The notes under the pieces: generated by a model
Database searches by the model: none
What the model was told of the DNA's origin: nothing
The model's input: only the letters and a program-made list of their open reading frames with translations
Assembly: GCA_903826205.1 (NCBI GenBank)
Contig: CAIKDP010000433.1
Location: 1-52,738, forward strand
DNA: 52,738 nucleotides
DNA from: Akkermansiaceae bacterium
GTDB taxonomy: Bacteria > Verrucomicrobiota > Verrucomicrobiia > Verrucomicrobiales > Akkermansiaceae
Reading direction: 5' to 3'
Program-made: the position numbers and the translations under genes
Shown here: piece by piece, positions 1-52,738 of the stretch
Numbering within the stretch: position 1 is the stretch's first letter
Layout: every line of letters starts with the position of its first letter

Positions 1-264
1 CGACGACAAGAATGTCGTCGCTCCTTAAGTGTGGCGCGGAAGCGATAAGGAGCCACCACATTCCTGTGGTGGGAGAGGATGCATGGTGCAATTCTGCTCA
101 TGGGCAGCCCTTCCGCACGACGACAAGAATGTCGTCGCTCCTTAAGTGTGGCGCGGAAGCGATAAGGAGCCACCACATTCCTGTGGTGGGAGAGGATGCA
201 TGGTGCAATTCTGCTCATGGGCAGTCCTTCCGCACGACGACAAGAATGTCGTCGCTCCTTAAGC
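1..264. repeat. 117-bp tandem repeat with hairpins
   Basis: Two full copies of a 117-bp unit (from 1 and from 118) and the first ~30 bases of a third (from 235) lie head to tail and are nearly identical. Each unit opens with an 8-bp-stem hairpin (CGACGACA, loop AGAA, TGTCGTCG) and carries a second dyad (CCACCACA/TGTGGTGG). A 39-residue-period reading frame runs through the repeat, but this follows from 117 being divisible by three. I regard the stretch as noncoding. It may continue to the left of the window. Confidence 0.85.
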
Positions 265-315
265 GAGGCGCCGCCGGAGACAAGTTAGTTGGGAGACTGA
301 CAGTTCAGGCGCGGC

Positions 316-735
316 TCACGCTTCCGGCATGAGCAGCGGTAGGGTCTTGTTGCCGTGGCGCCGATAGATGCGAAAATGGGAATCAAGGGTGAGCACCCGG
401 CACGTGCGGTGCTGTTCACTGAGGCGAACCAGGGTGGCGTCGGCCAAAGACATTGGGGCATCCGGGTATTTTCCCATCAGATCCCGCAAGGCCGGCCACT
501 CATGATCAATACGGATCCCGACCTTGATGATGGCATGATCTATCAAATCGAAAAGTTGCAGAGCAGAGCCGCCGCGGCGTGCCAGTAGAAAGGCGGTTTC
601 GGTCAGCACCGGTTCACTGGTGAGGAGAGGGGTTGGCAACCGGCGCATCACCGCCAGCGTCCACGCGTGATATTCATCTTGTGGATTGAGCAGGGCGATG
701 AGCGGTCCGGTATCGATCAGCGTCACAGGGGTCAT
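316..735 (-). CDS. vapC: PIN-domain toxin, VapC family
   Basis: A 139-residue PIN-domain protein of the usual VapC length. The N-terminal IDTGPLIAL segment carries the first catalytic Asp. A Glu follows at the TETAFLLARR helix, and ADATLVRLSE plus the TLDSHFRIYR end supply the remaining acidic residues, so the four-acid metal site looks complete. VapC toxins are magnesium-dependent ribonucleases that cut tRNA or rRNA when not bound by antitoxin. Its ATG overlaps the stop of the upstream antitoxin gene by 4 bp (ATGA), which indicates translational coupling. The RNA target cannot be read from the sequence. Confidence 0.85.
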   Translation of the reverse strand: MTPVTLIDTGPLIALLNPQDEYHAWTLAVMRRLPTPLLTSEPVLTETAFLLARRGGSALQLFDLIDHAIIKVGIRIDHEWPALRDLMGKYPDAPMSLADATLVRLSEQHRTCRVLTLDSHFRIYRRHGNKTLPLLMPEA

Positions 736-1007
736 TCGCCGAATCCTTCCATGTGTTTCGGATGCGTCGATAAATCCTTGGGCAGACTGCGGTGGTTCGC
801 CCAGATTTTTTTCAGGATGGGCAGTGCCTGGTCATAGGCGGACTCGCCCGCTGGCAACTCCGGCAAGTCCGCGGGTGCCTGCAAGGCCGAGAGTTGCTTT
901 TCCAAACAGTCGCGCACCAATGAGGATTTGGTGGTGCGGCGGGCACGACTCTCCTGTTCCAGACGGGCCAGCAGCTGCGCGGGCAGTTTCAGGGAGATGG
1001 TTGTCAC
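732..1007 (-). CDS. vapB: ribbon-helix-helix antitoxin, VapB-like
   Basis: A 91-residue protein starting at GTG (1007). An upstream TTG at 1049 is possible but would add an unlikely tail. The N-terminus (TTISLKLPAQLLARLEQES, then TTKSSLVRDCLEKQL) is a classic ribbon-helix-helix: a beta strand, a helix, then a helix with Ser-Leu-Val-Arg. The C-terminal half is the presumed toxin-neutralising tail. In this family the antitoxin dimer binds the operon promoter and, with the toxin, autorepresses. It lies directly upstream of the PIN toxin with a 4-bp overlap. Which VapB subfamily it belongs to is not clear. Confidence 0.8.
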   Translation of the reverse strand: MTTISLKLPAQLLARLEQESRARRTTKSSLVRDCLEKQLSALQAPADLPELPAGESAYDQALPILKKIWANHRSLPKDLSTHPKHMEGFGE

Positions 1008-1076
1008 GCGCCTAGGGTAATACGCCGGACTGGAAATTGCAATACCCAATCATTTTGAGTTGGAGAATCCCCCCGG

Positions 1077-1880
1077 ATGACCCAGACTCCGCCCATGCGC
1101 TACGCCGAACGTCTGCAGCAACGGATCATCAAAACCGGCTCCCGTCTGTGTGTGGGGCTCGACCCGCGGCCGGGCGACGGCGGGACCGGCTTTGTGCGGA
1201 ATTTTCTCAAGCAGGTGGTGGAGGAGACGGCACCATGGGCGGCGGCCTACAAACCGAACATGGCCTATTTCGAGGCGATGGGGATTGAGGGGATCCGGCT
1301 GCTGGAAGACTTGTTAGCCGGGATGCCGGAGGAAGTGCCGGTGATCCTTGACTGCAAACGCAGCGACATCGGCGAAACCCAGAAATATTACGCGCAAGGT
1401 TATTTCGGCGGTTGGAATGTGGATGCGGTGACGCTCAACCCGTTTCTCGGCTATGATTCGATCGAGCCGTTTCTGGATTGGCAAGGGAAGGGGGTCTACC
1501 TGTTGGCGGTGACCTCCAACCCAGGTTCTAACGATTTTCAACGCCAGACGCTGCTGGACGGGCGGGCCGTGTATGAATTGGTCACCGCCATGGGCGAGCG
1601 TGCCGTTCAAGAGGGCCGCGCCACCGACGTCGGTTATGTGGTGGGCCTGACCAATGCGGCAGGCGTGTTGGAGAGGATCCCGGACGCACCCTTGTTAGTG
1701 CCGGGTTTGGGAGCGCAGGGCGGTGATCTCGCGGCACTCGCGGCGGCCAAGCGCCAGGCACCGGATGTCATCAATGTGTCCCGTGGCATCCTCTACGCCG
1801 CCGATGACCGCGACTTCGGCACGCGGGCCATGGATTGGGCGGAAAAAATCACCACTGCCTACGCCGGGTGTGGAGGGTGA
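1077..1880 (+). CDS. pyrF: orotidine-5'-phosphate decarboxylase
   Basis: Decarboxylates OMP to UMP, the last step of de novo pyrimidine synthesis, in the cytoplasm. At 267 residues it matches the longer type-2 PyrF subfamily. LCVGLDPRP near residue 25 begins the barrel, and DCKRSDIGET near residue 98 holds the catalytic Asp-Lys-Asp set. VPGLGAQGGD and INVSRGILYA near the C-terminus form the phosphate-binding loops. The ATG is chosen because the family start (MRYAERLQQRI) lies just inside. It stands alone on the plus strand, divergent from the toxin-antitoxin pair. Confidence 0.95.
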   Translation: MTQTPPMRYAERLQQRIIKTGSRLCVGLDPRPGDGGTGFVRNFLKQVVEETAPWAAAYKPNMAYFEAMGIEGIRLLEDLLAGMPEEVPVILDCKRSDIGETQKYYAQGYFGGWNVDAVTLNPFLGYDSIEPFLDWQGKGVYLLAVTSNPGSNDFQRQTLLDGRAVYELVTAMGERAVQEGRATDVGYVVGLTNAAGVLERIPDAPLLVPGLGAQGGDLAALAAAKRQAPDVINVSRGILYAADDRDFGTRAMDWAEKITTAYAGCGG

Positions 1881-1957
1881 TTCTTGTGTTCGGGAAGATT
1901 TTCCGCTCGGAAATATTTTTTGGCAAAACCTCTGGCTTCGGGTAGTGTCCGTCACGA

Positions 1958-2881
1958 ATGAAGGAAAATGGCAATAAGCGCGTCAATGCCACCGTCGCGC
2001 GATACGCGGGCTTGTTGCCACACAAGGGTTGGCCGCGGCGCAACCTGAAGTTTTTCCGGCATCGGGTCGTGCCCGGCATGTTCCGCCAGACCGATGGAGT
2101 GGCCTTGGAGCCGGTGCTTGAGCCGCCAAGCGGGGATCACGTGCGCATCACCTGGATCGGTCACGCGTCGTTTTTCCTGCAATTCGCCGGGCACTCGGTG
2201 ATGGTGGATCCCAATTGGGCCATGTGGCACGGGCCGGTCAAGCGCCAGCGCCTCCCCGGGCTGCGCCTCCATGAAGTGCCGGAAGTGGATTTGGTGTTGG
2301 TGACCCACGCCCACTTTGACCACTTGCACAAGCCGAGTTTGCGAATTCTGCAGGCGCGCGAAGGCATCGTGGTGCCGCGCGGCAGTGGCAAGCTGGTCAA
2401 ACGTCTCGGTTTCCCGGCCATCCATGAAATGACCGCGTGGGATGAACTGCGGTTTGATTTGTTAGAGGTGATTCATACTCCGAGCCATCACTGGGGGGCG
2501 CGGTTCTTGCACGATACCCACCGTGATTACGGCGGCTACATTGTTCGCGCCGGGGGCAAGAGCGTGTTCCACTGCGGGGATAGCGCGTATTTCGCGGGCT
2601 TTGCTGAAATCGGCAAACGCTACAAGATCGACGTCGCGCTGATGCCCATCGGTGCCTATGAGACACCCAGCGGCCGCGATGTCCACATGAACCCGGAAGA
2701 AGCCGTGCGCGCCTTCGTCGATCTCGGCGCCAAGGTGCTGGTGCCGATGCATTATGCCACCTTTCCGTTAGGCAATGAACCGCATCACGAGCCGTTGGAG
2801 CGCCTGCTCACCGAGGCGGACCGGCTCGGTATCAGCGAACAAATCCTGCTGCTCGAAGAGGGTGTGGGCATCGAGTGGTAA
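1958..2881 (+). CDS. metallo-beta-lactamase-fold hydrolase (UlaG/NAPE-PLD-like)
   Basis: A 307-residue metallo-beta-lactamase-fold protein. WIGHASFFLQF near residue 66 is the characteristic start of the UlaG/NAPE-PLD-like branch. THAHFDHLHKPSL near residue 112 is the HxHxDH metal site. HTPSHHWGAR, FHCGDSAYF and the late PMHYATF supply the other metal ligands. Related proteins hydrolyse phosphodiesters or lactones, with a binuclear metal centre. The substrate is unknown, so I leave the symbol blank. No signal peptide is evident. Confidence 0.85.
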   Translation: MKENGNKRVNATVARYAGLLPHKGWPRRNLKFFRHRVVPGMFRQTDGVALEPVLEPPSGDHVRITWIGHASFFLQFAGHSVMVDPNWAMWHGPVKRQRLPGLRLHEVPEVDLVLVTHAHFDHLHKPSLRILQAREGIVVPRGSGKLVKRLGFPAIHEMTAWDELRFDLLEVIHTPSHHWGARFLHDTHRDYGGYIVRAGGKSVFHCGDSAYFAGFAEIGKRYKIDVALMPIGAYETPSGRDVHMNPEEAVRAFVDLGAKVLVPMHYATFPLGNEPHHEPLERLLTEADRLGISEQILLLEEGVGIEW

Positions 2882-2926
2882 GCGCATTCATGGGGAATAA
2901 GCCACCAGCCTCTGCCTCCAACACAC

Positions 2927-3556
2927 ATGGACCGACGCCTCGCCCTATCCTTGATGCTGCTGCCCATGCTGGCCCACTGCGACCCCAAACCTGCCATGCC
3001 CCCTGATGCCCATACCCCGGCCAAGATGCCTGATGTCCCTGAAGGTGCCGAAATCGCCACGCTTGGCGGCGGGTGTTTTTGGTGTGTCGAGGCGGCCTAC
3101 CGCCAGCTCGATGGCGTGCTTGCCGTAACCTCGGGTTATACGGGCGGCCACGTGACAAATCCCACCTACGAACAGGTGTGTGACAAATCCACCGGTCATG
3201 CCGAGGTGGTGCGCATCGTGTTTGATCCGAAGAAAATCTCCTATGAGCGCCTGCTCGCCTGGTTCTGGGATTTGCATGATCCGACCACCCTCAACCGCCA
3301 GGGCAACGACGACGGTCCGCAATACCGCTCGGTCATTTTCTATCATTCCGAGGTCCAGCAAACAACCGCCGCCGCCTCCAAGGCCGCCGCTGCCAAGAAC
3401 TTCGATAAACCCATTGTCACTGAGATCACCCGGTCCACCGATTTCTATCCGGCCGAAACCTATCATCAGAACTATTACTTCCAGAACAAGGCGCAAAACG
3501 GCTATTGCAAATATGTCATCGAGCCGAAGCTGAAAAAGCTCAAGCTCGAGCATTGA
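2927..3556 (+). CDS. msrA: peptide methionine sulfoxide reductase MsrA, exported
   Basis: Reduces methionine-S-sulfoxide in oxidised proteins. GGGCFWCVEAAY near residue 47 contains the catalytic Cys in the GCFWC signature. SGYTGG and the HPTT-like DPTTLNRQGND/QYRS segments are family-typical. The N-terminal ~20 residues are hydrophobic and end in LAHC, a signal peptide possibly of lipoprotein type, although His at -1 is unusual for a lipobox. The protein therefore probably works in the periplasm. The 3' end overlaps the convergent birA gene by 17 bp (3540-3556). Confidence 0.93.
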   Translation: MDRRLALSLMLLPMLAHCDPKPAMPPDAHTPAKMPDVPEGAEIATLGGGCFWCVEAAYRQLDGVLAVTSGYTGGHVTNPTYEQVCDKSTGHAEVVRIVFDPKKISYERLLAWFWDLHDPTTLNRQGNDDGPQYRSVIFYHSEVQQTTAAASKAAAAKNFDKPIVTEITRSTDFYPAETYHQNYYFQNKAQNGYCKYVIEPKLKKLKLEH

Positions 3557-4256
3557 AGTCATCCAGCCGCACCTCATCCGCCTGGATGATGCGTTCCAGG
3601 CCGTCGGCCGTGCGCAGCAGCAGTTCGCCGCCGGAACCTAACCCTTCCATCGTGCCATAGCGCGGGCCGCTGGCGGTCATCAGCGTCACCGCGTGGCCGG
3701 TCAGCACGCAGCGCAGCCTCACACCGTCGAGCACCTCGTCAAATCCGGCTCCAATCTGGCTGCGCCGCCATATGAAATGCTCCAAAATTTTTGTTAGAAC
3801 GTCGGCGCTCTCCAGCATCCGCCCTGCGGCGAGGTGCAGCGAGGTGGCGATGTCCGCCACCTCCGGCGGAAACTCCCGCGTGTTGACGTTGATGCCGATG
3901 CCAACAATCGCGAAATCCCCGCCGGCCTCGACCAGGATGCCGGCGACCTTGCGGCCGCCGATCCAAATATCGTTAGGCCATTTGATGCCAACCCCGGGGA
4001 TGTCGGATTCCACCGCCTCCGCCACGGCCAGGCCTGCGGCCAGCGCGAGGCGGGGCCACAGTGATTGCGGCTCCGTGGGTCGCACTATGATGGAAAATGC
4101 CAGCGATTCGCCTGCCGCGGCATACCAACTCGCACCCCGCCGGCCACGACCGGATGTCTGCCTGTCTGCTAGAACGACCAGCCCGTCCGCGGCGCCATTC
4201 TCCGCCAGTCGCCGCGCCTCGTCATTGGTCGAGGCCAGCTCCTCCCGCACCAGCAA
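3540..4256 (-). CDS. birA: biotin-[acetyl-CoA-carboxylase] ligase
   Basis: Activates biotin with ATP and transfers it to the carrier lysine of acetyl-CoA carboxylase. STNDEARRLAENGAADG near the N-terminus, QTSGRGRRGASW (the biotinyl-AMP loop), KWPNDIWIGGRKVAGIL and GIGINVN are the family signatures in order. It is a catalytic-domain-only form of ~238 residues: there is no N-terminal winged helix, so it should not be a repressor like the E. coli enzyme. The start is uncertain. TTG at 4256 is the best I can see, with an in-frame stop about 15 codons upstream. It lies in a minus-strand run with nadC and mrp. Confidence 0.9.
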   Translation of the reverse strand: MLVREELASTNDEARRLAENGAADGLVVLADRQTSGRGRRGASWYAAAGESLAFSIIVRPTEPQSLWPRLALAAGLAVAEAVESDIPGVGIKWPNDIWIGGRKVAGILVEAGGDFAIVGIGINVNTREFPPEVADIATSLHLAAGRMLESADVLTKILEHFIWRRSQIGAGFDEVLDGVRLRCVLTGHAVTLMTASGPRYGTMEGLGSGGELLLRTADGLERIIQADEVRLDDFNARA

Positions 4257-4369
4257 GGTGAAAGGCGGGGGAACGGTTAATGGTGTGAGCGTTGTCAGTT
4301 GTCAGTTGGTAGTTATTAGTCCCATGGGTCCCATCAGCCCCATGGGTCTCATTCTTCCTATGGTCATCT
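4257..4369. repeat. intergenic 9-bp-unit low-complexity repeat
   Basis: The gap between nadC and birA holds a GTCAGTT-type stutter followed by about four 9-bp units of the form GTCCCATNN (4319-4358). The same unit recurs far away at 23399-23479 and 31832-31860, so it is a genome-wide linker element rather than anything specific to these genes. Confidence 0.6.
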
Positions 4370-5218
4370 TCAGGCTTTCTGAAAATCCAAGCCGATGTCC
4401 AGCGCGGGTGCGGAATGGGTGAGAGCGCCGATGGAGATGAAATCCACTCCGGTGAGCGCGATGTCGCGCACGGTCTTGAGGGTGACCCCGCCGCTGGCTT
4501 CGAGTCGGGGCGTGGCGTGTTCGCCACGCGCGGCCACGGCCTGGCGGAGTTCATCGAGCGCCATGTTGTCGAGCAACAGGTGATCCACTCCGTCCATGCC
4601 AAGGAAACTGTGGACTTGCTCAAGGCTGTCGGCTTCCAACTCCACCTCCACTTCCGGGTGATCCGACTTGAGACGATGGATCGCAGCCTGGATTGCGGGC
4701 AACCCGCCTTCGGCCACCAGATGGTTGTCCTTGACCATGGCCCGGTCGTAGAGGCCGAGGCGATGGTTGAGGCCGCCACCGTGGACGACCGCCTGCTTTT
4801 CCAACATCCGGTAGCCCGGGGTGGTCTTGCGGGTGTCCAGAATATGGGTGGTGGTGTCCTTGATCAGCGCCACATAGTCGGATGTTAGAGTGGCTACCCC
4901 GCTCAGGCGCTGGAGGAAATTGAGGGCGGTGCGCTCGGCGGTCAGGATCGAGCGGGCGGCCCCTTCGATGCGCATGAGCAAGGCGCCGGTCGCCACATGG
5001 CTGCCATCGGCAATGAGGACCTCCACATCGAGATGGGGGTCGACGGTGAGAAACACGCGCGCGGCAACCTCCACGCCGGAGACCACCCCGGCGCAACGGG
5101 CCGCGGCAAAGGCCCGGGCGCGGCTGGCTTCCGGGATGAAGTAGCGTGAGGTCACATCGCCGGAGCCAATGTCCTCCGCGAGTGCCAGGTTGATGAGGGC
5201 GGTAACGCTGTCTTGCAT
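4370..5218 (-). CDS. nadC: nicotinate-nucleotide pyrophosphorylase (carboxylating)
   Basis: Converts quinolinate and PRPP to nicotinate mononucleotide in NAD synthesis. At 282 residues from ATG 5218 it has the family length. LAEDIGSGDVTSR near residue 13, TALNFLQRLSGVAT, DTRKTTPGYR and KDNHL are the conserved quinolinate/PRPP-site segments. The C-terminal EASGGVTLKTVRDIALTGVDFISIGALTHS closes the barrel. A TTG seven codons upstream is possible but would run into the mrp stop. Mrp lies 17 bp upstream on the same strand, so the two are probably co-transcribed. Confidence 0.94.
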   Translation of the reverse strand: MQDSVTALINLALAEDIGSGDVTSRYFIPEASRARAFAAARCAGVVSGVEVAARVFLTVDPHLDVEVLIADGSHVATGALLMRIEGAARSILTAERTALNFLQRLSGVATLTSDYVALIKDTTTHILDTRKTTPGYRMLEKQAVVHGGGLNHRLGLYDRAMVKDNHLVAEGGLPAIQAAIHRLKSDHPEVEVELEADSLEQVHSFLGMDGVDHLLLDNMALDELRQAVAARGEHATPRLEASGGVTLKTVRDIALTGVDFISIGALTHSAPALDIGLDFQKA

Positions 5219-5235
5219 GGTCGTTGGTGAAAATT

Positions 5236-6288
5236 TCAAACCGCCATGGCGGAGCGCAGTGCGGCGGCGGTCTGGTGGAATGCGGCCGCAACATTGTTAG
5301 CCGACGCCGGCAGCAAGGCAATCGGGGATCCGGAATCGCCGTGCTCGCGGGTGGCCACATCGATCGGGATTTGACCAAACAACGGCACCCCCAGCGCCGC
5401 GGCCTCGCGCACGCCGCCGCCATCGCCAAACAGGTGATAGCGGCGTCCCGCGTCGCACTCGAACCAGGACATGTTTTCTATCAACCCGAGGATGGGCACG
5501 TTGACCTTGCCAAACATCGCCGCCGCCTTGCGGGCATCGATGAGCGCCACTTCCTGGGGTGTGGTGACGATGATGGCACCATCCACGCTGACGGTCTGGA
5601 CGATCGTAAGTTGGATGTCGCCGGTGCCGGGCGGCAGGTCGAGAATCAGGTAGTCCAGATCGGTCCATGCCACCTGATGCAGGAATTGTTGGATATAGCG
5701 CGTGGCGAGCGGCCCGCGGACAATCACCGGGGAGGCGCCATCGAGCAGAAAGGCCATCGACATCAATTGGATGCCGTACGCCTCAAGCGGAATGATTTCG
5801 TCCTTTTCGTTAGCCAGAGGGCGCTCGGTGGTGCCGAACATCTGGGCCACCGACGGTCCGTACAGGTCGCAATCGCAGAGCCCCACGCGTGCTCCGGTGG
5901 CGGTCAGTGCGATCGCCAGATTGGCGGCCACCGTGGATTTGCCCACGCCGCCTTTGCCGGAGGCTATGGCAATGATGCGCTTGACGCCGGCAATCGACGT
6001 CTTGCCAATCTGGCTGCCACTCCCGCCGCCTGTGGCGGTTGCCGGCGCCGGCTTGACTTCGATGACCACTTTGGCGTGGCCAATGTCGGGCAGTGGGTCG
6101 AGCACCGTGTGGCAATCGCGGAATATCTGGTCCGCGACTTGCGGGTCGTTGGTTTGGACTTCGATTTGGACGGTGGTCAGGCCGGGCTCGCAAGTGATGT
6201 CCTTGACCAGGCCGAAGGAAACAATGTCTCTCGAAAAACCGGGATAGCGGACATGGCGGAGGGCTTCGCGTATGAAATCTGGGGTCAT
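5236..6288 (-). CDS. apbC: Mrp/ApbC-family iron-sulfur carrier ATPase
   Basis: A P-loop ATPase that carries or loads Fe-S clusters onto apo-proteins in the cytoplasm. The N-terminal ~85 residues are an MIP18/DUF59-type domain (MTPDFIREALRHVRYPG...). The ATPase follows with IAIASGKGGVGKSTVAANLA (deviant Walker A), a DCDLYGPS segment, and LILDLPPGTGD (Walker B region). The usual CxxC cluster pair is not obvious in the short C-terminus; the one visible Cys motif is SWFECDAG, so cluster binding should be checked. ATG 6288 is preferred over an upstream TTG at 6309. It is first in the run mrp-nadC-birA. Confidence 0.92.
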   Translation of the reverse strand: MTPDFIREALRHVRYPGFSRDIVSFGLVKDITCEPGLTTVQIEVQTNDPQVADQIFRDCHTVLDPLPDIGHAKVVIEVKPAPATATGGGSGSQIGKTSIAGVKRIIAIASGKGGVGKSTVAANLAIALTATGARVGLCDCDLYGPSVAQMFGTTERPLANEKDEIIPLEAYGIQLMSMAFLLDGASPVIVRGPLATRYIQQFLHQVAWTDLDYLILDLPPGTGDIQLTIVQTVSVDGAIIVTTPQEVALIDARKAAAMFGKVNVPILGLIENMSWFECDAGRRYHLFGDGGGVREAAALGVPLFGQIPIDVATREHGDSGSPIALLPASANNVAAAFHQTAAALRSAMAV

Positions 6289-6309
6289 GGAAGCGCAATT
6301 CTCGCTCAA

Positions 6310-6502
6310 TTTCCCCAGCCTGCAACGTCAATTTTGCAGTGAGTGGACGTGGCGGCGGTTTTCAACCGCCACGCCGTTGTGACTCCGGTTGCCGGGCGAA
6401 AATTGCGCTTGCGCCGCCCGCGGCGGCTGTTATCAATCGGCCGACGCCATCCGGTCCCGCTGATTTTCAAGAGTCAGTACCCCTTCCCGTCGCCCATCTT
6501 TC
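6310..6502. other. intergenic region with GC hairpins
   Basis: No gene is visible here. A dyad at 6349-6372 (GTGGCGG ... CCGCCAC) and a GC-rich stretch around 6400-6430 can form stems. The region would contain the promoter for mrp on the minus strand and the one for the tRNA gene on the plus strand, but I cannot name boxes with confidence. Confidence 0.4.
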
Positions 6503-6543
6503 GCCGGCTTAGCTCAGTGGTAGAGCAGCTGATTTGTAATCAG
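6503..6543 (+). tRNA. tRNA-Thr(UGU), 5' half only (truncated)
   Basis: The sequence from GCCGGCTTAGCTCAG through the D arm and anticodon arm is a normal tRNA: D loop GTGGTAGAGC, anticodon stem CTGA/TCAG, and loop TTTGTAA with anticodon TGT for threonine. Directly after the anticodon stem the sequence stops matching any tRNA. There is no variable loop, no GGTTCGAATCC T arm and no AGCCGGC acceptor strand within the next 150 bp. This is the expected footprint of an element that recombined in the anticodon arm, and it sits at the left edge of the phage-derived region. Confidence 0.75.
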
Positions 6544-6646
6544 TGGCGATTGCTGGAAATTCGCTTTACCTACAATGGAAATTTGGTGCGGGTAGCAGGT
6601 GATGGTAGCAGAATGAATGTTAGATCGGGGCGAAACTGAGCGGAAA
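6544..6646. other. candidate element end beside the truncated tRNA
   Basis: The ~100 bp between the tRNA fragment and the tape-measure stop hold no gene. They contain two close copies of GGTAGCAG (around 6592-6612), the kind of short direct repeat that serves as recombinase arm sites beside tRNA-targeting elements. No integrase gene is in the window, so this is only a candidate attachment-site arm. Confidence 0.35.
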
Positions 6647-9600
6647 TCACTCGGCCACGCCCTGGGCATTCGGGGTAGCAGGGCGCGAGAGACGCGCTTC
6701 CATCGCGCTCAGATCGGCCGCCAGCTTGCGGTCCACATAACCTGATAGAATCTTCTCGACCTGACCGGCAAGCTGGACGTTGAGCGCCACGTTGCCAATG
6801 TTGACGTTGGCCACCGGAGCGGTGTCACGCGTGAGAGCCGCCTCTTGCACCGACTTGCCGGGGGCGGAGGGAGTGATGTCCAAGGGACCGCCTGCGCGAC
6901 TGTCCGTTTTGATGGCTGCCCCCAACCCCTCAAGTCCCAGCCGGATGTCAGTGATCGCGGAGACCAACCGGGTTTGTTCGGAGTCGAGTTCATTGAGCGC
7001 CTTGTAGCGGGCTTCCTTGGCCGGGTTGAGGCGACCGGGTGCTTCGTTGGGCAAATAGTTGACCACGGCCTCCCGACTCTCCTGGGAGAGGCCATAAAAT
7101 TGTCCGGCGGAAATCCTGCCACTGCGGCTGAGCGTGGACTGCATGGCGGCGACACGGAGTTGGTCTTCCCGGCTGGCCAACATGAGCCGCTTGTTGGCTT
7201 CGTCGGTCTGCTCGCGCATGGCCTTGACCGTGTCGAAGGCGACCTGCTTGCGGGCGGCCTCGATTTCATATTGGCGGGTCTGGAGGGTCTCCAAGCCTTT
7301 GCGGGCGGTGGCCTCGTCCTGCAAAACTTGACCGGCAAAGCCAGCGCGGCGGGACGGATTCTCCCCCAACAGAGGTTCGTTAAACCATGCCCCGCCCGCC
7401 TTCGCCAAACCCTCCTTGGCACGCTGGATGGCGGTGAGCGCTTGGTTGGCATTCTTGTCAGAATCGGTCTCACCAAAGCGCCAGGCGATGGAGGAATCGG
7501 CGGCCGCCTTGGAGGCGTCGGTCTGGGCACGGGTGAGGGCGGCGATTTGCTCGGCGACGGCGAGTTCATCCCTGGCCTTGGCGAGGCGCTTGTCTTCGAG
7601 GATGAGCCGGGTCTGGATCATGAGGTTGGCCTCATCCATCTGATCGATGACCTTTTGCCAGATTCCGATTTCATGGCGGCCTTGCGCCTCGGTGATGGTG
7701 CCCGCTGCCATCCGGCTCTTGGCATACTCGATCATGCGGGCTGCAGGACCTTTGCGCGTCGCCGCTTCAAGGTTGGTCTTGCGCTGGGTTTCTAACAGCC
7801 ACCTGCGGCCGATCTCCTCGGCGTTGCGGCGACGCTGGAAGGTGCGCCCCACAGGGTCATTGTCAGCGTCGGGCGAGAGGTCCTTGAGCTTTTCCCCGAA
7901 TGCAGCCGCTTGGGCCTTGACGCGCTCCTCTTCATTATCCCCGGTGCTGCCGACCAAATGATCGAGGTAGCGGTTGATCGCAGAGACAGGCTTGGCACCA
8001 TAGGCGGCCTTATTGAATTTCTCCTGCGCCTGGGTAAGTTGTTCGATCTCGCCTTGAGCGGCCTTGGCTGCGGCTTGGATTTTCTCGATCTCCTCGGCCT
8101 TTTTGCGTTTGCCGGCATCGGTGCCATCATCGGGAGTTGCGATGAGTTGGCGGCGTTGTTTTTCAAATTCGGCGAGCTTGTCGCGCAAGGTCTCCACCGC
8201 GGGCGCGATGGCTTTGTCGAATTGTTGCTTGGTGGACGACTCGCTGCCTTGGAAGGCGCCTTGGAGTTCGATCATGAGTTTCTGCAAGCCTGTGGTATCG
8301 CCTGCTTCGAGGAGTTTGTAGAAGCGCGAGACGGCATCGGCATAGCGGTTAGACCCGTTTTCCAGATTGATCAAAAGGTGGGCACCTGACTCGAAATCGC
8401 GGACCATGGTTTTGCGGTCGATGGCCCCCTCGCGGATCGCGACGTTCATCGACTCAAACACGTTAGAAGCACGCGACAAGCCCCCCATGCGTTCCCGCAA
8501 CATATTGACGTTGGCCGTGATGCGCTCCACCTCGGAGGAGTAATCCGACTTGGCAGGATCGTTCTTCTTTCCCATGAACTCGCCATGAAAGGCATCCACA
8601 GCCATATCCTTGACGATGCCGTAGGGGTTGCCAAAGTTCGCACCTACCCGTTTGTTCATCGCGTTGGCAAAGCGCTGCATGAATCCCTTGTCCGCACCCA
8701 CTCCGGTTTCCATGTGAGCCAGGAAGCGACTCCAACTATTGATGGTATCGCCCATGCCCGAAGTGAGTGAACTCAAGAGGTCGAAGGCTCCGGCATCGCC
8801 CATGGCCGTGAAAAGTTTGGTCCACGACGCGGAGAGACTTTCGACCCGGCTCTGCAAGCTGGCGAGGATTTTATCGTTTTCGCGGAAAGCGGAAGACGTG
8901 TCAAAACCAGCCTCGGCGGCGAGGATTTGGGACTGGCGGTATTGGTCGAGCACGAGGGCGAAGCGTGCCGCCTGGCGCGAGCCGGCGGTGAGCTTGAGGA
9001 AGTATTGTTTCTGGGCGTTGTTGAGGGTTGGATAGATGGCGGAGAGTTCGCGGAAAATTTGGGACATGCTCTTTAGGTCGCCATTGGGACCGGATAGATC
9101 GATGTTGAATCCTTCCTTGAGCCCCTTCATGGTTTCCGGCGCGGCAAGACGGGTGACCACAAACTTGAGCGCGTTGCCGACTTCCTGACCCGGTCTGCCG
9201 GTGGCCCCGGTGACCGCACCGATCATGCCTTCGAGGTCGCGCAGTTCGAGTCCCGCTTCCTTGGCGACACCGGCAACCCTAACGATACCTTCGAGCAAAT
9301 CCTTGTTAGTTACATTGTAGCGGTTGGAGATGGCATTGAGGCGGGCGAGGACCACTGGCAGATCTCCGACGTTGAGGCGATAGGTGGCGTAGATGGCGGA
9401 GAGCTTTTCTGATGCCTCGGCAGCGGTCATTTCCGCGACATTGGCGGCCATGAGGGAAACCTTGGTGGCTTGGAGCACTTGGATGCGGGTCATCCCCAGA
9501 CGCGACCAACGGATCGCGGCATCCATCGCCTCATCCGCGCTGCGGCCTTGCGCGGCGGCAAGTTCGAGCGTGCCCACCTTGAGCCGCTGGGCCTCCGCAT

Positions 9601-11203
9601 CGGTGCCACGGAAAACAGCGCGAAGTGTGGCAAACTGTCTATCAACTTTGATGGCACCGGCGACGCCGGCGTTGAAGGCTGAGGTCATCCCCATGACGGC
9701 CTGCACCGGGATCATCCAGCGGGTATAGGTGGCGGCATTGCGCAGTAGCGAGGAGGTGTGAAAATTGAGCGCGTGCCCTCCGGCAGTGGTGGCAGCGGCA
9801 AAGCGGGCGGCATCACGGGTGGCGGCAACCTCCGCACCCAGGCGCTTGCCTCGCGCCGTATCCGCGGTGGCGACGTTGCCTGCGCCACGGGCGCGGGCTT
9901 CCACACCGGCATATTGGTTGGAGCGGTTGCCGTATTCTGCCTGACGGGCGAGGTGACCTTTTTCCGCGGCCGCCTGCTTGGCTTTGGTGTTGTGAGTCGC
10001 GGCCCGCTCTTGGCGCTCGGTCGCGTTGATGGCGGCGATGCGCTTGTCGGAGTTGGCCTTGATGTCCTGCATCTCGCGGTTGAAGGCGGCGGCGCGGTCC
10101 GTCGCGGCCTGGGCCTCAGCCGCCTTGCGGGCGGCAGATTGGTGGGTTGCCAAAGACGCCATGGCACGCGCCTGCTCGACATCGACCTGCACCGCATGGC
10201 CCTCCATGTTGAGGGCGCGGCGCATGGCCTTGTCGGAGCCGGGAGAATCACCCCGGCCTTGCCGCCACGCATCCATGCGCTGGAACTTGGCCTGACTGTC
10301 GGTGAAGATTTTTTTGCGCTCCGCATAGATGCGGTTGAGTTCGGACTCCCGGCGGGTGAGATCGGCGATTTGGTTGGCGCGGATAATATCCTCGGTGTTG
10401 GCCTTTTGCCAGCGGTCCACGCGCTCCTCTTCCTGGCGCAGCGCGTTGTCGTAACGGTTGCGGCCGCGCGCGGCAATGGCCTTGGTCTCTTTGGACTCCG
10501 ACACCCCATCGAGACGCGCCAAGCGGGCGGCGAGACGGTCGCTTTGGGACTCGCCCTTGGTGAATACACCGCTTCCGGTTAGACCATTGCTGGCGCCGGT
10601 TTGCAGCAACGCGTCAACCCGGCGCTTTTGTTCGGTTAGAGCAAGGCGCTGGCCATCCCTGTCTCCTGAGCCGCTGGCCTTAGAGTAGGCTTGGCCGAGC
10701 TGCTTGTTGACGCCGCGCAAGCCATCCTCCAAGTCCCTGACGGTGCGGACATCCTTGGTGGCCTCAGAGATCAGTGAGGGCGAGCCCGTGACCATGTCCA
10801 GCTTGTATTTCGATGCGCGTTGCAGACCGCTGCCAAGCTGTTCGATCTGTGATAGATGGCGGGCTGTTGGGTTGCCGTTTTTGCCGTAAGTGGTGGTGAG
10901 GGTTTCCGATAGCAGTCCCGGCGTGCGGCGCGGCGGTGTGGAAGCATTGCCAGAGGTGGCGGGCAGGCCATTGGAGCCAAGAATAGGGGAGGGCATGTTG
11001 GCAAACGCCCCCTGCACGATCTTGCGCATGGCACCGGCCTGGGCTTGGAAGCCCTTGAGATCGATGCGCACCGGGATGCGCAGGCCGCGCTTGTCGAGAT
11101 ACTTCTGGAACTCATCGAGCTTCTGCTTGTCCCGGCGCAGTTCCTTGGATAGGTCCGATTTATAGGACGACTCCATTACCACACTGATCGTTCGCGCTGC
11201 CAT
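6647..11203 (-). CDS. phage tail tape measure protein, TP901 core type
   Basis: A 1518-residue protein that sets tail length and is ejected with the DNA in long-tailed phages. The first ~500 residues are charged and coiled-coil rich. A TP901-type core follows (around residues 540-720: GRSADEAMDAAIRWSRLG, LSAIYATYRLN, SNRYNVTNKDLLEGIVRVAG, ATGRPGQEVGNALK). Hydrophobic stretches flank it near residue 500. The rest is long alpha-helical coiled coil with few hydrophobic breaks. It follows the frameshifted tail assembly chaperone by ~50 bp, the canonical order in siphophages. No distal-tail or baseplate genes follow: the next genes to the left are host genes. The element is therefore truncated or rearranged here. 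Confidence 0.92.
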   Translation of the reverse strand: MAARTISVVMESSYKSDLSKELRRDKQKLDEFQKYLDKRGLRIPVRIDLKGFQAQAGAMRKIVQGAFANMPSPILGSNGLPATSGNASTPPRRTPGLLSETLTTTYGKNGNPTARHLSQIEQLGSGLQRASKYKLDMVTGSPSLISEATKDVRTVRDLEDGLRGVNKQLGQAYSKASGSGDRDGQRLALTEQKRRVDALLQTGASNGLTGSGVFTKGESQSDRLAARLARLDGVSESKETKAIAARGRNRYDNALRQEEERVDRWQKANTEDIIRANQIADLTRRESELNRIYAERKKIFTDSQAKFQRMDAWRQGRGDSPGSDKAMRRALNMEGHAVQVDVEQARAMASLATHQSAARKAAEAQAATDRAAAFNREMQDIKANSDKRIAAINATERQERAATHNTKAKQAAAEKGHLARQAEYGNRSNQYAGVEARARGAGNVATADTARGKRLGAEVAATRDAARFAAATTAGGHALNFHTSSLLRNAATYTRWMIPVQAVMGMTSAFNAGVAGAIKVDRQFATLRAVFRGTDAEAQRLKVGTLELAAAQGRSADEAMDAAIRWSRLGMTRIQVLQATKVSLMAANVAEMTAAEASEKLSAIYATYRLNVGDLPVVLARLNAISNRYNVTNKDLLEGIVRVAGVAKEAGLELRDLEGMIGAVTGATGRPGQEVGNALKFVVTRLAAPETMKGLKEGFNIDLSGPNGDLKSMSQIFRELSAIYPTLNNAQKQYFLKLTAGSRQAARFALVLDQYRQSQILAAEAGFDTSSAFRENDKILASLQSRVESLSASWTKLFTAMGDAGAFDLLSSLTSGMGDTINSWSRFLAHMETGVGADKGFMQRFANAMNKRVGANFGNPYGIVKDMAVDAFHGEFMGKKNDPAKSDYSSEVERITANVNMLRERMGGLSRASNVFESMNVAIREGAIDRKTMVRDFESGAHLLINLENGSNRYADAVSRFYKLLEAGDTTGLQKLMIELQGAFQGSESSTKQQFDKAIAPAVETLRDKLAEFEKQRRQLIATPDDGTDAGKRKKAEEIEKIQAAAKAAQGEIEQLTQAQEKFNKAAYGAKPVSAINRYLDHLVGSTGDNEEERVKAQAAAFGEKLKDLSPDADNDPVGRTFQRRRNAEEIGRRWLLETQRKTNLEAATRKGPAARMIEYAKSRMAAGTITEAQGRHEIGIWQKVIDQMDEANLMIQTRLILEDKRLAKARDELAVAEQIAALTRAQTDASKAAADSSIAWRFGETDSDKNANQALTAIQRAKEGLAKAGGAWFNEPLLGENPSRRAGFAGQVLQDEATARKGLETLQTRQYEIEAARKQVAFDTVKAMREQTDEANKRLMLASREDQLRVAAMQSTLSRSGRISAGQFYGLSQESREAVVNYLPNEAPGRLNPAKEARYKALNELDSEQTRLVSAITDIRLGLEGLGAAIKTDSRAGGPLDITPSAPGKSVQEAALTRDTAPVANVNIGNVALNVQLAGQVEKILSGYVDRKLAADLSAMEARLSRPATPNAQGVAE

Positions 11204-11256
11204 GCAGCGGGTGTTTCACAGTAGGGGGACTTGTCAAGCAGGTGTCTTCCGTCTTC

Positions 11257-11579
11257 TCAAATCATCCCATTGAAGAATGCGTCGTGGGCCGGTGAACTGG
11301 GAGCCGGCTTGGCCTTCTTCTCGGCCGCCTCGTGCTGGACCTTATCCAGCATGGCCTTGCGCATGGTGCGTTCGCGGTAGTGGGCGAGCATGATGGCCCG
11401 GTCCATGGCGGGTGCATTGAAGAACGCGGTGGGTGTCAGGTGCCAGAGGATGGCGGTTTCCATGGCGAGGTAGTGGCGGTCCTCGCCATCGAGCTGGCGG
11501 ATTATTTCCGCTTCGCTGCCTGTGGGTTTGGTTTTCGAGAAGGCTCGGAGCTTGGGGAAGGCGGCGAGCCGCCGCTCGT
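11257..11579 (-). CDS. tail assembly chaperone T extension (reached by -1 frameshift)
   Basis: This frame has no good independent start. It becomes an extension of the upstream gene if ribosomes slip back one base on the seven-T run at 11580-11586. The fused reading continues as FYERRLAAFPKLRAFSKTK, then EIIRQLDGEDRHYLAMETAILWHL, and ends in SPAHDAFFNGMI, giving a 294-residue G-T product. A Met within it (11463) could act as a start, but the in-frame sequence upstream of it is protein-like, which favours frameshifting. In lambda-like phages the G-T fusion recruits the tape measure during tail assembly, and the next gene here is the tape measure. Confidence 0.8.
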
Positions 11580-12140
11580 AAAAAAATCGGCGGGGTCCCC
11601 CTGGGCATAGGTCATGTTCCAGATTTCCCCGGCGAGGAACTTGACCAGGTGGGTGGGCAGGGTGTCCATGATCGACTGCACCTTCGAGCTGTCATCGGCT
11701 CCGGGAGTTTCCGAATGCAGATCGGCCACGCCCTTGAGGACAACGAAAGCAGCCTGACGGTCCTGAAGCGGACGCAGCGCGGCGATGTATTTCGGGTCCT
11801 CATAGTTGTAGCCGGCCGGGACACGGCGGGGTGGTTGGCCGGGGCGCTCGGTAGGCTCCTCCATGATCACTTCCGGCGGCACGACGGCATCGAGGATCGC
11901 TTCCGCCGCCTGGCGCTCGCTCATGGTTAGAGAGCGGATGGAAAAGTCCATGACCGGCGCACCCGCCCGGATTTCAAGTTTCACCTTGGCTGGCTCCCCG
12001 CGCTGCGACTCCGGTAGGGCGAGTTGATCGGTGGACCATTCACGCCGCTCGGATAAGATGTCCTCCGGAGCGGCGAGACGGACAGTCTTGGTGGCTTGCG
12101 CGAATTCGCGCATGGAGGCGAAGAGGGATTGTGAAGTCAT
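11502..12140 (-). CDS. tail assembly chaperone G
   Basis: A 212-residue protein from ATG 12140; starts further upstream would run into the divergent promoter region. Its middle (AKVKLEIRAGAPVMDFSIRSLTMSERQAAEAIL) resembles tail assembly chaperones that coat the tape measure. The C-terminal ~25 residues after ADFF are low complexity (TSGGSPPSPSSEPSRKPNP), as expected for the non-slipped product. It is placed right before the tape measure with a slippery heptamer 26 codons before its stop. The call rests on context and the frameshift more than on sequence similarity. Confidence 0.75.
   Translation of the reverse strand: MTSQSLFASMREFAQATKTVRLAAPEDILSERREWSTDQLALPESQRGEPAKVKLEIRAGAPVMDFSIRSLTMSERQAAEAILDAVVPPEVIMEEPTERPGQPPRRVPAGYNYEDPKYIAALRPLQDRQAAFVVLKGVADLHSETPGADDSSKVQSIMDTLPTHLVKFLAGEIWNMTYAQGDPADFFTSGGSPPSPSSEPSRKPNPQAAKRK
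11580..11586 (-). promoter_or_regulatory. -1 ribosomal frameshift slippery site
   Basis: Seven consecutive T on the minus strand, read in the zero frame as GAT TTT TTT ACG. This is the pattern X XXY YYZ with X = Y = Z = T. Slipping back one base opens the G-T frame, which stays open for 107 codons to 11257. A GC-rich stretch follows within 10 bases (CGAGCGGCGGCTCGCCGCC) and can fold as a stimulatory hairpin. Confidence 0.8.
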
Positions 12141-12219
12141 GGTGAAATTGTCATGGTAAAACGTTGCGCCAGTGTTGTGCCAGCTTGCACAATAATTGTC
12201 AATGGTGTAGTTTTCCCGC
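12141..12219. promoter_or_regulatory. divergent promoter region with operator-like dyad
   Basis: The region lies between the minus-strand tail chaperone and the plus-strand 180-residue gene. A perfect dyad TTGTGC-CAGCTT-GCACAA occupies 12175-12192, and a second palindrome ACAATAATTGT overlaps its right end (12189-12199). A weak sigma70-like pair for the plus strand is TTGCAC (12185) and TAGTTT (12208) with 17 bp between, overlapping the dyads. This would be a natural place for a repressor, but none is identified. Confidence 0.4.
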
Positions 12220-12762
12220 ATGGCGATTTTGAATCCGATCACGAATGCGGGGGTGCTGGCTATTGACGGGAACGTGGAACCGGAGGCGCGTCTGCAAGGC
12301 CTGCTGCGTTTGTGGCTGGGGCATTACTTTGCGGGCATCGCGTTCACGACGCGGGCCGAGGGCGGGACCACGACAGCCAAGACCTTCATCGCGTGCGATT
12401 TTCTATGGCAGGATGACGTAATGCCCCTGAACGCGCCGAAGCCGGTCTTGCATGTGGTGATGACCGCGGATGGCACGGAACGCATGAACCTCAAACCCGG
12501 CGTGATCGGGCACCGCGACCGCTGGTTGCTAGAGGTGACGATCAAGCTGCCAGGCACCTTGGACAGCCCGGAATACATGGCACGGCGCTTGGCAGGGCAA
12601 GTGCTTTGGTTGTTGTCATCGAGCGAGCGCGAAGCCTTGTCAGTCTGCGGCGTGGAGGAATTGAAAGTGGAAGCGGCGCCCACCCTGATTCCCGTGGTCA
12701 ACGGCTGGCACCGCCGCATGATGATGGCGAGCTGCGCCACGCGCCGCGAGCAGAGTGTCTAG
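12220..12762 (+). CDS. probable phage neck/tail-terminator-like protein
   Basis: A 180-residue protein on the plus strand, opposite to its phage neighbours. It has no signal peptide, membrane segment or recognisable motif. Its size, its mixed alpha/beta look and its position immediately before the tail chaperone would fit a tail terminator or neck protein, but this is positional inference. It could also be a cargo gene. It ends 80 bp before the start of the cassette array. Divergent transcription from the chaperone is unusual for a virion gene. Confidence 0.4.
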   Translation: MAILNPITNAGVLAIDGNVEPEARLQGLLRLWLGHYFAGIAFTTRAEGGTTTAKTFIACDFLWQDDVMPLNAPKPVLHVVMTADGTERMNLKPGVIGHRDRWLLEVTIKLPGTLDSPEYMARRLAGQVLWLLSSSEREALSVCGVEELKVEAAPTLIPVVNGWHRRMMMASCATRREQSV

Positions 12763-12841
12763 CGGGTGGCGCACGCTTCCAGCGTGCATCCTGCCGCATC
12801 CTGCGGCAGGTTCTCCCAGCCATCGGAACGCACAGGCCACC
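12763..12841. repeat. dispersed hairpin repeat bounding array A (left copy)
   Basis: Contains the dyads GCACGCTTCCAGCGTGC and CTGCCGCATCCTGCGGCAG. The same double-dyad family occurs at 18241-18355, 39935-39980, 45713-45795 and 47485-47592. Copies therefore sit at or near all ends of the two cassette arrays. Confidence 0.65.
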
Positions 12842-13048
12842 TCAGAATGAGCTTGAGCCCATGCTCTCCCCTCCACCAGTCTGCCTCCAACGATCATTCA
12901 TCTTCCTCCACGTCTCCTCCATTTCTTCTATCTCCTTTTCCTTCGGGCTTAGTTGAAGATCTTCGGGAAGATCTCGATAACACCCAGGGCATTTCCCAAA
13001 GCTCCTGGCGACGATCTTCTCACCACAGTGCTGACAACGGAGATCCAT
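12842..13048 (-). CDS. small zinc-ribbon protein (array A cassette)
   Basis: A 68-residue protein that opens with CQHCGEKI and then CPGCYRDL, two CxxC knuckles of a zinc ribbon, followed by a charged helical tail. The function is unknown. It resembles in style the zinc-ribbon cassette protein at 47002-47463. It starts directly after an attC-like core (TGACAAC at 13048-13054), as expected for a promoterless gene cassette, and is the last cassette of array A before the dispersed hairpin. Confidence 0.6.
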   Translation of the reverse strand: MDLRCQHCGEKIVARSFGKCPGCYRDLPEDLQLSPKEKEIEEMEETWRKMNDRWRQTGGGESMGSSSF

Positions 13049-13094
13049 GACAACGAATTAGTCCTGCCGCCGGGTCAGATTGGAGTGGTTGAAG
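13048..13094 (-). repeat. attC-like site A9 (degenerate)
   Basis: Bounded on the plus strand by TGACAAC and GTTGAAG, with the CCTGCCGCC core word shared with sites A6, A6b and B4. It overlaps the start codon of the downstream cassette gene. Confidence 0.4.
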
Positions 13095-13169
13095 CTGTCG
13101 AGCTTCTGCCGTTTGGCAGAGACGACCTCGACCGCCCCGTTGCTCTGACGCGATCCGGCAGACGGAAGA

Positions 13170-13619
13170 TCATTTCTGAGTGGGGGCGGGTGGGGGGGGG
13201 ATAGGGGGGTGTTCTCTAGCAGTCTTATCCATGGCTTTTCTGACCTCTAAAGTCATTGGAAGCCGCGTGCTTTCGAGGTAGGTTTCCAACTTTTTCATAG
13301 TTGATTTCGCCTCTGGATGACTGTAGAAGTCAGCGAGAATTTTCAGCTCATCCGCGGTAAATGTCTTGAGTAAGAGATCCTTGTAACTCTTTATGAGTGC
13401 CTTTGAGTCCAGATTCTTGGGCATCGATGATAGAAATCTCTCCCTGTCGGAATCGGGGACGTCTTTAGCTATAACCGCGGTCAAGTCCGCGAAATCCTCG
13501 GTCGGCGGCTTCGCTTTCAAGTATCGATCAGCCTGGAGCGATCGGTTCTCCTGCGTGTCTTCCATAGCGGAACAGATTGATGCTAGGCTGATTGCCAACG
13601 ATATAAGAGCGGTTTTCAT
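13170..13619 (-). CDS. secreted DUF2059-like protein (array A cassette)
   Basis: A 149-residue protein with a clear signal peptide (MKTALISLAISLASICSAME). The body contains LLLKTFTADELKILADFYSHPEAKS, which matches the pattern of DUF2059 proteins (a helix ending before FYxSPxGK). The C-terminus is proline rich (PPIPPPPAP). It is probably periplasmic, and its function is unknown. It lies between attC-like sites A8 and A9. Base composition is lower in GC than the phage genes next to it. Confidence 0.65.
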   Translation of the reverse strand: MKTALISLAISLASICSAMEDTQENRSLQADRYLKAKPPTEDFADLTAVIAKDVPDSDRERFLSSMPKNLDSKALIKSYKDLLLKTFTADELKILADFYSHPEAKSTMKKLETYLESTRLPMTLEVRKAMDKTAREHPPIPPPPAPTQK

Positions 13620-13636
13620 TGTGTGGATTTCTGTAC

Positions 13637-13714
13637 GTCCAACGTTAGAGTGCTCCTACGGGAGCGATTGTATGGAAATTGAAAAGAGATTGAATTGCTC
13701 ATGGCCCGTTAGGA
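13637..13714 (-). repeat. attC-like site A8
   Basis: A 78-bp interval with plus-strand ends GTCCAAC and GTTAGGA. On the minus strand this reads TCCTAAC ... GTTGGAC, a close match to the RYYYAAC / GTTRRRY pair of integron recombination sites. The inner part contains a CTCC-TACG-GGAG hairpin. It sits between the 3' end of one small gene and the start of the next. Confidence 0.6.
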
Positions 13715-14127
13715 GGGACTACTTGTTCGCTTAGTCGATTTTCGTACCAGACCCGCCACTTCTCGGCATCGCAACCGAAGTCCTCTCCGGTGATCGCTAC
13801 AAGTGCGTCATGGCAATGGCCCCAGGTGCACTCGATGGAACCGGATCGCCGTTGGTCCTCCGGAATACGGCGAAGCGAACGGATCAAAAGCGGAATCGAA
13901 GACTCATCCCCGACTGTCTTCAGCATGATGAACCCGTCGTGACTCTCGTTCCAAGCGATCAATTGGTGAATAGCCTCACGAAAATCCTCTTTGGTTGCTT
14001 TGGGGTTCTCGCAGACCTTCCGAAAGTTCTCCCGAGGCCAAATAACAAAGCGGTAGTAGCAGGTGCCCGAGGCGATGACCAACGCCACTAAAGCAATCGA
14101 AATCCAGATACCGTGTCTTCTGTGCAT
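13699..14127 (-). CDS. membrane-anchored HEAT-like protein (array A cassette)
   Basis: A 142-residue protein with one N-terminal membrane anchor (ISIALVALVIASGTCYYRF). A HEAT-like segment follows (SSIPLLIRSLRRIPEDQR). It ends with the recurring block IECTWGHCHDALVAITGEDFGCDAEKWRVWYE, which I recognise as a motif of HEAT-type proteins in planctomycetes and verrucomicrobia. The function is unknown. Its stop lies inside attC-like site A8. Confidence 0.6.
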   Translation of the reverse strand: MHRRHGIWISIALVALVIASGTCYYRFVIWPRENFRKVCENPKATKEDFREAIHQLIAWNESHDGFIMLKTVGDESSIPLLIRSLRRIPEDQRRSGSIECTWGHCHDALVAITGEDFGCDAEKWRVWYENRLSEQVVPPNGP

Positions 14128-14137
14128 TAATTTTGGG

Positions 14138-14198
14138 AGCGAACGTGCGGGCCTGCCATCCGGCTACCGGGGGGCATCCTCCGACGTGGGGGTTGATG
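14138..14198 (-). repeat. attC-like site A7
   Basis: Starts with AGCGAAC and ends with GTTGATG on the plus strand. It shares CCGGCTACCGGGG with site A3 at almost the same spacing. The last codons of the preceding small gene run into it. Confidence 0.55.
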
Positions 14199-14280
14199 GT
14201 TGATCTTTCACGGGAACCTTGTTCGGGTGCTCTCGGAGCATCGTCAAAAGGAAGATCTGCAATATTGATGAAAGTTTCAT
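14164..14280 (-). CDS. 38-residue peptide (array A cassette)
   Basis: A short frame from ATG 14280 with a hydrophobic N-terminus (MKLSSILQIFLLTML) and a tail VKDQPSTPTSEDAPR. That tail is the counterpart of the C-terminus of the 265-residue cassette gene at 16707 (VKDHPPTPRTKILPR), because both stops lie in homologous attC-like sequence. It may be a genuine small protein or the remnant of a deleted cassette gene. Confidence 0.35.
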   Translation of the reverse strand: MKLSSILQIFLLTMLREHPNKVPVKDQPSTPTSEDAPR

Positions 14281-14287
14281 TTGTGAG

Positions 14288-14327
14288 GTGAACTTTGATG
14301 TCCTGCCGCCAGCGGCGAGAGTTCTAA
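14288..14327 (-). repeat. minimal attC-like hairpin A6b
   Basis: A ~40-nt hairpin: outer arms GAACT/AGTTC, inner stem GCCGC-CA-GCGGC. It contains the TTTGATGTCCTGCCGCC word shared with sites A6 and B4. It sits exactly between two small genes, and the stop of the upstream one (14324) lies within it. Confidence 0.5.
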
Positions 14328-14692
14328 AGAAACATTGACACCTTGAACCAGACCAGCGAGTATGTCCAGAATATGTAACCACTTACGAAGAGGGAGATTT
14401 GCGAATAGACCAGGCTCCAAACCTGAGCTGGCGAGGATCGCCGTACCAATGTAACAAACGCTGCCAATCCTAGGCAGGAGATCCCGATAACGACCAATAT
14501 CCACAGGCCGTCATCTGGCCGGGCATCCGTCATGGCTACAGTATCCTTGTGAAATCGCTCAAGCTGATCCGTCATTCCACGCAGCAATGTGCCGAGACAG
14601 TAATCCGCGAGTGCGGTAAGCAACGCGGCAACCCAGATGGCGAGCGTTTGTAGCTTGCCAGATTGGGATGCGCGATCTTTATGCTCTTTCAT
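14324..14692 (-). CDS. small membrane protein (array A cassette)
   Basis: A 122-residue protein with about three predicted membrane segments (residues ~12-32, ~66-86 and ~98-118: LVVIGISCLGLAAFVTLV and SLFVSGYIFWTYSLVWF). The family is unrecognised. Starts further downstream exist, but the first Met lies right after an attC-like site. It is flanked by attC-like sites A6 and A6b. Confidence 0.55.
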   Translation of the reverse strand: MKEHKDRASQSGKLQTLAIWVAALLTALADYCLGTLLRGMTDQLERFHKDTVAMTDARPDDGLWILVVIGISCLGLAAFVTLVRRSSPAQVWSLVYSQISLFVSGYIFWTYSLVWFKVSMFL

Positions 14693-14696
14693 TGGG

Positions 14697-14787
14697 GGGG
14701 GCTACCCATGTCCTGCCGCCGGGTCATGGCAGGGCGGTTGGGGTTGATGTTGTGGGATTGGCGGTCACTCGGTGCGATGTCTTGATT
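14697..14787 (-). repeat. attC-like site A6
   Basis: The left half matches site B4 (ATGTCCTGCCGCCGGGTCATGG then GGCGGTTGGGGTTGATG). The right half matches site B3 (CGGTCACTCGGTGCGATG). Sharing halves with two sites 36 kb away is strong support for a family of related recombination sites. Confidence 0.6.
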
Positions 14788-15618
14788 TTACGGGGTCATT
14801 TTGGTGTTCAACCAACTCTTATCCGGTAGTAGAAACTCGTAAGTCTCCACGCTCTTAGAAATTCGGCAACGAGCTACGAACTGTCTCATGCCAATGTAGA
14901 TATATCCATCGTCGACCTCAATCGAATTTGGATATAGGCCTCTCCAGTTCGCGTTTGGTATCAGCATCAGAATCTCCCTCTTGAGGTTTACTCGCAGAAG
15001 CGAGTCCGAAGTTACGATTGCATATTCGCCAGTGGCAATCCGTGCGATGGCCTCCGCCGAGCTCGGGAGAGGAAGGAACTCCTTGACCATCCAGATTCCA
15101 TTCTCCTTCACGATCTCAATCATTGACCCATGCGAGGTGCTAAGATGAGCCAATCCTTCTACGGCGAAAATTCTGTCTCCTTCACATAGAAATGCGTTGA
15201 TCTGGTGCTCTGATAACTTCTTCTTCTTCTTGCCGTCCATGCTAAACCAATATATTGCGGAGCCGAATTCTCCCTCATTGTATGCGGCAATCCATCCTCC
15301 TTCGACTTTTAGGCACTGAGACGCTGTCGCCTTACGATCCTGAAGCTGAGCTGTCGTATCGAAATTCGGAAGTAATCGCTCCGTGGACTCACCATCCCGT
15401 AGATGACGTGCACTCAGCTTGCCGTCCGATCGAGCCACCACCCAATGATCGTTGCTAAAGTTGGCCCGTTGGAAGAAATTATAGTAGTCCTTGTTAGTCT
15501 TATCGGGAGGCTTCACCACGGTCCACTTTTTGATGTCGGTGTCGAAATCTCGACCGAAGATCGAAGCTGGGAAGAGAGAGACAAAGACTAGGAGTGTCAG
15601 CGGAATGAATCTTTTCAT
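14788..15618 (-). CDS. secreted beta-propeller-like protein (array A cassette)
   Basis: A 276-residue protein from ATG 15618, chosen because a clean signal peptide follows (MKRFIPLTLLVFVSLFPASIFG). Repeating short blocks of the type 'x-V-x-x-GWIAAYNEG / IYWFSMDGK / RIFAVEGLA / EYAIVTSDSLLRVNL / YIYIGMRQFVARC' suggest a beta-propeller. No family is recognised. It lies between attC-like sites A5 and A6. Confidence 0.55.
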   Translation of the reverse strand: MKRFIPLTLLVFVSLFPASIFGRDFDTDIKKWTVVKPPDKTNKDYYNFFQRANFSNDHWVVARSDGKLSARHLRDGESTERLLPNFDTTAQLQDRKATASQCLKVEGGWIAAYNEGEFGSAIYWFSMDGKKKKKLSEHQINAFLCEGDRIFAVEGLAHLSTSHGSMIEIVKENGIWMVKEFLPLPSSAEAIARIATGEYAIVTSDSLLRVNLKREILMLIPNANWRGLYPNSIEVDDGYIYIGMRQFVARCRISKSVETYEFLLPDKSWLNTKMTP

Positions 15619-15619
15619 T

Positions 15620-15720
15620 GTAATCGAGCGTTTTTGGTGGCGGCCGCGTGATTGAGGTGATTTAGCGGGGTGGTTGAGGAGCTTCAGGCGGATTGCCATC
15701 CACTCCTTGTCGGGTTTAGT
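15620..15720 (-). repeat. attC-like site A5 (degenerate)
   Basis: The position between two cassette genes and the GGGTTTAG arm near 15712 fit an attC site, but the start-proximal core (CGAGCG) is poor and I see no strong stem. Confidence 0.3.
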
Positions 15721-16294
15721 GACTTCTCTTTCGTGGCCCATACTTGATGAAAAAGTATCCTTTGATAGCAATATAGATGACAATCAGGCCTAGAGCAAAT
15801 TGGAGACCCAATAGAAGGATCGTGGAAGTAAAAGATCTACCTCGGAGCGCCTCAAAAACTGAATTCCATGAGCGCTCGGCAGGAACCTCAATAATTCTCG
15901 GGAGCATACTCGAACGATGGATAAGCTCACGGTGAGAGTATATTTGGAGTGATTCTAATCCACTAGGCGGATTCGAACGAAGATACGGAGTGGCAATCTG
16001 GATAGCAGAATCGTAGTGCTCGATGTCCCAGTTTGGCAGTTCTACGTAGCACAAATATTTACCCGTCTGCGCATCGCCGCGCCACTCCGAACGATTGACC
16101 AAAGGAACGGAAATGACTTGGGGCTGCGTCACCATTTCGGTCGTGAGCTTAACATCTTGGAAGAAATCCTGAACAACGAATGGTGCGGCTATAACCATGC
16201 CGATTGCAGCGATGCAAAAGCTCGCGTGCAGCAGGATTCCGGCGCTGATCAACCTGAATACTAAGCGGTTGCCTATTCGAGTGAGATAGTTCAT
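15716..16294 (-). CDS. two-TM membrane protein, DUF3592-like topology (array A cassette)
   Basis: A 192-residue protein: an N-terminal membrane segment (residues ~14-40), an extracytoplasmic domain of ~110 residues beginning around the first VPLVNRSEW, then a second membrane segment (LLLGLQFALGLIVIYIAI) and a basic tail. This topology and the 'RGDAQTGKYLCYVEL' strand recall DUF3592 proteins. The function is unknown. It starts 11 bp after the attC-like core GCCGAAC of site A4. Confidence 0.55.
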   Translation of the reverse strand: MNYLTRIGNRLVFRLISAGILLHASFCIAAIGMVIAAPFVVQDFFQDVKLTTEMVTQPQVISVPLVNRSEWRGDAQTGKYLCYVELPNWDIEHYDSAIQIATPYLRSNPPSGLESLQIYSHRELIHRSSMLPRIIEVPAERSWNSVFEALRGRSFTSTILLLGLQFALGLIVIYIAIKGYFFIKYGPRKRSH

Positions 16295-16304
16295 TTTGCT
16301 TTCT

Positions 16305-16355
16305 GCCGAACGTCTCTACTTTGCCTCAGGGCGGCTGAGATGATCGGGGTTGGAT
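16305..16355 (-). repeat. attC-like site A4
   Basis: Plus-strand ends are GCCGAAC and GTTGGAT. The core GTTCGGC (minus strand) is the same as in sites A1 and B3. The upstream gene stops inside the site at 16316. Confidence 0.5.
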
Positions 16356-16675
16356 GTTGTGGGGCTGTTGCCTGTCGGCAGAATTGGCTTCTGCTTGTTA
16401 TTTATCCTGGCCGCAAAAATCTCCCTCGCCTTTTCATATGTTGGCTCACCGACCGTCGATACCAACTCAGATACCTCATCAAGTACCTCTCGTGTGCGCT
16501 GGTCGCCGGTCTTGGAGGCGGCTACCAAATCGACTGATAATCTTCGAATATGTTGGATGTGGTATTCAGATGCCCCGATCTTCATTCCAAATTGTGCTCC
16601 TACATTGCAGCCCAGCCATACCCCAATTATGACCGAAAGTGGCCATGCGATAAGGATGATGGTTTTCTTCTTCAT
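16316..16675 (-). CDS. small membrane-anchored protein (array A cassette)
   Basis: A 119-residue protein with one N-terminal membrane segment (TIILIAWPLSVIIGVWLGCNVGAQFG), a helical middle and a Pro/Ser/Asn-rich tail. The family is unrecognised. It is bounded by attC-like sites A3 and A4. Confidence 0.5.
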   Translation of the reverse strand: MKKKTIILIAWPLSVIIGVWLGCNVGAQFGMKIGASEYHIQHIRRLSVDLVAASKTGDQRTREVLDEVSELVSTVGEPTYEKAREIFAARINNKQKPILPTGNSPTTSNPDHLSRPEAK

Positions 16676-16681
16676 GTATTT

Positions 16682-16741
16682 GCAGAACGTTAGAGGCTGC
16701 CACCGGCTACCGGGGTAGGATCTTCGTACGCGGGGTTGGGG
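16682..16741 (-). repeat. attC-like site A3
   Basis: A 60-bp interval with plus-strand ends GCAGAAC and GTTGGGG. The inner word CCGGCTACCGGGG is shared with site A7. The stop codon of the upstream gene (16707) lies inside. Confidence 0.5.
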
Positions 16742-17504
16742 GGTGATCTTTCACGGGCGGCTCTACGGAGGGATGGGTAGCCGGTTGGACAGCCCTCTTT
16801 TGTTCGGAATCTTCGTCGGCTATGTCGATTATTCGTGCGGCTCGCGACAACAAGAATTCGGGATGCACATCGGTTGGCTTCAACGCAACTCTAAGGGTCG
16901 CACTACTTGGAGTTCCGGTTGACGGTAATGCCGCTCTTGACTTCTCGAAATTCATGATCCGTGCGCCTATCTCCAAACTCCACATATTTCCCGCTTTGTC
17001 TCCAAACAGAATAGATGTATTTCGATTAGATTCAATATTTCGGATCAGATTACCCATAACTTCTTTCGTCAAGCCGAAGTTTACTGACACCAAGTGAAAT
17101 TTTGGGTCGGAGAAACTCTTCCATTCGACTGGAGTCTCGTCACAAACATTTTTGGAAATTAGCTCGGTAGTGCCAACCCGGATCTTGAAATGATCGTCGG
17201 TTGGTAGCTTCGTTCCATGCCATAGAAGAGATGTTCGAATTGCGACAATCTCAGGGGCATCAGTTCTTGGTCCAAAAAAGACCACGAAGTATGGCCTAAA
17301 CCCTGCTTGCTCAAGAAATGGCTTATCGCAACTAGCTGCCACAAGCATTGGAGCAAAATCAACATTACGATAGACTTTCTCCAACATTCTAATCGCCGAA
17401 TTCCAATCGGTTGGCGCTCGGGAATGGCCTCGACTACAATTCAAAGCGGTTAGTGCCAAGAACAGGCAACAAGACTTAGCCCACATTGACTGAACTGGAT
17501 TCAT
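16707..17504 (-). CDS. secreted protein of unknown function (array A cassette)
   Basis: A 265-residue protein with a signal sequence (MWAKSCCLFLALTALNCSRG, a likely lipoprotein with Cys at the end). The body has no motif I recognise. The C-terminal ~20 residues (VKDHPPTPRTKILPR) are encoded by attC-like DNA and have a counterpart in the 38-residue frame at 14164. Its start is 13 bp after the attC-like core TCCGAAC. The gene is AT-richer than the phage genes. Confidence 0.6.
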   Translation of the reverse strand: MNPVQSMWAKSCCLFLALTALNCSRGHSRAPTDWNSAIRMLEKVYRNVDFAPMLVAASCDKPFLEQAGFRPYFVVFFGPRTDAPEIVAIRTSLLWHGTKLPTDDHFKIRVGTTELISKNVCDETPVEWKSFSDPKFHLVSVNFGLTKEVMGNLIRNIESNRNTSILFGDKAGNMWSLEIGARIMNFEKSRAALPSTGTPSSATLRVALKPTDVHPEFLLSRAARIIDIADEDSEQKRAVQPATHPSVEPPVKDHPPTPRTKILPR

Positions 17505-17516
17505 ATAATGCTATTT

Positions 17517-17643
17517 TCCGAACGTTTAATGTGCTGGCACCGGCGGATATTGAAGGGAAGTAGTCATGGGAAATCAAGAGCTAAACGCCGGTTGCCCAGC
17601 CATGATTGTTCTTCTGATGGGCTTCGTCATCGACATGCTAGAG
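17517..17643 (-). repeat. attC-like site A2
   Basis: A 127-bp interval between two cassette genes. The internal stem is convincing: GCTGGCACCGGCG (17533-17545) pairs with CGCCGGTTGCCCAGC (17586-17600) except for two unpaired bases on one arm. Such extrahelical bases are the hallmark of attC hairpins. The core next to the downstream gene is TCCGAAC, and the other arm overlaps the preceding stop (GCTAGAG). The inner 70 bp match plus-strand site B+2 at 46327-46419. Confidence 0.7.
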
Positions 17644-18048
17644 TGTGCCATTATTTGCGCGCCGCTTGATCTCGGCATCCGGATCCTGGGGATCAATTGG
17701 ACCTTCGATATCAACGCACAAGTCAGAAGTTTCTGTTTCTTTGATTCTTGAATTTGATTTTTCGGTGATGGCATTTGCTGGCATGGGACGAAATGTCTTT
17801 ATGGCAATTATTAGGGTTATCGCCGCGGCTACTGCTGCAAATACACCCCCCAATAAATATGGTGGGGATGGCTCCCCATAACGATTCCATGCTTGAAAAG
17901 CCGTAACTATACTCGAAAGGACCCACCCACAACAAAATGCCTCGATGGTAATAATGAGTGCGCAGACGACACGAAGAGCGACAGACTGAAATCGAAATAC
18001 CCCGATGAGAGGTATAATTACGACAGATATTTGAACGAGGAATTTCAT
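17638..18048 (-). CDS. multi-TM membrane protein (first cassette of array A)
   Basis: A 136-residue protein with about three membrane segments (residues ~4-22, ~26-50 and ~65-86) and a hydrophilic acidic C-terminus. The family is unrecognised. It is the cassette closest to the shared leader, starting 10 bp after the core GCCGAAC. Confidence 0.55.
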   Translation of the reverse strand: MKFLVQISVVIIPLIGVFRFQSVALRVVCALIITIEAFCCGWVLSSIVTAFQAWNRYGEPSPPYLLGGVFAAVAAAITLIIAIKTFRPMPANAITEKSNSRIKETETSDLCVDIEGPIDPQDPDAEIKRRANNGTL

Positions 18049-18057
18049 GAGTTTTCT

Positions 18058-18149
18058 GCCGAACGTGGTTTTATGCCTCTGTGTGTTTGATCAGCCCAAA
18101 CACACAGAGGCTGTTACAGGTGTAACAGCCTCCCGGAAGGGCGAACTTC
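18058..18149 (-). repeat. leader hairpins and first core of array A
   Basis: The core GCCGAAC (18058-18064) is followed by a perfect 15-bp stem with a 7-nt loop (18075-18111; arms GCCTCTGTGTGTTTG and its complement). A second 7-bp stem with 4-nt loop lies at 18111-18128 (CTGTTAC/GTAACAG). On the minus strand this precedes the first cassette. It may be an attC variant, a terminator of read-through, or an attI-like site. Confidence 0.55.
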
Positions 18150-18256
18150 GTCCACCGACGCCCGGAGTGTCGTTTCACGGCCCTTGGTCTATCAGCCAAG
18201 ATGCTGACTGGCGAGGGAATTGCAAAAAGATTTTTTTAGGGGTGGGCACCCTTCCA
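18150..18256. repeat. inverted repeat copy 1 (shared array leader)
   Basis: About 105 bp that reappear as the reverse complement at 45775-45880 with high identity by eye (over ~85 bp I count about seven differences). The blocks GACACTCCGG-type, TTTCACGGCCC, TGGTCTATCA, CCAAGATGCTG and CTGGCGAGGGAAT are shared. Each copy points into a cassette array. Together they bound the 27.5-kb block that carries the phage head, lysis and fibre genes plus the exported operon. Confidence 0.75.
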
Positions 18257-18363
18257 GAGGTTCCTATGTCTCCTGTCCCCTGTCTCCTGTCTTGAAGAGA
18301 AAGACCTCCCGCAGGATGCGGGAGGAGGCACCCTGGAAGGGTGCGCCACCCAAAGTCACCCCA
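18257..18363. repeat. dispersed hairpin repeat near array A (right copy)
   Basis: Contains the dyad CTCCCGCAGGATGCGGGAG and the CCCTGGAAGGGTGCGCCACCC word, plus a short TCTCCTGTC stutter. It belongs to the same family as copies at 12763, 39935, 45713 and 47485. Confidence 0.65.
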
Positions 18364-19002
18364 TCAGAATTCGCGGGCCAGGCGGGAGACGTGGTGGGTC
18401 AGGTCACGCGAGAAGCGCACGGAGAAGTGAACCTCCCATGCGGCAGCGACGGCATCCAGGAGCGGTTCTGAGGCGGATTCCTCGCCGGTGAGGTATCGCT
18501 GGATGACACGGCGCAGACGGGTGTAGTTGGGTGGATTGTGGCGCGAGTAGTAGGCTCGCATGACAATGGTGGCCAGGGCGTTCTCACCTTGCTTTGGATC
18601 ATCGAGGATTTTCCGGTCTTCGGCGGTGATGCGCTTGCCGCCTTCTTGACCCGCGACACCGGAGCGGATCCACTCCACGATGTCCTTGTGGCTGACTTGC
18701 TGGGTTGGCGGGCGGGACTCCTTGGGATCGAGCGAGCCGGAGGATTCGGGTGGCGATGAGACGGAGAGCATGGTGCCGCCACCTAACAATAGGTCCAGGC
18801 TGATGCGGTCGACGGTTTTATCCACTTTGTGACTCCACGAATCGGCGTTGTGTTCGGTCGGCCTGGCCCCCATGAGCACGCGACGGGCGATGGCCGTGGC
18901 AGTGCGGTGGTAGGATTCGCTCTTGGCAGCGTGGAACTCGACCGGCGCAGAAAGCTTCTTCTCCAGTGAAGAAATATCCTTGAAGAGTTGGTCAAAAGTC
19001 AT
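18364..19002 (-). CDS. phage-cluster protein of unknown function
   Basis: A 212-residue soluble protein, helical at both ends, with a Ser/Pro-rich linker around residues 80-105. Its place among connector and neck genes suggests a virion or assembly role, but no family is recognised. It is the last head-side gene before array A interrupts the cluster. Confidence 0.5.
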   Translation of the reverse strand: MTFDQLFKDISSLEKKLSAPVEFHAAKSESYHRTATAIARRVLMGARPTEHNADSWSHKVDKTVDRISLDLLLGGGTMLSVSSPPESSGSLDPKESRPPTQQVSHKDIVEWIRSGVAGQEGGKRITAEDRKILDDPKQGENALATIVMRAYYSRHNPPNYTRLRRVIQRYLTGEESASEPLLDAVAAAWEVHFSVRFSRDLTHHVSRLAREF

Positions 19003-19078
19003 GAGAGTGGTGGGTGATGATGGAGAGTCGCTTGCGTCATTCTTTACTAATGACTCATGACGAGTGACTCATGACCCC
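19003..19078. repeat. low-complexity linker (ATGACTC stutter)
   Basis: An AT-richer linker built from repeats of ACTAATGACTCATGACGAG-like words. Similar linkers recur at 19540-19615, 32180-32220 and 39800-39845 between other minus-strand genes. Confidence 0.5.
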
Positions 19079-19510
19079 TCACGCGATCAGCGTGACGAGC
19101 ACCGTTTTCGTGATAGGCACCCCATTGCAGCGCACATCCCATGACGAGGAGAGCGAGGAACTGCCGACTTTCCTCACATAGATCTTGCCGCTGATCTCGA
19201 AGCTCAGGTCGGGCTTGGAGTCAAGATCGACCGCACCGGGAAAATCCAGGATCACATCGCCGAGGTGGACTTCGGCGTGTGCGACAAAACCGGTGGTCTG
19301 GATATTGACATAGTGGACGAAGGCACTGATGACCTCGCTTTGCTCGGTGATAACCGACCCGGCCGCGGTGGTTTCCAGACCGGCAATATACCCCGCTGGA
19401 CGCACCGTGTTGCGCCAGCGCAGGGTGACGGGTTCGGCATTGAGTCCGGAAGCAATGAGTCGCTTGGCTAAACGGGTGAGCTTGGGGGCAATGTTGCGGG
19501 GGAGGCGCAT
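19079..19510 (-). CDS. probable head-tail joining (head closure-like) protein
   Basis: A 143-residue protein: a short basic N-terminal helix, then mostly beta strands (EPVTLRWRNTV, YIAGLETTAAGSV, EVHLGDVILDFPG, ISGKIYVRKVGS). The size and beta-rich make-up with a middle 'GDVILDF' block fit head-closure proteins of siphophages. This is fold-level inference only. Confidence 0.4.
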   Translation of the reverse strand: MRLPRNIAPKLTRLAKRLIASGLNAEPVTLRWRNTVRPAGYIAGLETTAAGSVITEQSEVISAFVHYVNIQTTGFVAHAEVHLGDVILDFPGAVDLDSKPDLSFEISGKIYVRKVGSSSLSSSWDVRCNGVPITKTVLVTLIA

Positions 19511-19615
19511 GAGGGATGAAGAGTTAGAGGTTATCAGTTATCAGTTATTGGGAAGCGGAAGAAGCGACCATTCTTGTTCTTTACCAATGACCAATGACTA
19601 TTGACCATTGACCCA
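19511..19615. repeat. low-complexity linker (ATCAGTT and ATGACCA stutters)
   Basis: Two runs of imperfect short repeats (TTATCAG units, then ATGACCAATGACTATTGACC-like units) without coding potential. Confidence 0.5.
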
Positions 19616-20962
19616 TCATCCAACCACCATACACGGCTCATCAGGGCGTTGGGCTGGAATGACATAGTCTTGTAGAAGGATACCGGGGGAATCCGGGGCT
19701 GGCTCGGCGATGGCTTGGGAGGCCGACGAAAGGTCATCGGCTTCCTCGTCGGGCGTGGTGGCATCGTCGATGCCCGAGATGGCGGGTGGTTCGGTTTCCT
19801 CGGTGAGGAGTTGGGTGAGCTTGAGGAGGCGGCGGCAGGCTTCGCGCTGGACGACGGTGGGCTGGTAATCCTTGCCCCAAAGGTTTTCCGGGATGCAGGC
19901 TTCGCGCATGCGCAAGACCACATCCGGGCGGTATTGCGCCGGGCGGATGGTGAGCGGAGTGGTGAGCCACACGAGTTCCTCGCCTGTGAACATGCCATCG
20001 ATCAGGGTCTTGTCGCCGGATGCGTAATAGAGGCGGTGGGCTTCGGTTAGGTGGGAGATGGTGCCGATAGCCACGCGTCGGAGTTCCCCGGCTTCCGCCT
20101 CATCGCTGCCAAGTTCTGCGGCGGCGGCGCGGTAGGTGGTGGAGAGAACAGTGAGAGCCTTTTCCGTGGCGGTGATGGCGTCGCCGATTTTTTGGATCTC
20201 GGCGGACTGCTCCTTGGATATCTCACTGCCCTTTTGGATGCTTTCCAGTCGGAAGCGGTGGGCATTGAGCGTGCTCTCATGGCTGGCCATGTTCAGCTCC
20301 ATGACAATGAGCGTGCGCGCGCTCTCGCGGGTGTTCTTGTCTTCGAGGAGTTGGCGCAGTTCGAGAATGCGGTTGGCGACGTAAAGCCGATCCGATGCGG
20401 AGCGGATGGATTGGAAACGGAAGGGCGTGAGGATGGCGGCGATGTGTTCCTCATCAAGTGCCTGGTGGATGGAAAACTGCGGCAGACTGTCAAGCGGCTT
20501 GACGGGATCTTCCGATGGCGTTGATAGAGGATCGGAGATCGTGGATCGTGGATCCGGGGAAGAGTCCGCCGCCGACTCGACAGGAGATTTCAATTTTGAG
20601 ATTTGCGATGTCAGCGAAGCTGACCGGCGCGCCTTTTTCCAAAACTCCTTGGCAGCTTTGAGGTCGGACTTGAGATGGGACTCAGGCACGCCGAGGGTGG
20701 CGGATAGATCCGACCACGACCACGCCTTGAGATCATCCGGGGATGCGCCATCGCCCCACAGCGGGGCGAGCTTGTAAAGCCGGCGGATGACGAGCCACGG
20801 ACGCCCCTGCCCGGCGAGCGCCAGGTGCCATGGGATGACTTCGTGGTCGCGCAGATCAAAAGCTGCGGAGAGTCCCTGCCAATCCTCGATCAGCCACGGC
20901 GGCGCATCCTCCGCCGGGGAGTATTCCAGCGACTTTGGCGGCGGGCGGAAGAGGTCAGTCAT
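19616..20962 (-). CDS. phage-cluster protein of unknown function, coiled coil
   Basis: A 448-residue soluble protein. Residues ~20-110 form a compact globular N-domain (WLIEDWQGLSAAFDLR ... VPESHLKSDLKAAKEFWKKA). A low-complexity Ser/Pro linker follows (~115-155), then a long helical, partly coiled-coil middle with alternating Glu/Lys/Arg (~180-300) and an acidic C-terminus. There is no Walker A or nuclease motif, so it is not a large terminase. A DNA-binding or small-terminase-like role is conceivable from the N-domain but unproven. Confidence 0.5.
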   Translation of the reverse strand: MTDLFRPPPKSLEYSPAEDAPPWLIEDWQGLSAAFDLRDHEVIPWHLALAGQGRPWLVIRRLYKLAPLWGDGASPDDLKAWSWSDLSATLGVPESHLKSDLKAAKEFWKKARRSASLTSQISKLKSPVESAADSSPDPRSTISDPLSTPSEDPVKPLDSLPQFSIHQALDEEHIAAILTPFRFQSIRSASDRLYVANRILELRQLLEDKNTRESARTLIVMELNMASHESTLNAHRFRLESIQKGSEISKEQSAEIQKIGDAITATEKALTVLSTTYRAAAAELGSDEAEAGELRRVAIGTISHLTEAHRLYYASGDKTLIDGMFTGEELVWLTTPLTIRPAQYRPDVVLRMREACIPENLWGKDYQPTVVQREACRRLLKLTQLLTEETEPPAISGIDDATTPDEEADDLSSASQAIAEPAPDSPGILLQDYVIPAQRPDEPCMVVG

Positions 20963-20974
20963 GGCAGAAAGGTA

Positions 20975-21196
20975 TCAGTTAGGGCCGGAAGAATCAGACT
21001 TGTCCGACTCGTCCGACATGTCCGACCGCTTCTTCTTTTCCAGTCTTCTGTCCTGTACCTTCGGCTCGGATCCCCATCTCGGCCGTGCGATGCCCATGCG
21101 ATCCAAAGCGGTGTTGATGGCCAGGCGGGTTTCCCGTGCTTCCAGACACACACGAACCACACGGGTGCCGGTGCGCTTTTGTTGGATGCGGGACAT
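20975..21196 (-). CDS. small basic protein ending in a 9-bp repeat
   Basis: A 73-residue protein from ATG 21196, with a basic N-terminal half (MSRIQQKRTGTRVVRVCLEA). The C-terminus SDMSDESDKSDSSGPN is encoded by the dispersed 9-bp unit (GTCCGACNN), so a linker repeat has become coding sequence. It ends 13 bp before the next gene. The role is unknown. Confidence 0.5.
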   Translation of the reverse strand: MSRIQQKRTGTRVVRVCLEARETRLAINTALDRMGIARPRWGSEPKVQDRRLEKKKRSDMSDESDKSDSSGPN

Positions 21197-21319
21197 GGGG
21201 AGTGAAGCGTTAATTCCCAAGCACTAAATTCTACACGATGAGAAAGACGCGAAGGGAAGGTGAGGCGTGAGCATATTCTTGGGCTTTGTTTCGGATTTGG
21301 AATTTTGGATTTGGTGCTT

Positions 21320-22405
21320 TCAGCAGACTGTCCCATCGAGGTAGGCGCCATCCGGCAGCAGCGTAAGTCCGGATTGGCCGGTGGCTGGATTGGGGTAGCC
21401 GGGAATGGCGAGACGGAATGGATAATCATGGGAGAACGGCGGCGCCTCGTTACAAGTGAGGGCGGGCACCGCCAGCACTCCATGGCCGATGACGGCATAG
21501 ACTCGCCGGAGGTATCGGAAGATGATGACAGGTTCATCGAGCATGCGGTCCTGTGGTAGGGCCAGCAACGGCTCGGGGATGCCGAGCGTTTGGAGCGCCA
21601 GCTCGCCGCGCAGCTTGAGGCCGTGATGGACGGTGGAATTCGGGTTGCCGATGATAGCGATGACGAGATTGCACCATTCGACCTGGGCGCGTGGCAGGGC
21701 AGGGGAGACCTGGGAACCGGCGACGACACGCGGGAAGTAGGCGGAGATGGCCACCTCGTTCTCCGAATCCTCCACCGGGGAAATGTTGACGTAGCGTGTG
21801 CCATCGCCCGTGTCATTGCGGAGTTTGGAGGTCCACGATTCGGCATCCGGGTCATAAGTGAGGCAGGTGATGCGCTGGGTGCCGCATTGCCAATCGACTT
21901 CTCCCAATACGATGGGAGCCATGGATGGCGGCGAGAGAAATCCGATGGATTCCTGCATCCAAGTGGACTTGAGCCGCATGGTGCGGACCATCACCTCGCC
22001 GGATTCATTGGCATCGTCGCCCTCGATGGTGACATAGAAGAAGCGGAAGCACGACCATTGGCCGGTGTGGGCATCCACAAATCGCACCACGAGGATATGG
22101 AATCCGCCGGCGGCAATCCGCGATGGGACGCGGGAATTGCCATCGGCGAATGCGGCATCCGGGAAGCCGATTGAGATTTCATATTCGGCTTCAATGTTAG
22201 GCTCGGCCCCGGTGAAGTTGTGTCCGGACGGCGCGGATTTCTTGCGGGCATCGGATAGAGTGATGCCCGCCTTGGCCAGAAACACAGGGCCGGGCACGCC
22301 GCGGGCGGCACCCGGCCCCGTGAAGGGCATGCCGTCGCGCCACGCAGGATACAGCGCCACCTCCGATTCGTGAATGGTCCATGGAGTAAGGAGCGTTTGA
22401 TGCAT
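21320..22405 (-). CDS. probable phage structural protein
   Basis: A 361-residue beta-rich soluble protein without signal peptide or known motif. It has features of a virion surface or tail protein (many aromatic beta strands such as FHILVVRFVDAHTGQWSCFRFFYVTIEG). It lies between connector-type genes. The specific role cannot be assigned. Confidence 0.5.
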   Translation of the reverse strand: MHQTLLTPWTIHESEVALYPAWRDGMPFTGPGAARGVPGPVFLAKAGITLSDARKKSAPSGHNFTGAEPNIEAEYEISIGFPDAAFADGNSRVPSRIAAGGFHILVVRFVDAHTGQWSCFRFFYVTIEGDDANESGEVMVRTMRLKSTWMQESIGFLSPPSMAPIVLGEVDWQCGTQRITCLTYDPDAESWTSKLRNDTGDGTRYVNISPVEDSENEVAISAYFPRVVAGSQVSPALPRAQVEWCNLVIAIIGNPNSTVHHGLKLRGELALQTLGIPEPLLALPQDRMLDEPVIIFRYLRRVYAVIGHGVLAVPALTCNEAPPFSHDYPFRLAIPGYPNPATGQSGLTLLPDGAYLDGTVC

Positions 22406-22449
22406 GATCTTGGTTTGGATTTTAGTTTTCTGCTTTCCGCTTTCTGTTT

Positions 22450-22917
22450 TCAGCTTTCACCCCTCATCCTCCCCATGGCACAGTAGGTCATCAGATCGGT
22501 CATGGTGCCGAAGAGCCCCTTGTTGCCGGTGTCGGCAGCGGTGCCACCGACATTGCCACGGGCATCGATCTCAGAAATCATGGCTTCGATGAACGTGAGT
22601 GAATCGCGGCGCGCGGCGGGGTCTGAACTGAGCGAAAGGGCGCGGGTGCGGATAGAGACGGGTTGCGCGCCACCGATGAGAATGTGGGCGGCCTTGGCCA
22701 CAAGGTAGCCCCAGGTGTCCGGGTTGCCGGGCGCGGCTTGTAGGACATCGGTCGTGGCGCCCATGAGCAGGGACGGCACCTGTCCCATGCGCACCACCGT
22801 GCGCAGCGCGGCGTCAACCTGGGCATCCGCCACATCGAAGCCGGTGGCAGTATCGCCCTCGTCACCGACAAGTGCGCGGACGGCTTCATGGAAATTGGAG
22901 AGTGCGTAAACTGACAT
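22450..22917 (-). CDS. probable head-tail connector protein
   Basis: A 155-residue, mostly helical protein. The start (MSVYALSNFHEAVRALVGD) followed by DAQVDAALRTVVRMGQVP, WGYLVAKAAHILI and a late RRDSLTFIEAMISEI helix looks like the four-to-five-helix bundle of gp6/gp15-type connectors that sit under the portal. The family match is by fold impression, and neighbours support a virion role. Confidence 0.45.
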   Translation of the reverse strand: MSVYALSNFHEAVRALVGDEGDTATGFDVADAQVDAALRTVVRMGQVPSLLMGATTDVLQAAPGNPDTWGYLVAKAAHILIGGAQPVSIRTRALSLSSDPAARRDSLTFIEAMISEIDARGNVGGTAADTGNKGLFGTMTDLMTYCAMGRMRGES

Positions 22918-22959
22918 CGGTTAGGAGCGACCGCCGGGCGTGCCGGGTTGATTTCTGAT

Positions 22960-23280
22960 TCAGGATTCACCCAATTGGATTTTACCCATGACCTGCCTGG
23001 CAAGTTTCCTGAACTCCTTGCACTCATGGTATCTCCGGTTCCCGCGCTTGAGGGCGAGGGATCCGCTGCTGGTGCCGAGCCCCACAAACTCGCCGAGATG
23101 GATGACGGCTAGCTCCGGCCGCAAACTTCGCTGGGCAAGCACGGCCAGACACCGGGCATCCACCTCCGGCCGTTTGCTGGAATGCGCGCTCTTGATGATG
23201 CGGTTGATTGGAATGCCGGTGACTTGGGACACGGCGCTGAGTAATTCGCGATCGGTCATGGAAGTAGGTTGATTGGTCAA
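22960..23280 (-). CDS. DnaA domain IV-like DNA-binding protein
   Basis: A 106-residue protein resembling only the C-terminal DNA-binding domain of DnaA. It shows a first helix ELLSAVSQVTGIPINRIIKSAHSSKRPEVDARCLAVLAQRSL and then LAVIHLGEFVGLGTSSGSLALKRGNRR, where the helix-turn-helix and signature loop would be. There is no AAA+ part. Small free-standing DnaA-IV proteins occur in phages and islands and may bind DnaA boxes or act as transcription factors. No DnaA-box cluster is obvious nearby. Confidence 0.6.
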   Translation of the reverse strand: MTNQPTSMTDRELLSAVSQVTGIPINRIIKSAHSSKRPEVDARCLAVLAQRSLRPELAVIHLGEFVGLGTSSGSLALKRGNRRYHECKEFRKLARQVMGKIQLGES

Positions 23281-23630
23281 AAGCAGAACAGGGAAATGAT
23301 CGGTGTAAAGCCCCCGTTGCGCAAGGCGAAACTGTAAAAAGACATGGGTTAAGGGTTATCAGTTAAAAGTAATTGGGGAGAAAGAGAAAGAATGATCTGT
23401 CCCATTTGTCCCATTCGTCCCATTCGTCCCATTCGTCCCATTCGTCCCATTCGTCCCATTCGTCCCATTCGTCCCATTCTTCTCTTACATCTCCCCCTAA
23501 AACCCCCTTGACGCGCCCCCGGAATCATGCGTGTATATCCGCGCGTGGTTGCTTTTGCTTGCAATCATGTCTTGTGTGAAACGCCTCGGAGCTGCGAGTG
23601 TAGCACCGGGGCGTTTCCTTTTGGTTCCAC
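23281..23630. repeat. nine 9-bp units (GTCCCATTC) and a hairpin
   Basis: No gene. Positions 23399-23479 are nine consecutive copies of a 9-bp unit GTCCCATTC (first copy ends TTT). Farther on, GAAACGCC ... GGCGTTTC (around 23579-23618) forms a hairpin followed by CTTTT on the plus strand, a weak rho-independent terminator candidate. Confidence 0.8.
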
Positions 23631-24035
23631 CTATTTTGCAAGGTGGCAGCGCATGGCCTCGTGGTTTTCATCGCACATGCGGCTGAGGAATTCATCGCGG
23701 ATTTCGATCTGCCTGATGCGGCTTTCCATGAGCATGTGACCGACCGTGGCGGCGGCTCCGGACACGGTGATAATCATGCCCACGGTGGCCACAACCATGG
23801 GCCATGATATCTGGCCTTTGGTGGAGAGTTTTTCCACGGCCTTGCCCAGGTTGTCGCTCTGCTCGCGGATGGCGGACCAGATGGCGGCTTGTTCGCGCTC
23901 GGTGCGTGATTGATTCTCCTTGGATTCCTTGATGAATCCATCGAGCGTGGCAGCGACTCCGGCGACCTGCTTTTCGAGGTCGTTGTAGTGTTCCTGGGTG
24001 ACGGATAGCGAGCGTGGTGGGCGAGGGGAGGCCAT
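23631..24035 (-). CDS. coiled-coil membrane protein in lysis cassette
   Basis: A 134-residue protein from ATG 24035. A helical coiled coil (QEHYNDLEKQVAGVAATLDGFIKESKENQSRTEREQAAI) is followed by one membrane segment (WPMVVATVGMIITVSGAAATVGHML) and a short charged tail. This resembles XhlA/haemolysin-type accessory proteins encoded beside phage lysins. It is the last gene of the lysis run. Confidence 0.6.
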   Translation of the reverse strand: MASPRPPRSLSVTQEHYNDLEKQVAGVAATLDGFIKESKENQSRTEREQAAIWSAIREQSDNLGKAVEKLSTKGQISWPMVVATVGMIITVSGAAATVGHMLMESRIRQIEIRDEFLSRMCDENHEAMRCHLAK

Positions 24036-24037
24036 GG

Positions 24038-24778
24038 TTACTTCCGGTTCTTGGAATCGAGGTCCCGCTGCATGAGTCCGGCATGGGCGGCGTAGCGGCG
24101 TTGCAGGCCGGTAACGGACGGCCACAGGCGGCGCATTTGCAGTTGGTAGGAAGGGAGGCGGGCGATGCGTCCGGCGGCGATGTCGTCACGGGACCAAACG
24201 AGTTCGCGTCGGCGGTCATAGGGTGAGAAGGCCGTGCCGCGGTTGAACGAGGTGGAAAGCATGACGCCCTGCATGTGGCTAGGCAAATTCAGGATACCGG
24301 GATATGCCCGCACGGTATCGCGGGCGAAGCGCGGCACGGTGCGGGTCTCATAGACTTTAAGGGCGGCTTCCCACGGAACCCGGATGTCCTTGACGCGGAC
24401 CAGCGCGGCACGGGCGGCGGCACCGGTTTTTCCCGCGACGGATTGCAGGCGCGCGACCTGCGGCGCAGTCAGCACGCCCGACCAATCGGCGGCGATTTGG
24501 TTAGGGGTGTTGTAGCCGAGATCGTAGCCGATGCCAATGGTGATGCCGGAAGCACCGGGAGGCACCTCCGGGTGTTGGAGAGTGGCGTTGTATTCGGCCA
24601 TGCCGCCGGTCTCATAACGGATGATCAACTCCCGCGACTCCGGGGAAATGCGCAAGTCCCCCGCGACCAGCGGCTCCGCTTGGACCACGGTACACCACGC
24701 CAGCCCGTAAAGCAGCATTGTAGCGGCGGTCTGCGACCGTCGCTGGCCAAGGCATCGCGCATTGTTAGATACACACAT
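24038..24778 (-). CDS. phage endolysin, lysozyme-like, with signal peptide
   Basis: A 246-residue protein from ATG 24778. The N-terminal ~30 residues carry a hydrophobic export signal (AATMLLYGLAWCTVVQAEP). The catalytic domain begins with ELIIRYETGGMAEYN and ITIGIGYDLGYN, which resemble the Glu and Asp regions of T4/pesticin-type muramidases (TIGIGxDxG). LPSHMQGVMLSTSFNRGTAF and the late RELVW segment are also family-like. An exported lysin with a membrane-inserted signal, next to a holin and a spanin, forms a complete Gram-negative lysis set. Confidence 0.75.
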   Translation of the reverse strand: MCVSNNARCLGQRRSQTAATMLLYGLAWCTVVQAEPLVAGDLRISPESRELIIRYETGGMAEYNATLQHPEVPPGASGITIGIGYDLGYNTPNQIAADWSGVLTAPQVARLQSVAGKTGAAARAALVRVKDIRVPWEAALKVYETRTVPRFARDTVRAYPGILNLPSHMQGVMLSTSFNRGTAFSPYDRRRELVWSRDDIAAGRIARLPSYQLQMRRLWPSVTGLQRRYAAHAGLMQRDLDSKNRK

Positions 24779-24783
24779 GGCAG

Positions 24784-25149
24784 TTAGCGTGAAAAGCAGA
24801 GCGCGGCGGCGATGAGGGCGGCAATGATGAGCGCAATGTAGGTGGCGAATTTCTGTTGGAGAGTCAACGCGGCCCACCCGTCCTGAAACTCGTGGTTGCC
24901 GAAACTATTGACGGTGGGCCAGAGCAACATCCAGACGAAGGTGGCCGTGAGGCTGGCTCCGATGAACTTGGAGAAGCCCTGCAGGTAATTGGAGATGGTG
25001 GGCAGGACCAAGAGCACAAACCGGCTCTTGCCAAACAGGGCGGAGACATAGTCGATGAGACCGCCTAGCACAGCAAGGCCGAGGCCGATGAGGATGAATG
25101 CGGTGATGTCGCGCCAGTTGGTATGGAGGGTTTTGAGGAAGGAATTCAT
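24784..25149 (-). CDS. putative holin
   Basis: A 121-residue protein with three predicted membrane segments (~15-35, ~45-75 and ~100-118: FILIGLGLAVLGGLIDYVSAL, FIGASLTATFVWMLLW and YIALIIAALIAAALC) and a charged N-terminus. The length, topology and position 5 bp before the lysozyme start make a holin likely. It would open the inner membrane at lysis. Confidence 0.65.
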   Translation of the reverse strand: MNSFLKTLHTNWRDITAFILIGLGLAVLGGLIDYVSALFGKSRFVLLVLPTISNYLQGFSKFIGASLTATFVWMLLWPTVNSFGNHEFQDGWAALTLQQKFATYIALIIAALIAAALCFSR

Positions 25150-25200
25150 GAGGGTGGGAGTTTTAGGTTAGATGTTATTGGAGACGGGATGGGAGGGAAG

Positions 25201-25869
25201 TCATGGAGAGATTACGGGGAGGCGGGGGAGGTAGAGTTTGAGGGCGATGAAGGCGATGGCGATGATGGCGAGGAACCAGATGCAGCCCTTGATGTAGCGG
25301 CCCACCGCGGCGCTTTTCTCGGCCTTGTCCTTGGCGGCGGTGAGCTTGGTGATGTCGCCGTTGAGGCGGAGCACCTCGGCGGATAGATCGGCGTGCTGGA
25401 GGCGCAGCACGCCCGCCTCACTGTCCTTGGCATTGGCACGGGAGACAAGATCATCGAGTTCGGTTTCGAGCGCGGCCCGCATTGCCTGCTGCGTCAAGGC
25501 GGTGGAATTGGCGGCGGCGGCCTCCTTTTCCAACAACTGGTTGCGCTCGGTGAGAGTGGTGAGGGACAGCCAGAGGTTATTGAGTTCCTTTTCCGTGGCG
25601 GATTTCTGTTGGGTGAGTCGTTGGGCCTCGGCGGTGGCAGCCTCCAGGCCGGTGCGCAGGGATGTGGCTTGTTGGGAGAGGGCATTGACCTGGCTTTCAA
25701 GCTTGGCGCTGGTCGCCCCGCTGGAGTTGCTGGCCCGCCGATAGGACTCCACTGCCGGAGCGACGGCGTCAACCTTGGCTGGCGCGGTGGGCACCGTCCC
25801 CGGCGGTGGCGGGCGGTAGGCACAAGAGGCGGCGAGGAAGGCGAGACACGACAAATGCAGGATGCGCAT
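25201..25869 (-). CDS. putative unimolecular spanin (lipoprotein with C-terminal TM)
   Basis: A 222-residue protein from ATG 25869. A short signal ending in LAASC gives a lipobox, then a proline-rich stretch, a long coiled coil (residues ~40-180), a C-terminal membrane segment (YIKGCIWFLAIIAIAFIALKLYL) and a short tail. A lipid anchor at one end and a membrane span at the other, joined by a coiled coil, is the u-spanin design that bridges and fuses inner and outer membranes. It stands first in the lysis run, upstream of the holin. Confidence 0.65.
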   Translation of the reverse strand: MRILHLSCLAFLAASCAYRPPPPGTVPTAPAKVDAVAPAVESYRRASNSSGATSAKLESQVNALSQQATSLRTGLEAATAEAQRLTQQKSATEKELNNLWLSLTTLTERNQLLEKEAAAANSTALTQQAMRAALETELDDLVSRANAKDSEAGVLRLQHADLSAEVLRLNGDITKLTAAKDKAEKSAAVGRYIKGCIWFLAIIAIAFIALKLYLPRLPVISP

Positions 25870-25883
25870 GGCGGCGGGTGAGG

Positions 25884-26558
25884 TTAATGGTTGAGCTTGA
25901 CCCACTTGACGGGAAACTGCCGGACGCAGATATGGACATCATTGTTGCCCACGATGCACAACTGCCTCAGAACTCCGGGAGTGCCCGTGATTCCACCCTC
26001 AGCGGCAGCGATGGCAGGCTGGCCGGAACCCTTCACGACAGTCCAATCCGTTAGCCCTACCGGGGTGTCGGCATCGCTGTTGACGTAGGCGCAGTAGTTA
26101 TAGTCCGTGTGGGCCGGATTGATCCACCACTGGTTGAACATCTTTTGCACGATGGCGGTGCCCGGCACGGAATCGAGCCCGTTGCCCCAGTGGAAATCGC
26201 CGGTCAGATCATCCACAAACGCGCACTCACTGGCCACATCCGGGGTGAGCGTGCCGGAAATGATCAGGCTGGCAGGAACACCATTTTCAGGCGCCCCTTC
26301 GAAGAAGTTTCTGATGATGGGGGCCGGGACGACCGAACTGGCGTCAAACACCAATGCCCAATCCTCGGCATTGCTGGAAACACCATTGGGGTTGAGTGCC
26401 CATAACGTGCCGTCATCGGATTGGCAGATCAACCGGCCCAGGGCTGCGGATTGCGAGAGCGCCATGCGGGCATACGAGCTGGCCACCCTAACCAGGGAGA
26501 AGACAGTGCCATTTGCGGGAACCGGAATATAGGCAGGATTGGAAAACTCGCTGGGCAT
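25884..26558 (-). CDS. phage-cluster protein of unknown function
   Basis: A 224-residue soluble, probably beta-rich protein with two Cys near the C-terminus (LRQLCIVGNNDVHICVRQF). No family is recognised. It lies between the lysis genes and the divergent 744-residue gene, so a tail or host-recognition role is possible. Confidence 0.45.
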   Translation of the reverse strand: MPSEFSNPAYIPVPANGTVFSLVRVASSYARMALSQSAALGRLICQSDDGTLWALNPNGVSSNAEDWALVFDASSVVPAPIIRNFFEGAPENGVPASLIISGTLTPDVASECAFVDDLTGDFHWGNGLDSVPGTAIVQKMFNQWWINPAHTDYNYCAYVNSDADTPVGLTDWTVVKGSGQPAIAAAEGGITGTPGVLRQLCIVGNNDVHICVRQFPVKWVKLNH

Positions 26559-26617
26559 GAGTGAGGAGAAGATGAGCGAAGTGTGCGTGCGGGATTGTGC
26601 TTGTCAAACGTTTTGCA

Positions 26618-28852
26618 ATGCGCAACATCTATTTCATGCACTCCGGCACTATCGAATGGAATGGCAGCGATTTATCCCGCATTGGAAAACCTAAACTGAG
26701 CATCCGGCGTCAGGCCGACCCACCGGCCCCGGCCTGCGCGACGCGGATGCTGGTGACACTGGCGGTGACGGTCGAGCTTGAGGCGCTGGATACCGGCACG
26801 CTCCAGGCGCGGGCGGAATGGCTGGCTAACAGCATGCGGGTGGCGGAGGGAATTCTGCGCGTGAGCAGCGGGAGCGGGCACACGCTCTCATGGCTGGCGG
26901 TGCCGGGAGAAGCCAACCTCGCGGAGGTGATTTCCGGCAGGACCAACTCGGTCGAGTTGAGTTTCAGCGCAGTGGAGAACCACGGGTCGGCGGCGCTGGC
27001 GGCTCTGACCGGCGCGAGCTTCACGCCCGCGGGGACGAGCACACCGCTGGCGATGCATGCCATACGGGATATGAAGGAGGACGTGCGCACCACCCGTCAT
27101 GCGGAGCGCAACGGGGCGCGGAGTGCCACCACCACCACGCTCTCCTTCACCGCACGAGTGGCACAGGCAAATCCTGCGGAATCCCTGGCCACGCGCCTGG
27201 CGTATTTGCAAGGGCAGGCCGCAAGCGTCAAGTCACTTGACGCCCGCGAAGGGGTGCTGGTGTTGGGAAGCATCAACCGGATTGTGCGGGTGACCGAGTT
27301 TTCCCCGGCTCTCGACGAGCGGCGCGGGGTGCTGGATGTGACGGTGCAGTGTTATTCCATCACACTGCCGGACTCCGGCACGGCGGAATGCGTCTATGAC
27401 ATCGATACGCGGCTGGACGCGGGCAGCGGTGAAGAGGTGCTCAGCCTCAAGGGCAGCATCGAGGCGGAGAGTCGGAGTCTCGCCCTGGCAAAGCTTGAAA
27501 CGCTGCGCACGGCACAACAAGAGACGGGAAAACGGGTGTCGGCCTATTCCACTCAAGACAAGATCATCGCCGGGTTTGACAGCAGCGGCGTGTCGGGTGG
27601 CGATTGGAGCGGCGGCATGAGTTTCACCCTCGAAGTGCGCCAGGCCCGCAGCGGCGGCCATCACACGTTGCGCATCTCGACGCAGCAGGACGTCCGCAGC
27701 GGCATGCGCTGGAATTACTCCGGCACAGTACAGGCAATCGACGCAGCCACGGCGGTCGCCACGGCGCGCGCGATCGCGGCGGCGGCGAACCATCCGGTGC
27801 TGGTGCGCTCTGAGGAAACCATCGAACAGTGCAGCGACATTGATACCCCGGCCACGATGGTTTTCACAAAACTTGACTTCACCTACGAATTCGAGGGCAC
27901 GAGTGATGGCTTCATCAGCGGCGAAATCACCACCGAGACAGTGTCGCCGCAGGCTGGCGAGTGGCGGCGCACGATTTCCGGGTTTCTCATCGCCTCCAGT
28001 GCGGCCGTGGCAGAGGCCCGTCTAACCACATTGCTCGCCGGCGAGAGCCCGATGCTGGAAGGAACCCGCCGGGTGAGCGAAATCTATCTGGACGCGAGCG
28101 GCAGCGATGCCACGCCAAGACGCGCCGCACTGCGACTCGACTTCACCTGCGGCGTGCGCGATGCCCGGACCTTCGCGGCAGTGGAATTCACCGACTCGAC
28201 GGAGAACGACATCTCCACCATGCGGCAATCACGGGAAGTGAGCGGGGCACTCTGGAGCGATACCGAGGCGCACGCGGAGGCCGCTCTAACGGCCCTCATC
28301 GCGGTCTTGTTCGGAGCCACGCCGCCGCAGCGGGTGCGCAAGAGCCATGCGAAAATCCAGTGGGCGTCCGCGGGCACGGTCAACACCGTGGCCGCCACCG
28401 ACGGCGGAGGCGCGCAATGGATCAAGCTGGAATTTTCCCTCGGCAAAACCAGCGGACTCACTGGCGTGACGGGTTACGATCTATTGGAGGCATCCTTTTC
28501 CATAGAGCGCACCGGGTCGATCAACACGGCCGTCATCACGCCGATCCCCTTCGGCCGCCCGGTGGCGCAAACCGAAACCGGCTACCTTCCCGGCCGCATA
28601 GCCATCACCGCCAATGCCAAGGCCATCAACCTGGCCACCGCACGCGCTTGGGTGCAGGCAAAGCGCGCCCTGGCCACCGCTGTGGGGACCACCGGCACCA
28701 CCTGTCACGAGACCGAACAACCTCGCGAATCCAGCGCTCCGGAATATGCCCCCTTCGATGGCAGTTCGCCACTCTTGTGGAGTTTCTCCGGCAGCTACGG
28801 CTGGACCTACACCGGCACTGTCCTCGATGGCCTCTGGGCCACTGACTTGTAG
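26618..28852 (+). CDS. large beta-rich phage structural protein
   Basis: A 744-residue protein, the only large virion-type gene on the plus strand here. ATG 26618 is preferred over a GTG at 26597. Internal repetition is visible: blocks such as TTLSFTARV, RSLALAKLETLRTAQQE, VATARAIAAAANHPVLVR, AEARLTTLLAGESPML and HAEAALTALIAVLFG recur about every 100 residues, each followed by beta strands. This suggests a tandem array of beta domains, as in distal tail or baseplate proteins. No signal peptide is seen. The orientation opposite to its neighbours is odd. Confidence 0.5.
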   Translation: MRNIYFMHSGTIEWNGSDLSRIGKPKLSIRRQADPPAPACATRMLVTLAVTVELEALDTGTLQARAEWLANSMRVAEGILRVSSGSGHTLSWLAVPGEANLAEVISGRTNSVELSFSAVENHGSAALAALTGASFTPAGTSTPLAMHAIRDMKEDVRTTRHAERNGARSATTTTLSFTARVAQANPAESLATRLAYLQGQAASVKSLDAREGVLVLGSINRIVRVTEFSPALDERRGVLDVTVQCYSITLPDSGTAECVYDIDTRLDAGSGEEVLSLKGSIEAESRSLALAKLETLRTAQQETGKRVSAYSTQDKIIAGFDSSGVSGGDWSGGMSFTLEVRQARSGGHHTLRISTQQDVRSGMRWNYSGTVQAIDAATAVATARAIAAAANHPVLVRSEETIEQCSDIDTPATMVFTKLDFTYEFEGTSDGFISGEITTETVSPQAGEWRRTISGFLIASSAAVAEARLTTLLAGESPMLEGTRRVSEIYLDASGSDATPRRAALRLDFTCGVRDARTFAAVEFTDSTENDISTMRQSREVSGALWSDTEAHAEAALTALIAVLFGATPPQRVRKSHAKIQWASAGTVNTVAATDGGGAQWIKLEFSLGKTSGLTGVTGYDLLEASFSIERTGSINTAVITPIPFGRPVAQTETGYLPGRIAITANAKAINLATARAWVQAKRALATAVGTTGTTCHETEQPRESSAPEYAPFDGSSPLLWSFSGSYGWTYTGTVLDGLWATDL

Positions 28853-29075
28853 CGTGGCTGCGGCGTCCCGCCGCAGGCCGTAGCTGTGGCGTCCCGCCGC
28901 AGGCCGTAGCTGCGGCTTCCAGCCGCAGTCTTCCTCTTACATCTTCTCTTACATCTTCTCTTTCAGCAGTCTCCTCTGACGTCTTCTCCGCCTCCTCCCG
29001 CCTCCTCCCGTTTCCCTAACCACGCGACCACCCTATTCGTTTCAGATTTCGAATTTATGATTTAGAATTTTCTAT
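28853..29075. repeat. dispersed CTGCGGC hairpin repeats and linker
   Basis: Three consecutive hairpin words of the CTGCGGCGTCCCGCCGCAG / CTGCGGCTTCCAGCCGCAG type (28857-28930) are followed by TCTTACATCTTCTC stutters and an AT-rich linker. Related copies lie at 34438, 35105, 36145, 36718 and 38090. Confidence 0.7.
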
Positions 29076-29513
29076 TCATAGTCCCGCCTGCCTTGCCAAC
29101 TCACCCATCACCCCCATAAACACGGCGGCAAAAGTCGGGTCTTCCCCGGCACGGGCGAAGCAATCGTCGATGGTGAACGAGCTGCCATCCGCGAACCTGG
29201 CAATCGCCACCACGGGCTTATCCGGGTAAGGGGCGACGACTTCAAGCGCGAGCAGGGGCGTGTCCTTTTCCGACACTCGGTGAAGCTCAAGCTCAAGCCC
29301 TGCGAGGGTGGCATCGAACGCCTGGTCTTGCACGCTGATCCGCGCGGTGAGTTCGATGCTTCGCTCGATGCCTCCTGCCGCGAGCAAGTCGCTGCCATTG
29401 TAGGGTTTCATCGCGTAGAGCAACCTGCCCGGTGTTGGGAAAACAAGGATGCAGGAAGTGACCCACATCCCGGCGAAGGGTGCGGCTGATACTGGATTTG
29501 GATTTGGAATCAT
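29076..29513 (-). CDS. small protein downstream of the tail fibre
   Basis: A 145-residue soluble protein; a start at Met35 (29411) is also plausible. It is unrecognised. Its position just after the tail fibre gene, on the same strand, would fit a fibre chaperone or accessory protein. Confidence 0.4.
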   Translation of the reverse strand: MIPNPNPVSAAPFAGMWVTSCILVFPTPGRLLYAMKPYNGSDLLAAGGIERSIELTARISVQDQAFDATLAGLELELHRVSEKDTPLLALEVVAPYPDKPVVAIARFADGSSFTIDDCFARAGEDPTFAAVFMGVMGELARQAGL

Positions 29514-29526
29514 GGTGATATGTCGG

Positions 29527-31443
29527 TTAGTAGCCTCCTTTGATGTCAGTGAGTTGCCATGAGTAGTTTAGATATCGGAGCGTGAGCAGGTATCTCTTGC
29601 CTGAGGTTAGGGATACGGGCGTGCTGATATTTCCGAACGTACTTGGGATGTAGATGCTCATGAACGACAGGGAGCAAGCCCCGTAGTTGGCATAAATCAA
29701 CAGCGTCATGGTATCGCCCTCGTTGAAAGTTCCCATGGGACTGCCGAGGGTAAACGAGCCGCTTGATGACGGGTAGAACTTCTGGTTCATCCCATTGGAC
29801 TGGGACGGATAAAACGTGGACGACTGCGAGTTCGCGTCATAGAACGCGGTTGCAGGGACGGGACTGGGCACGGTTTCCCAGTATGTGCCGTTGTTGTAAT
29901 TCCCGGTGTATCTTCTAACCACTGGCAAGGATGACGGATAGCGGGTTGTGCCGCCGACCACCGCGCTGGAAGCAGACCCCACGACCATCACCTCATACAC
30001 ATCGCCGGTGCTGCCGCTTGGAGGGTCGGACACACTGAGGGTATTTCCGTAGCACTCATACCGCCCGTTTTTTGCGGCGGTAAAGCTGGCGCTCTTGTAG
30101 ACCCAGCCACTTCCGGGGGCCGAAACAGTTTCCCAATAACTGCCGGTGTATCGTCTGACCACCGGAATGGACGATGGGTAGTAATACATGCCTCCAATAT
30201 AAACCCCGGAGCTCCCTGACCCCACAACCATGACTTCATACATGTCGCCTGTGGTGTTGCTGCTCATCGGGTCATTCACCGTGCATCCATAATCGCACGC
30301 ATATTGGCCGCCCTTGGTAGCGTAGAATGACGAGTAACTCGACTTGTAGATCCAGCCGCTGCTGGGGGCCGAAACAGTTTCCCAATAACTGCCGGTGTAA
30401 CGTCTGACCACTGGAATGGACGACGGGTAGTAATACATGCTTCCAATGTAAACCCCGGAGCTCCCCGACCCCACAACCATGACTTCATACATGTCGCCTG
30501 TGGAGTTGCTGCTCATCGGGTCACTCACCGTGCATCCGTAATCGCACGCATATCGACCGCCCTTGACAGCGTAGAATGACGAGTAACTTGACTTGTAGAT
30601 CCAATCCCCAAGAACAGGAGCAGGCACCGTTTCCCATGAGCCGTTGTAACGCCGAACGATCGGGAGCGACGACGCAACATAGGCAACCCCGCCCACGGTG
30701 ATCGCATACGAGCCAGCCACCAGCACCTCATAAGTGTCGTTATAGGTGCCGCTCGGAGGATCACTCACCGTGAACCCAGACCCGGAGCCTATACACTTGT
30801 ACCTGCCGTCATTCGCGGCGGTAAACCCGTAGGTCTTGAGCTCAGTGTGCGTGTGGGTGGCGGGAGGAAATGCAAGCGGCTTGTCGGTGACATCATCCCA
30901 GCCGGGTGCCGCATGCGTATGCTCGGTAGGTGGGAACGTGAGTGGTTTGCCGGTGACATCATCCCAACCCGGTGCAGCATGCGTATGCTCGGCAGGCGGG
31001 AAGGCAAGCGGCTTGCCGGTGACATCCTCCCAACCGGGCGCGGTGTGCGTATGCTCCTCAGGCGGAAAGGCAAGTGGTTTGCCAGTAACCTCATCCCAGC
31101 CCGGTGCAGCATGCGTATGCTCCTCAGGCGGAAAAGCAAGCGGCTTGCCCGTGACATCCTCCCATCCGGGCGCGGCGTGCGTATGCACCGCCGGCGGAAA
31201 AGCAAGCGGCTTGCCCGTGACATCCTCCCAACCAGGCGCAGCGTGCGCATGCTCCGCAGGCGGAAAGGCAATCGGCTTGCCGGTGACATCCTCCCAACCG
31301 GGTGCAGCATGCGTATGCTCCGCAGGCGGGAAGGTGAGGGGTTTGCCGGTGACGGTGCCCCAGGTGGTTCCCTCGCGGACTTCCACCACCCGCACCGGCG
31401 ACGGCGCGGGAAACGTGACAGTCAGGCTAACGATGTTGCTCAT
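29527..31443 (-). CDS. repeat-rich phage tail fibre protein
   Basis: A 638-residue protein. After a ~27-residue head come eight copies of a 22-residue unit of the form W-x-D-V-T-G-K-P-L-x-F-P-P-x-x-H-T-H-x-A-P-G. This matches the phage tail-repeat pattern seen in fibres and tail collars. Four copies of a ~75-residue domain follow (NGRYxCxG ... VSDP ... GDxYEVMVVGSxSSxVxxG ... YPSSxPVVRRYTGxYWETV) with conserved Cys and Tyr. The last ~110 residues are a distinct tip (MNQKFYPSSSGSF ... LSFMSIYIPSTF). The DNA is repetitive at 66 bp and ~225 bp, so copy number may vary. It probably mediates host binding. Confidence 0.75.
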   Translation of the reverse strand: MSNIVSLTVTFPAPSPVRVVEVREGTTWGTVTGKPLTFPPAEHTHAAPGWEDVTGKPIAFPPAEHAHAAPGWEDVTGKPLAFPPAVHTHAAPGWEDVTGKPLAFPPEEHTHAAPGWDEVTGKPLAFPPEEHTHTAPGWEDVTGKPLAFPPAEHTHAAPGWDDVTGKPLTFPPTEHTHAAPGWDDVTDKPLAFPPATHTHTELKTYGFTAANDGRYKCIGSGSGFTVSDPPSGTYNDTYEVLVAGSYAITVGGVAYVASSLPIVRRYNGSWETVPAPVLGDWIYKSSYSSFYAVKGGRYACDYGCTVSDPMSSNSTGDMYEVMVVGSGSSGVYIGSMYYYPSSIPVVRRYTGSYWETVSAPSSGWIYKSSYSSFYATKGGQYACDYGCTVNDPMSSNTTGDMYEVMVVGSGSSGVYIGGMYYYPSSIPVVRRYTGSYWETVSAPGSGWVYKSASFTAAKNGRYECYGNTLSVSDPPSGSTGDVYEVMVVGSASSAVVGGTTRYPSSLPVVRRYTGNYNNGTYWETVPSPVPATAFYDANSQSSTFYPSQSNGMNQKFYPSSSGSFTLGSPMGTFNEGDTMTLLIYANYGACSLSFMSIYIPSTFGNISTPVSLTSGKRYLLTLRYLNYSWQLTDIKGGY

Positions 31444-31805
31444 GCCGGGACCGGTTGGGTTTGGATGGATTCGATCGTGAAGGGACCGGCCGCAATTGGA
31501 TCCAGTCGGCGTCCTGTTGGGTCCTCCAGGATCAAGTCCCAGGCAAAGCTGCCTTCCGCGAGCACAGCCGTGGCGGCATGCAAGATTTCCGGCAGGGTGA
31601 TCAGGCCCTCCGCATCATCGGCCTCGATTACGGGTGTTAGATCAAGGACCAGGCTGGAGGATGGATCTTTGCGGACCTCCGCAAACGCCTTCCATCCAGC
31701 CAGTGGCACCGCGACATCACCCGCGTCCTTGCAGTGAATCATCACCGGCCCGAAATTCACACCCCGGATGAGCGAAAGCGGAAGTGGTGCAGGTGCAGGG
31801 TCCAT
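31440..31805 (-). CDS. baseplate upper-protein-like N-terminal domain protein
   Basis: A 121-residue beta-rich protein whose layout (a short strand, then GVNFGPVMIHCKDAGD, GWKAFAEVRKDPSSSLVLDL, EGSFAWDLILEDPTGRRLDPIAAGPFTI) resembles the BppU N-terminal or DUF-type beta domains found just before tail fibres. It overlaps the fibre gene start by 4 bp, so the two are co-translated. Confidence 0.5.
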   Translation of the reverse strand: MDPAPAPLPLSLIRGVNFGPVMIHCKDAGDVAVPLAGWKAFAEVRKDPSSSLVLDLTPVIEADDAEGLITLPEILHAATAVLAEGSFAWDLILEDPTGRRLDPIAAGPFTIESIQTQPVPA

Positions 31806-31873
31806 GAAGAGAAATCAGTGAAAAAGGTCACGAGCCATACGTCCCATACGTCCCATTCACCTCCGCCCCCGCC

Positions 31874-32125
31874 TCACCTCCACTCCACCGGGCAGAACGG
31901 CAGCCCTCCGGCACGCCCCTCATCGAACCACCCCACATACGCATCCCGTATCGCCACAGCCTGTTGGCCGTTCGCATCCCGCACTTCGATGGGAATTCCA
32001 AATGGCGCGCACTCCACCGGCTGCCATTGGCGTTCGGGCTCACCCGCCGGCATCGCGCCAGCGGGTGAACCTTTAACATGAACACCAACACGATCATACA
32101 CGGGAGAGGCGGAGGAAGATGTCAT
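31874..32125 (-). CDS. 83-residue protein of unknown function
   Basis: Unrecognised small soluble protein ending in a Trp-rich stretch (AYVGWFDEGRAGGLPFCPVEWR). It lies upstream of the baseplate-like gene on the same strand. A linker with GTCCCATAC/GTCCCATTC 9-bp units separates them (31832-31860). Confidence 0.4.
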   Translation of the reverse strand: MTSSSASPVYDRVGVHVKGSPAGAMPAGEPERQWQPVECAPFGIPIEVRDANGQQAVAIRDAYVGWFDEGRAGGLPFCPVEWR

Positions 32126-32227
32126 GGATTGATGGGTTGCTTGTCAGCCATGGGCGGAGATAAATATCTGTCACTACTTGGTTCTTACTAATGACCAATG
32201 ACTCTTGACTGATGACTCGCGCCTCGT

Positions 32228-33073
32228 TCACGAGGCGCGTGGATACCCGATGAAAAACTGGTCATACGGCCCTTCGGACTTGGCTTCCACCTTGTCGTCG
32301 CCATCGCCGCGTTCGGTCGAGCAGCGGACGTAGTAACCTGAGTAGAGGAGTCGTTGCGCAATGACACTGCCATCCTTGGTGATGTCGATACGGACGCTGC
32401 CCTGGCTGCCGTTGAAGCGGTTGAGTTGCTCAAGGTAGCCCCGATCCACAAAGCCGATCGACAGCTTGTTGCTCTCGCTGCGGCCCAGTTTCGTGTAAGC
32501 CGCGGCATTGCGGCCTTCCGCGATTTCCACGATGTTTGGCAGGTTGAAGGCACCGCCCTTGGATGTGCATCCTTCGATATACACAAAGTCGCTGGCCAGC
32601 GGCGTCGTGTAGATCTCGAACTTGTTGCCGGGCGTCATGTTGGCCATCGACACCAGCGTGCCAATGGCCGTGACTTTCTTGGCGATGTTGCCCACGGTGG
32701 TCGGGATAAGGTCGGCGCAAATTCCGATGGGAAACCGGTTGAGGCTGCCCGCCCCCGACCAGGTGGGAAGATGGAACGTCGCCACCGCGGTATCCGTGAT
32801 GGTCCCTTCGAGTGTGACGTTGAACGTGATCGCCATCACTCCGCCAACCCCCACCAAATCCGGCGATAAACAGCGCAGCACGACATCGCGTCCGGCGCTG
32901 GGAATATCCGCGCCGCCAGCCGACACATACTCACCGGTGGTGGCGGTCAGAGCGGTCACGGTGCCCCGCAGAATGCAGTTCTCCGGGGCAAAATAGACCT
33001 CCGACTCCAAACCGATCTCCGGCTTGCGTGCGGTGGCCACTTGGGCACTTGTGATGGCGAGATTGAGTTTCAT
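32228..33073 (-). CDS. probable major tail tube / structural protein
   Basis: A 281-residue protein. A beta-rich N-terminal half resembles a decoration or Ig-like module. A second half (KLGRSESNKLSIGFVDRGYLEQLNRFNGSQGSVRIDITKDGSVIAQRLLYSGYYVRCSTERGDG) has the look of tail tube or tube-like proteins. It is located downstream of the capsid gene, on the same strand. Identification is by position and general features. Confidence 0.45.
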   Translation of the reverse strand: MKLNLAITSAQVATARKPEIGLESEVYFAPENCILRGTVTALTATTGEYVSAGGADIPSAGRDVVLRCLSPDLVGVGGVMAITFNVTLEGTITDTAVATFHLPTWSGAGSLNRFPIGICADLIPTTVGNIAKKVTAIGTLVSMANMTPGNKFEIYTTPLASDFVYIEGCTSKGGAFNLPNIVEIAEGRNAAAYTKLGRSESNKLSIGFVDRGYLEQLNRFNGSQGSVRIDITKDGSVIAQRLLYSGYYVRCSTERGDGDDKVEAKSEGPYDQFFIGYPRAS

Positions 33074-33125
33074 AAGGGAAGGGGAATCAGGCGTCAGTAA
33101 TCAGTAGTCTTTCAGCTTTCTCTTC

Positions 33126-34409
33126 CTACACCGGCGTCTTGTATCGCACTCCGAACGTCCGCTTCCGCCAATGGCGCGGCATGGCAAACCCTTCGCACCA
33201 CACTTCGCAGACGCGGCCCTTGTTCTGGACCAGCAGATCCGGCGACTCATCTTGAATCGCTTTGGCCAGGCACGGCTTGTCGAAGAAAATCCCCACCGGC
33301 TGGTCCATGCGGACGTAGGCGACGCCGGAATTCGGATCGATCGTGTTGTTGCCGGTGATGATCCACGTGTAGCCGGCATAGGTCATGACCATGCCGCCCT
33401 CGAAGATTTGATCCACGATCATGTTCGACTGGGTGGTGAGGGAAACCTGCGAGAGAAACGCGGTGACGTGGCTGGAGGCCACCGTGATTTCCACCGGCCG
33501 GGGCGTGCCGCCTTCCATCACATCCTCGCCCCAGGCACGGCAGTATTCGATGATGGCGTCGAATACCTCCTTGCGGAACTTGGTGGTGGTCGAGTTGCCA
33601 GACAGGGTCACAAAGTTGCCGGCGGGCAGGTTGGCGACGTTCACGCGCGGATGGGCGTAATAGTCCCGCAGGCCGATGTCGCCGCTGGTGACAAACGTGG
33701 CCACCAGCCGGGTGTTGGCGCCACCCACCAACAGGTAACTGGCCAGCAGCTCATCGGTGCGCCAGGCACGATCCCGGGCGACATCGAATTGTGCCAGCGC
33801 GAGGTCTTTCACCTTGCTGCCGTGATACGCGTCCACCAGAGGATACTCGATCCAATTGGTGGCCCGCATGTGCAGCGGCACAAACACCGGCGAAGGGTCG
33901 TTGAGTTGCGCCGCGATGGTGCGGTTGCCGCCGTCCTGGCCGATGGCATCGATGGCCACCTGCATGCCCACCTTGTCGGGGTTGATCACCGGGTAATCCT
34001 CTTCGCCCAGCGAGCGTTCCTCGAAGTAGGCCAGCCAGTTGGAATTGGCGCGCACCACATTCTCCGTGGTGATCTCCACCGCCGCGGCATGCAGCGCCAC
34101 TGCTTCTCTGTCGCCGTGCGCTGCCGCGTAGGCAATATCCCCCTTGCTCCTCAGCCAATCCTCGGTGTGGATTGCCTCCATCGCGGTCTCCGCCCACGCC
34201 ACGATCTTCTTGCCGACGTTCATCGGATTGATGATTTCAGCGCGTTGCTTGATGCGGCCTAAAAACCTCCCGACATCCTCCACGGATAGACGGCTGGCAT
34301 ACTCGACCTGCCGCGTATTGGGATTGGCGGATGCAAGGGCGGATTGACGGAGTGCCGTCGCATGACGGACTTCCTGGCGGGTGGGCTTGTTGGCAGGTGC
34401 AGTTTTCAT
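33126..34409 (-). CDS. probable major capsid protein (HK97-like)
   Basis: A 427-residue protein from ATG 34409. A longer frame to 34499 runs into a dispersed hairpin and is unlikely. It starts with a charged N-arm, then reads as a capsid protein: NWIEYPLVDAYHGSKVKDLALAQFDVARDRAWRTDELL, FRKEVFDAIIEYCRAWGEDVMEG, TQSNMIVDQIFEGGMVMTYAGYTWIITGNNTIDPNSGVAYVRMDQPVGIFFDK. The order (portal, protease-like, scaffold-like, decoration-like, capsid) supports it. I did not see a classical delta-domain boundary. Confidence 0.7.
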   Translation of the reverse strand: MKTAPANKPTRQEVRHATALRQSALASANPNTRQVEYASRLSVEDVGRFLGRIKQRAEIINPMNVGKKIVAWAETAMEAIHTEDWLRSKGDIAYAAAHGDREAVALHAAAVEITTENVVRANSNWLAYFEERSLGEEDYPVINPDKVGMQVAIDAIGQDGGNRTIAAQLNDPSPVFVPLHMRATNWIEYPLVDAYHGSKVKDLALAQFDVARDRAWRTDELLASYLLVGGANTRLVATFVTSGDIGLRDYYAHPRVNVANLPAGNFVTLSGNSTTTKFRKEVFDAIIEYCRAWGEDVMEGGTPRPVEITVASSHVTAFLSQVSLTTQSNMIVDQIFEGGMVMTYAGYTWIITGNNTIDPNSGVAYVRMDQPVGIFFDKPCLAKAIQDESPDLLVQNKGRVCEVWCEGFAMPRHWRKRTFGVRYKTPV

Positions 34410-34531
34410 TATCGGGGAGTGTGGGGGTAAATTTATGTGGCTGCGGCGTCCCGCCGCAGGCCGTGTCAGCGGCGTCCCGCCGCAATCTTCAATCTTCATT
34501 CATTCTTCTATCTTCCATCTTCCATCTTCCA
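34410..34531. repeat. dispersed CTGCGGC hairpin between capsid and decoration genes
   Basis: Two copies of the CTGCGGCGTCCCGCCGCAG-type dyad (34440-34485), then a TCTTCCATCTTCCATC stutter. It is inserted between two virion genes that would normally abut. Confidence 0.6.
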
Positions 34532-35044
34532 TCACCCCACAAACGTCACCACCCATCTGAAGGAGGTGGAATCGAAGGGAGTGACCTTGCGCACCAGATA
34601 GCCGATCACGCGGTCCGGTGTCCCGCCACCATCGGGGATGGCGATGTTGGCGATGGCCAACTGTCCGCCCTCTGTCTTGAGCGGGGTGCTGGGCGCGGTG
34701 TTGGCGTCGATATCGTGGAACAGGCTCGTGCCTTCAATCTCCACTTCATGTGCGAAGCGGGCGCTGACCCCTGAGCCCACCGGCACCGGCTTGCGGAGTT
34801 CGGGGTTCCATTGCGGGTCGAGCTTGCAATGCTCCTGCCAATCGGCATCGGCCATGACCTGGTTTTCCAAAAATGCGGGCACTCCGCCATTGGCAGCGAC
34901 CAGTTCGCGCGGGTCTCCGAGCGCGCCGGCGGATTTATACTGCACCAAAGCGCCGAGCGCCATGGCAGTGGTGACGATACCGCTGATAGGTTCGCGGTAA
35001 TGGGGAACGGTGATTTGGACGGGGGTATTGGCTGTACGGTACAT
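34532..35044 (-). CDS. probable capsid decoration / head-stabilising protein
   Basis: A 170-residue beta-rich protein directly upstream of the capsid gene. In many siphophages a short beta-rich decoration protein precedes the major capsid protein; the size and position fit. No defining motif is seen. Confidence 0.45.
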   Translation of the reverse strand: MYRTANTPVQITVPHYREPISGIVTTAMALGALVQYKSAGALGDPRELVAANGGVPAFLENQVMADADWQEHCKLDPQWNPELRKPVPVGSGVSARFAHEVEIEGTSLFHDIDANTAPSTPLKTEGGQLAIANIAIPDGGGTPDRVIGYLVRKVTPFDSTSFRWVVTFVG

Positions 35045-35200
35045 GGTAAGTATGGGGGGGAGGGGATTTGGTAGGGCGGACCAGCCCGGTCCGCCGACTT
35101 GTCAGATGTAGCTGCGTGCTTCCAGCCGCAGTCTTCGATTCATAATTGAGAAAGAATTGTTCATTGGGCTTTGTCAGACCTGTCGGACCAGTCAGACCTA
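35045..35200. repeat. linker with hairpin and CAGACCNGT units
   Basis: Contains one TGCGTGCTTCCAGCCGCAG-type dyad and about four 9-bp units of the CAGACCNGT type (35175-35210, overlapping the end of the next gene). No gene. Confidence 0.5.
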
Positions 35201-36013
35201 TCAGATCACGGTTTTCTTGGACTCCGCAGTGGCGGGCAATGTCCCTACAGGGCTGGACGGCTTCGGCGCGGCCGCGGCGGCGAGTGGAACGACCGCCACT
35301 GCCGGCACGGCTTCCTTGATCATTTCCAAGCGTGCGTTGAACTCCGCCGTGCCCGGCTCATCCGCGGCGCAGGCCAGCAGACCGGCAAACGCCTTCGGCC
35401 GTGCTTCCTGGGTGATGCCCACTTCCTTGAGCTGGGTGATGCGGCCCTCGATGGACGCCAGAATGTCGGCGTGGTTTTCGGCCAGCAGATCCACATCCTT
35501 GAGGGCCGATGCAGCGACCGCCCCCACCTTCTCGATGGCGGCTGCGCGGCGTTCGGTGATCGTTTGCAGATCCGCGAGCCGGGCGTTGAACCCGGCTTCC
35601 GCATCCGCCGCCCCTTGTTGGGTGGCCGCCTCAATCGCCGCCGACAGCGCCGCCTGGTGATCGTCGATAGGCAAATGCGTCTTCGCGGCGATCGCACTCT
35701 GAATGGCCACGACACCGGCCTGTGCCGTCATGGCATCCAGCAAGCGGCTGGCCGACACCTCCACGGCTTCGTTCGCCTTGCGTTCAAATCCGTTTACCAA
35801 TTGGCAGGCGGCCGTGAGGGTGTTTTCCAAATCCACGCTCACCCGCTCGATGCGTTCCTTCGCCCAATCCACTTCACGGATCACCGACAGCACGGCCGTG
35901 CCACCCTCGATCTGCTCCATCGGCGGCAGCTTCGCCAGCGACGCGTTGAAGCGGGTGTAGAGTTCGGTCTTCAGGGCAACAAGTGCGGCGATAAAGGCGG
36001 CGATCGGATTCAT
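35201..36013 (-). CDS. probable scaffold / prohead core protein
   Basis: A 270-residue, highly helical protein rich in Ala, Glu, Lys and Gln (AADAEAGFNARLADLQTITERRAAAIEKVGAVAASALKDVDLLAENHADILASIEGRITQL). It has no Cys-rich or catalytic motif and ends in a Pro/Ala tail. This composition and its placement between portal/protease and capsid genes fit a scaffolding or prohead core protein. Confidence 0.5.
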   Translation of the reverse strand: MNPIAAFIAALVALKTELYTRFNASLAKLPPMEQIEGGTAVLSVIREVDWAKERIERVSVDLENTLTAACQLVNGFERKANEAVEVSASRLLDAMTAQAGVVAIQSAIAAKTHLPIDDHQAALSAAIEAATQQGAADAEAGFNARLADLQTITERRAAAIEKVGAVAASALKDVDLLAENHADILASIEGRITQLKEVGITQEARPKAFAGLLACAADEPGTAEFNARLEMIKEAVPAVAVVPLAAAAAPKPSSPVGTLPATAESKKTVI

Positions 36014-36119
36014 GGTCTTGGGTGTCGTTTAGTAGATGTGGTGCAGTGCGCAACCGATGCGACAGGCAACAAACGATGAATTGCGTGCGTTTCCCCAAAA
36101 CGTCAAATTATTTCCACTG

Positions 36120-36301
36120 GATGCGTGCTGGATGCGCGACTGCTCGTAGCTGCGGCGTCCCGCCGCAGGCCGTGTCTGCGGCGTCTCGCCGCTGGCAGTA
36201 GCTGCGGCTTCCAGCCGCAGTTATGATAGATCTAGGACGCGAAGATAAGATGGGGTGACAAAATCCTTGCTGTGCGAAGGGCGAGGTGGTAAATCGCGGG
36301 C
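36120..36301. repeat. dispersed CTGCGGC hairpin cluster upstream of the SEC-C gene
   Basis: Three hairpin words of the CTGCGGC/GCCGCAG family lie at about 36148-36220. An oppositely arranged copy lies just after the SEC-C gene (36718-36742). The gene is therefore flanked by inverted copies. Confidence 0.6.
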
Positions 36302-36706
36302 ATGGCAAAGGTAGAGCGCAATGATCCGTGCCCGTGCGGCAGTGGTAAGAAATACAAGAAATGCTGCCTCGCGGCTGATGATCAGCGGCAGAACGCAAGC
36401 AGCGGCCCAAGGGCTGCGGGCGTGACGTTCATGTCGGATCTGGATGATCTGTCCAATAGTGTCATCGACTTGATCGAGGCCGGGGACTTGACGGCAGCCG
36501 AAGCGGCGTGCCGCCAGTTGCAGCAGCGCTACCCTGAGCAGGTGGACGGCATTATGCGGCTGGCAGCCGTGCAAGAAGCACAAGGCGACCGTGCAGCAGC
36601 CGCTAGATCTTATCGTGAAGCGGCTGAGTTCATGCGATCCCATGAGGGATTCGAAGATGAAAGCATCGTCGACATGACTGAATCGGCGAAGAGAATGGAG
36701 GGGTAA
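36302..36706 (+). CDS. SEC-C motif protein
   Basis: A 134-residue protein on the plus strand. The N-terminus [21 protein letters not shown] is the SEC-C zinc motif ([13 protein letters not shown]) found at SecA ends and in many unrelated proteins. The rest is helical with a TPR-like repeat ([43 protein letters not shown]). Its role is unknown. It interrupts the virion genes, is flanked by inverted hairpin repeats and has opposite orientation, so it may be a later acquisition. Confidence 0.8.
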
Positions 36707-37031
36707 CAAGGGAGCGTGAAGACTGCGGCTGGAAGCCGCAGATACGTGACGAGTCGGCGGACCGTCCCTAGCGGCTTTGCGGTCAAATCTCTTCCATCAT
36801 TTTGCCTACGACTTCAATCCCGCTTCCAATCATCATTTTTCCAAAAACTCCAAATTTTCCTTCCCCTAATTTTCCTGCCTAACTCTTCTCTTTATTTCAG
36901 CTTTCAGCTTTCTGCTTTCAGCTTTTCTTCTCCCCCTCTCTTCCTGCCTGCGGCGACAAGTCGGCGCGCCCGGCGGTCACGCCCTACCGGATCGTCTTCT
37001 CTTCCACTGAATACTGTCTCCTGATTACTGA
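36707..37031. repeat. linker region without a gene
   Basis: After the hairpin at 36718-36742 the stretch is pyrimidine-rich, including TTTCAGCTTTCTGCTTTCAGC-like stutters (around 36895-36930) and a CTGATTACTGATTACT stutter near 37020. No coding potential is seen. Confidence 0.5.
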
Positions 37032-38024
37032 TTACTCCAGCCGCTTCATCTTCCTAACACTCGACGCATGCCTGACAACCTGGAGCCTCTTCCCATCCAC
37101 CTTGATATCCAGCAACGGGTCCGCCGGCGTGGCCGTCTTGGTCATGCCGTGGCGCGTCACGCTGCCGTGCATGACCACCTCCATGACCGTGCCGCATCCC
37201 GCGTCATGGCCGTAGATGGCTTTGTTCCAAGCGACCGGATCGCCGCTTTCCCACTCGGGGATTGCCATCGCCGCAAAGCAAACCTCGTCGGGCAACGACG
37301 CTTTTAGCTCAATGATTTTCGCGGTCTTGGCTTCCGCAGGGTTGGGCGTGTAACCCACACCCCGGAACGGCACCGACTGATTCTCGCCCCCGGCCGCAAG
37401 CGCGAACTGGACGCCATCCACCTTGCCGATTTGCAGGCCATTCTCCGGATGGAGCGTGAGCAACTTAGGATAGAGTTCCCTGGCGGCCTCCATAGAAAGG
37501 ATCGACCCATCGCGCGGGTCATAGACCCAGAGGTCGGCGCGGGTGGTGGCCACTTCGATGGAGACATTGGTTTTCTGGCGGGCGGACGAATGGTTGCCCA
37601 ACAAATCCTTCACGCCCTCGGCCATTTTGTAGATGACCGCGACCACATCGAGGTATTGCGCGGTGGCCGCAGTCTCCGCCATCATCTGTTTGCCGCCACT
37701 GCTTTTGAGATTGGCGACGGAGACGCCGACGATCCCGCCCATGATCCGGTCCCGATACGCGCCATAGCACTTGAGCATGTGGCCGAGGTTGGTTTGCTGG
37801 TGCAGCAGCGACCGGTAGGAATTGACCAGGACTTGCGGATGAAACCCGAAGAACCGCCCGTGCATCTCCGGTCCGATGACAGCGGGAAAGGCCGTGGCAA
37901 TGCGGAAGCGGAAGTATCCCTTGAAATCGTCCGCCTTGAGTTCTCCGAACACCGGATCATTGGCAGCGAGCATGGACACTTCGCTCTCCTCAGTTAAAAG
38001 CAGCGGGCAGGGGTCATCAGTCAT
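37032..38024 (-). CDS. candidate prohead protease or head morphogenesis protein
   Basis: A 330-residue protein between the portal and scaffold-like genes, the usual slot for a prohead protease. HGRFFGFHPQVLVNSYRSLLHQQTNLGHMLKCYGAYRDRIMGGIVGVSV carries a conserved-looking His and Asn-Leu-His track reminiscent of phage serine proteases in which a His-bearing 'NLxHxL' segment precedes a Gly-rich strand. A catalytic Ser is not obvious. The assignment is mainly positional. Confidence 0.4.
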   Translation of the reverse strand: MTDDPCPLLLTEESEVSMLAANDPVFGELKADDFKGYFRFRIATAFPAVIGPEMHGRFFGFHPQVLVNSYRSLLHQQTNLGHMLKCYGAYRDRIMGGIVGVSVANLKSSGGKQMMAETAATAQYLDVVAVIYKMAEGVKDLLGNHSSARQKTNVSIEVATTRADLWVYDPRDGSILSMEAARELYPKLLTLHPENGLQIGKVDGVQFALAAGGENQSVPFRGVGYTPNPAEAKTAKIIELKASLPDEVCFAAMAIPEWESGDPVAWNKAIYGHDAGCGTVMEVVMHGSVTRHGMTKTATPADPLLDIKVDGKRLQVVRHASSVRKMKRLE

Positions 38025-38264
38025 AATTTGGGTAATGGTAGGGCGGACCGGCCCGGTCCGCCGACTCTGTAGCGGCGATCACCGGTCGCCGCGGTATCGT
38101 AGCTGCGTGCTTCCAGCCGCAGTCTTCCCGTCTCAGACCAGTCAGACCAGTCAGACTCGTCAGACCTGTCAGACCCGTCAGACCCGTCAGACCCGTCAGA
38201 CCCGTCGGACTGACCAAGAAGCGATAATGAAAAGCCGCCACGTTCTTCGTTTAGAATTTAGAAT
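38025..38264. repeat. intergenic hairpin plus CAGACCCGT 9-bp array
   Basis: Hairpin word CTGCGTGCTTCCAGCCGCAG at 38102-38121, followed by eight units of a 9-bp repeat CAGACCCGT with variants at 38134-38205 and a degenerate ninth. An AT-rich GAATTTAGAATTTATAATTTAG word follows near 38250. Same unit type as at 35175 and 20995. Confidence 0.7.
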
Positions 38265-39755
38265 TTATAATTTAGTGCTTTCCCCGGCGGAGCCGCTAGT
38301 GCTTTCCCCACCCGCATAATCCACCGGAAACAACTGTGGCAGCAGCCCTTGGCGCGGCTCATACGGCGGCGTGAAATCCTCGCGGCGCGCATGGGCATCG
38401 CGCAGGCGTGCGGATTCCTTCGCATCATCGACCCCGAACATCTCCCTCACCGTTTGCGGCGACACCACCGCATACGTGGACGCCATGGTGGCCAGTCGGA
38501 TGAGGGCATCCCCGGTGTAAAGTGGCTTGACGCTCCAGGCCGGCGTTAGGTCTGGCGCGTCCGGGAAGTTCTTCTTGAACGACGGCGAATTGAAGATCGA
38601 CCCGAGGAAGCGGGAGAAATCCTCGCGGAAGGCTTCCACCTGCACGCGGATGCGGTCGGTGAGAAATCCGGACAGTCCGGTGATCTGGCTATCCGTCTTG
38701 AGCAGCAGGATGGCGGCCAGCCCGCCCCAGAAGATGAGCCGTTGCAGTGCGGCATCCAACATTTCCTGTGCGAAGAACTCCTTGGGAAACGTGAGCCAGG
38801 CGATTTCCTGGTCGAAGTTGGTGGCCACATCGGTCTTGCCGAGGATGTTTTTCATCGCCTTGAGTATCGACTGGATCTCCGCATACTTCGCATTGTTGCG
38901 AGTGGTGCCCGCGTTGGGCCCGGAGGAAACCCCGAAGCCCTTCTTGGTGTGGCGGATGATTTCACGCCGACTCCATGCGCCATTCCAATCGCCCACCCGC
39001 ACCGCCTCGATGTAGTCCAGATCATCCAAAATGGAGGTGATCGACGGGGCTTGGATCGGCTTGCCGCTCTTGCCCGCCTTCATCACTGCAAAGTCATAGC
39101 CGGAGTCATCGCCCTTGACCACGACCAGTCGCTTGCCGCTGAAAATGCAATCCCACATCCTGGCACCCAGCACGGGTTTCAATTCCCCGGCGATCTTAGG
39201 GTCACGCGGGACCGTCACCTCGATGCGCGGCACGCCGCCCACGACCGAGTATTCCACCTCATCCACGTCCGGGATTTCGATAATCGGCAGGGTGCCCGGC
39301 TCGGCATCTGTGCGCCAGAACGCGACCACCGCATCCGACACCAGCCATTCCTCCAGAATGTCGTCGTGGATTTGCTTGAATGGATACGACCCCTCGGCGG
39401 CCCACTGTCCGGCCGCCGGATCGGCGAAGCGGAAGCCGCTGCCATACAAGCCCTTGTTGATGCGGTGGACCGTCGCTGCAAACCAGTTCCGCTCCACCAC
39501 GAGCCGCGCGATCTTGCCCAGCGGCCGACGCCCTAACGCATACCAATTCACGCGGAACTTTTGCGCGTCCAGCATTGTCTTGCCACGGGTGAAGGGAATC
39601 CCCGCGGACCGGATATTCTCCGGCGTGAGCGGCATCCCCGACGCCAGCAAATCGATCGCCTGCGCCACCAGCCGTTCGGCGGACTTGTTCACGCGGGCGG
39701 GCGTGACCTTCGGCGTTGCTGGCGTGGCGGGGAGTTTCTTGGCAGACATCGCCAA
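38265..39755 (-). CDS. phage portal protein
   Basis: A 496-residue protein with portal-like layout. It has an N-terminal extension with a Lys/Thr/Pro-rich segment, then RPLGKIARLVVERNWFAATVHRINKGLYGSGFRFADP and a beta domain with PIIEIPDVDEVEYSVV. A long wing or stem helix follows (QRLIFWGGLAAILLLKTDSQITGLSGFLTDRIRVQVEAFREDFSRFLG). The C-terminus AVVSPQTVREMFGVDDAKESARLRDAH is typical of SPP1/HK97-type portals. It is the first virion gene of the cluster (5' on the minus strand). No terminase gene precedes it. Confidence 0.7.
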   Translation of the reverse strand: MAMSAKKLPATPATPKVTPARVNKSAERLVAQAIDLLASGMPLTPENIRSAGIPFTRGKTMLDAQKFRVNWYALGRRPLGKIARLVVERNWFAATVHRINKGLYGSGFRFADPAAGQWAAEGSYPFKQIHDDILEEWLVSDAVVAFWRTDAEPGTLPIIEIPDVDEVEYSVVGGVPRIEVTVPRDPKIAGELKPVLGARMWDCIFSGKRLVVVKGDDSGYDFAVMKAGKSGKPIQAPSITSILDDLDYIEAVRVGDWNGAWSRREIIRHTKKGFGVSSGPNAGTTRNNAKYAEIQSILKAMKNILGKTDVATNFDQEIAWLTFPKEFFAQEMLDAALQRLIFWGGLAAILLLKTDSQITGLSGFLTDRIRVQVEAFREDFSRFLGSIFNSPSFKKNFPDAPDLTPAWSVKPLYTGDALIRLATMASTYAVVSPQTVREMFGVDDAKESARLRDAHARREDFTPPYEPRQGLLPQLFPVDYAGGESTSGSAGESTKL

Positions 39756-40039
39756 AAGGCGTTTTCATCGTGGCGATCTTTTGTCAATATCTAGTTTCGC
39801 TCTGCAAAACAATGGGTCAATGGTCAATAGCCAATGGTCATTGGGGAAGAGGAAGAGAGATCACGGCGCATCCAGTCGGGTGGCAGGGAAGATGGAAGAG
39901 AAGAAGACTGGAAGAGAGGGGGAGACAGGAGACAGGAGAACCTGCCGCAGGATGCCCCTGGAAGGGTGCGCCACCCAGGAAAAATGCTTGTATCCCGCAC
40001 AAAAACAGATAGCTATCTCGCGACACCCCCCTAACCACC
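39756..40039. repeat. linker with dispersed hairpin word near portal
   Basis: A GGTCAATGGTCAATAGCC stutter (39815-39845) is followed by an incomplete copy of the CCGCAGGATG...CTGGAAGGGTGCGCCACCC family (39943-39978). This is where a terminase would be expected in an intact phage; none is present. Confidence 0.5.
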
Positions 40040-40300
40040 ATGGAATCCATCAAGAACCTCACCCGCTTCACCTATGAAACCGCCGCCTTCCAAGGCTGGC
40101 GTCTATCCCTCAGCAGCAAAGGTGCTGCGTTCACCAAGTATTTCTCCGACAAGAAATACGGCGATGTGAAGAAGTCGTTCGCTGCCGCTCAGAGTGCCTT
40201 GACCGCCTTGAAAGCGACCCTCAAAGGCGCCAAGTTGGTCAACGGCAAGCACACGGCCACGACCATCAGCAAAGTTGAGAAACTGCTCAAGCAGGCGTAA
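40040..40300 (+). CDS. small AP2-like DNA-binding protein
   Basis: An 86-residue basic protein. FQGWRLSLSSKGAAFTKYFSDKKYGDVKKSFAAAQSALTALKATL has the Trp-beta strand, Lys/Phe and 'F-x-D-x-K-Y-G' helix start of the AP2/integrase-arm DNA-binding fold, as in short stand-alone proteins of phages and islands. It could be a remnant of an excision or recombination factor. It is oriented opposite to the portal gene. Confidence 0.5.
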   Translation: MESIKNLTRFTYETAAFQGWRLSLSSKGAAFTKYFSDKKYGDVKKSFAAAQSALTALKATLKGAKLVNGKHTATTISKVEKLLKQA

Positions 40301-40630
40301 TAGCAGGGCACCGACAGCGAAGTCTGGGAGTGGTAGGGATTGCTTTCACGTGATTATTCCAAGGGCCACTCCAACCCAGACGCGCCAGTATGTTGAAGCG
40401 TCGCTGGTTGCTGGGGTTCGCGTTGGGTTCCTTCAGCGAGAGTGACGGTTGTAGGTTATCTATGACCTCCAGAGGATTTACTTTTGAACACAAAAAACAC
40501 CACGAGCAAAAGAACCCTGCACCCACGACCCAAGTCCATATGTTACCGAAGCCGTCATTCTTGAGGAAGCAGTCGTTCTGGTGGGGGACGAAGGCATGAT
40601 CGCGCCGAGTTTGACGCATGCGTTTGAACG
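40301..40630. pseudogene. region holding a decayed fragment of a hydrolase gene 3' end
   Basis: No intact gene. On the minus strand about 40545-40600 reads HAFVPHQNDCFLKNDGFGN. This corresponds to YEYVPQNGCFLKSDEFPQS in the large hydrolase at 41626-44745, and the underlying DNA is also alike (CTTGAGGAA.CAG.CGTTCTG words). I read it as the eroded 3' part of a duplicated hydrolase gene. Confidence 0.45.
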
Positions 40631-41629
40631 CTAGGGATCGTGGTCCACATTGCGGCCGCCGCTTTGGTTGAGCCATGCATGGATCGTGCCGTTCGCCGGT
40701 CTATTGTCAGCTCTGTCGACATAAAGGATCAACTCCATCTCTCCGTACATACCCGTGGTTGTTTTGAAAAAGAACGTTGTTTTCGGAAACGATTGCCAAG
40801 GATTTGAATTTCCGAGCGAACCGTATCGGATAACGGATTGGTACCCGCTCTCCGGCGCAGCGCGCGCAGTGTTGTCACCGTGGGGCCGTGGAATCAAACC
40901 GAACCCGGCGCACCTGAGCTCTACACTCCAGTCGAAGCCGGATCTTGTGGTGCCACCAGGCGCAGGAATCGAGCGGGTTGGAACCAAGGTTAGCGTCCCC
41001 ACCTTGGGAACAAGGGGCAGCGCTATCGGCGAGACGTTCCATGCGAAGGACAGCCGTTCCTGAATAGGTATACTTTCAGCTTTTGGCAGGTCGGCGCGAA
41101 CGAGGAGTAATTCTACAGGCCTGGAGGGGTCCGGATGGTGCCGGGAGGAGGGACTCACACTGGGGCCGTAGCTGAATTCCCTCATCCCATTGGCGGGAAT
41201 CCGGTAGCCGGATTTCCCCATTTTCCCAATAGCCAGTCCCTTGCCATCGGCGTTGATGACAAAGACGCCATCTGGCCCGCTGAGACAGTTTCCATTCTCA
41301 TAGAGATTATTGGTCCACAAGGCGACAGGGGCCTTCGTGATTCCATAGGTAATATTCACTCCCGCGAGCGGGTTGCCGTCCTGATCCACCATCCGCCCAT
41401 AGAACTGGATTGGGACATTGTCTGCTTCAAGCAGCATTTTTTCTCGCAAGTTTCGCGGGAGGGATTCGAATGGCGGGGACGGCGCGGGGCGAGTGCCGCC
41501 GGATCCTGCTCCTGCGGATGCCCGTTCCGCTCCTACGTCATCCTTGGAGCACCATGTGGCGGCAAGCGCGACCAGTGCGGCGAGCCCGATAACAGCCGCA
41601 AGGGCAAGTGTGCTTTTTTGCTTCATCAT
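40631..41629 (-). CDS. exported protein with carboxypeptidase-regulatory-like domain
   Basis: A 332-residue protein with an N-terminal signal or anchor (STLALAAVIGLAALVALAATWC). An early beta sandwich (IQFYGRMVDQDGNPLAGVNITYGI ... SGPDGVFVINADGKGLAIGKMGKSGY) matches the carboxypeptidase regulatory-like / CNA-B pattern. The C-terminal half is unrecognised. Its start overlaps the preceding hydrolase stop by 4 bp, so it is the third gene of a coupled operon. Confidence 0.6.
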   Translation of the reverse strand: MMKQKSTLALAAVIGLAALVALAATWCSKDDVGAERASAGAGSGGTRPAPSPPFESLPRNLREKMLLEADNVPIQFYGRMVDQDGNPLAGVNITYGITKAPVALWTNNLYENGNCLSGPDGVFVINADGKGLAIGKMGKSGYRIPANGMREFSYGPSVSPSSRHHPDPSRPVELLLVRADLPKAESIPIQERLSFAWNVSPIALPLVPKVGTLTLVPTRSIPAPGGTTRSGFDWSVELRCAGFGLIPRPHGDNTARAAPESGYQSVIRYGSLGNSNPWQSFPKTTFFFKTTTGMYGEMELILYVDRADNRPANGTIHAWLNQSGGRNVDHDP

Positions 41630-44600
41630 TTGGGAGTTTCGGTGTCCATTTCTACTAGGGCTTCACGCCAGTACGTCCACCTCTTCTGGATGGTAGAACG
41701 GAACTGGCCGCTGTGGTGTTTGTGTTTGTCGGCCATTTGGTTGTTTTCACGTTCTTCGGGAGTGAGGAAGTAGTTCGTGAGATCAATGGACTGGGCGCTG
41801 TCAAACTTACCAGATGTGCCCTCCTCCGCCCCTGTGGCGAATGAATAGGATTGCGCGGCGAAGGCGAGGGCGTCGTAGCGCTCGTCGGGAAAGCTCATAT
41901 AGTGACTTTGCGGAAATTCGTCGCTCTTGAGGAAACAGCCGTTCTGCGGGACGTATTCATAGCCCGCACCGGGCTTTAGGCGGGTGTTGATCCGCCAGTT
42001 CGCCAGCGCCCAGTCCAGTCTATTGTAATGGTTGATGAAGATGGTGTTTGTGGGCATCGCGGACGGAGCGAGATAGGATGGATTGCCCCCCCAGCCTGCC
42101 GCGTTGAGATTTGAGGAGCCGGGCTGCCAGAAGTGGCCAAATACGTCCGGCATCACCGGCTCCGGCGCGACAGTTGGCACCAGGGTATCCCACGCCCTGG
42201 CGGAAAGGGCCGCTTGCGCGGAAATGTAGGTATGGACCGGTGCGGCACTGTTTCCGAACTGCCGCAGGCATTCGCTGGCCACAATGTTTCCCATGCTGTG
42301 GGCGTAGAGCCGCACTTTGCTGGCGCCGCTGACATTGAAAACGGCGGCGCGGTTTTCAATGAGTGCCTTAAGCCGTGATGCGGAGTTCCACGCGTGCAGC
42401 TCGCTGGCATTGAAGTTGTCCAGCGCGGGGATGGGGGTGTCGAACCAGAATGTCGGCCATCGGAAGGCACCGAAGCGGCCCTTGTAGCACTGGTGCCAGA
42501 GGCGCTTGAACATGGTGTCTGCATAGGCGGTCTTTTCCCACGGTTCCATGTTCCATCCGTGGACGAAGAGGATGTAGTCCTTTTCCTCGGCGGTTTGCGG
42601 TGCGGGCAGGGCTTGGCCGGTGGTCTGGGTGAAGGTGACTGCCGGCCATGTGGTGTCGGCATAGTCAACGCCGGGCTGGTCAACGTCTCCCACCGTGAAG
42701 GTCTCATACATGTCTTCCACGGCACGAAGGTCCATGTAAACCGGCGGAAGGGTCGCAAGAGTCTTGTCGCCCTGGCGCAGCTCGAAGACCAGCTTGCCCT
42801 TGCCGGCGGCCACGCCCTCGAAGATCAACTGCGAACAGCCCCACGATTGCGGCTGTTTCCACATTTCCGGGAGACACTTGGAACGGGAGGTGCCGGCGGA
42901 GCCACAAAGGATGCCGTATGGGGCGTGGATTTGGTTGTAGGACAGGTCGTTATCGGTGAGATAATTGCGGCCGCCCTCTGGCGGAACCTCCAGATAGAAC
43001 TGCACGGCTGGATGTTGTCCGTTCTCCGCCTCGAAGTGGGCGAATAATTCCACATTCTCCGCCTCGCCCAGATAGGTGTAGAGGGCGCTGAAATCGAATT
43101 GAATGCGGGCGAAGTCCTCCAGATCGCGCCGGCAGGTGATGCCGGTTTCGAATGCGTCGCCGAGGTAGGCGGATTGCGGCATTTCCACGTCGTCTTCCTC
43201 CCAGTCGGTCTCATCCACAGTGCCGGCCTTGTCGTAGTCCACGTTGGTCCAGAAGACGAATGGACGCTCGGGAGTTGTGGTGTCCTCAGGGGAATAAAGG
43301 CTGATGGTACCGTCGCGGTTGAAGTCCACGGCAGCCGAGACGGAGATGATCTTTTCCCTGATGATCATTCCGTCCGTGATCTGCGCCTTGAGTTCCAGCC
43401 AAGCGCTTGCCACGGCGTCGCCGGCCAGGCTAAGGCGGACGGTCTCGGAGGCGATCAACTCCTCGCCGGATTCAGAGTCGAGTGATTCGCGGGTGGTGAT
43501 TTTCACGAAGTCATAGGCGATTGGGGCATGAGGGATCTCCGCAGCCAGCAGGCGCGAGCGGCGTTGGTAGATTTCTCCTCCAGAGATGGTGCCGCCGGAT
43601 CCTTGCTCACTGCTGCCGAACAACGATTCGGCCTCGCCAAGCAGCCACTCGAAACTGTGGTATTGAACCACTGGGGCGTTCGCTCCGAGAACGTTTACCC
43701 AAGGGATATTGTCGATCCGTGCGGACAAATAGCCCGGGACGAAATCACCTGTCGAGGTGAGCACCACGCTGCCGGTTCCGCCACTGGGCAGGCTGTAGTA
43801 GTAGGTTCCACTCACATCCTGCTGCCCCCCTGGCGGTGCCGGTTCCACCAAGCCACTGAGCGAGTTATTGCGGTATTGGGGCTCGATAAATACCAGATCG
43901 TAACCGGGAGGAAAGGCGGCCATCGCCGTGAGAATAGGCACCAAATCCGCGATGGGGGTGTTGTCGGCGGTGTAGGCCTGAGTGGGGTCGAGGTTGCCGA
44001 CAAGGAGATCCTGGTAGCGCGTGCCCCAATATGCTGGATCAGGATGGGCGACCAGGAATTGTTTGGCAAGGTGCTTTTCAAGATCGTCGGCCATGCCATC
44101 GGCATCCAGGTCCAACGCCTGTAGCGGATCAGTGGCGTTTTCCACCAGTTCATCCCAGTCGGATACGCCGTCGTGGTCCGTGTCGCGCGTTGCGGAATCG
44201 GTACCGAGGGCGTATTCCTCGCTATCTGAAAGCCCATCGCCATCGGAATCGACGTCCTCAATCTTGAGGCGCCAGAAGAGTTTGTCGTCGGTGAGTTCGA
44301 TGCCATATCCCCTTATCGAACCGCTGCCGATGAATGTCTCATTCGGGACGGCGAGCCATTCGATGAGATCGGGCGAGTAGAGCAGGGTGTATTGTTTGCC
44401 GGGAATCGTCTGCCATTCCATAAACATGGACGCTGGCGTGACAATAACAGAATCCCCGTTTTCGTCCGGTTCTGACCAAACGGCGGGGATGTTGGTGAGT
44501 TGAGGTCTGACAATTCCCTCGGGCGGGTTCGAATAGAATGGATTGGTGCCTGCGCCGGCTTCCTGCGCGTTGGTCCAGCCGTCGCCGTCCGCATCAGCCT

Positions 44601-44745
44601 GCGGGTCAAATGACGTACCGAAGAGTTGGCCGTTGTTATAGGCTCTTTCCCATAAGTCGCTCAGTCCATTGTTGTTAGCGTCTAAGAATGCGAATGCGGG
44701 CAGTGTTGCGCAAAGCAGGGCACAGAGGGGAAGAAAGCGCTTCAC
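41626..44745 (-). CDS. secreted calcium-repeat protein with alpha/beta-hydrolase domain
   Basis: A 1039-residue exported protein. A signal peptide (MKRFLPLCALLCATLPAFAF) is followed by TSP3-type calcium repeats: ANNNGLSDLWE, ADGDGWTNAQE, SDGDGLSDSEE, TDHDGVSDWDE and DADGMADDLE (residues ~23-220). Beta-rich domains lie at ~220-690. The C-terminal ~330 residues form an alpha/beta hydrolase: ILFVHGWNM (oxyanion strand) and VRLYAHSMGNIVASE (GxSxG-like nucleophile elbow HSMGN, Ser near residue 835). It is probably a secreted or surface esterase/lipase-like enzyme with unknown substrate. It is the middle gene of a three-gene operon with 4-bp overlaps at both ends. Confidence 0.8.
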   Translation of the reverse strand: MKRFLPLCALLCATLPAFAFLDANNNGLSDLWERAYNNGQLFGTSFDPQADADGDGWTNAQEAGAGTNPFYSNPPEGIVRPQLTNIPAVWSEPDENGDSVIVTPASMFMEWQTIPGKQYTLLYSPDLIEWLAVPNETFIGSGSIRGYGIELTDDKLFWRLKIEDVDSDGDGLSDSEEYALGTDSATRDTDHDGVSDWDELVENATDPLQALDLDADGMADDLEKHLAKQFLVAHPDPAYWGTRYQDLLVGNLDPTQAYTADNTPIADLVPILTAMAAFPPGYDLVFIEPQYRNNSLSGLVEPAPPGGQQDVSGTYYYSLPSGGTGSVVLTSTGDFVPGYLSARIDNIPWVNVLGANAPVVQYHSFEWLLGEAESLFGSSEQGSGGTISGGEIYQRRSRLLAAEIPHAPIAYDFVKITTRESLDSESGEELIASETVRLSLAGDAVASAWLELKAQITDGMIIREKIISVSAAVDFNRDGTISLYSPEDTTTPERPFVFWTNVDYDKAGTVDETDWEEDDVEMPQSAYLGDAFETGITCRRDLEDFARIQFDFSALYTYLGEAENVELFAHFEAENGQHPAVQFYLEVPPEGGRNYLTDNDLSYNQIHAPYGILCGSAGTSRSKCLPEMWKQPQSWGCSQLIFEGVAAGKGKLVFELRQGDKTLATLPPVYMDLRAVEDMYETFTVGDVDQPGVDYADTTWPAVTFTQTTGQALPAPQTAEEKDYILFVHGWNMEPWEKTAYADTMFKRLWHQCYKGRFGAFRWPTFWFDTPIPALDNFNASELHAWNSASRLKALIENRAAVFNVSGASKVRLYAHSMGNIVASECLRQFGNSAAPVHTYISAQAALSARAWDTLVPTVAPEPVMPDVFGHFWQPGSSNLNAAGWGGNPSYLAPSAMPTNTIFINHYNRLDWALANWRINTRLKPGAGYEYVPQNGCFLKSDEFPQSHYMSFPDERYDALAFAAQSYSFATGAEEGTSGKFDSAQSIDLTNYFLTPEERENNQMADKHKHHSGQFRSTIQKRWTYWREALVEMDTETPK

Positions 44746-45635
44746 TTGGCTCCTCCCTTCGCTGGTGCTGGTCTTTCAGTGCGCCAATAGTTGAGGGTGA
44801 TGTTCTTGGGGCGCGGCGGGTTGGCCTTGAGTTCCGCCTCGCGTTGAAGTTGGGCACGCTCACGGCCTTCGTAGGCGGCCTTCAGTCGGGCAAACTCATT
44901 GTTGTAGATGTCGTGGAGCGCCTGGATGGGAACAAGGACTTCCGGATCTGCGGCCGCGGCGCCAATGATTGAGAAGGTGGCTTTCCCGTCAGGAAACCGG
45001 GGCATGAGAGGAGCCTCATATGGGCGGTCGTGGGAGGCTTGGAAATCAGCCATGCTGCCGTCGATGTCCTCATAGCCCCACGCCATGAACATACTGAATG
45101 TCTGGCCATTGGCTGCGGCGAAGTCACCCATGCCGGCTAGCAGCCCGAAATCGGCGGATGACCAGAAGCTGACTTCGCCCATCATGGATGGCCAATAAGT
45201 GACCAGTGTGCGCGGCGGCGAATCCTTGGTGCGGAAGACGGTGGCACCCAGAAACAGGAAATCCCATTTGGGCTGTAGCACGCCAGTTTCGGCAAGTTCT
45301 TCTTGCAAGGCGGCTTGCTCGAGGGCGGTTTGGACAGGTGGGGGGGCCGGTGGCGGTGGCAGCGCGATGGGCTTGATCCTGCGAATGGTGATGGTGCGTC
45401 CGCCCTGCTGTTGGGTGGCGGTGGTGAGAACGTCCTTGGCGGCAACGACGAAAGGGGGTTTGGGCGGCTGCGGCGGCGGTGGGGTGCCGTCCGGCAAATC
45501 GCCCAGAATGCATGCAGTGGTGGGTGAGGCGACCGGCGCAACGGGCTCACGAAGAGTGGCGGCATCCATGACCTGACCGCGGGCGGATGCGGTACAGGCC
45601 ATGATGGCAACTAACACGAATGGGACTGCTTTCAT
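44742..45635 (-). CDS. exported proline-rich protein, first gene of the hydrolase operon
   Basis: A 297-residue protein from ATG 45635, chosen because a signal peptide follows (MKAVPFVLVAIMACTASARGQ). Two Pro-rich stretches (PPPPQPPKPP and LPPPPAPPP) flank a short segment. The C-terminal domain (residues ~110-290) is unrecognised. It is translationally coupled to the hydrolase (4-bp overlap), which suggests partnership in secretion, anchoring or activity. Confidence 0.6.
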   Translation of the reverse strand: MKAVPFVLVAIMACTASARGQVMDAATLREPVAPVASPTTACILGDLPDGTPPPPQPPKPPFVVAAKDVLTTATQQQGGRTITIRRIKPIALPPPPAPPPVQTALEQAALQEELAETGVLQPKWDFLFLGATVFRTKDSPPRTLVTYWPSMMGEVSFWSSADFGLLAGMGDFAAANGQTFSMFMAWGYEDIDGSMADFQASHDRPYEAPLMPRFPDGKATFSIIGAAAADPEVLVPIQALHDIYNNEFARLKAAYEGRERAQLQREAELKANPPRPKNITLNYWRTERPAPAKGGAK

Positions 45636-45712
45636 TGAGGTTGTACCCTGATACACGAAGTCTCAACTAGCGAGCAACTCAATAATCGCAATTTTTGCGA
45701 CAGGGGACAGAA

Positions 45713-45795
45713 GAACCTGCCGCAGGATGCGACAGGGAAGGGGAAGACATCCCGCAGGATGCGGGATGATGCACCCTGGCAGTGTGCCCCCCCCG
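45713..45795. repeat. dispersed hairpin repeat bounding array B+ (left copy)
   Basis: Carries CTGCCGCAGGATG and CATCCCGCAGGATGCGGGATG words, then CCCTGGCAGTGTGCC. Same family as at 12763, 18257, 39943 and 47485. It is contiguous with the shared leader. Confidence 0.65.
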
Positions 45796-45880
45796 ATATT
45801 TCTTTTTGCTATTCCCTCGCCAGCCAGCATCTTGGGTGATAGACCATGGGCCGTGAAATGACACTCCGGCGTCGGTGGAC
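45775..45880. repeat. inverted repeat copy 2 (shared array leader)
   Basis: Reverse-complement partner of 18150-18256. It is followed on the plus strand by a perfect integron-type core GTTAGGC at 45889-45895 and then the first plus-strand cassette gene. Confidence 0.75.
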
Positions 45881-45888
45881 ACATCACT

Positions 45889-45895
45889 GTTAGGC
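45889..45895 (+). other. recombination core GTTAGGC preceding array B+
   Basis: The heptamer matches the GTTRRRY consensus exactly and lies 18 bp before the start of the first cassette gene, just after the leader. It may be the last attI/attC half-site of the array. Confidence 0.5.
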
Positions 45896-45912
45896 AATTA
45901 TAGCAATCCCAG

Positions 45913-46332
45913 ATGAAGCGAATCCTAATCATTATCGTCGTGCTCATCGCCGGATTTTCCGGTGGTTGGTACGCACACGCTCGCTTCGGCAATTGGCCGT
46001 ATTCCGATCTTCAATGGAAGTTCGTGGAGGCAGTCCGGTCGGGAGATATCGCCGAGATGGAGCGTCTTTACCAGAAAGGCGCAAGACTTGGCATCGGTGT
46101 TTACTATCCAGGAGGGGGAGAGGGCGGTTCTCCACCAATCCTTGCGGCTGCCGAGGCAGCCCAACCTGCGGCAGTCAAATGGCTATTAGATCACGGTGAG
46201 ATCCCCAATTCAGAGTATCAGATACCTGCCCGTTATACGAAGCCAAGGCCCGTGCCAAGGATGCCGATAAAACGATTGAAATCCTCAAAGCATATGGCGC
46301 AACCTTTCCTCACAAATGAACAAGACGCCTAG
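45913..46332 (+). CDS. membrane-anchored ankyrin-like protein, frameshifted 3' end (array B+ cassette)
   Basis: A 139-residue frame with an N-terminal anchor (ILIIIVVLIAGFSGGWYAHA) and an ankyrin-like region (KFVEAVRSGDIAEMERLYQKGARL ... PPILAAAEAAQPAAVKWLLDHG). After residue ~95 the reading becomes unnatural (IPARYTKPRPVPRMPIK). The shifted frame instead gives EAKARAKDADKTIEILKAYGATFPHK and stops at 46319, a good ankyrin ending. A one- or two-base indel around 46195-46230 is the likely cause, either mutation or sequencing error. Confidence 0.6.
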   Translation: MKRILIIIVVLIAGFSGGWYAHARFGNWPYSDLQWKFVEAVRSGDIAEMERLYQKGARLGIGVYYPGGGEGGSPPILAAAEAAQPAAVKWLLDHGEIPNSEYQIPARYTKPRPVPRMPIKRLKSSKHMAQPFLTNEQDA

Positions 46333-46419
46333 CAATTCATGGACAACCGGCGTTTAGCCCAATATTCTTCATGACAAATTCCCTTCAATATCCGCCGGTG
46401 CCAGCATATTTGGTCTAGG
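46327..46419 (+). repeat. attC-like site B+2
   Basis: A 93-bp interval between two cassette genes, from GCCTAGC (holding the upstream stop) to GTCTAGG just before the next start. The inner stem ACCGGCG/CGCCGGT with flanks GGACA/GCC resembles site A2, and ~35 bp (CCCTTCAATATCCGCCGGTG region) are shared with that site. Confidence 0.65.
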
Positions 46420-46426
46420 AGACAAT

Positions 46427-46954
46427 ATGAAGACACCCATCTGGTTTTTCCTATCCATCGCTGTTTGCCAGGCGGAACCAAGCATCAAGAATATGGAATG
46501 GCCCGAGCGGCTTCGTGAGTTTCCTGCAGGTGACGATTTCACCTTCGTCTCGGGAGATTATGACGTGAGCCACAGCATTCCAAAGGATACTAAGATTCAG
46601 GCTGCCGGGGGATCTGGAGGACCAATCGTCAAGATCACTATAAAGGATCGTAATGGTTCGTGGCATGCGAGCCTCACCACGCAAAGTGTTGGTGAGCGAC
46701 TCTTGGCTCCATATCTCGGCAGGCCTCAAATTGAGGTTTGGGGGCGTGGCGGCGGCGGGAGTTGGACACGCGAGCTTTATCGCTATGTGAATGGGGAATA
46801 TCGTAGCGTGAGAATTGACCAGTTCGAGCAGCATCCCCCGCATGAGAACCAAAAGGCATCCACTGCGACTCTGCCAGACGAGTTCCATGGCAAGGCACCT
46901 CCAGAGGGCAATCCCACCCTTTACTTTGTCGAGACCCGGATACCCTCTGAATGA
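46427..46954 (+). CDS. secreted protein of unknown function (array B+ cassette)
   Basis: A 175-residue protein with a signal peptide (MKTPIWFFLSIAVCQAEP) and a soluble beta-rich body ending with NPTLYFVETRIPSE. No family is recognised. Its start is 8 bp after an attC-like core. Confidence 0.55.
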   Translation: MKTPIWFFLSIAVCQAEPSIKNMEWPERLREFPAGDDFTFVSGDYDVSHSIPKDTKIQAAGGSGGPIVKITIKDRNGSWHASLTTQSVGERLLAPYLGRPQIEVWGRGGGGSWTRELYRYVNGEYRSVRIDQFEQHPPHENQKASTATLPDEFHGKAPPEGNPTLYFVETRIPSE

Positions 46955-46959
46955 AGAAC

Positions 46960-46993
46960 CCTAACAACATTGCTGGACAATCAGCGTTAGCCA
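46960..46993 (+). repeat. minimal attC-like hairpin B+3
   Basis: A 34-nt element: CTAAC (46962-46966) pairs with GTTAG (46987-46991), and GCTG pairs with CAGC inside. The right end reads GTTAGCC. It fills the whole gap between two cassette genes. Confidence 0.55.
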
Positions 46994-47001
46994 GATAAAT
47001 T

Positions 47002-47463
47002 ATGTCCGTTGAGAAGTGTCCACACTGTTACCGCAATGTGCTTCCTGCAAAGGATCGCGGGTGCCCGTCATGCGGACAGTCGATCGACGAGCCCCCGATG
47101 GACTTCAGAGCCGGGAAAGATCTTCTGTGGCTGGGTGCCACCACAAAATTGCCACCGATCTGCGTTCAATGTGGATGCCCAACCGACGAGACGATCAAGT
47201 TGCAGGAGTTTTCGACGACCCGCGCCAAGGCGTTCCTTAGTTGCCTATTCCCTTTTCCTCCGCGGCCGCTAAGGGCTGTGATTGCGCTATTCCGGCCCGA
47301 GTTGGCGGTCGATGAAGGATACAGAATGTTGAGGGTGATTCCGTGTTGTGGAAGATGCCACAGAACGAATCCTGTGAAGATTCATTCCACGGACCACCAC
47401 ACCTTTCGAATTGGAATTCTTGTGCGGGAAGACCTTATAGGCCACATGAAGAAAGATGGCTAG
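47002..47463 (+). CDS. double zinc-ribbon protein (array B+ cassette)
   Basis: A 153-residue protein. CPHCYRNVLPAKDRGCPSCGQSI at the N-terminus is a four-Cys zinc ribbon. A second set appears as ICVQCGCPTDE and later VIPCCGRCHRTNP. No membrane segment is clear apart from a hydrophobic stretch near residue 75 (FLSCLFPFPPRPL). The function is unknown. The stop is followed by GGCTAGCCCC, a lone attC-type arm, and then dispersed hairpins. Confidence 0.6.
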   Translation: MSVEKCPHCYRNVLPAKDRGCPSCGQSIDEPPMDFRAGKDLLWLGATTKLPPICVQCGCPTDETIKLQEFSTTRAKAFLSCLFPFPPRPLRAVIALFRPELAVDEGYRMLRVIPCCGRCHRTNPVKIHSTDHHTFRIGILVREDLIGHMKKDG

Positions 47464-47607
47464 CCCCGACCCTGGGGTGGCGCATACATCCTGGGGTGGC
47501 ACCCCATCCAGTTGCGCGGCGCGCCCTTACAGTTGGGTGGCGCACCCTTCCAGGGTGCCCCCTCCCGCATCCTGCGGGAGGTTCTTCCATCCGGTGGGAT
47601 ATTTCGG
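47464..47607. repeat. dispersed hairpin repeats at the end of array B+
   Basis: Several GGGTGGCGCACCC / GGGTGGCACCCC words are followed by CTTCCAGGGTGC and CTCCCGCATCCTGCGGGAG. Same family as the copies bounding array A, in the opposite orientation to the copy at 45713. Confidence 0.65.
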
Positions 47608-48726
47608 TTATCGGACGAGCGGGCTCGTATCGAACAACCCGATCTTATCGGCTAGCAGGGAACCTTCCACCCAGTTTCCATAGATGCCGATAAGGATGCC
47701 GCCGTCCGGGGTGATCGTGAATGCGCTGAAACCGCCATTCTCTGGACCTGCCACCGCCACCGGTTTGCCGCGTGAAATATCCCATACGACCGCTTGTTGC
47801 ATCATGTATTGGTGGAGGAATAGATAACGCCCGTCCCGGGTCAGGGTCAACGCGATGGAGGACATCGGCGGCTTGAGGTCGATGGTCCGCGTGATTTTCG
47901 CGGTATCTACATCCCACAATTCGTTACGGGTCCAAACAACCTTGTCGGGATTTCCCTGGCGAAACACATAGAGTGTTTTGCCGGCCTCATCAAAGCAGAT
48001 ATTGAAGTTCTCCGCAATTTCCGTTACCGGCCTGGTCCCGCCGGTGTCCGGCTCCACTAGAACGAGCTTGGTCGGATCTCCCTTTTTCGCGGGTAACGCG
48101 ATAACCAGGAGGGTTTTGCGGGCGCTGAGCGGATAGACAAGAAACCCTGCCTTGTTAGACACAAAATCAAGAGCTGCATGGTGGACCTCGCCGCGCTCCA
48201 AATCCCAATACACCGCCCCGAAATCGCGGGATCCTCCGGCCATCTGCTTGCCGTCGGGTGAGACATGGAGCGACCCCACGGGCTTGTCCTTCGGTGAGCC
48301 ATAGCGCTGGACCCTTTTGCCTGTTTCCAAATCGTAACGACCGGCCGAGCCATCCTTGAGTTCTTCCAGCACGACGCTCTTGCCATCCGGGGCGATGGCC
48401 AACATGCGCTGCATCGCCATTTGTGGCCACTCCTGCAAGCGGGTCACCTTTCCGGTGGCCAGTTCCATGACGGAAACCCTTGACACACCGGTCCCGTCCT
48501 CTTTGTTGGCCAGTTCGTGGAACACGAGACGCTTCGCGTCAGGTGTAACGCTTATGTTACGGATATCTCCCTTGACGGGAAGAGCGAATTCCTTGAGAGG
48601 CTTGCGGACAGCGGCATATCCTTCTGAGTTCGGTGTCCCAACCGTTGGCTCTGAGCGCTTCTGCTCGTCAGCATGAGAAACACCGGTGGCAAGGAGGATA
48701 GCGGCGAATATAGGTCGAAGGGACAT
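47608..48726 (-). CDS. exported WD40-like beta-propeller protein
   Basis: A 372-residue protein from ATG 48726 with a signal peptide (SLRPIFAAILLATGVSHA). The body repeats blocks of the TolB/WD40 kind about every 40-50 residues: ISVTPDAKRLVFHE, AIAPDGKSVVLEEL, HVSPDGKQMAGGS, TLTRDGRYLFLH and TITPDGGILIGIYG. It is likely a periplasmic propeller with a binding or scaffold role. It follows the signal peptidase homologue by 40 bp on the same strand, with no attC-like site between, so the two form one unit. Confidence 0.7.
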   Translation of the reverse strand: MSLRPIFAAILLATGVSHADEQKRSEPTVGTPNSEGYAAVRKPLKEFALPVKGDIRNISVTPDAKRLVFHELANKEDGTGVSRVSVMELATGKVTRLQEWPQMAMQRMLAIAPDGKSVVLEELKDGSAGRYDLETGKRVQRYGSPKDKPVGSLHVSPDGKQMAGGSRDFGAVYWDLERGEVHHAALDFVSNKAGFLVYPLSARKTLLVIALPAKKGDPTKLVLVEPDTGGTRPVTEIAENFNICFDEAGKTLYVFRQGNPDKVVWTRNELWDVDTAKITRTIDLKPPMSSIALTLTRDGRYLFLHQYMMQQAVVWDISRGKPVAVAGPENGGFSAFTITPDGGILIGIYGNWVEGSLLADKIGLFDTSPLVR

Positions 48727-48766
48727 GGTCTTTGGTTCTTGGGCAATACGAGAGCCCTGTTGGGGG

Positions 48767-49672
48767 CTATTCAATTTTTCGTTTCCTGTCTGCCGGCGCG
48801 AAGATGTAAAACGCTTTTCCGACAATTGAAGTCCGCTTGATCGGTCCGAAATAGCGACCGTCCAGACTGTTTCGGGTGTTGTCGCCGATGACTAGGTATT
48901 CGTCGGGGCCGAGTGTCAGTCGGGCGGAGGGTGAGGTAAGCGGCGTCGAAAATGCAGGGGTTGGCGTCGCCAGACAGAATCCAAAATACCCGTCCTTTCC
49001 CTCCGCAATCGTGCTGAAGATTCCCGGTTCTGTGACTCGTTTGTCATTGACCAGTAGGTATGGCGGTTCAATGCCGATTGTTTCCCCTGGCAGCCCCGTC
49101 AAACGTTTGACATAACATGAGTCCTGTTTGATGGACTTGATTCCCTCTGTTCTAAACACGATCACGTCGCCTCGCCTTGGTTCCGAGAACCGGTAGATGA
49201 GTTTGTTGACCAAGATTTGATCGCCCAGGAGTTGTTTTCCGTCCGAGTCCTTCCTGTTGCCCATGATCGTCGGCTGCATCGCTCCTGTCGGAACCTTGAA
49301 GGGCTGCACAAAAAAGGCGCGAACGGTGAGCGCCAACATGATCGGAATGCCAAAGCAAACGGCGATGAAGACGCCCCAGCCTCGGAACCCTAGGCGAGGA
49401 ATCGGCCGACGGAGACTGTCTGCGGCGATGAGAAGCCAAAATGGGAAGAGGAACCAGTTCAATCGTCCCATGTCCACAACCGAGTGCGCGGTCCTCGGAT
49501 GAATGAGGAAGGTGATAAGCCCGATAACGAGCAGAAGGTACAGCACGAACAAAGCGATCCCTCTCGGCCTTCGACCCGACAAGAATTGTGCCGAACCGGG
49601 GATGAAAAACGCCGGGATGAGGTTCACCCACCGTCGGTAATGTGTCCCTTCCTCTGTGGTGATCAGTTTCAT
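48767..49672 (-). CDS. signal peptidase I homologue lacking the catalytic serine
   Basis: A 301-residue protein from ATG 49672. The N-terminal ~130 residues hold about four membrane segments (ALFVLYLLLVIGLITFLI, LNWFLFPFWLLIAAD, FIAVCFGIPIMLALTV and a shorter one). The peptidase domain has VPTGAMQPTI where functional enzymes have P-S/T-G-S-M-x-P-T: the nucleophile Ser is Ala (GCG). The catalytic-Lys box (CYVKRLTGLPGE) and the VIGDNTRNSLDGRYFGPI box are intact. It may be inactive, re-tasked, or use another residue. The preceding N-terminus up to 49873 is not convincing. Confidence 0.8.
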   Translation of the reverse strand: MKLITTEEGTHYRRWVNLIPAFFIPGSAQFLSGRRPRGIALFVLYLLLVIGLITFLIHPRTAHSVVDMGRLNWFLFPFWLLIAADSLRRPIPRLGFRGWGVFIAVCFGIPIMLALTVRAFFVQPFKVPTGAMQPTIMGNRKDSDGKQLLGDQILVNKLIYRFSEPRRGDVIVFRTEGIKSIKQDSCYVKRLTGLPGETIGIEPPYLLVNDKRVTEPGIFSTIAEGKDGYFGFCLATPTPAFSTPLTSPSARLTLGPDEYLVIGDNTRNSLDGRYFGPIKRTSIVGKAFYIFAPADRKRKIE

Positions 49673-49793
49673 ATTGTTCGGGAACTCGGTGGAAAGTCTT
49701 GTTCGCTGGTGTCTTAGGTAAAGAGCATGTAGGCTGCATAAGCAATACTTCCCAGAAAGGTAAGTAAGGACCGATTTGGATTCCCCATCCAGT
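49673..49793. other. spacer before the signal peptidase unit
   Basis: About 120 bp with no gene. It would carry the promoter of the peptidase-propeller unit on the minus strand. I see no attC-like palindrome here. Confidence 0.3.
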
Positions 49794-50414
49794 TCATATG
49801 ATTTGCAGCGGAGGGTTGAGACGCTTCTTGCGTATAACGAAGACACCAATAAGCAGAATGAGCGGGAAAGCAATGAACAAAGCGACCGGATCTGTGATCA
49901 GTGCCAGAGGTAACCCTCCTGCCGTCAGGGCTCTCAACTTCCGCAATTTAGGCGCCAATCGCACTTGGTTGCGTGTTTGTCCGGTGTCATTCACTGATCT
50001 GCCATCTTCACTGATGACTTCTAGGAACTGATTCGAGCTCCAACCTAGGCGATATGTCCCATTTGCCGTTGCCTGGAGGTAGGCAATATAGGACCGGCCA
50101 GGCTGGATCCCATACTCGCTAAACCCAGCCGTCGCACGCACCGAGTGCGCATGTATCTCGATGTTGCCTGGGGATGTTCCCTTTATTCGATCTGTGATGG
50201 ATGCTGTCAATTTGACGTTAAAGTATTGGCCTTCGGGTTGTCCGCCTCCGGGAACTTGAAAGTGGCCCTTCTCTACGCTCGTTATCTTGATTATAGCAAC
50301 GAGATCGCATATTCGGACCTTCTCGGCCAAGGATGCGGTCAATTCCGAAGCTGTGACTTGAGTTGCAAATGCTGCAACGGACAGGCCGACAAGGCATATT
50401 ATTCTTCTGGTCAT
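49794..50414 (-). CDS. exported protein with C-terminal membrane anchor (array B- cassette)
   Basis: A 206-residue protein: signal peptide (ICLVGLSVAAFATQVTA), a soluble beta domain with VAIIKITSVEKG, YFNVKLTASITDRIKG, and GRSYIAYLQATANGTYRLG (a layout like netrin-type/TIMP-like or DUF-type sandwich), then a C-terminal membrane segment (ALFIAFPLILLIGVFVI) and a basic tail. The function is unknown. Its start is adjacent to the attC-like core of site B4. Confidence 0.55.
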   Translation of the reverse strand: MTRRIICLVGLSVAAFATQVTASELTASLAEKVRICDLVAIIKITSVEKGHFQVPGGGQPEGQYFNVKLTASITDRIKGTSPGNIEIHAHSVRATAGFSEYGIQPGRSYIAYLQATANGTYRLGWSSNQFLEVISEDGRSVNDTGQTRNQVRLAPKLRKLRALTAGGLPLALITDPVALFIAFPLILLIGVFVIRKKRLNPPLQII

Positions 50415-50535
50415 TTTAAACGCTGATGTCCTGCCGCCGGGTCATGGCAGGGCGGTTGGGGTTGATGTTGTGGGGTTAATGCCGGTCGGTAGCGACGTCG
50501 GCTGTGCGGTATTTCGTTGATGGAACTCATTAGCC
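50415..50535 (-). repeat. attC-like site B4
   Basis: From TTTAAAC (right before the next start codon on the minus strand) to ATTAGCC at the stop of the upstream gene. It contains CCTGCC-GCCGGGTCAT-GGCAGG and shares its left ~50 bp with site A6. Confidence 0.5.
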
Positions 50536-50844
50536 TGGAAATTCAGAACGCACACCACCATGTTCAAGCAGCTGACCGGCAATCCATCGCAGGCCCTCTA
50601 TATGCACGCGATTTAAATGCGCCGCCTCCAAGCCATTATTGTTCTTTCGCTTAGGAACAACCGCGGGATAGAGGACATCGTATGATGGAAGGCCAGGATC
50701 ATTTACTGTTACACCCATCACCGAAGCATCAGACTCGCCGATCTGAATTAGGATCATTGTCTCATCCCGACCAATCTCCGTTACCGGAAAGTGGAATTGC
50801 AAGTCCCGGTAAGCAAATTCCAGAGGATCTGTTGGATCTACCAT
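50530..50844 (-). CDS. small soluble protein (array B- cassette)
   Basis: A 104-residue protein without signal peptide or known motif. Its compact size, beta-strand pattern (LQFHFPVTEIGRDETMILIQIG) and location between sites B3 and B4 make it a typical integron-style cassette gene. Confidence 0.5.
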   Translation of the reverse strand: MVDPTDPLEFAYRDLQFHFPVTEIGRDETMILIQIGESDASVMGVTVNDPGLPSYDVLYPAVVPKRKNNNGLEAAHLNRVHIEGLRWIAGQLLEHGGVRSEFPG

Positions 50845-50859
50845 GGTTGTATTTATTAT

Positions 50860-50951
50860 GCCGAACGCTCAAATCCACCGATGACCGGCGGCTTGAAAGT
50901 GGTTGGATCTGAGGTTGTGGGACTTATCGGTCACTCGGTGCGATGTTAGCG
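50860..50951 (-). repeat. attC-like site B3
   Basis: A 92-bp interval from GCCGAAC to GTTAGCG. CACCGATGACCG (50876-50887) pairs with CGGTCACTCGGTG (50928-50940), leaving one extra base on one arm. The upstream gene's stop codon lies in the GTTAGCG arm. Confidence 0.7.
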
Positions 50952-51431
50952 TTTATCTCGGATCGCCGTGACATTGAATGGCTCTGAGACTACGGAAACT
51001 TTCTCTCCATCGAGCTTAACGACTCCTTCTTCGCCGCTCTTCTCGTATGGCCAAAGGGGAACCTTTAGCACGTAATCCTTATTGGGTTCGAGGGTGAACA
51101 TCTCTTTTCCGGTTCCACAGTAGCCTACCGTCACTTCCTCCCACCGTCCTTTGGTCATCTTGGAGAACTGCTCGAAACGCACCAGAAGGGATCCATCCTT
51201 CTCGAACCCGAAGCCCCACAGCCGGATCGCTTTGGACCCGTTCCAGCGAAACTTGAAGTAGCCCATCCGCCAGCTATTCTTACCGGGATCTGCCTTCACA
51301 AACTTGAAGTCGTAACCTTCGAGTCGCAAATCTTCAGTGTGCTTGAATCCGTAATCGCGCTTCGTCTCCTCAGCGACAGCGATGGTCGATACGGCAACGA
51401 TTGCGAACAGAATACTGGCGATAATCTTCAT
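50946..51431 (-). CDS. exported protein of unknown function (array B- cassette)
   Basis: A 161-residue protein from ATG 51431. A longer frame upstream runs through attC-like DNA and is not credible. The signal peptide is MKIIASILFAIVAVSTIAVAEE. The body is beta-rich (MGYFKFRWNGSKAIRLWGFGFEKDGSLLVRFEQFSK) and unrecognised. The start lies 5 bp after the core CGCTAAC. Confidence 0.6.
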   Translation of the reverse strand: MKIIASILFAIVAVSTIAVAEETKRDYGFKHTEDLRLEGYDFKFVKADPGKNSWRMGYFKFRWNGSKAIRLWGFGFEKDGSLLVRFEQFSKMTKGRWEEVTVGYCGTGKEMFTLEPNKDYVLKVPLWPYEKSGEEGVVKLDGEKVSVVSEPFNVTAIRDKR

Positions 51432-51436
51432 AAGTG

Positions 51437-51526
51437 CGCTAACGCTCATATCCACCGATGCCCAGCGGCTGATTCGTTGCTGGAGTTCGTAATGTGGGGC
51501 TTGGCGGTCACGGTTCGATGTTAGGG
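51437..51526 (-). repeat. attC-like site B2
   Basis: A 90-bp interval from CGCTAAC to GTTAGGG. On the minus strand this is CCCTAAC ... GTTAGCG, close to the integron R-box pair. Its left half (ACGCTCATATCCACCGATG) is shared with sites B1 and B3. Confidence 0.65.
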
Positions 51527-51609
51527 TTGTGTTTCTTTCTTGTTGAACCAAAGCCACGACTGGTGAGAAAGAAGAGCCGCTGATGATAGTAATTGTCCAG
51601 CCTTCCCTG

Positions 51610-52335
51610 TTAGCCTTTTGTGGTAAAATCAGTGGTGCCGTCATCAAGTATCCAATATGCCATTCGCGCCCAATCCATCTCATCCCCATGATTCCTAGAC
51701 TTTAACTCCAAAATCTTCACGGCCGCATATCGTCCTTTGTGATTCTCAAGAATCAGAATCTCTCCAAGAGAGGGACTTCTAGTCCGTGAACTGAAATCAA
51801 GGGCACTTGAATCACGTATGTGGTTTAGCCCTACTGTCGGCGCGCAAAGAGCAATCGACAAATTTGTGTTGTCAGTGTACGCATGGATTGTTCGTTTTGA
51901 TCCGCGGGACCACCTCGTCAAGAATTCTGAGTTGCCTTCTCCTATGATATACTTTCCGTCATGGTTACTGTAGTCAAAAGCGATTTCACCTTGGAGAGCG
52001 GATGATCGAGGTATAGATGATGGCGTCCTCTGCATTGCTGCCACTGATTCCTGACATCGCCGTTCGACTATAGCATACCAATCATCTCGTCGCCTCAGAA
52101 GTTCTTTGGCGGAATAACTGGTCATTCCGGGATGATGCCGTATATCAAATGCCTTCACTTCAGCATGGCAGTCTGGGCATAGGGGGATGCAATTATCGAG
52201 CGTATCCGGCCCGCCGTCAGCCTCCTGGATTATATGATGACATGCGATTCTTGTATGCTTGCGTTCGTGACACAGGCAGCAGTGTCGATGGCAAGCTACT
52301 AGAGCTTCAAGCCGGACTTGGTCGTTAAATGGCAT
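51610..52335 (-). CDS. HNH endonuclease-domain protein (array B- cassette)
   Basis: A 241-residue protein. The N-terminal ~60 residues are a classical HNH nuclease: CHRHCCLCHERKHTRIACHHIIQEADGG then TLDNCIPLCPDCHAEV, giving two CxxC zinc knuckles and the HH...N...H active-site track. The C-terminal ~150 residues are unrecognised and might determine target or partner. It starts 7 bp after attC-like site B1. It could be a defence or restriction-type cassette, but no partner methylase is seen. Confidence 0.75.
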   Translation of the reverse strand: MPFNDQVRLEALVACHRHCCLCHERKHTRIACHHIIQEADGGPDTLDNCIPLCPDCHAEVKAFDIRHHPGMTSYSAKELLRRRDDWYAIVERRCQESVAAMQRTPSSIPRSSALQGEIAFDYSNHDGKYIIGEGNSEFLTRWSRGSKRTIHAYTDNTNLSIALCAPTVGLNHIRDSSALDFSSRTRSPSLGEILILENHKGRYAAVKILELKSRNHGDEMDWARMAYWILDDGTTDFTTKG

Positions 52336-52342
52336 TTTCTTT

Positions 52343-52439
52343 GGCGAACGCTCATATCCACCGATGACCGGCGGCTGGGCAGTGGTTAGAGTTGCGGCTG
52401 TGGGGTTGATCGGTCATTCGGTGGGATGACTTGTTCGAC
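52343..52439 (-). repeat. attC-like site B1
   Basis: The clearest site: ends GGCGAAC (52343-52349) and GTTCGAC (52433-52439). The internal arms CCACCGATGACCG (52358-52370) and CGGTCATTCGGTGG (52411-52424) are fully complementary except for one extra base. It precedes the HNH cassette start by 7 bp. Confidence 0.75.
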
Positions 52440-52462
52440 TTCTGATATTTTGCTGCGGTCCA

Positions 52463-52738
52463 TCATGCGGGTTGAGCGACCGCCAGTATTAGCAGGACGG
52501 CCGGGATAAGGAAGGGTAATGATACAGAGCCCCAAAATCCCATGCGATACGTGAGCAATCGAAAGGGCAATGGATCTGTTGGCCTTATGACTCTTTCTGC
52601 AATGGGGCCAAGGAAAAAGAAGACGTTCGCAACTCCCATCATGACCAGGTATCCGAGTCCCTGAATCAATGTCGTGAAGAGAGTGACTTCCGCTTCAGGA
52701 ATTCGGAATGTCCACACAACCGTCGCATAGCAGATGAA
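52463..52738 (-). CDS. membrane protein, 5' end beyond the window (partial)
   Basis: The frame stays open to the right edge of the window. A GTG at 52717 is the first possible start, but the true start is probably outside. Two to three membrane segments are visible (LIQGLGYLVMMGVANVFFFLG and SLPFLIPAVLLILAVAQ). No family is recognised. Its stop is 24 bp before site B1, as for a cassette gene. Confidence 0.5.
   Translation of the reverse strand, partial: FICYATVVWTFRIPEAEVTLFTTLIQGLGYLVMMGVANVFFFLGPIAERVIRPTDPLPFRLLTYRMGFWGSVSLPFLIPAVLLILAVAQPA

Follow-up and report, generated by a model that had tools for sequence, protein, structure and literature searches.

Reverse-orientation integrons, in which the cassettes lie downstream of intI, are known from Treponema and others. 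The closest described counterpart of the locus analyzed here is the cryptic Shewanella prophage M16-3, which, as described in PMC9892861, carries an integrase-less array headed by its own attI; an attI-headed array in a cryptic prophage is thus already published and the basic arrangement is already known. The window (the whole stretch of 52,738 nucleotides that we analyzed, on contig C433 of a draft genome of 469 contigs) holds a segment, array A (12763..18363, minus strand), which is an integrase-less integron cassette array. We consider it probable that array A is an integron array with its own attI-like site, inserted between convergent genes of a siphovirus-like prophage, that it arrived either as a whole integron which later lost intI or as a segment of attI plus array, that it is served in trans, and that the prophage is defective.

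Both ends of array A are exact, as 12760-12762 and 18364-18366 are the stop codons of the flanking genes. The G+C content is 0.505, lower than that of the phage DNA on either side (0.614 and 0.603). The segment contains seven attC sites, eight cassette ORFs on the minus strand and an attI-like head. The sites were detected by model R1, which was trained only on the four attC sites beside the two integron integrase genes of this genome; E-values over 14 sources range from 3e-10 to 6e-3, and are rough, as model E-values are. All seven are on the plus strand: 17517..17613 (E = 2.8e-8), 16682..16807 (0.0016), 16305..16396 (5.7e-5), 15623..15714 (0.0056), 14701..14789 (4e-9), 13637..13730 (3.2e-10) and 13048..13131 (0.004 over 13061-13123). 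The sites at 16682, 15623 and 13048 also match model R2 (4.9e-8, 2.8e-16 and 7.3e-10), in whose training they were used. A further candidate at 14141..14227 (plus strand), read by eye from a 26-base repeat common to the 16682 site, was detected by neither model. When R1 is run genome-wide, only three of these sites (13637, 14701, 17517) keep E<=0.01, which, with this independent model, is a point against our explanation; the same search gives 20 matches at E<=0.01 spread over 9 contigs. Elsewhere R1 produced two chance-level matches, at L010 in the same genome (E = 0.11) and, with E = 0.97, at L022, which belongs to a set of eight relative phage loci. In an alignment of 28 attC sites, which is fitted to the model, 88.3% of pairing cells pair, versus 62.8% in shuffles, and all 15 stem pairs are changed on both sides, a value also reached by 5 of 500 shuffles. 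DNA folding clearly beats shuffles for two of six attC stretches, 16303-16400 (1 of 200 as good) and 16680-16809 (2 of 200); the other four fold no better than shuffles (19, 50, 130 and 111 of 200 as good). Counts of attC matches in G000, G056 and G018 are at least 30, 38 and 30, lower bounds set by the 150 candidates scored per genome. These matches are scattered across many contigs; therefore no phage enrichment is shown, and we abandoned the notion of a cassette preference for phages.

At all seven sites the distance from attC to the start of the following ORF is 0-18 bp, with the start of ORF 5 taken as 15621 (its ATG is at 15618). The cassette ORFs, all on the minus strand, are ORF 1 (17638..18048, with a hydrophobic N-terminus), ORF 2 (16707..17504, with an N-terminus that by eye is lipoprotein-like), ORF 3 (16316..16675), ORF 4 (15716..16294), ORF 5 (14788..15618, from an internal ATG of the listed ORF 14788-15783), ORF 6 (14324..14692), ORF 7 (13699..14127) and ORF 8 (13170..13619). 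ORF 8 is DUF2059-like, at a Pfam E-value of 7.7e-5 and 23.1 bits, slightly below the 23.6 cut-off. A ninth, small ORF (12842..13048, minus strand), with weak, zinc-ribbon-like matches, closes the array at its tail. An Rfam search of 12700-18400 gave no match.

The flanking cluster is siphovirus-like, and both a tape measure gene and a large terminase gene were found in it, the latter through a profile match of a relative. PHROGs and Pfam scans of the ten ORFs flanking the array identified only the tape measure protein (6647..11203, minus strand; phrog_4211, 2.4e-51; PF10145, 1.6e-25), and the other phage genes were identified through gene order in relatives. The right neighbour of the array (18364..19002, minus strand) has 31% identity to L035:3607-4230; the left neighbour (12220..12762, plus strand) has 35% to L035:4238-4846(-) and 24% to L022:10604-11221(-). 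The preliminary description had the virion genes running in the same direction on both sides, which does not apply to this left neighbour: it converges with 18364-19002, and is inverted in both relatives (G298 and G032) too. The description also set a tail chaperone and the tape measure leftwards from the array. The tape measure is indeed there; the gene in the position of the chaperone, a role it would have by place (11502..12242, minus strand; 34% to L035:4806-5462), does not adjoin the array. The probable portal gene (38265..39755, minus strand; 39% to L041, 33% to L030) is so named since it adjoins the terminase in relatives, and the probable major capsid gene is at 33126..34499 (minus strand; alignment A5). 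Both are conserved and stand in the expected order in relatives, and are named by position alone: neither matches PHROGs, Pfam or phage records, nor does the capsid-like protein match PDB sequences, and a single-sequence fold model of the latter is uninformative (pLDDT 34). The large terminase gene, TerL (C300:733-2487), lies beyond the window end and is 43% identical to a G032 homologue that itself matches phrog_2 at 2e-8; the C300 and G298 proteins have no terminase profile match of their own, and a PDB sequence search with the terminase gave one meaningless match (E = 0.31). The tape measure matched 51 phage records, in every case with less than 60% identity and never across more than 80% of its length, and viral-contig scans with the tape measure, terminase and capsid-like queries found no relatives. 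Hydrophobic N-termini among the phage proteins were seen in 2 of 15 usable rows.

That a cassette array sits inside a phage structural cluster, as first described, is borne out by the attC sites and by the phage genes of conserved order on both sides. The accompanying proposal of an insertion is upheld by comparison with relatives. In G298 (locus L035), of the same family, the cluster is uninterrupted, with 1 bp between the two stop codons; because of this empty site, insertion is the right reading. The G298 contig has no attC match. G032 (L022) has both halves within one cluster, and its junction holds a weakly methyltransferase-like ORF and no attC match. The phage neighbours keep their order in G298 and, for the most part, in G032. 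Other relatives speak against this reading: on a 50-kb contig of G056 the right half occurs without the left, and an SSB-like gene comes after it before the contig stops; G018 and L027 have only pieces of the left (tape measure) half. An array at this junction was seen in none of G298, G032, G056, G018 and L027. Since the same virus genes lie almost end to end in a related bacterium, rows of cassettes can settle inside prophages.

The preliminary description did not include a second array insertion, which interrupts the same cluster from 39756 to the window end at 52738 and on into contig C300, to about 53.3 kb. It lies between the portal-like gene and the terminase, genes that are neighbours in G298 and G032 and 13.6 kb apart here; a 141-base identical overlap joins C433 to the contig with TerL. 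Genes at 40287-45656 have no phage matches. Cassettes are on the plus strand from 45913, then on the minus strand up to the window end, with attC sites at 46328-46420(-), 50415-50507, 50870-50950 and 52343-52438 and a weaker one at 51437-51525 (E = 0.027). Among ten cassette proteins searched with PADLOC (eight of array A, two of arrays B and C), only the HNH protein at 51610-52335 had matches, to three families, the best being mREase_IV (2.7e-6). By arithmetic, the inserts amount to ~19 kb against a phage module of ~29 kb, from 6647 to about 55.1 kb overall.

The attI-like head at 18054..18187 (minus strand) is a structured element that scores 122.7 bits with model R3, being itself one of the 11 sequences used to build R3. 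It appears to agree with attI in sequence, position and orientation: the same element lies 60-76 bp past the point where the alignment to intI, or to a remnant of it, ends in four places (C391, L077, L098 and L082). Of 73 genomes in the genus 16 have it, at up to 16 places in a single one (G073), where two matches overlap on opposite strands. Near the heads, 19 of 20 attC matches are on the predicted side and 20 of 20 on the predicted strand, counts in which a single site appears twice, under L078 and L097, and four of the 20 are own-genome sites from R2 training; a point against our explanation is that the flanks of 16 of 30 fetched head loci have no attC at E<=0.01. The head hairpin, folded as DNA, is better than shuffles (0 of 200 as good), and an Rfam search of five head loci turned up a tRNA plus a single match below threshold, both away from the head.

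Two integron integrases in this genome, on C75 and C391, score above the cut-off of TIGR02249; on these contigs intI and cassettes run in the same direction with the array after the intI stop. TIGR02249 finds no intI on C433 or C300, and the search near the attI-like head gave no convincing remnant (best E = 0.28). In-place loss of intI at array A is not established, because no remnant lies beside the head. The attI-like site may have come with a whole integron that lost intI later, or with an attI-plus-array segment, and cassettes would be gained and lost there through an integrase acting in trans from C391 or C75. Stepwise entry of single cassettes into an intergenic secondary site, with the integrase in trans and no true attI, is among the origins given in PMC8618304 for CALIN, clusters of attC sites that lack an integron integrase; it is unlikely here, as the conserved head, common to intI-adjacent loci, suits attI better than a random gap.

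The preliminary description left it between a cassette vector and a phage that is dead and colonised. We favour a defective and colonised prophage, because comparison with G298 and G032 reveals an inversion of the tail module relative to the head module, the inserts are large, and C433 and C300 have no match to the tyrosine-recombinase profile TIGR02249, the one integrase profile searched. The prophage would then be one of many places in the genome where cassettes settle. Against this, the phage ORFs are open, with lengths close to those in relatives, features that a prophage dead for long would not have to retain. A live temperate phage that packages the arrays as cargo and spreads cassettes between hosts would account for the open ORFs; functional phages carrying integrons are described in PMC9892861, and attC matches occur in the related prophage locus L027 and, more weakly, in G032 (one of three passes E 0.01 genome-wide). 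We regard such a phage as improbable, given the same inversion, insert size and lack of an integrase match, the tape measure gene of L027, which is found in parts only, and the scatter of attC matches in G000, G056 and G018.

Movement of the whole segment between bordering REP-like repeats, as in an integron mobilization unit, is about as improbable. Two-hairpin copies stand at each end of array A (12764..12811, plus strand, and, inverted, 18304..18351, minus strand) and beside both ends of array B, and MITE-bounded integron units are described in the literature. However, C209 has copies immediately behind the stops of ordinary genes, C454 yielded none, and no target duplication is seen by eye at the ends of array A; the repeats may merely mark convergent gene ends. 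An assembly chimera of integron and phage, for which the draft state and the end repeats might speak, is very unlikely, as the 48-base repeats are shorter than the 141-base contig overlap that suggests the assembly word length, and cassettes adjoin phage genes on further contigs (C454, L027 and, more weakly, G032).

More tentatively, and with odds somewhat short of even, attI may have multiplied across the genus, such that structured copies away from intI each head an array, in prophages as well as elsewhere, with one or two integrases acting on them in trans; an attI-bearing prophage would be a portable docking platform for cassettes. The locus provides a base-exact case of a cassette array in a phage structural cluster with a known empty site in a relative, and the structured attI-like element can now be searched for. 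Two questions thereby become testable: whether arrays spread by attI multiplication rather than by whole-integron movement, and whether such platforms are borne by phages.

Among known systems, reverse-orientation integrons resemble C391 and C75, with the array after the intI stop; array A differs in having no intI. The MITE-bounded mobilization unit, as described, is likewise an integron part without intI between inverted repeats, whereas the repeats here are REP-like and also stand at ordinary gene ends. Array A is not a complete integron, which has intI adjoining attI and an array. It fits the definition of CALIN, at least two attC sites without a nearby integron integrase: it has seven sites, three also at E<=0.01 genome-wide, and TIGR02249 matches are confined to other contigs. 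Its attI-like head sets it apart, none being mentioned in the account of CALIN in PMC8618304, although the Shewanella CALIN has one. With Shewanella M16-3, as published, it shares an array without integrase, an attI (here attI-like) at its start and a place in a prophage; tail, scaffold and terminase genes flank the Shewanella array, and array A is likewise amid phage structural genes. The host here appears to belong to another phylum. M16-3 is described as having a complete integron in the same prophage, whereas the window contig and C300 have no intI match. Further differences from the published case are that one relative here gives the empty site to the exact base, that the cluster has two insertions, and that the attI-like head recurs across the genus.

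In the window, 5601 bases separate the stop codon of the phage gene 12220-12762(+) from that of 18364-19002(-), and this interval is array A (12763-18363). The preliminary description had proposed that the array entered a phage structural cluster, and comparison with a relative, G298 (locus L035), bears this out. There the homologue of 18364 stops with TGA at 4234-4236 and the opposite-strand homologue of 12220 ends at 4238, leaving 1 base between them. Array A therefore lies precisely between two convergent genes and disrupts neither. The left neighbour, 12220, is inverted in all three genomes (own, G298 and G032). At the corresponding junction G032 (locus L022) has no attC match; the ORF located there resembles a methyltransferase weakly, below threshold. 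Among more partial relatives, G056 retains the right half only, after which come an SSB-like gene and then the end of the contig, and G018 and locus L027 provide only pieces from the tape measure side.

Of 28 window ORFs scanned (array ORFs excluded), only the tape measure (6647-11203) and a repetitive fibre-like ORF (29527-31443) had PHROGs matches below 0.01; the remaining phage genes, named here by start coordinate, were identified through gene order in relatives. G298, of the same family and a different genus, has one run of homologues of 22450, 21320, 19616, 19079, 18364, 11502 and the tape measure, and on the same contig a second run of 26597, 32228, 33126 (major-capsid-like), 34532, 35201, 37032 and 38265 (portal-like). 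Most of these shared genes are also present in G032, which belongs to a different family, and a terminase-like gene adjoins the portal-like gene in both. The cluster is rare: the tape measure has matches in 3 genomes out of 39, one of them the own genome, 18364 in 2 of 73 and 21320 in 4 of 386. By comparison with G298 and G032, the tail module (6647-22917) is inverted relative to the head module. The fibre-like gene consists of 66-base and 249-base tandem repeats, and the contig opens with a tandem repeat of 117 bases (1-271).

Array A carries seven attC sites, each with the next ORF start 0-18 bp away. Eight cassette ORFs lie on the minus strand, and a small ninth one is present at the array's tail end. 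The G+C of the array is 0.505, and that of the flanks 0.614 and 0.603. The sites were found (E 3e-10 to 6e-3) with model R1, trained solely on the four attC sites beside the genome's two integron integrases (contigs C75 and C391), both of which exceed the TIGR02249 cut-off. A further four R1 sites lie elsewhere in the window, at 46 to 52.5 kb. The same search gave a single match (E 0.97, L022) in eight relative phage loci and one (E 0.11) in the far part of C75 (L010). Genome-wide, 20 matches at E<=0.01 fell on nine contigs and included 3 of the 7 array A sites. In a 28-site alignment, itself fitted to the model, all 15 stem pairs change on both sides, a count also reached in 5 of 500 shuffles, and 88.3% of cells are paired versus 62.8% in shuffles. 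Hydrophobic N-termini occur in 7 of 9 cassette proteins of array A (12842-18048), 5 of 6 on contig C454 (L040 1635-5543) and 3 of 7 in arrays B and C; for comparison, they occur in 2 of 15 usable phage proteins. A 48-base, two-hairpin REP-like repeat lies at array borders and gene ends (12764, 18304, 45747, 47535 and, partially, 39956); its first 19 bases have 14 genome copies at <=1 mismatch.

The array head (18054-18187) shares GTGTAACAGCCTCCCGG, found three times in the genome at <=1 mismatch, with the C454 array start and with C391, where it stands beside intI. DNA search found the head in 9 of 73 genus genomes; R3, a covariance model built from 11 heads picked by DNA similarity, found it in 16 of 73 (own included), with 59 matches, the weakest near E 2e-4. 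Four are in the own genome (C454, the window, C133 and C391). Matches per genome reach 17 (16 places) in G073 and 12 in G061, part of these loci having been checked for intI. The head has two predicted hairpins, with change on both sides in 4 of 14 predicted pairs. It starts 60-76 bp past the aligned end of intI or its remnant on C391 and at loci L077, L098 and L082; the L077 intI is complete and 83% identical to the C391 integrase. No intI turned up in 12 head loci examined earlier. Thirty fetched R3 head loci yielded 20 attC matches over 14 loci, of which one site was counted twice (L078 and L097 overlap) and four are own-genome sites from the training of the second attC model, R2; 16 loci had none. 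All 20 lie on the predicted strand and 19 on the predicted side, the exception being L095:1870. We read the head as the candidate attI of an integron of the reverse orientation type.

An attI in the prophage may plausibly have arisen by loss of intI in place, because an eroded intI lies beside the head at L098 and L082; in the window no intI remnant is left beside the head. Acting in trans, the C391 or C75 integrase could add cassettes at 18054-18187 and excise them again.

With R2, which includes own-genome sites by construction, scattered attC matches (150 candidates scored per genome) number 30 in the own genome, 38 in G056, 30 in G018, 17 in G032 (most at an uncertain E of 1e-5 to 0.01) and 2 in G298. 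This scatter shows that the prophage is one cassette landing place among many. Integrases over the cut-off number 2, 1, 0, 4 and 1, respectively. The tail-module inversion, the inserts of about 19 kb and the lack of a tyrosine-integrase match on the window contig and its neighbour C300 favour a defective prophage; that the phage ORFs are open argues against prolonged decay.

A second cassette-bearing insertion (39756-52738 and onward into C300, L044) has cassette groups in opposing orientations and is flanked by the portal-like gene and a terminase. The first 141 bases of C300 are identical to the last 141 of the window, and about 13.6 kb separate the portal-like gene from the C300 terminase (C300:733-2487), which shares 42-43% identity with those of G298 and G032. 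The G032 terminase matches phrog_2 at 2e-8; the G298 and C300 terminases gave no phrog_2 match. Within the insertion, the genes of 40287-45656 have no phage matches, and one of them has TSP3 and DUF900 domains. From 45913 the cassettes lie on the plus strand; a further group, with attC sites and running up to the window end, lies on the minus strand. At 45776-45880 there is an inverted copy of the outer portion of array A's head (86% over 108 bp), to which R3 gives no head score.

Further arrays lie near phage genes. On C454, six minus-strand ORFs with six R2 attC matches form another attI-headed array (L040 1594-5680), flanked by fibre-like and holin-like genes (named by eye) on one side and a phage-type integrase (phrog_1, 2.5e-18) on the other. 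L027 is a contig of a Verrucomicrobia MAG and matches the tape measure most closely (84% in the best segment). Two R2 attC matches on it (2198-2856; 6e-12 and 2.7e-9), both absent from the R2 training set, lie between its match to the gene 11257-11463 and the start of its tape measure gene, which was found in parts only. In G032 (L042 565-2216), three weaker matches (9e-6 to 8e-5), one of which keeps E<=0.01 genome-wide, lie beyond the terminase and the 19616 homologue.

Among open-licence papers on Verrucomicrobia integrons, cassettes or prophages, and on attI with CALINs or orphan attI, none is recognisable from its title or the opening of its abstract as an account of this case. CALIN origins have been enumerated and Verrucomicrobiota named among integron-bearing phyla (PMC8618304), and integrons and CALINs have been described in phages; one of these CALINs, in a cryptic prophage of Shewanella, is headed by an attI (PMC9892861).
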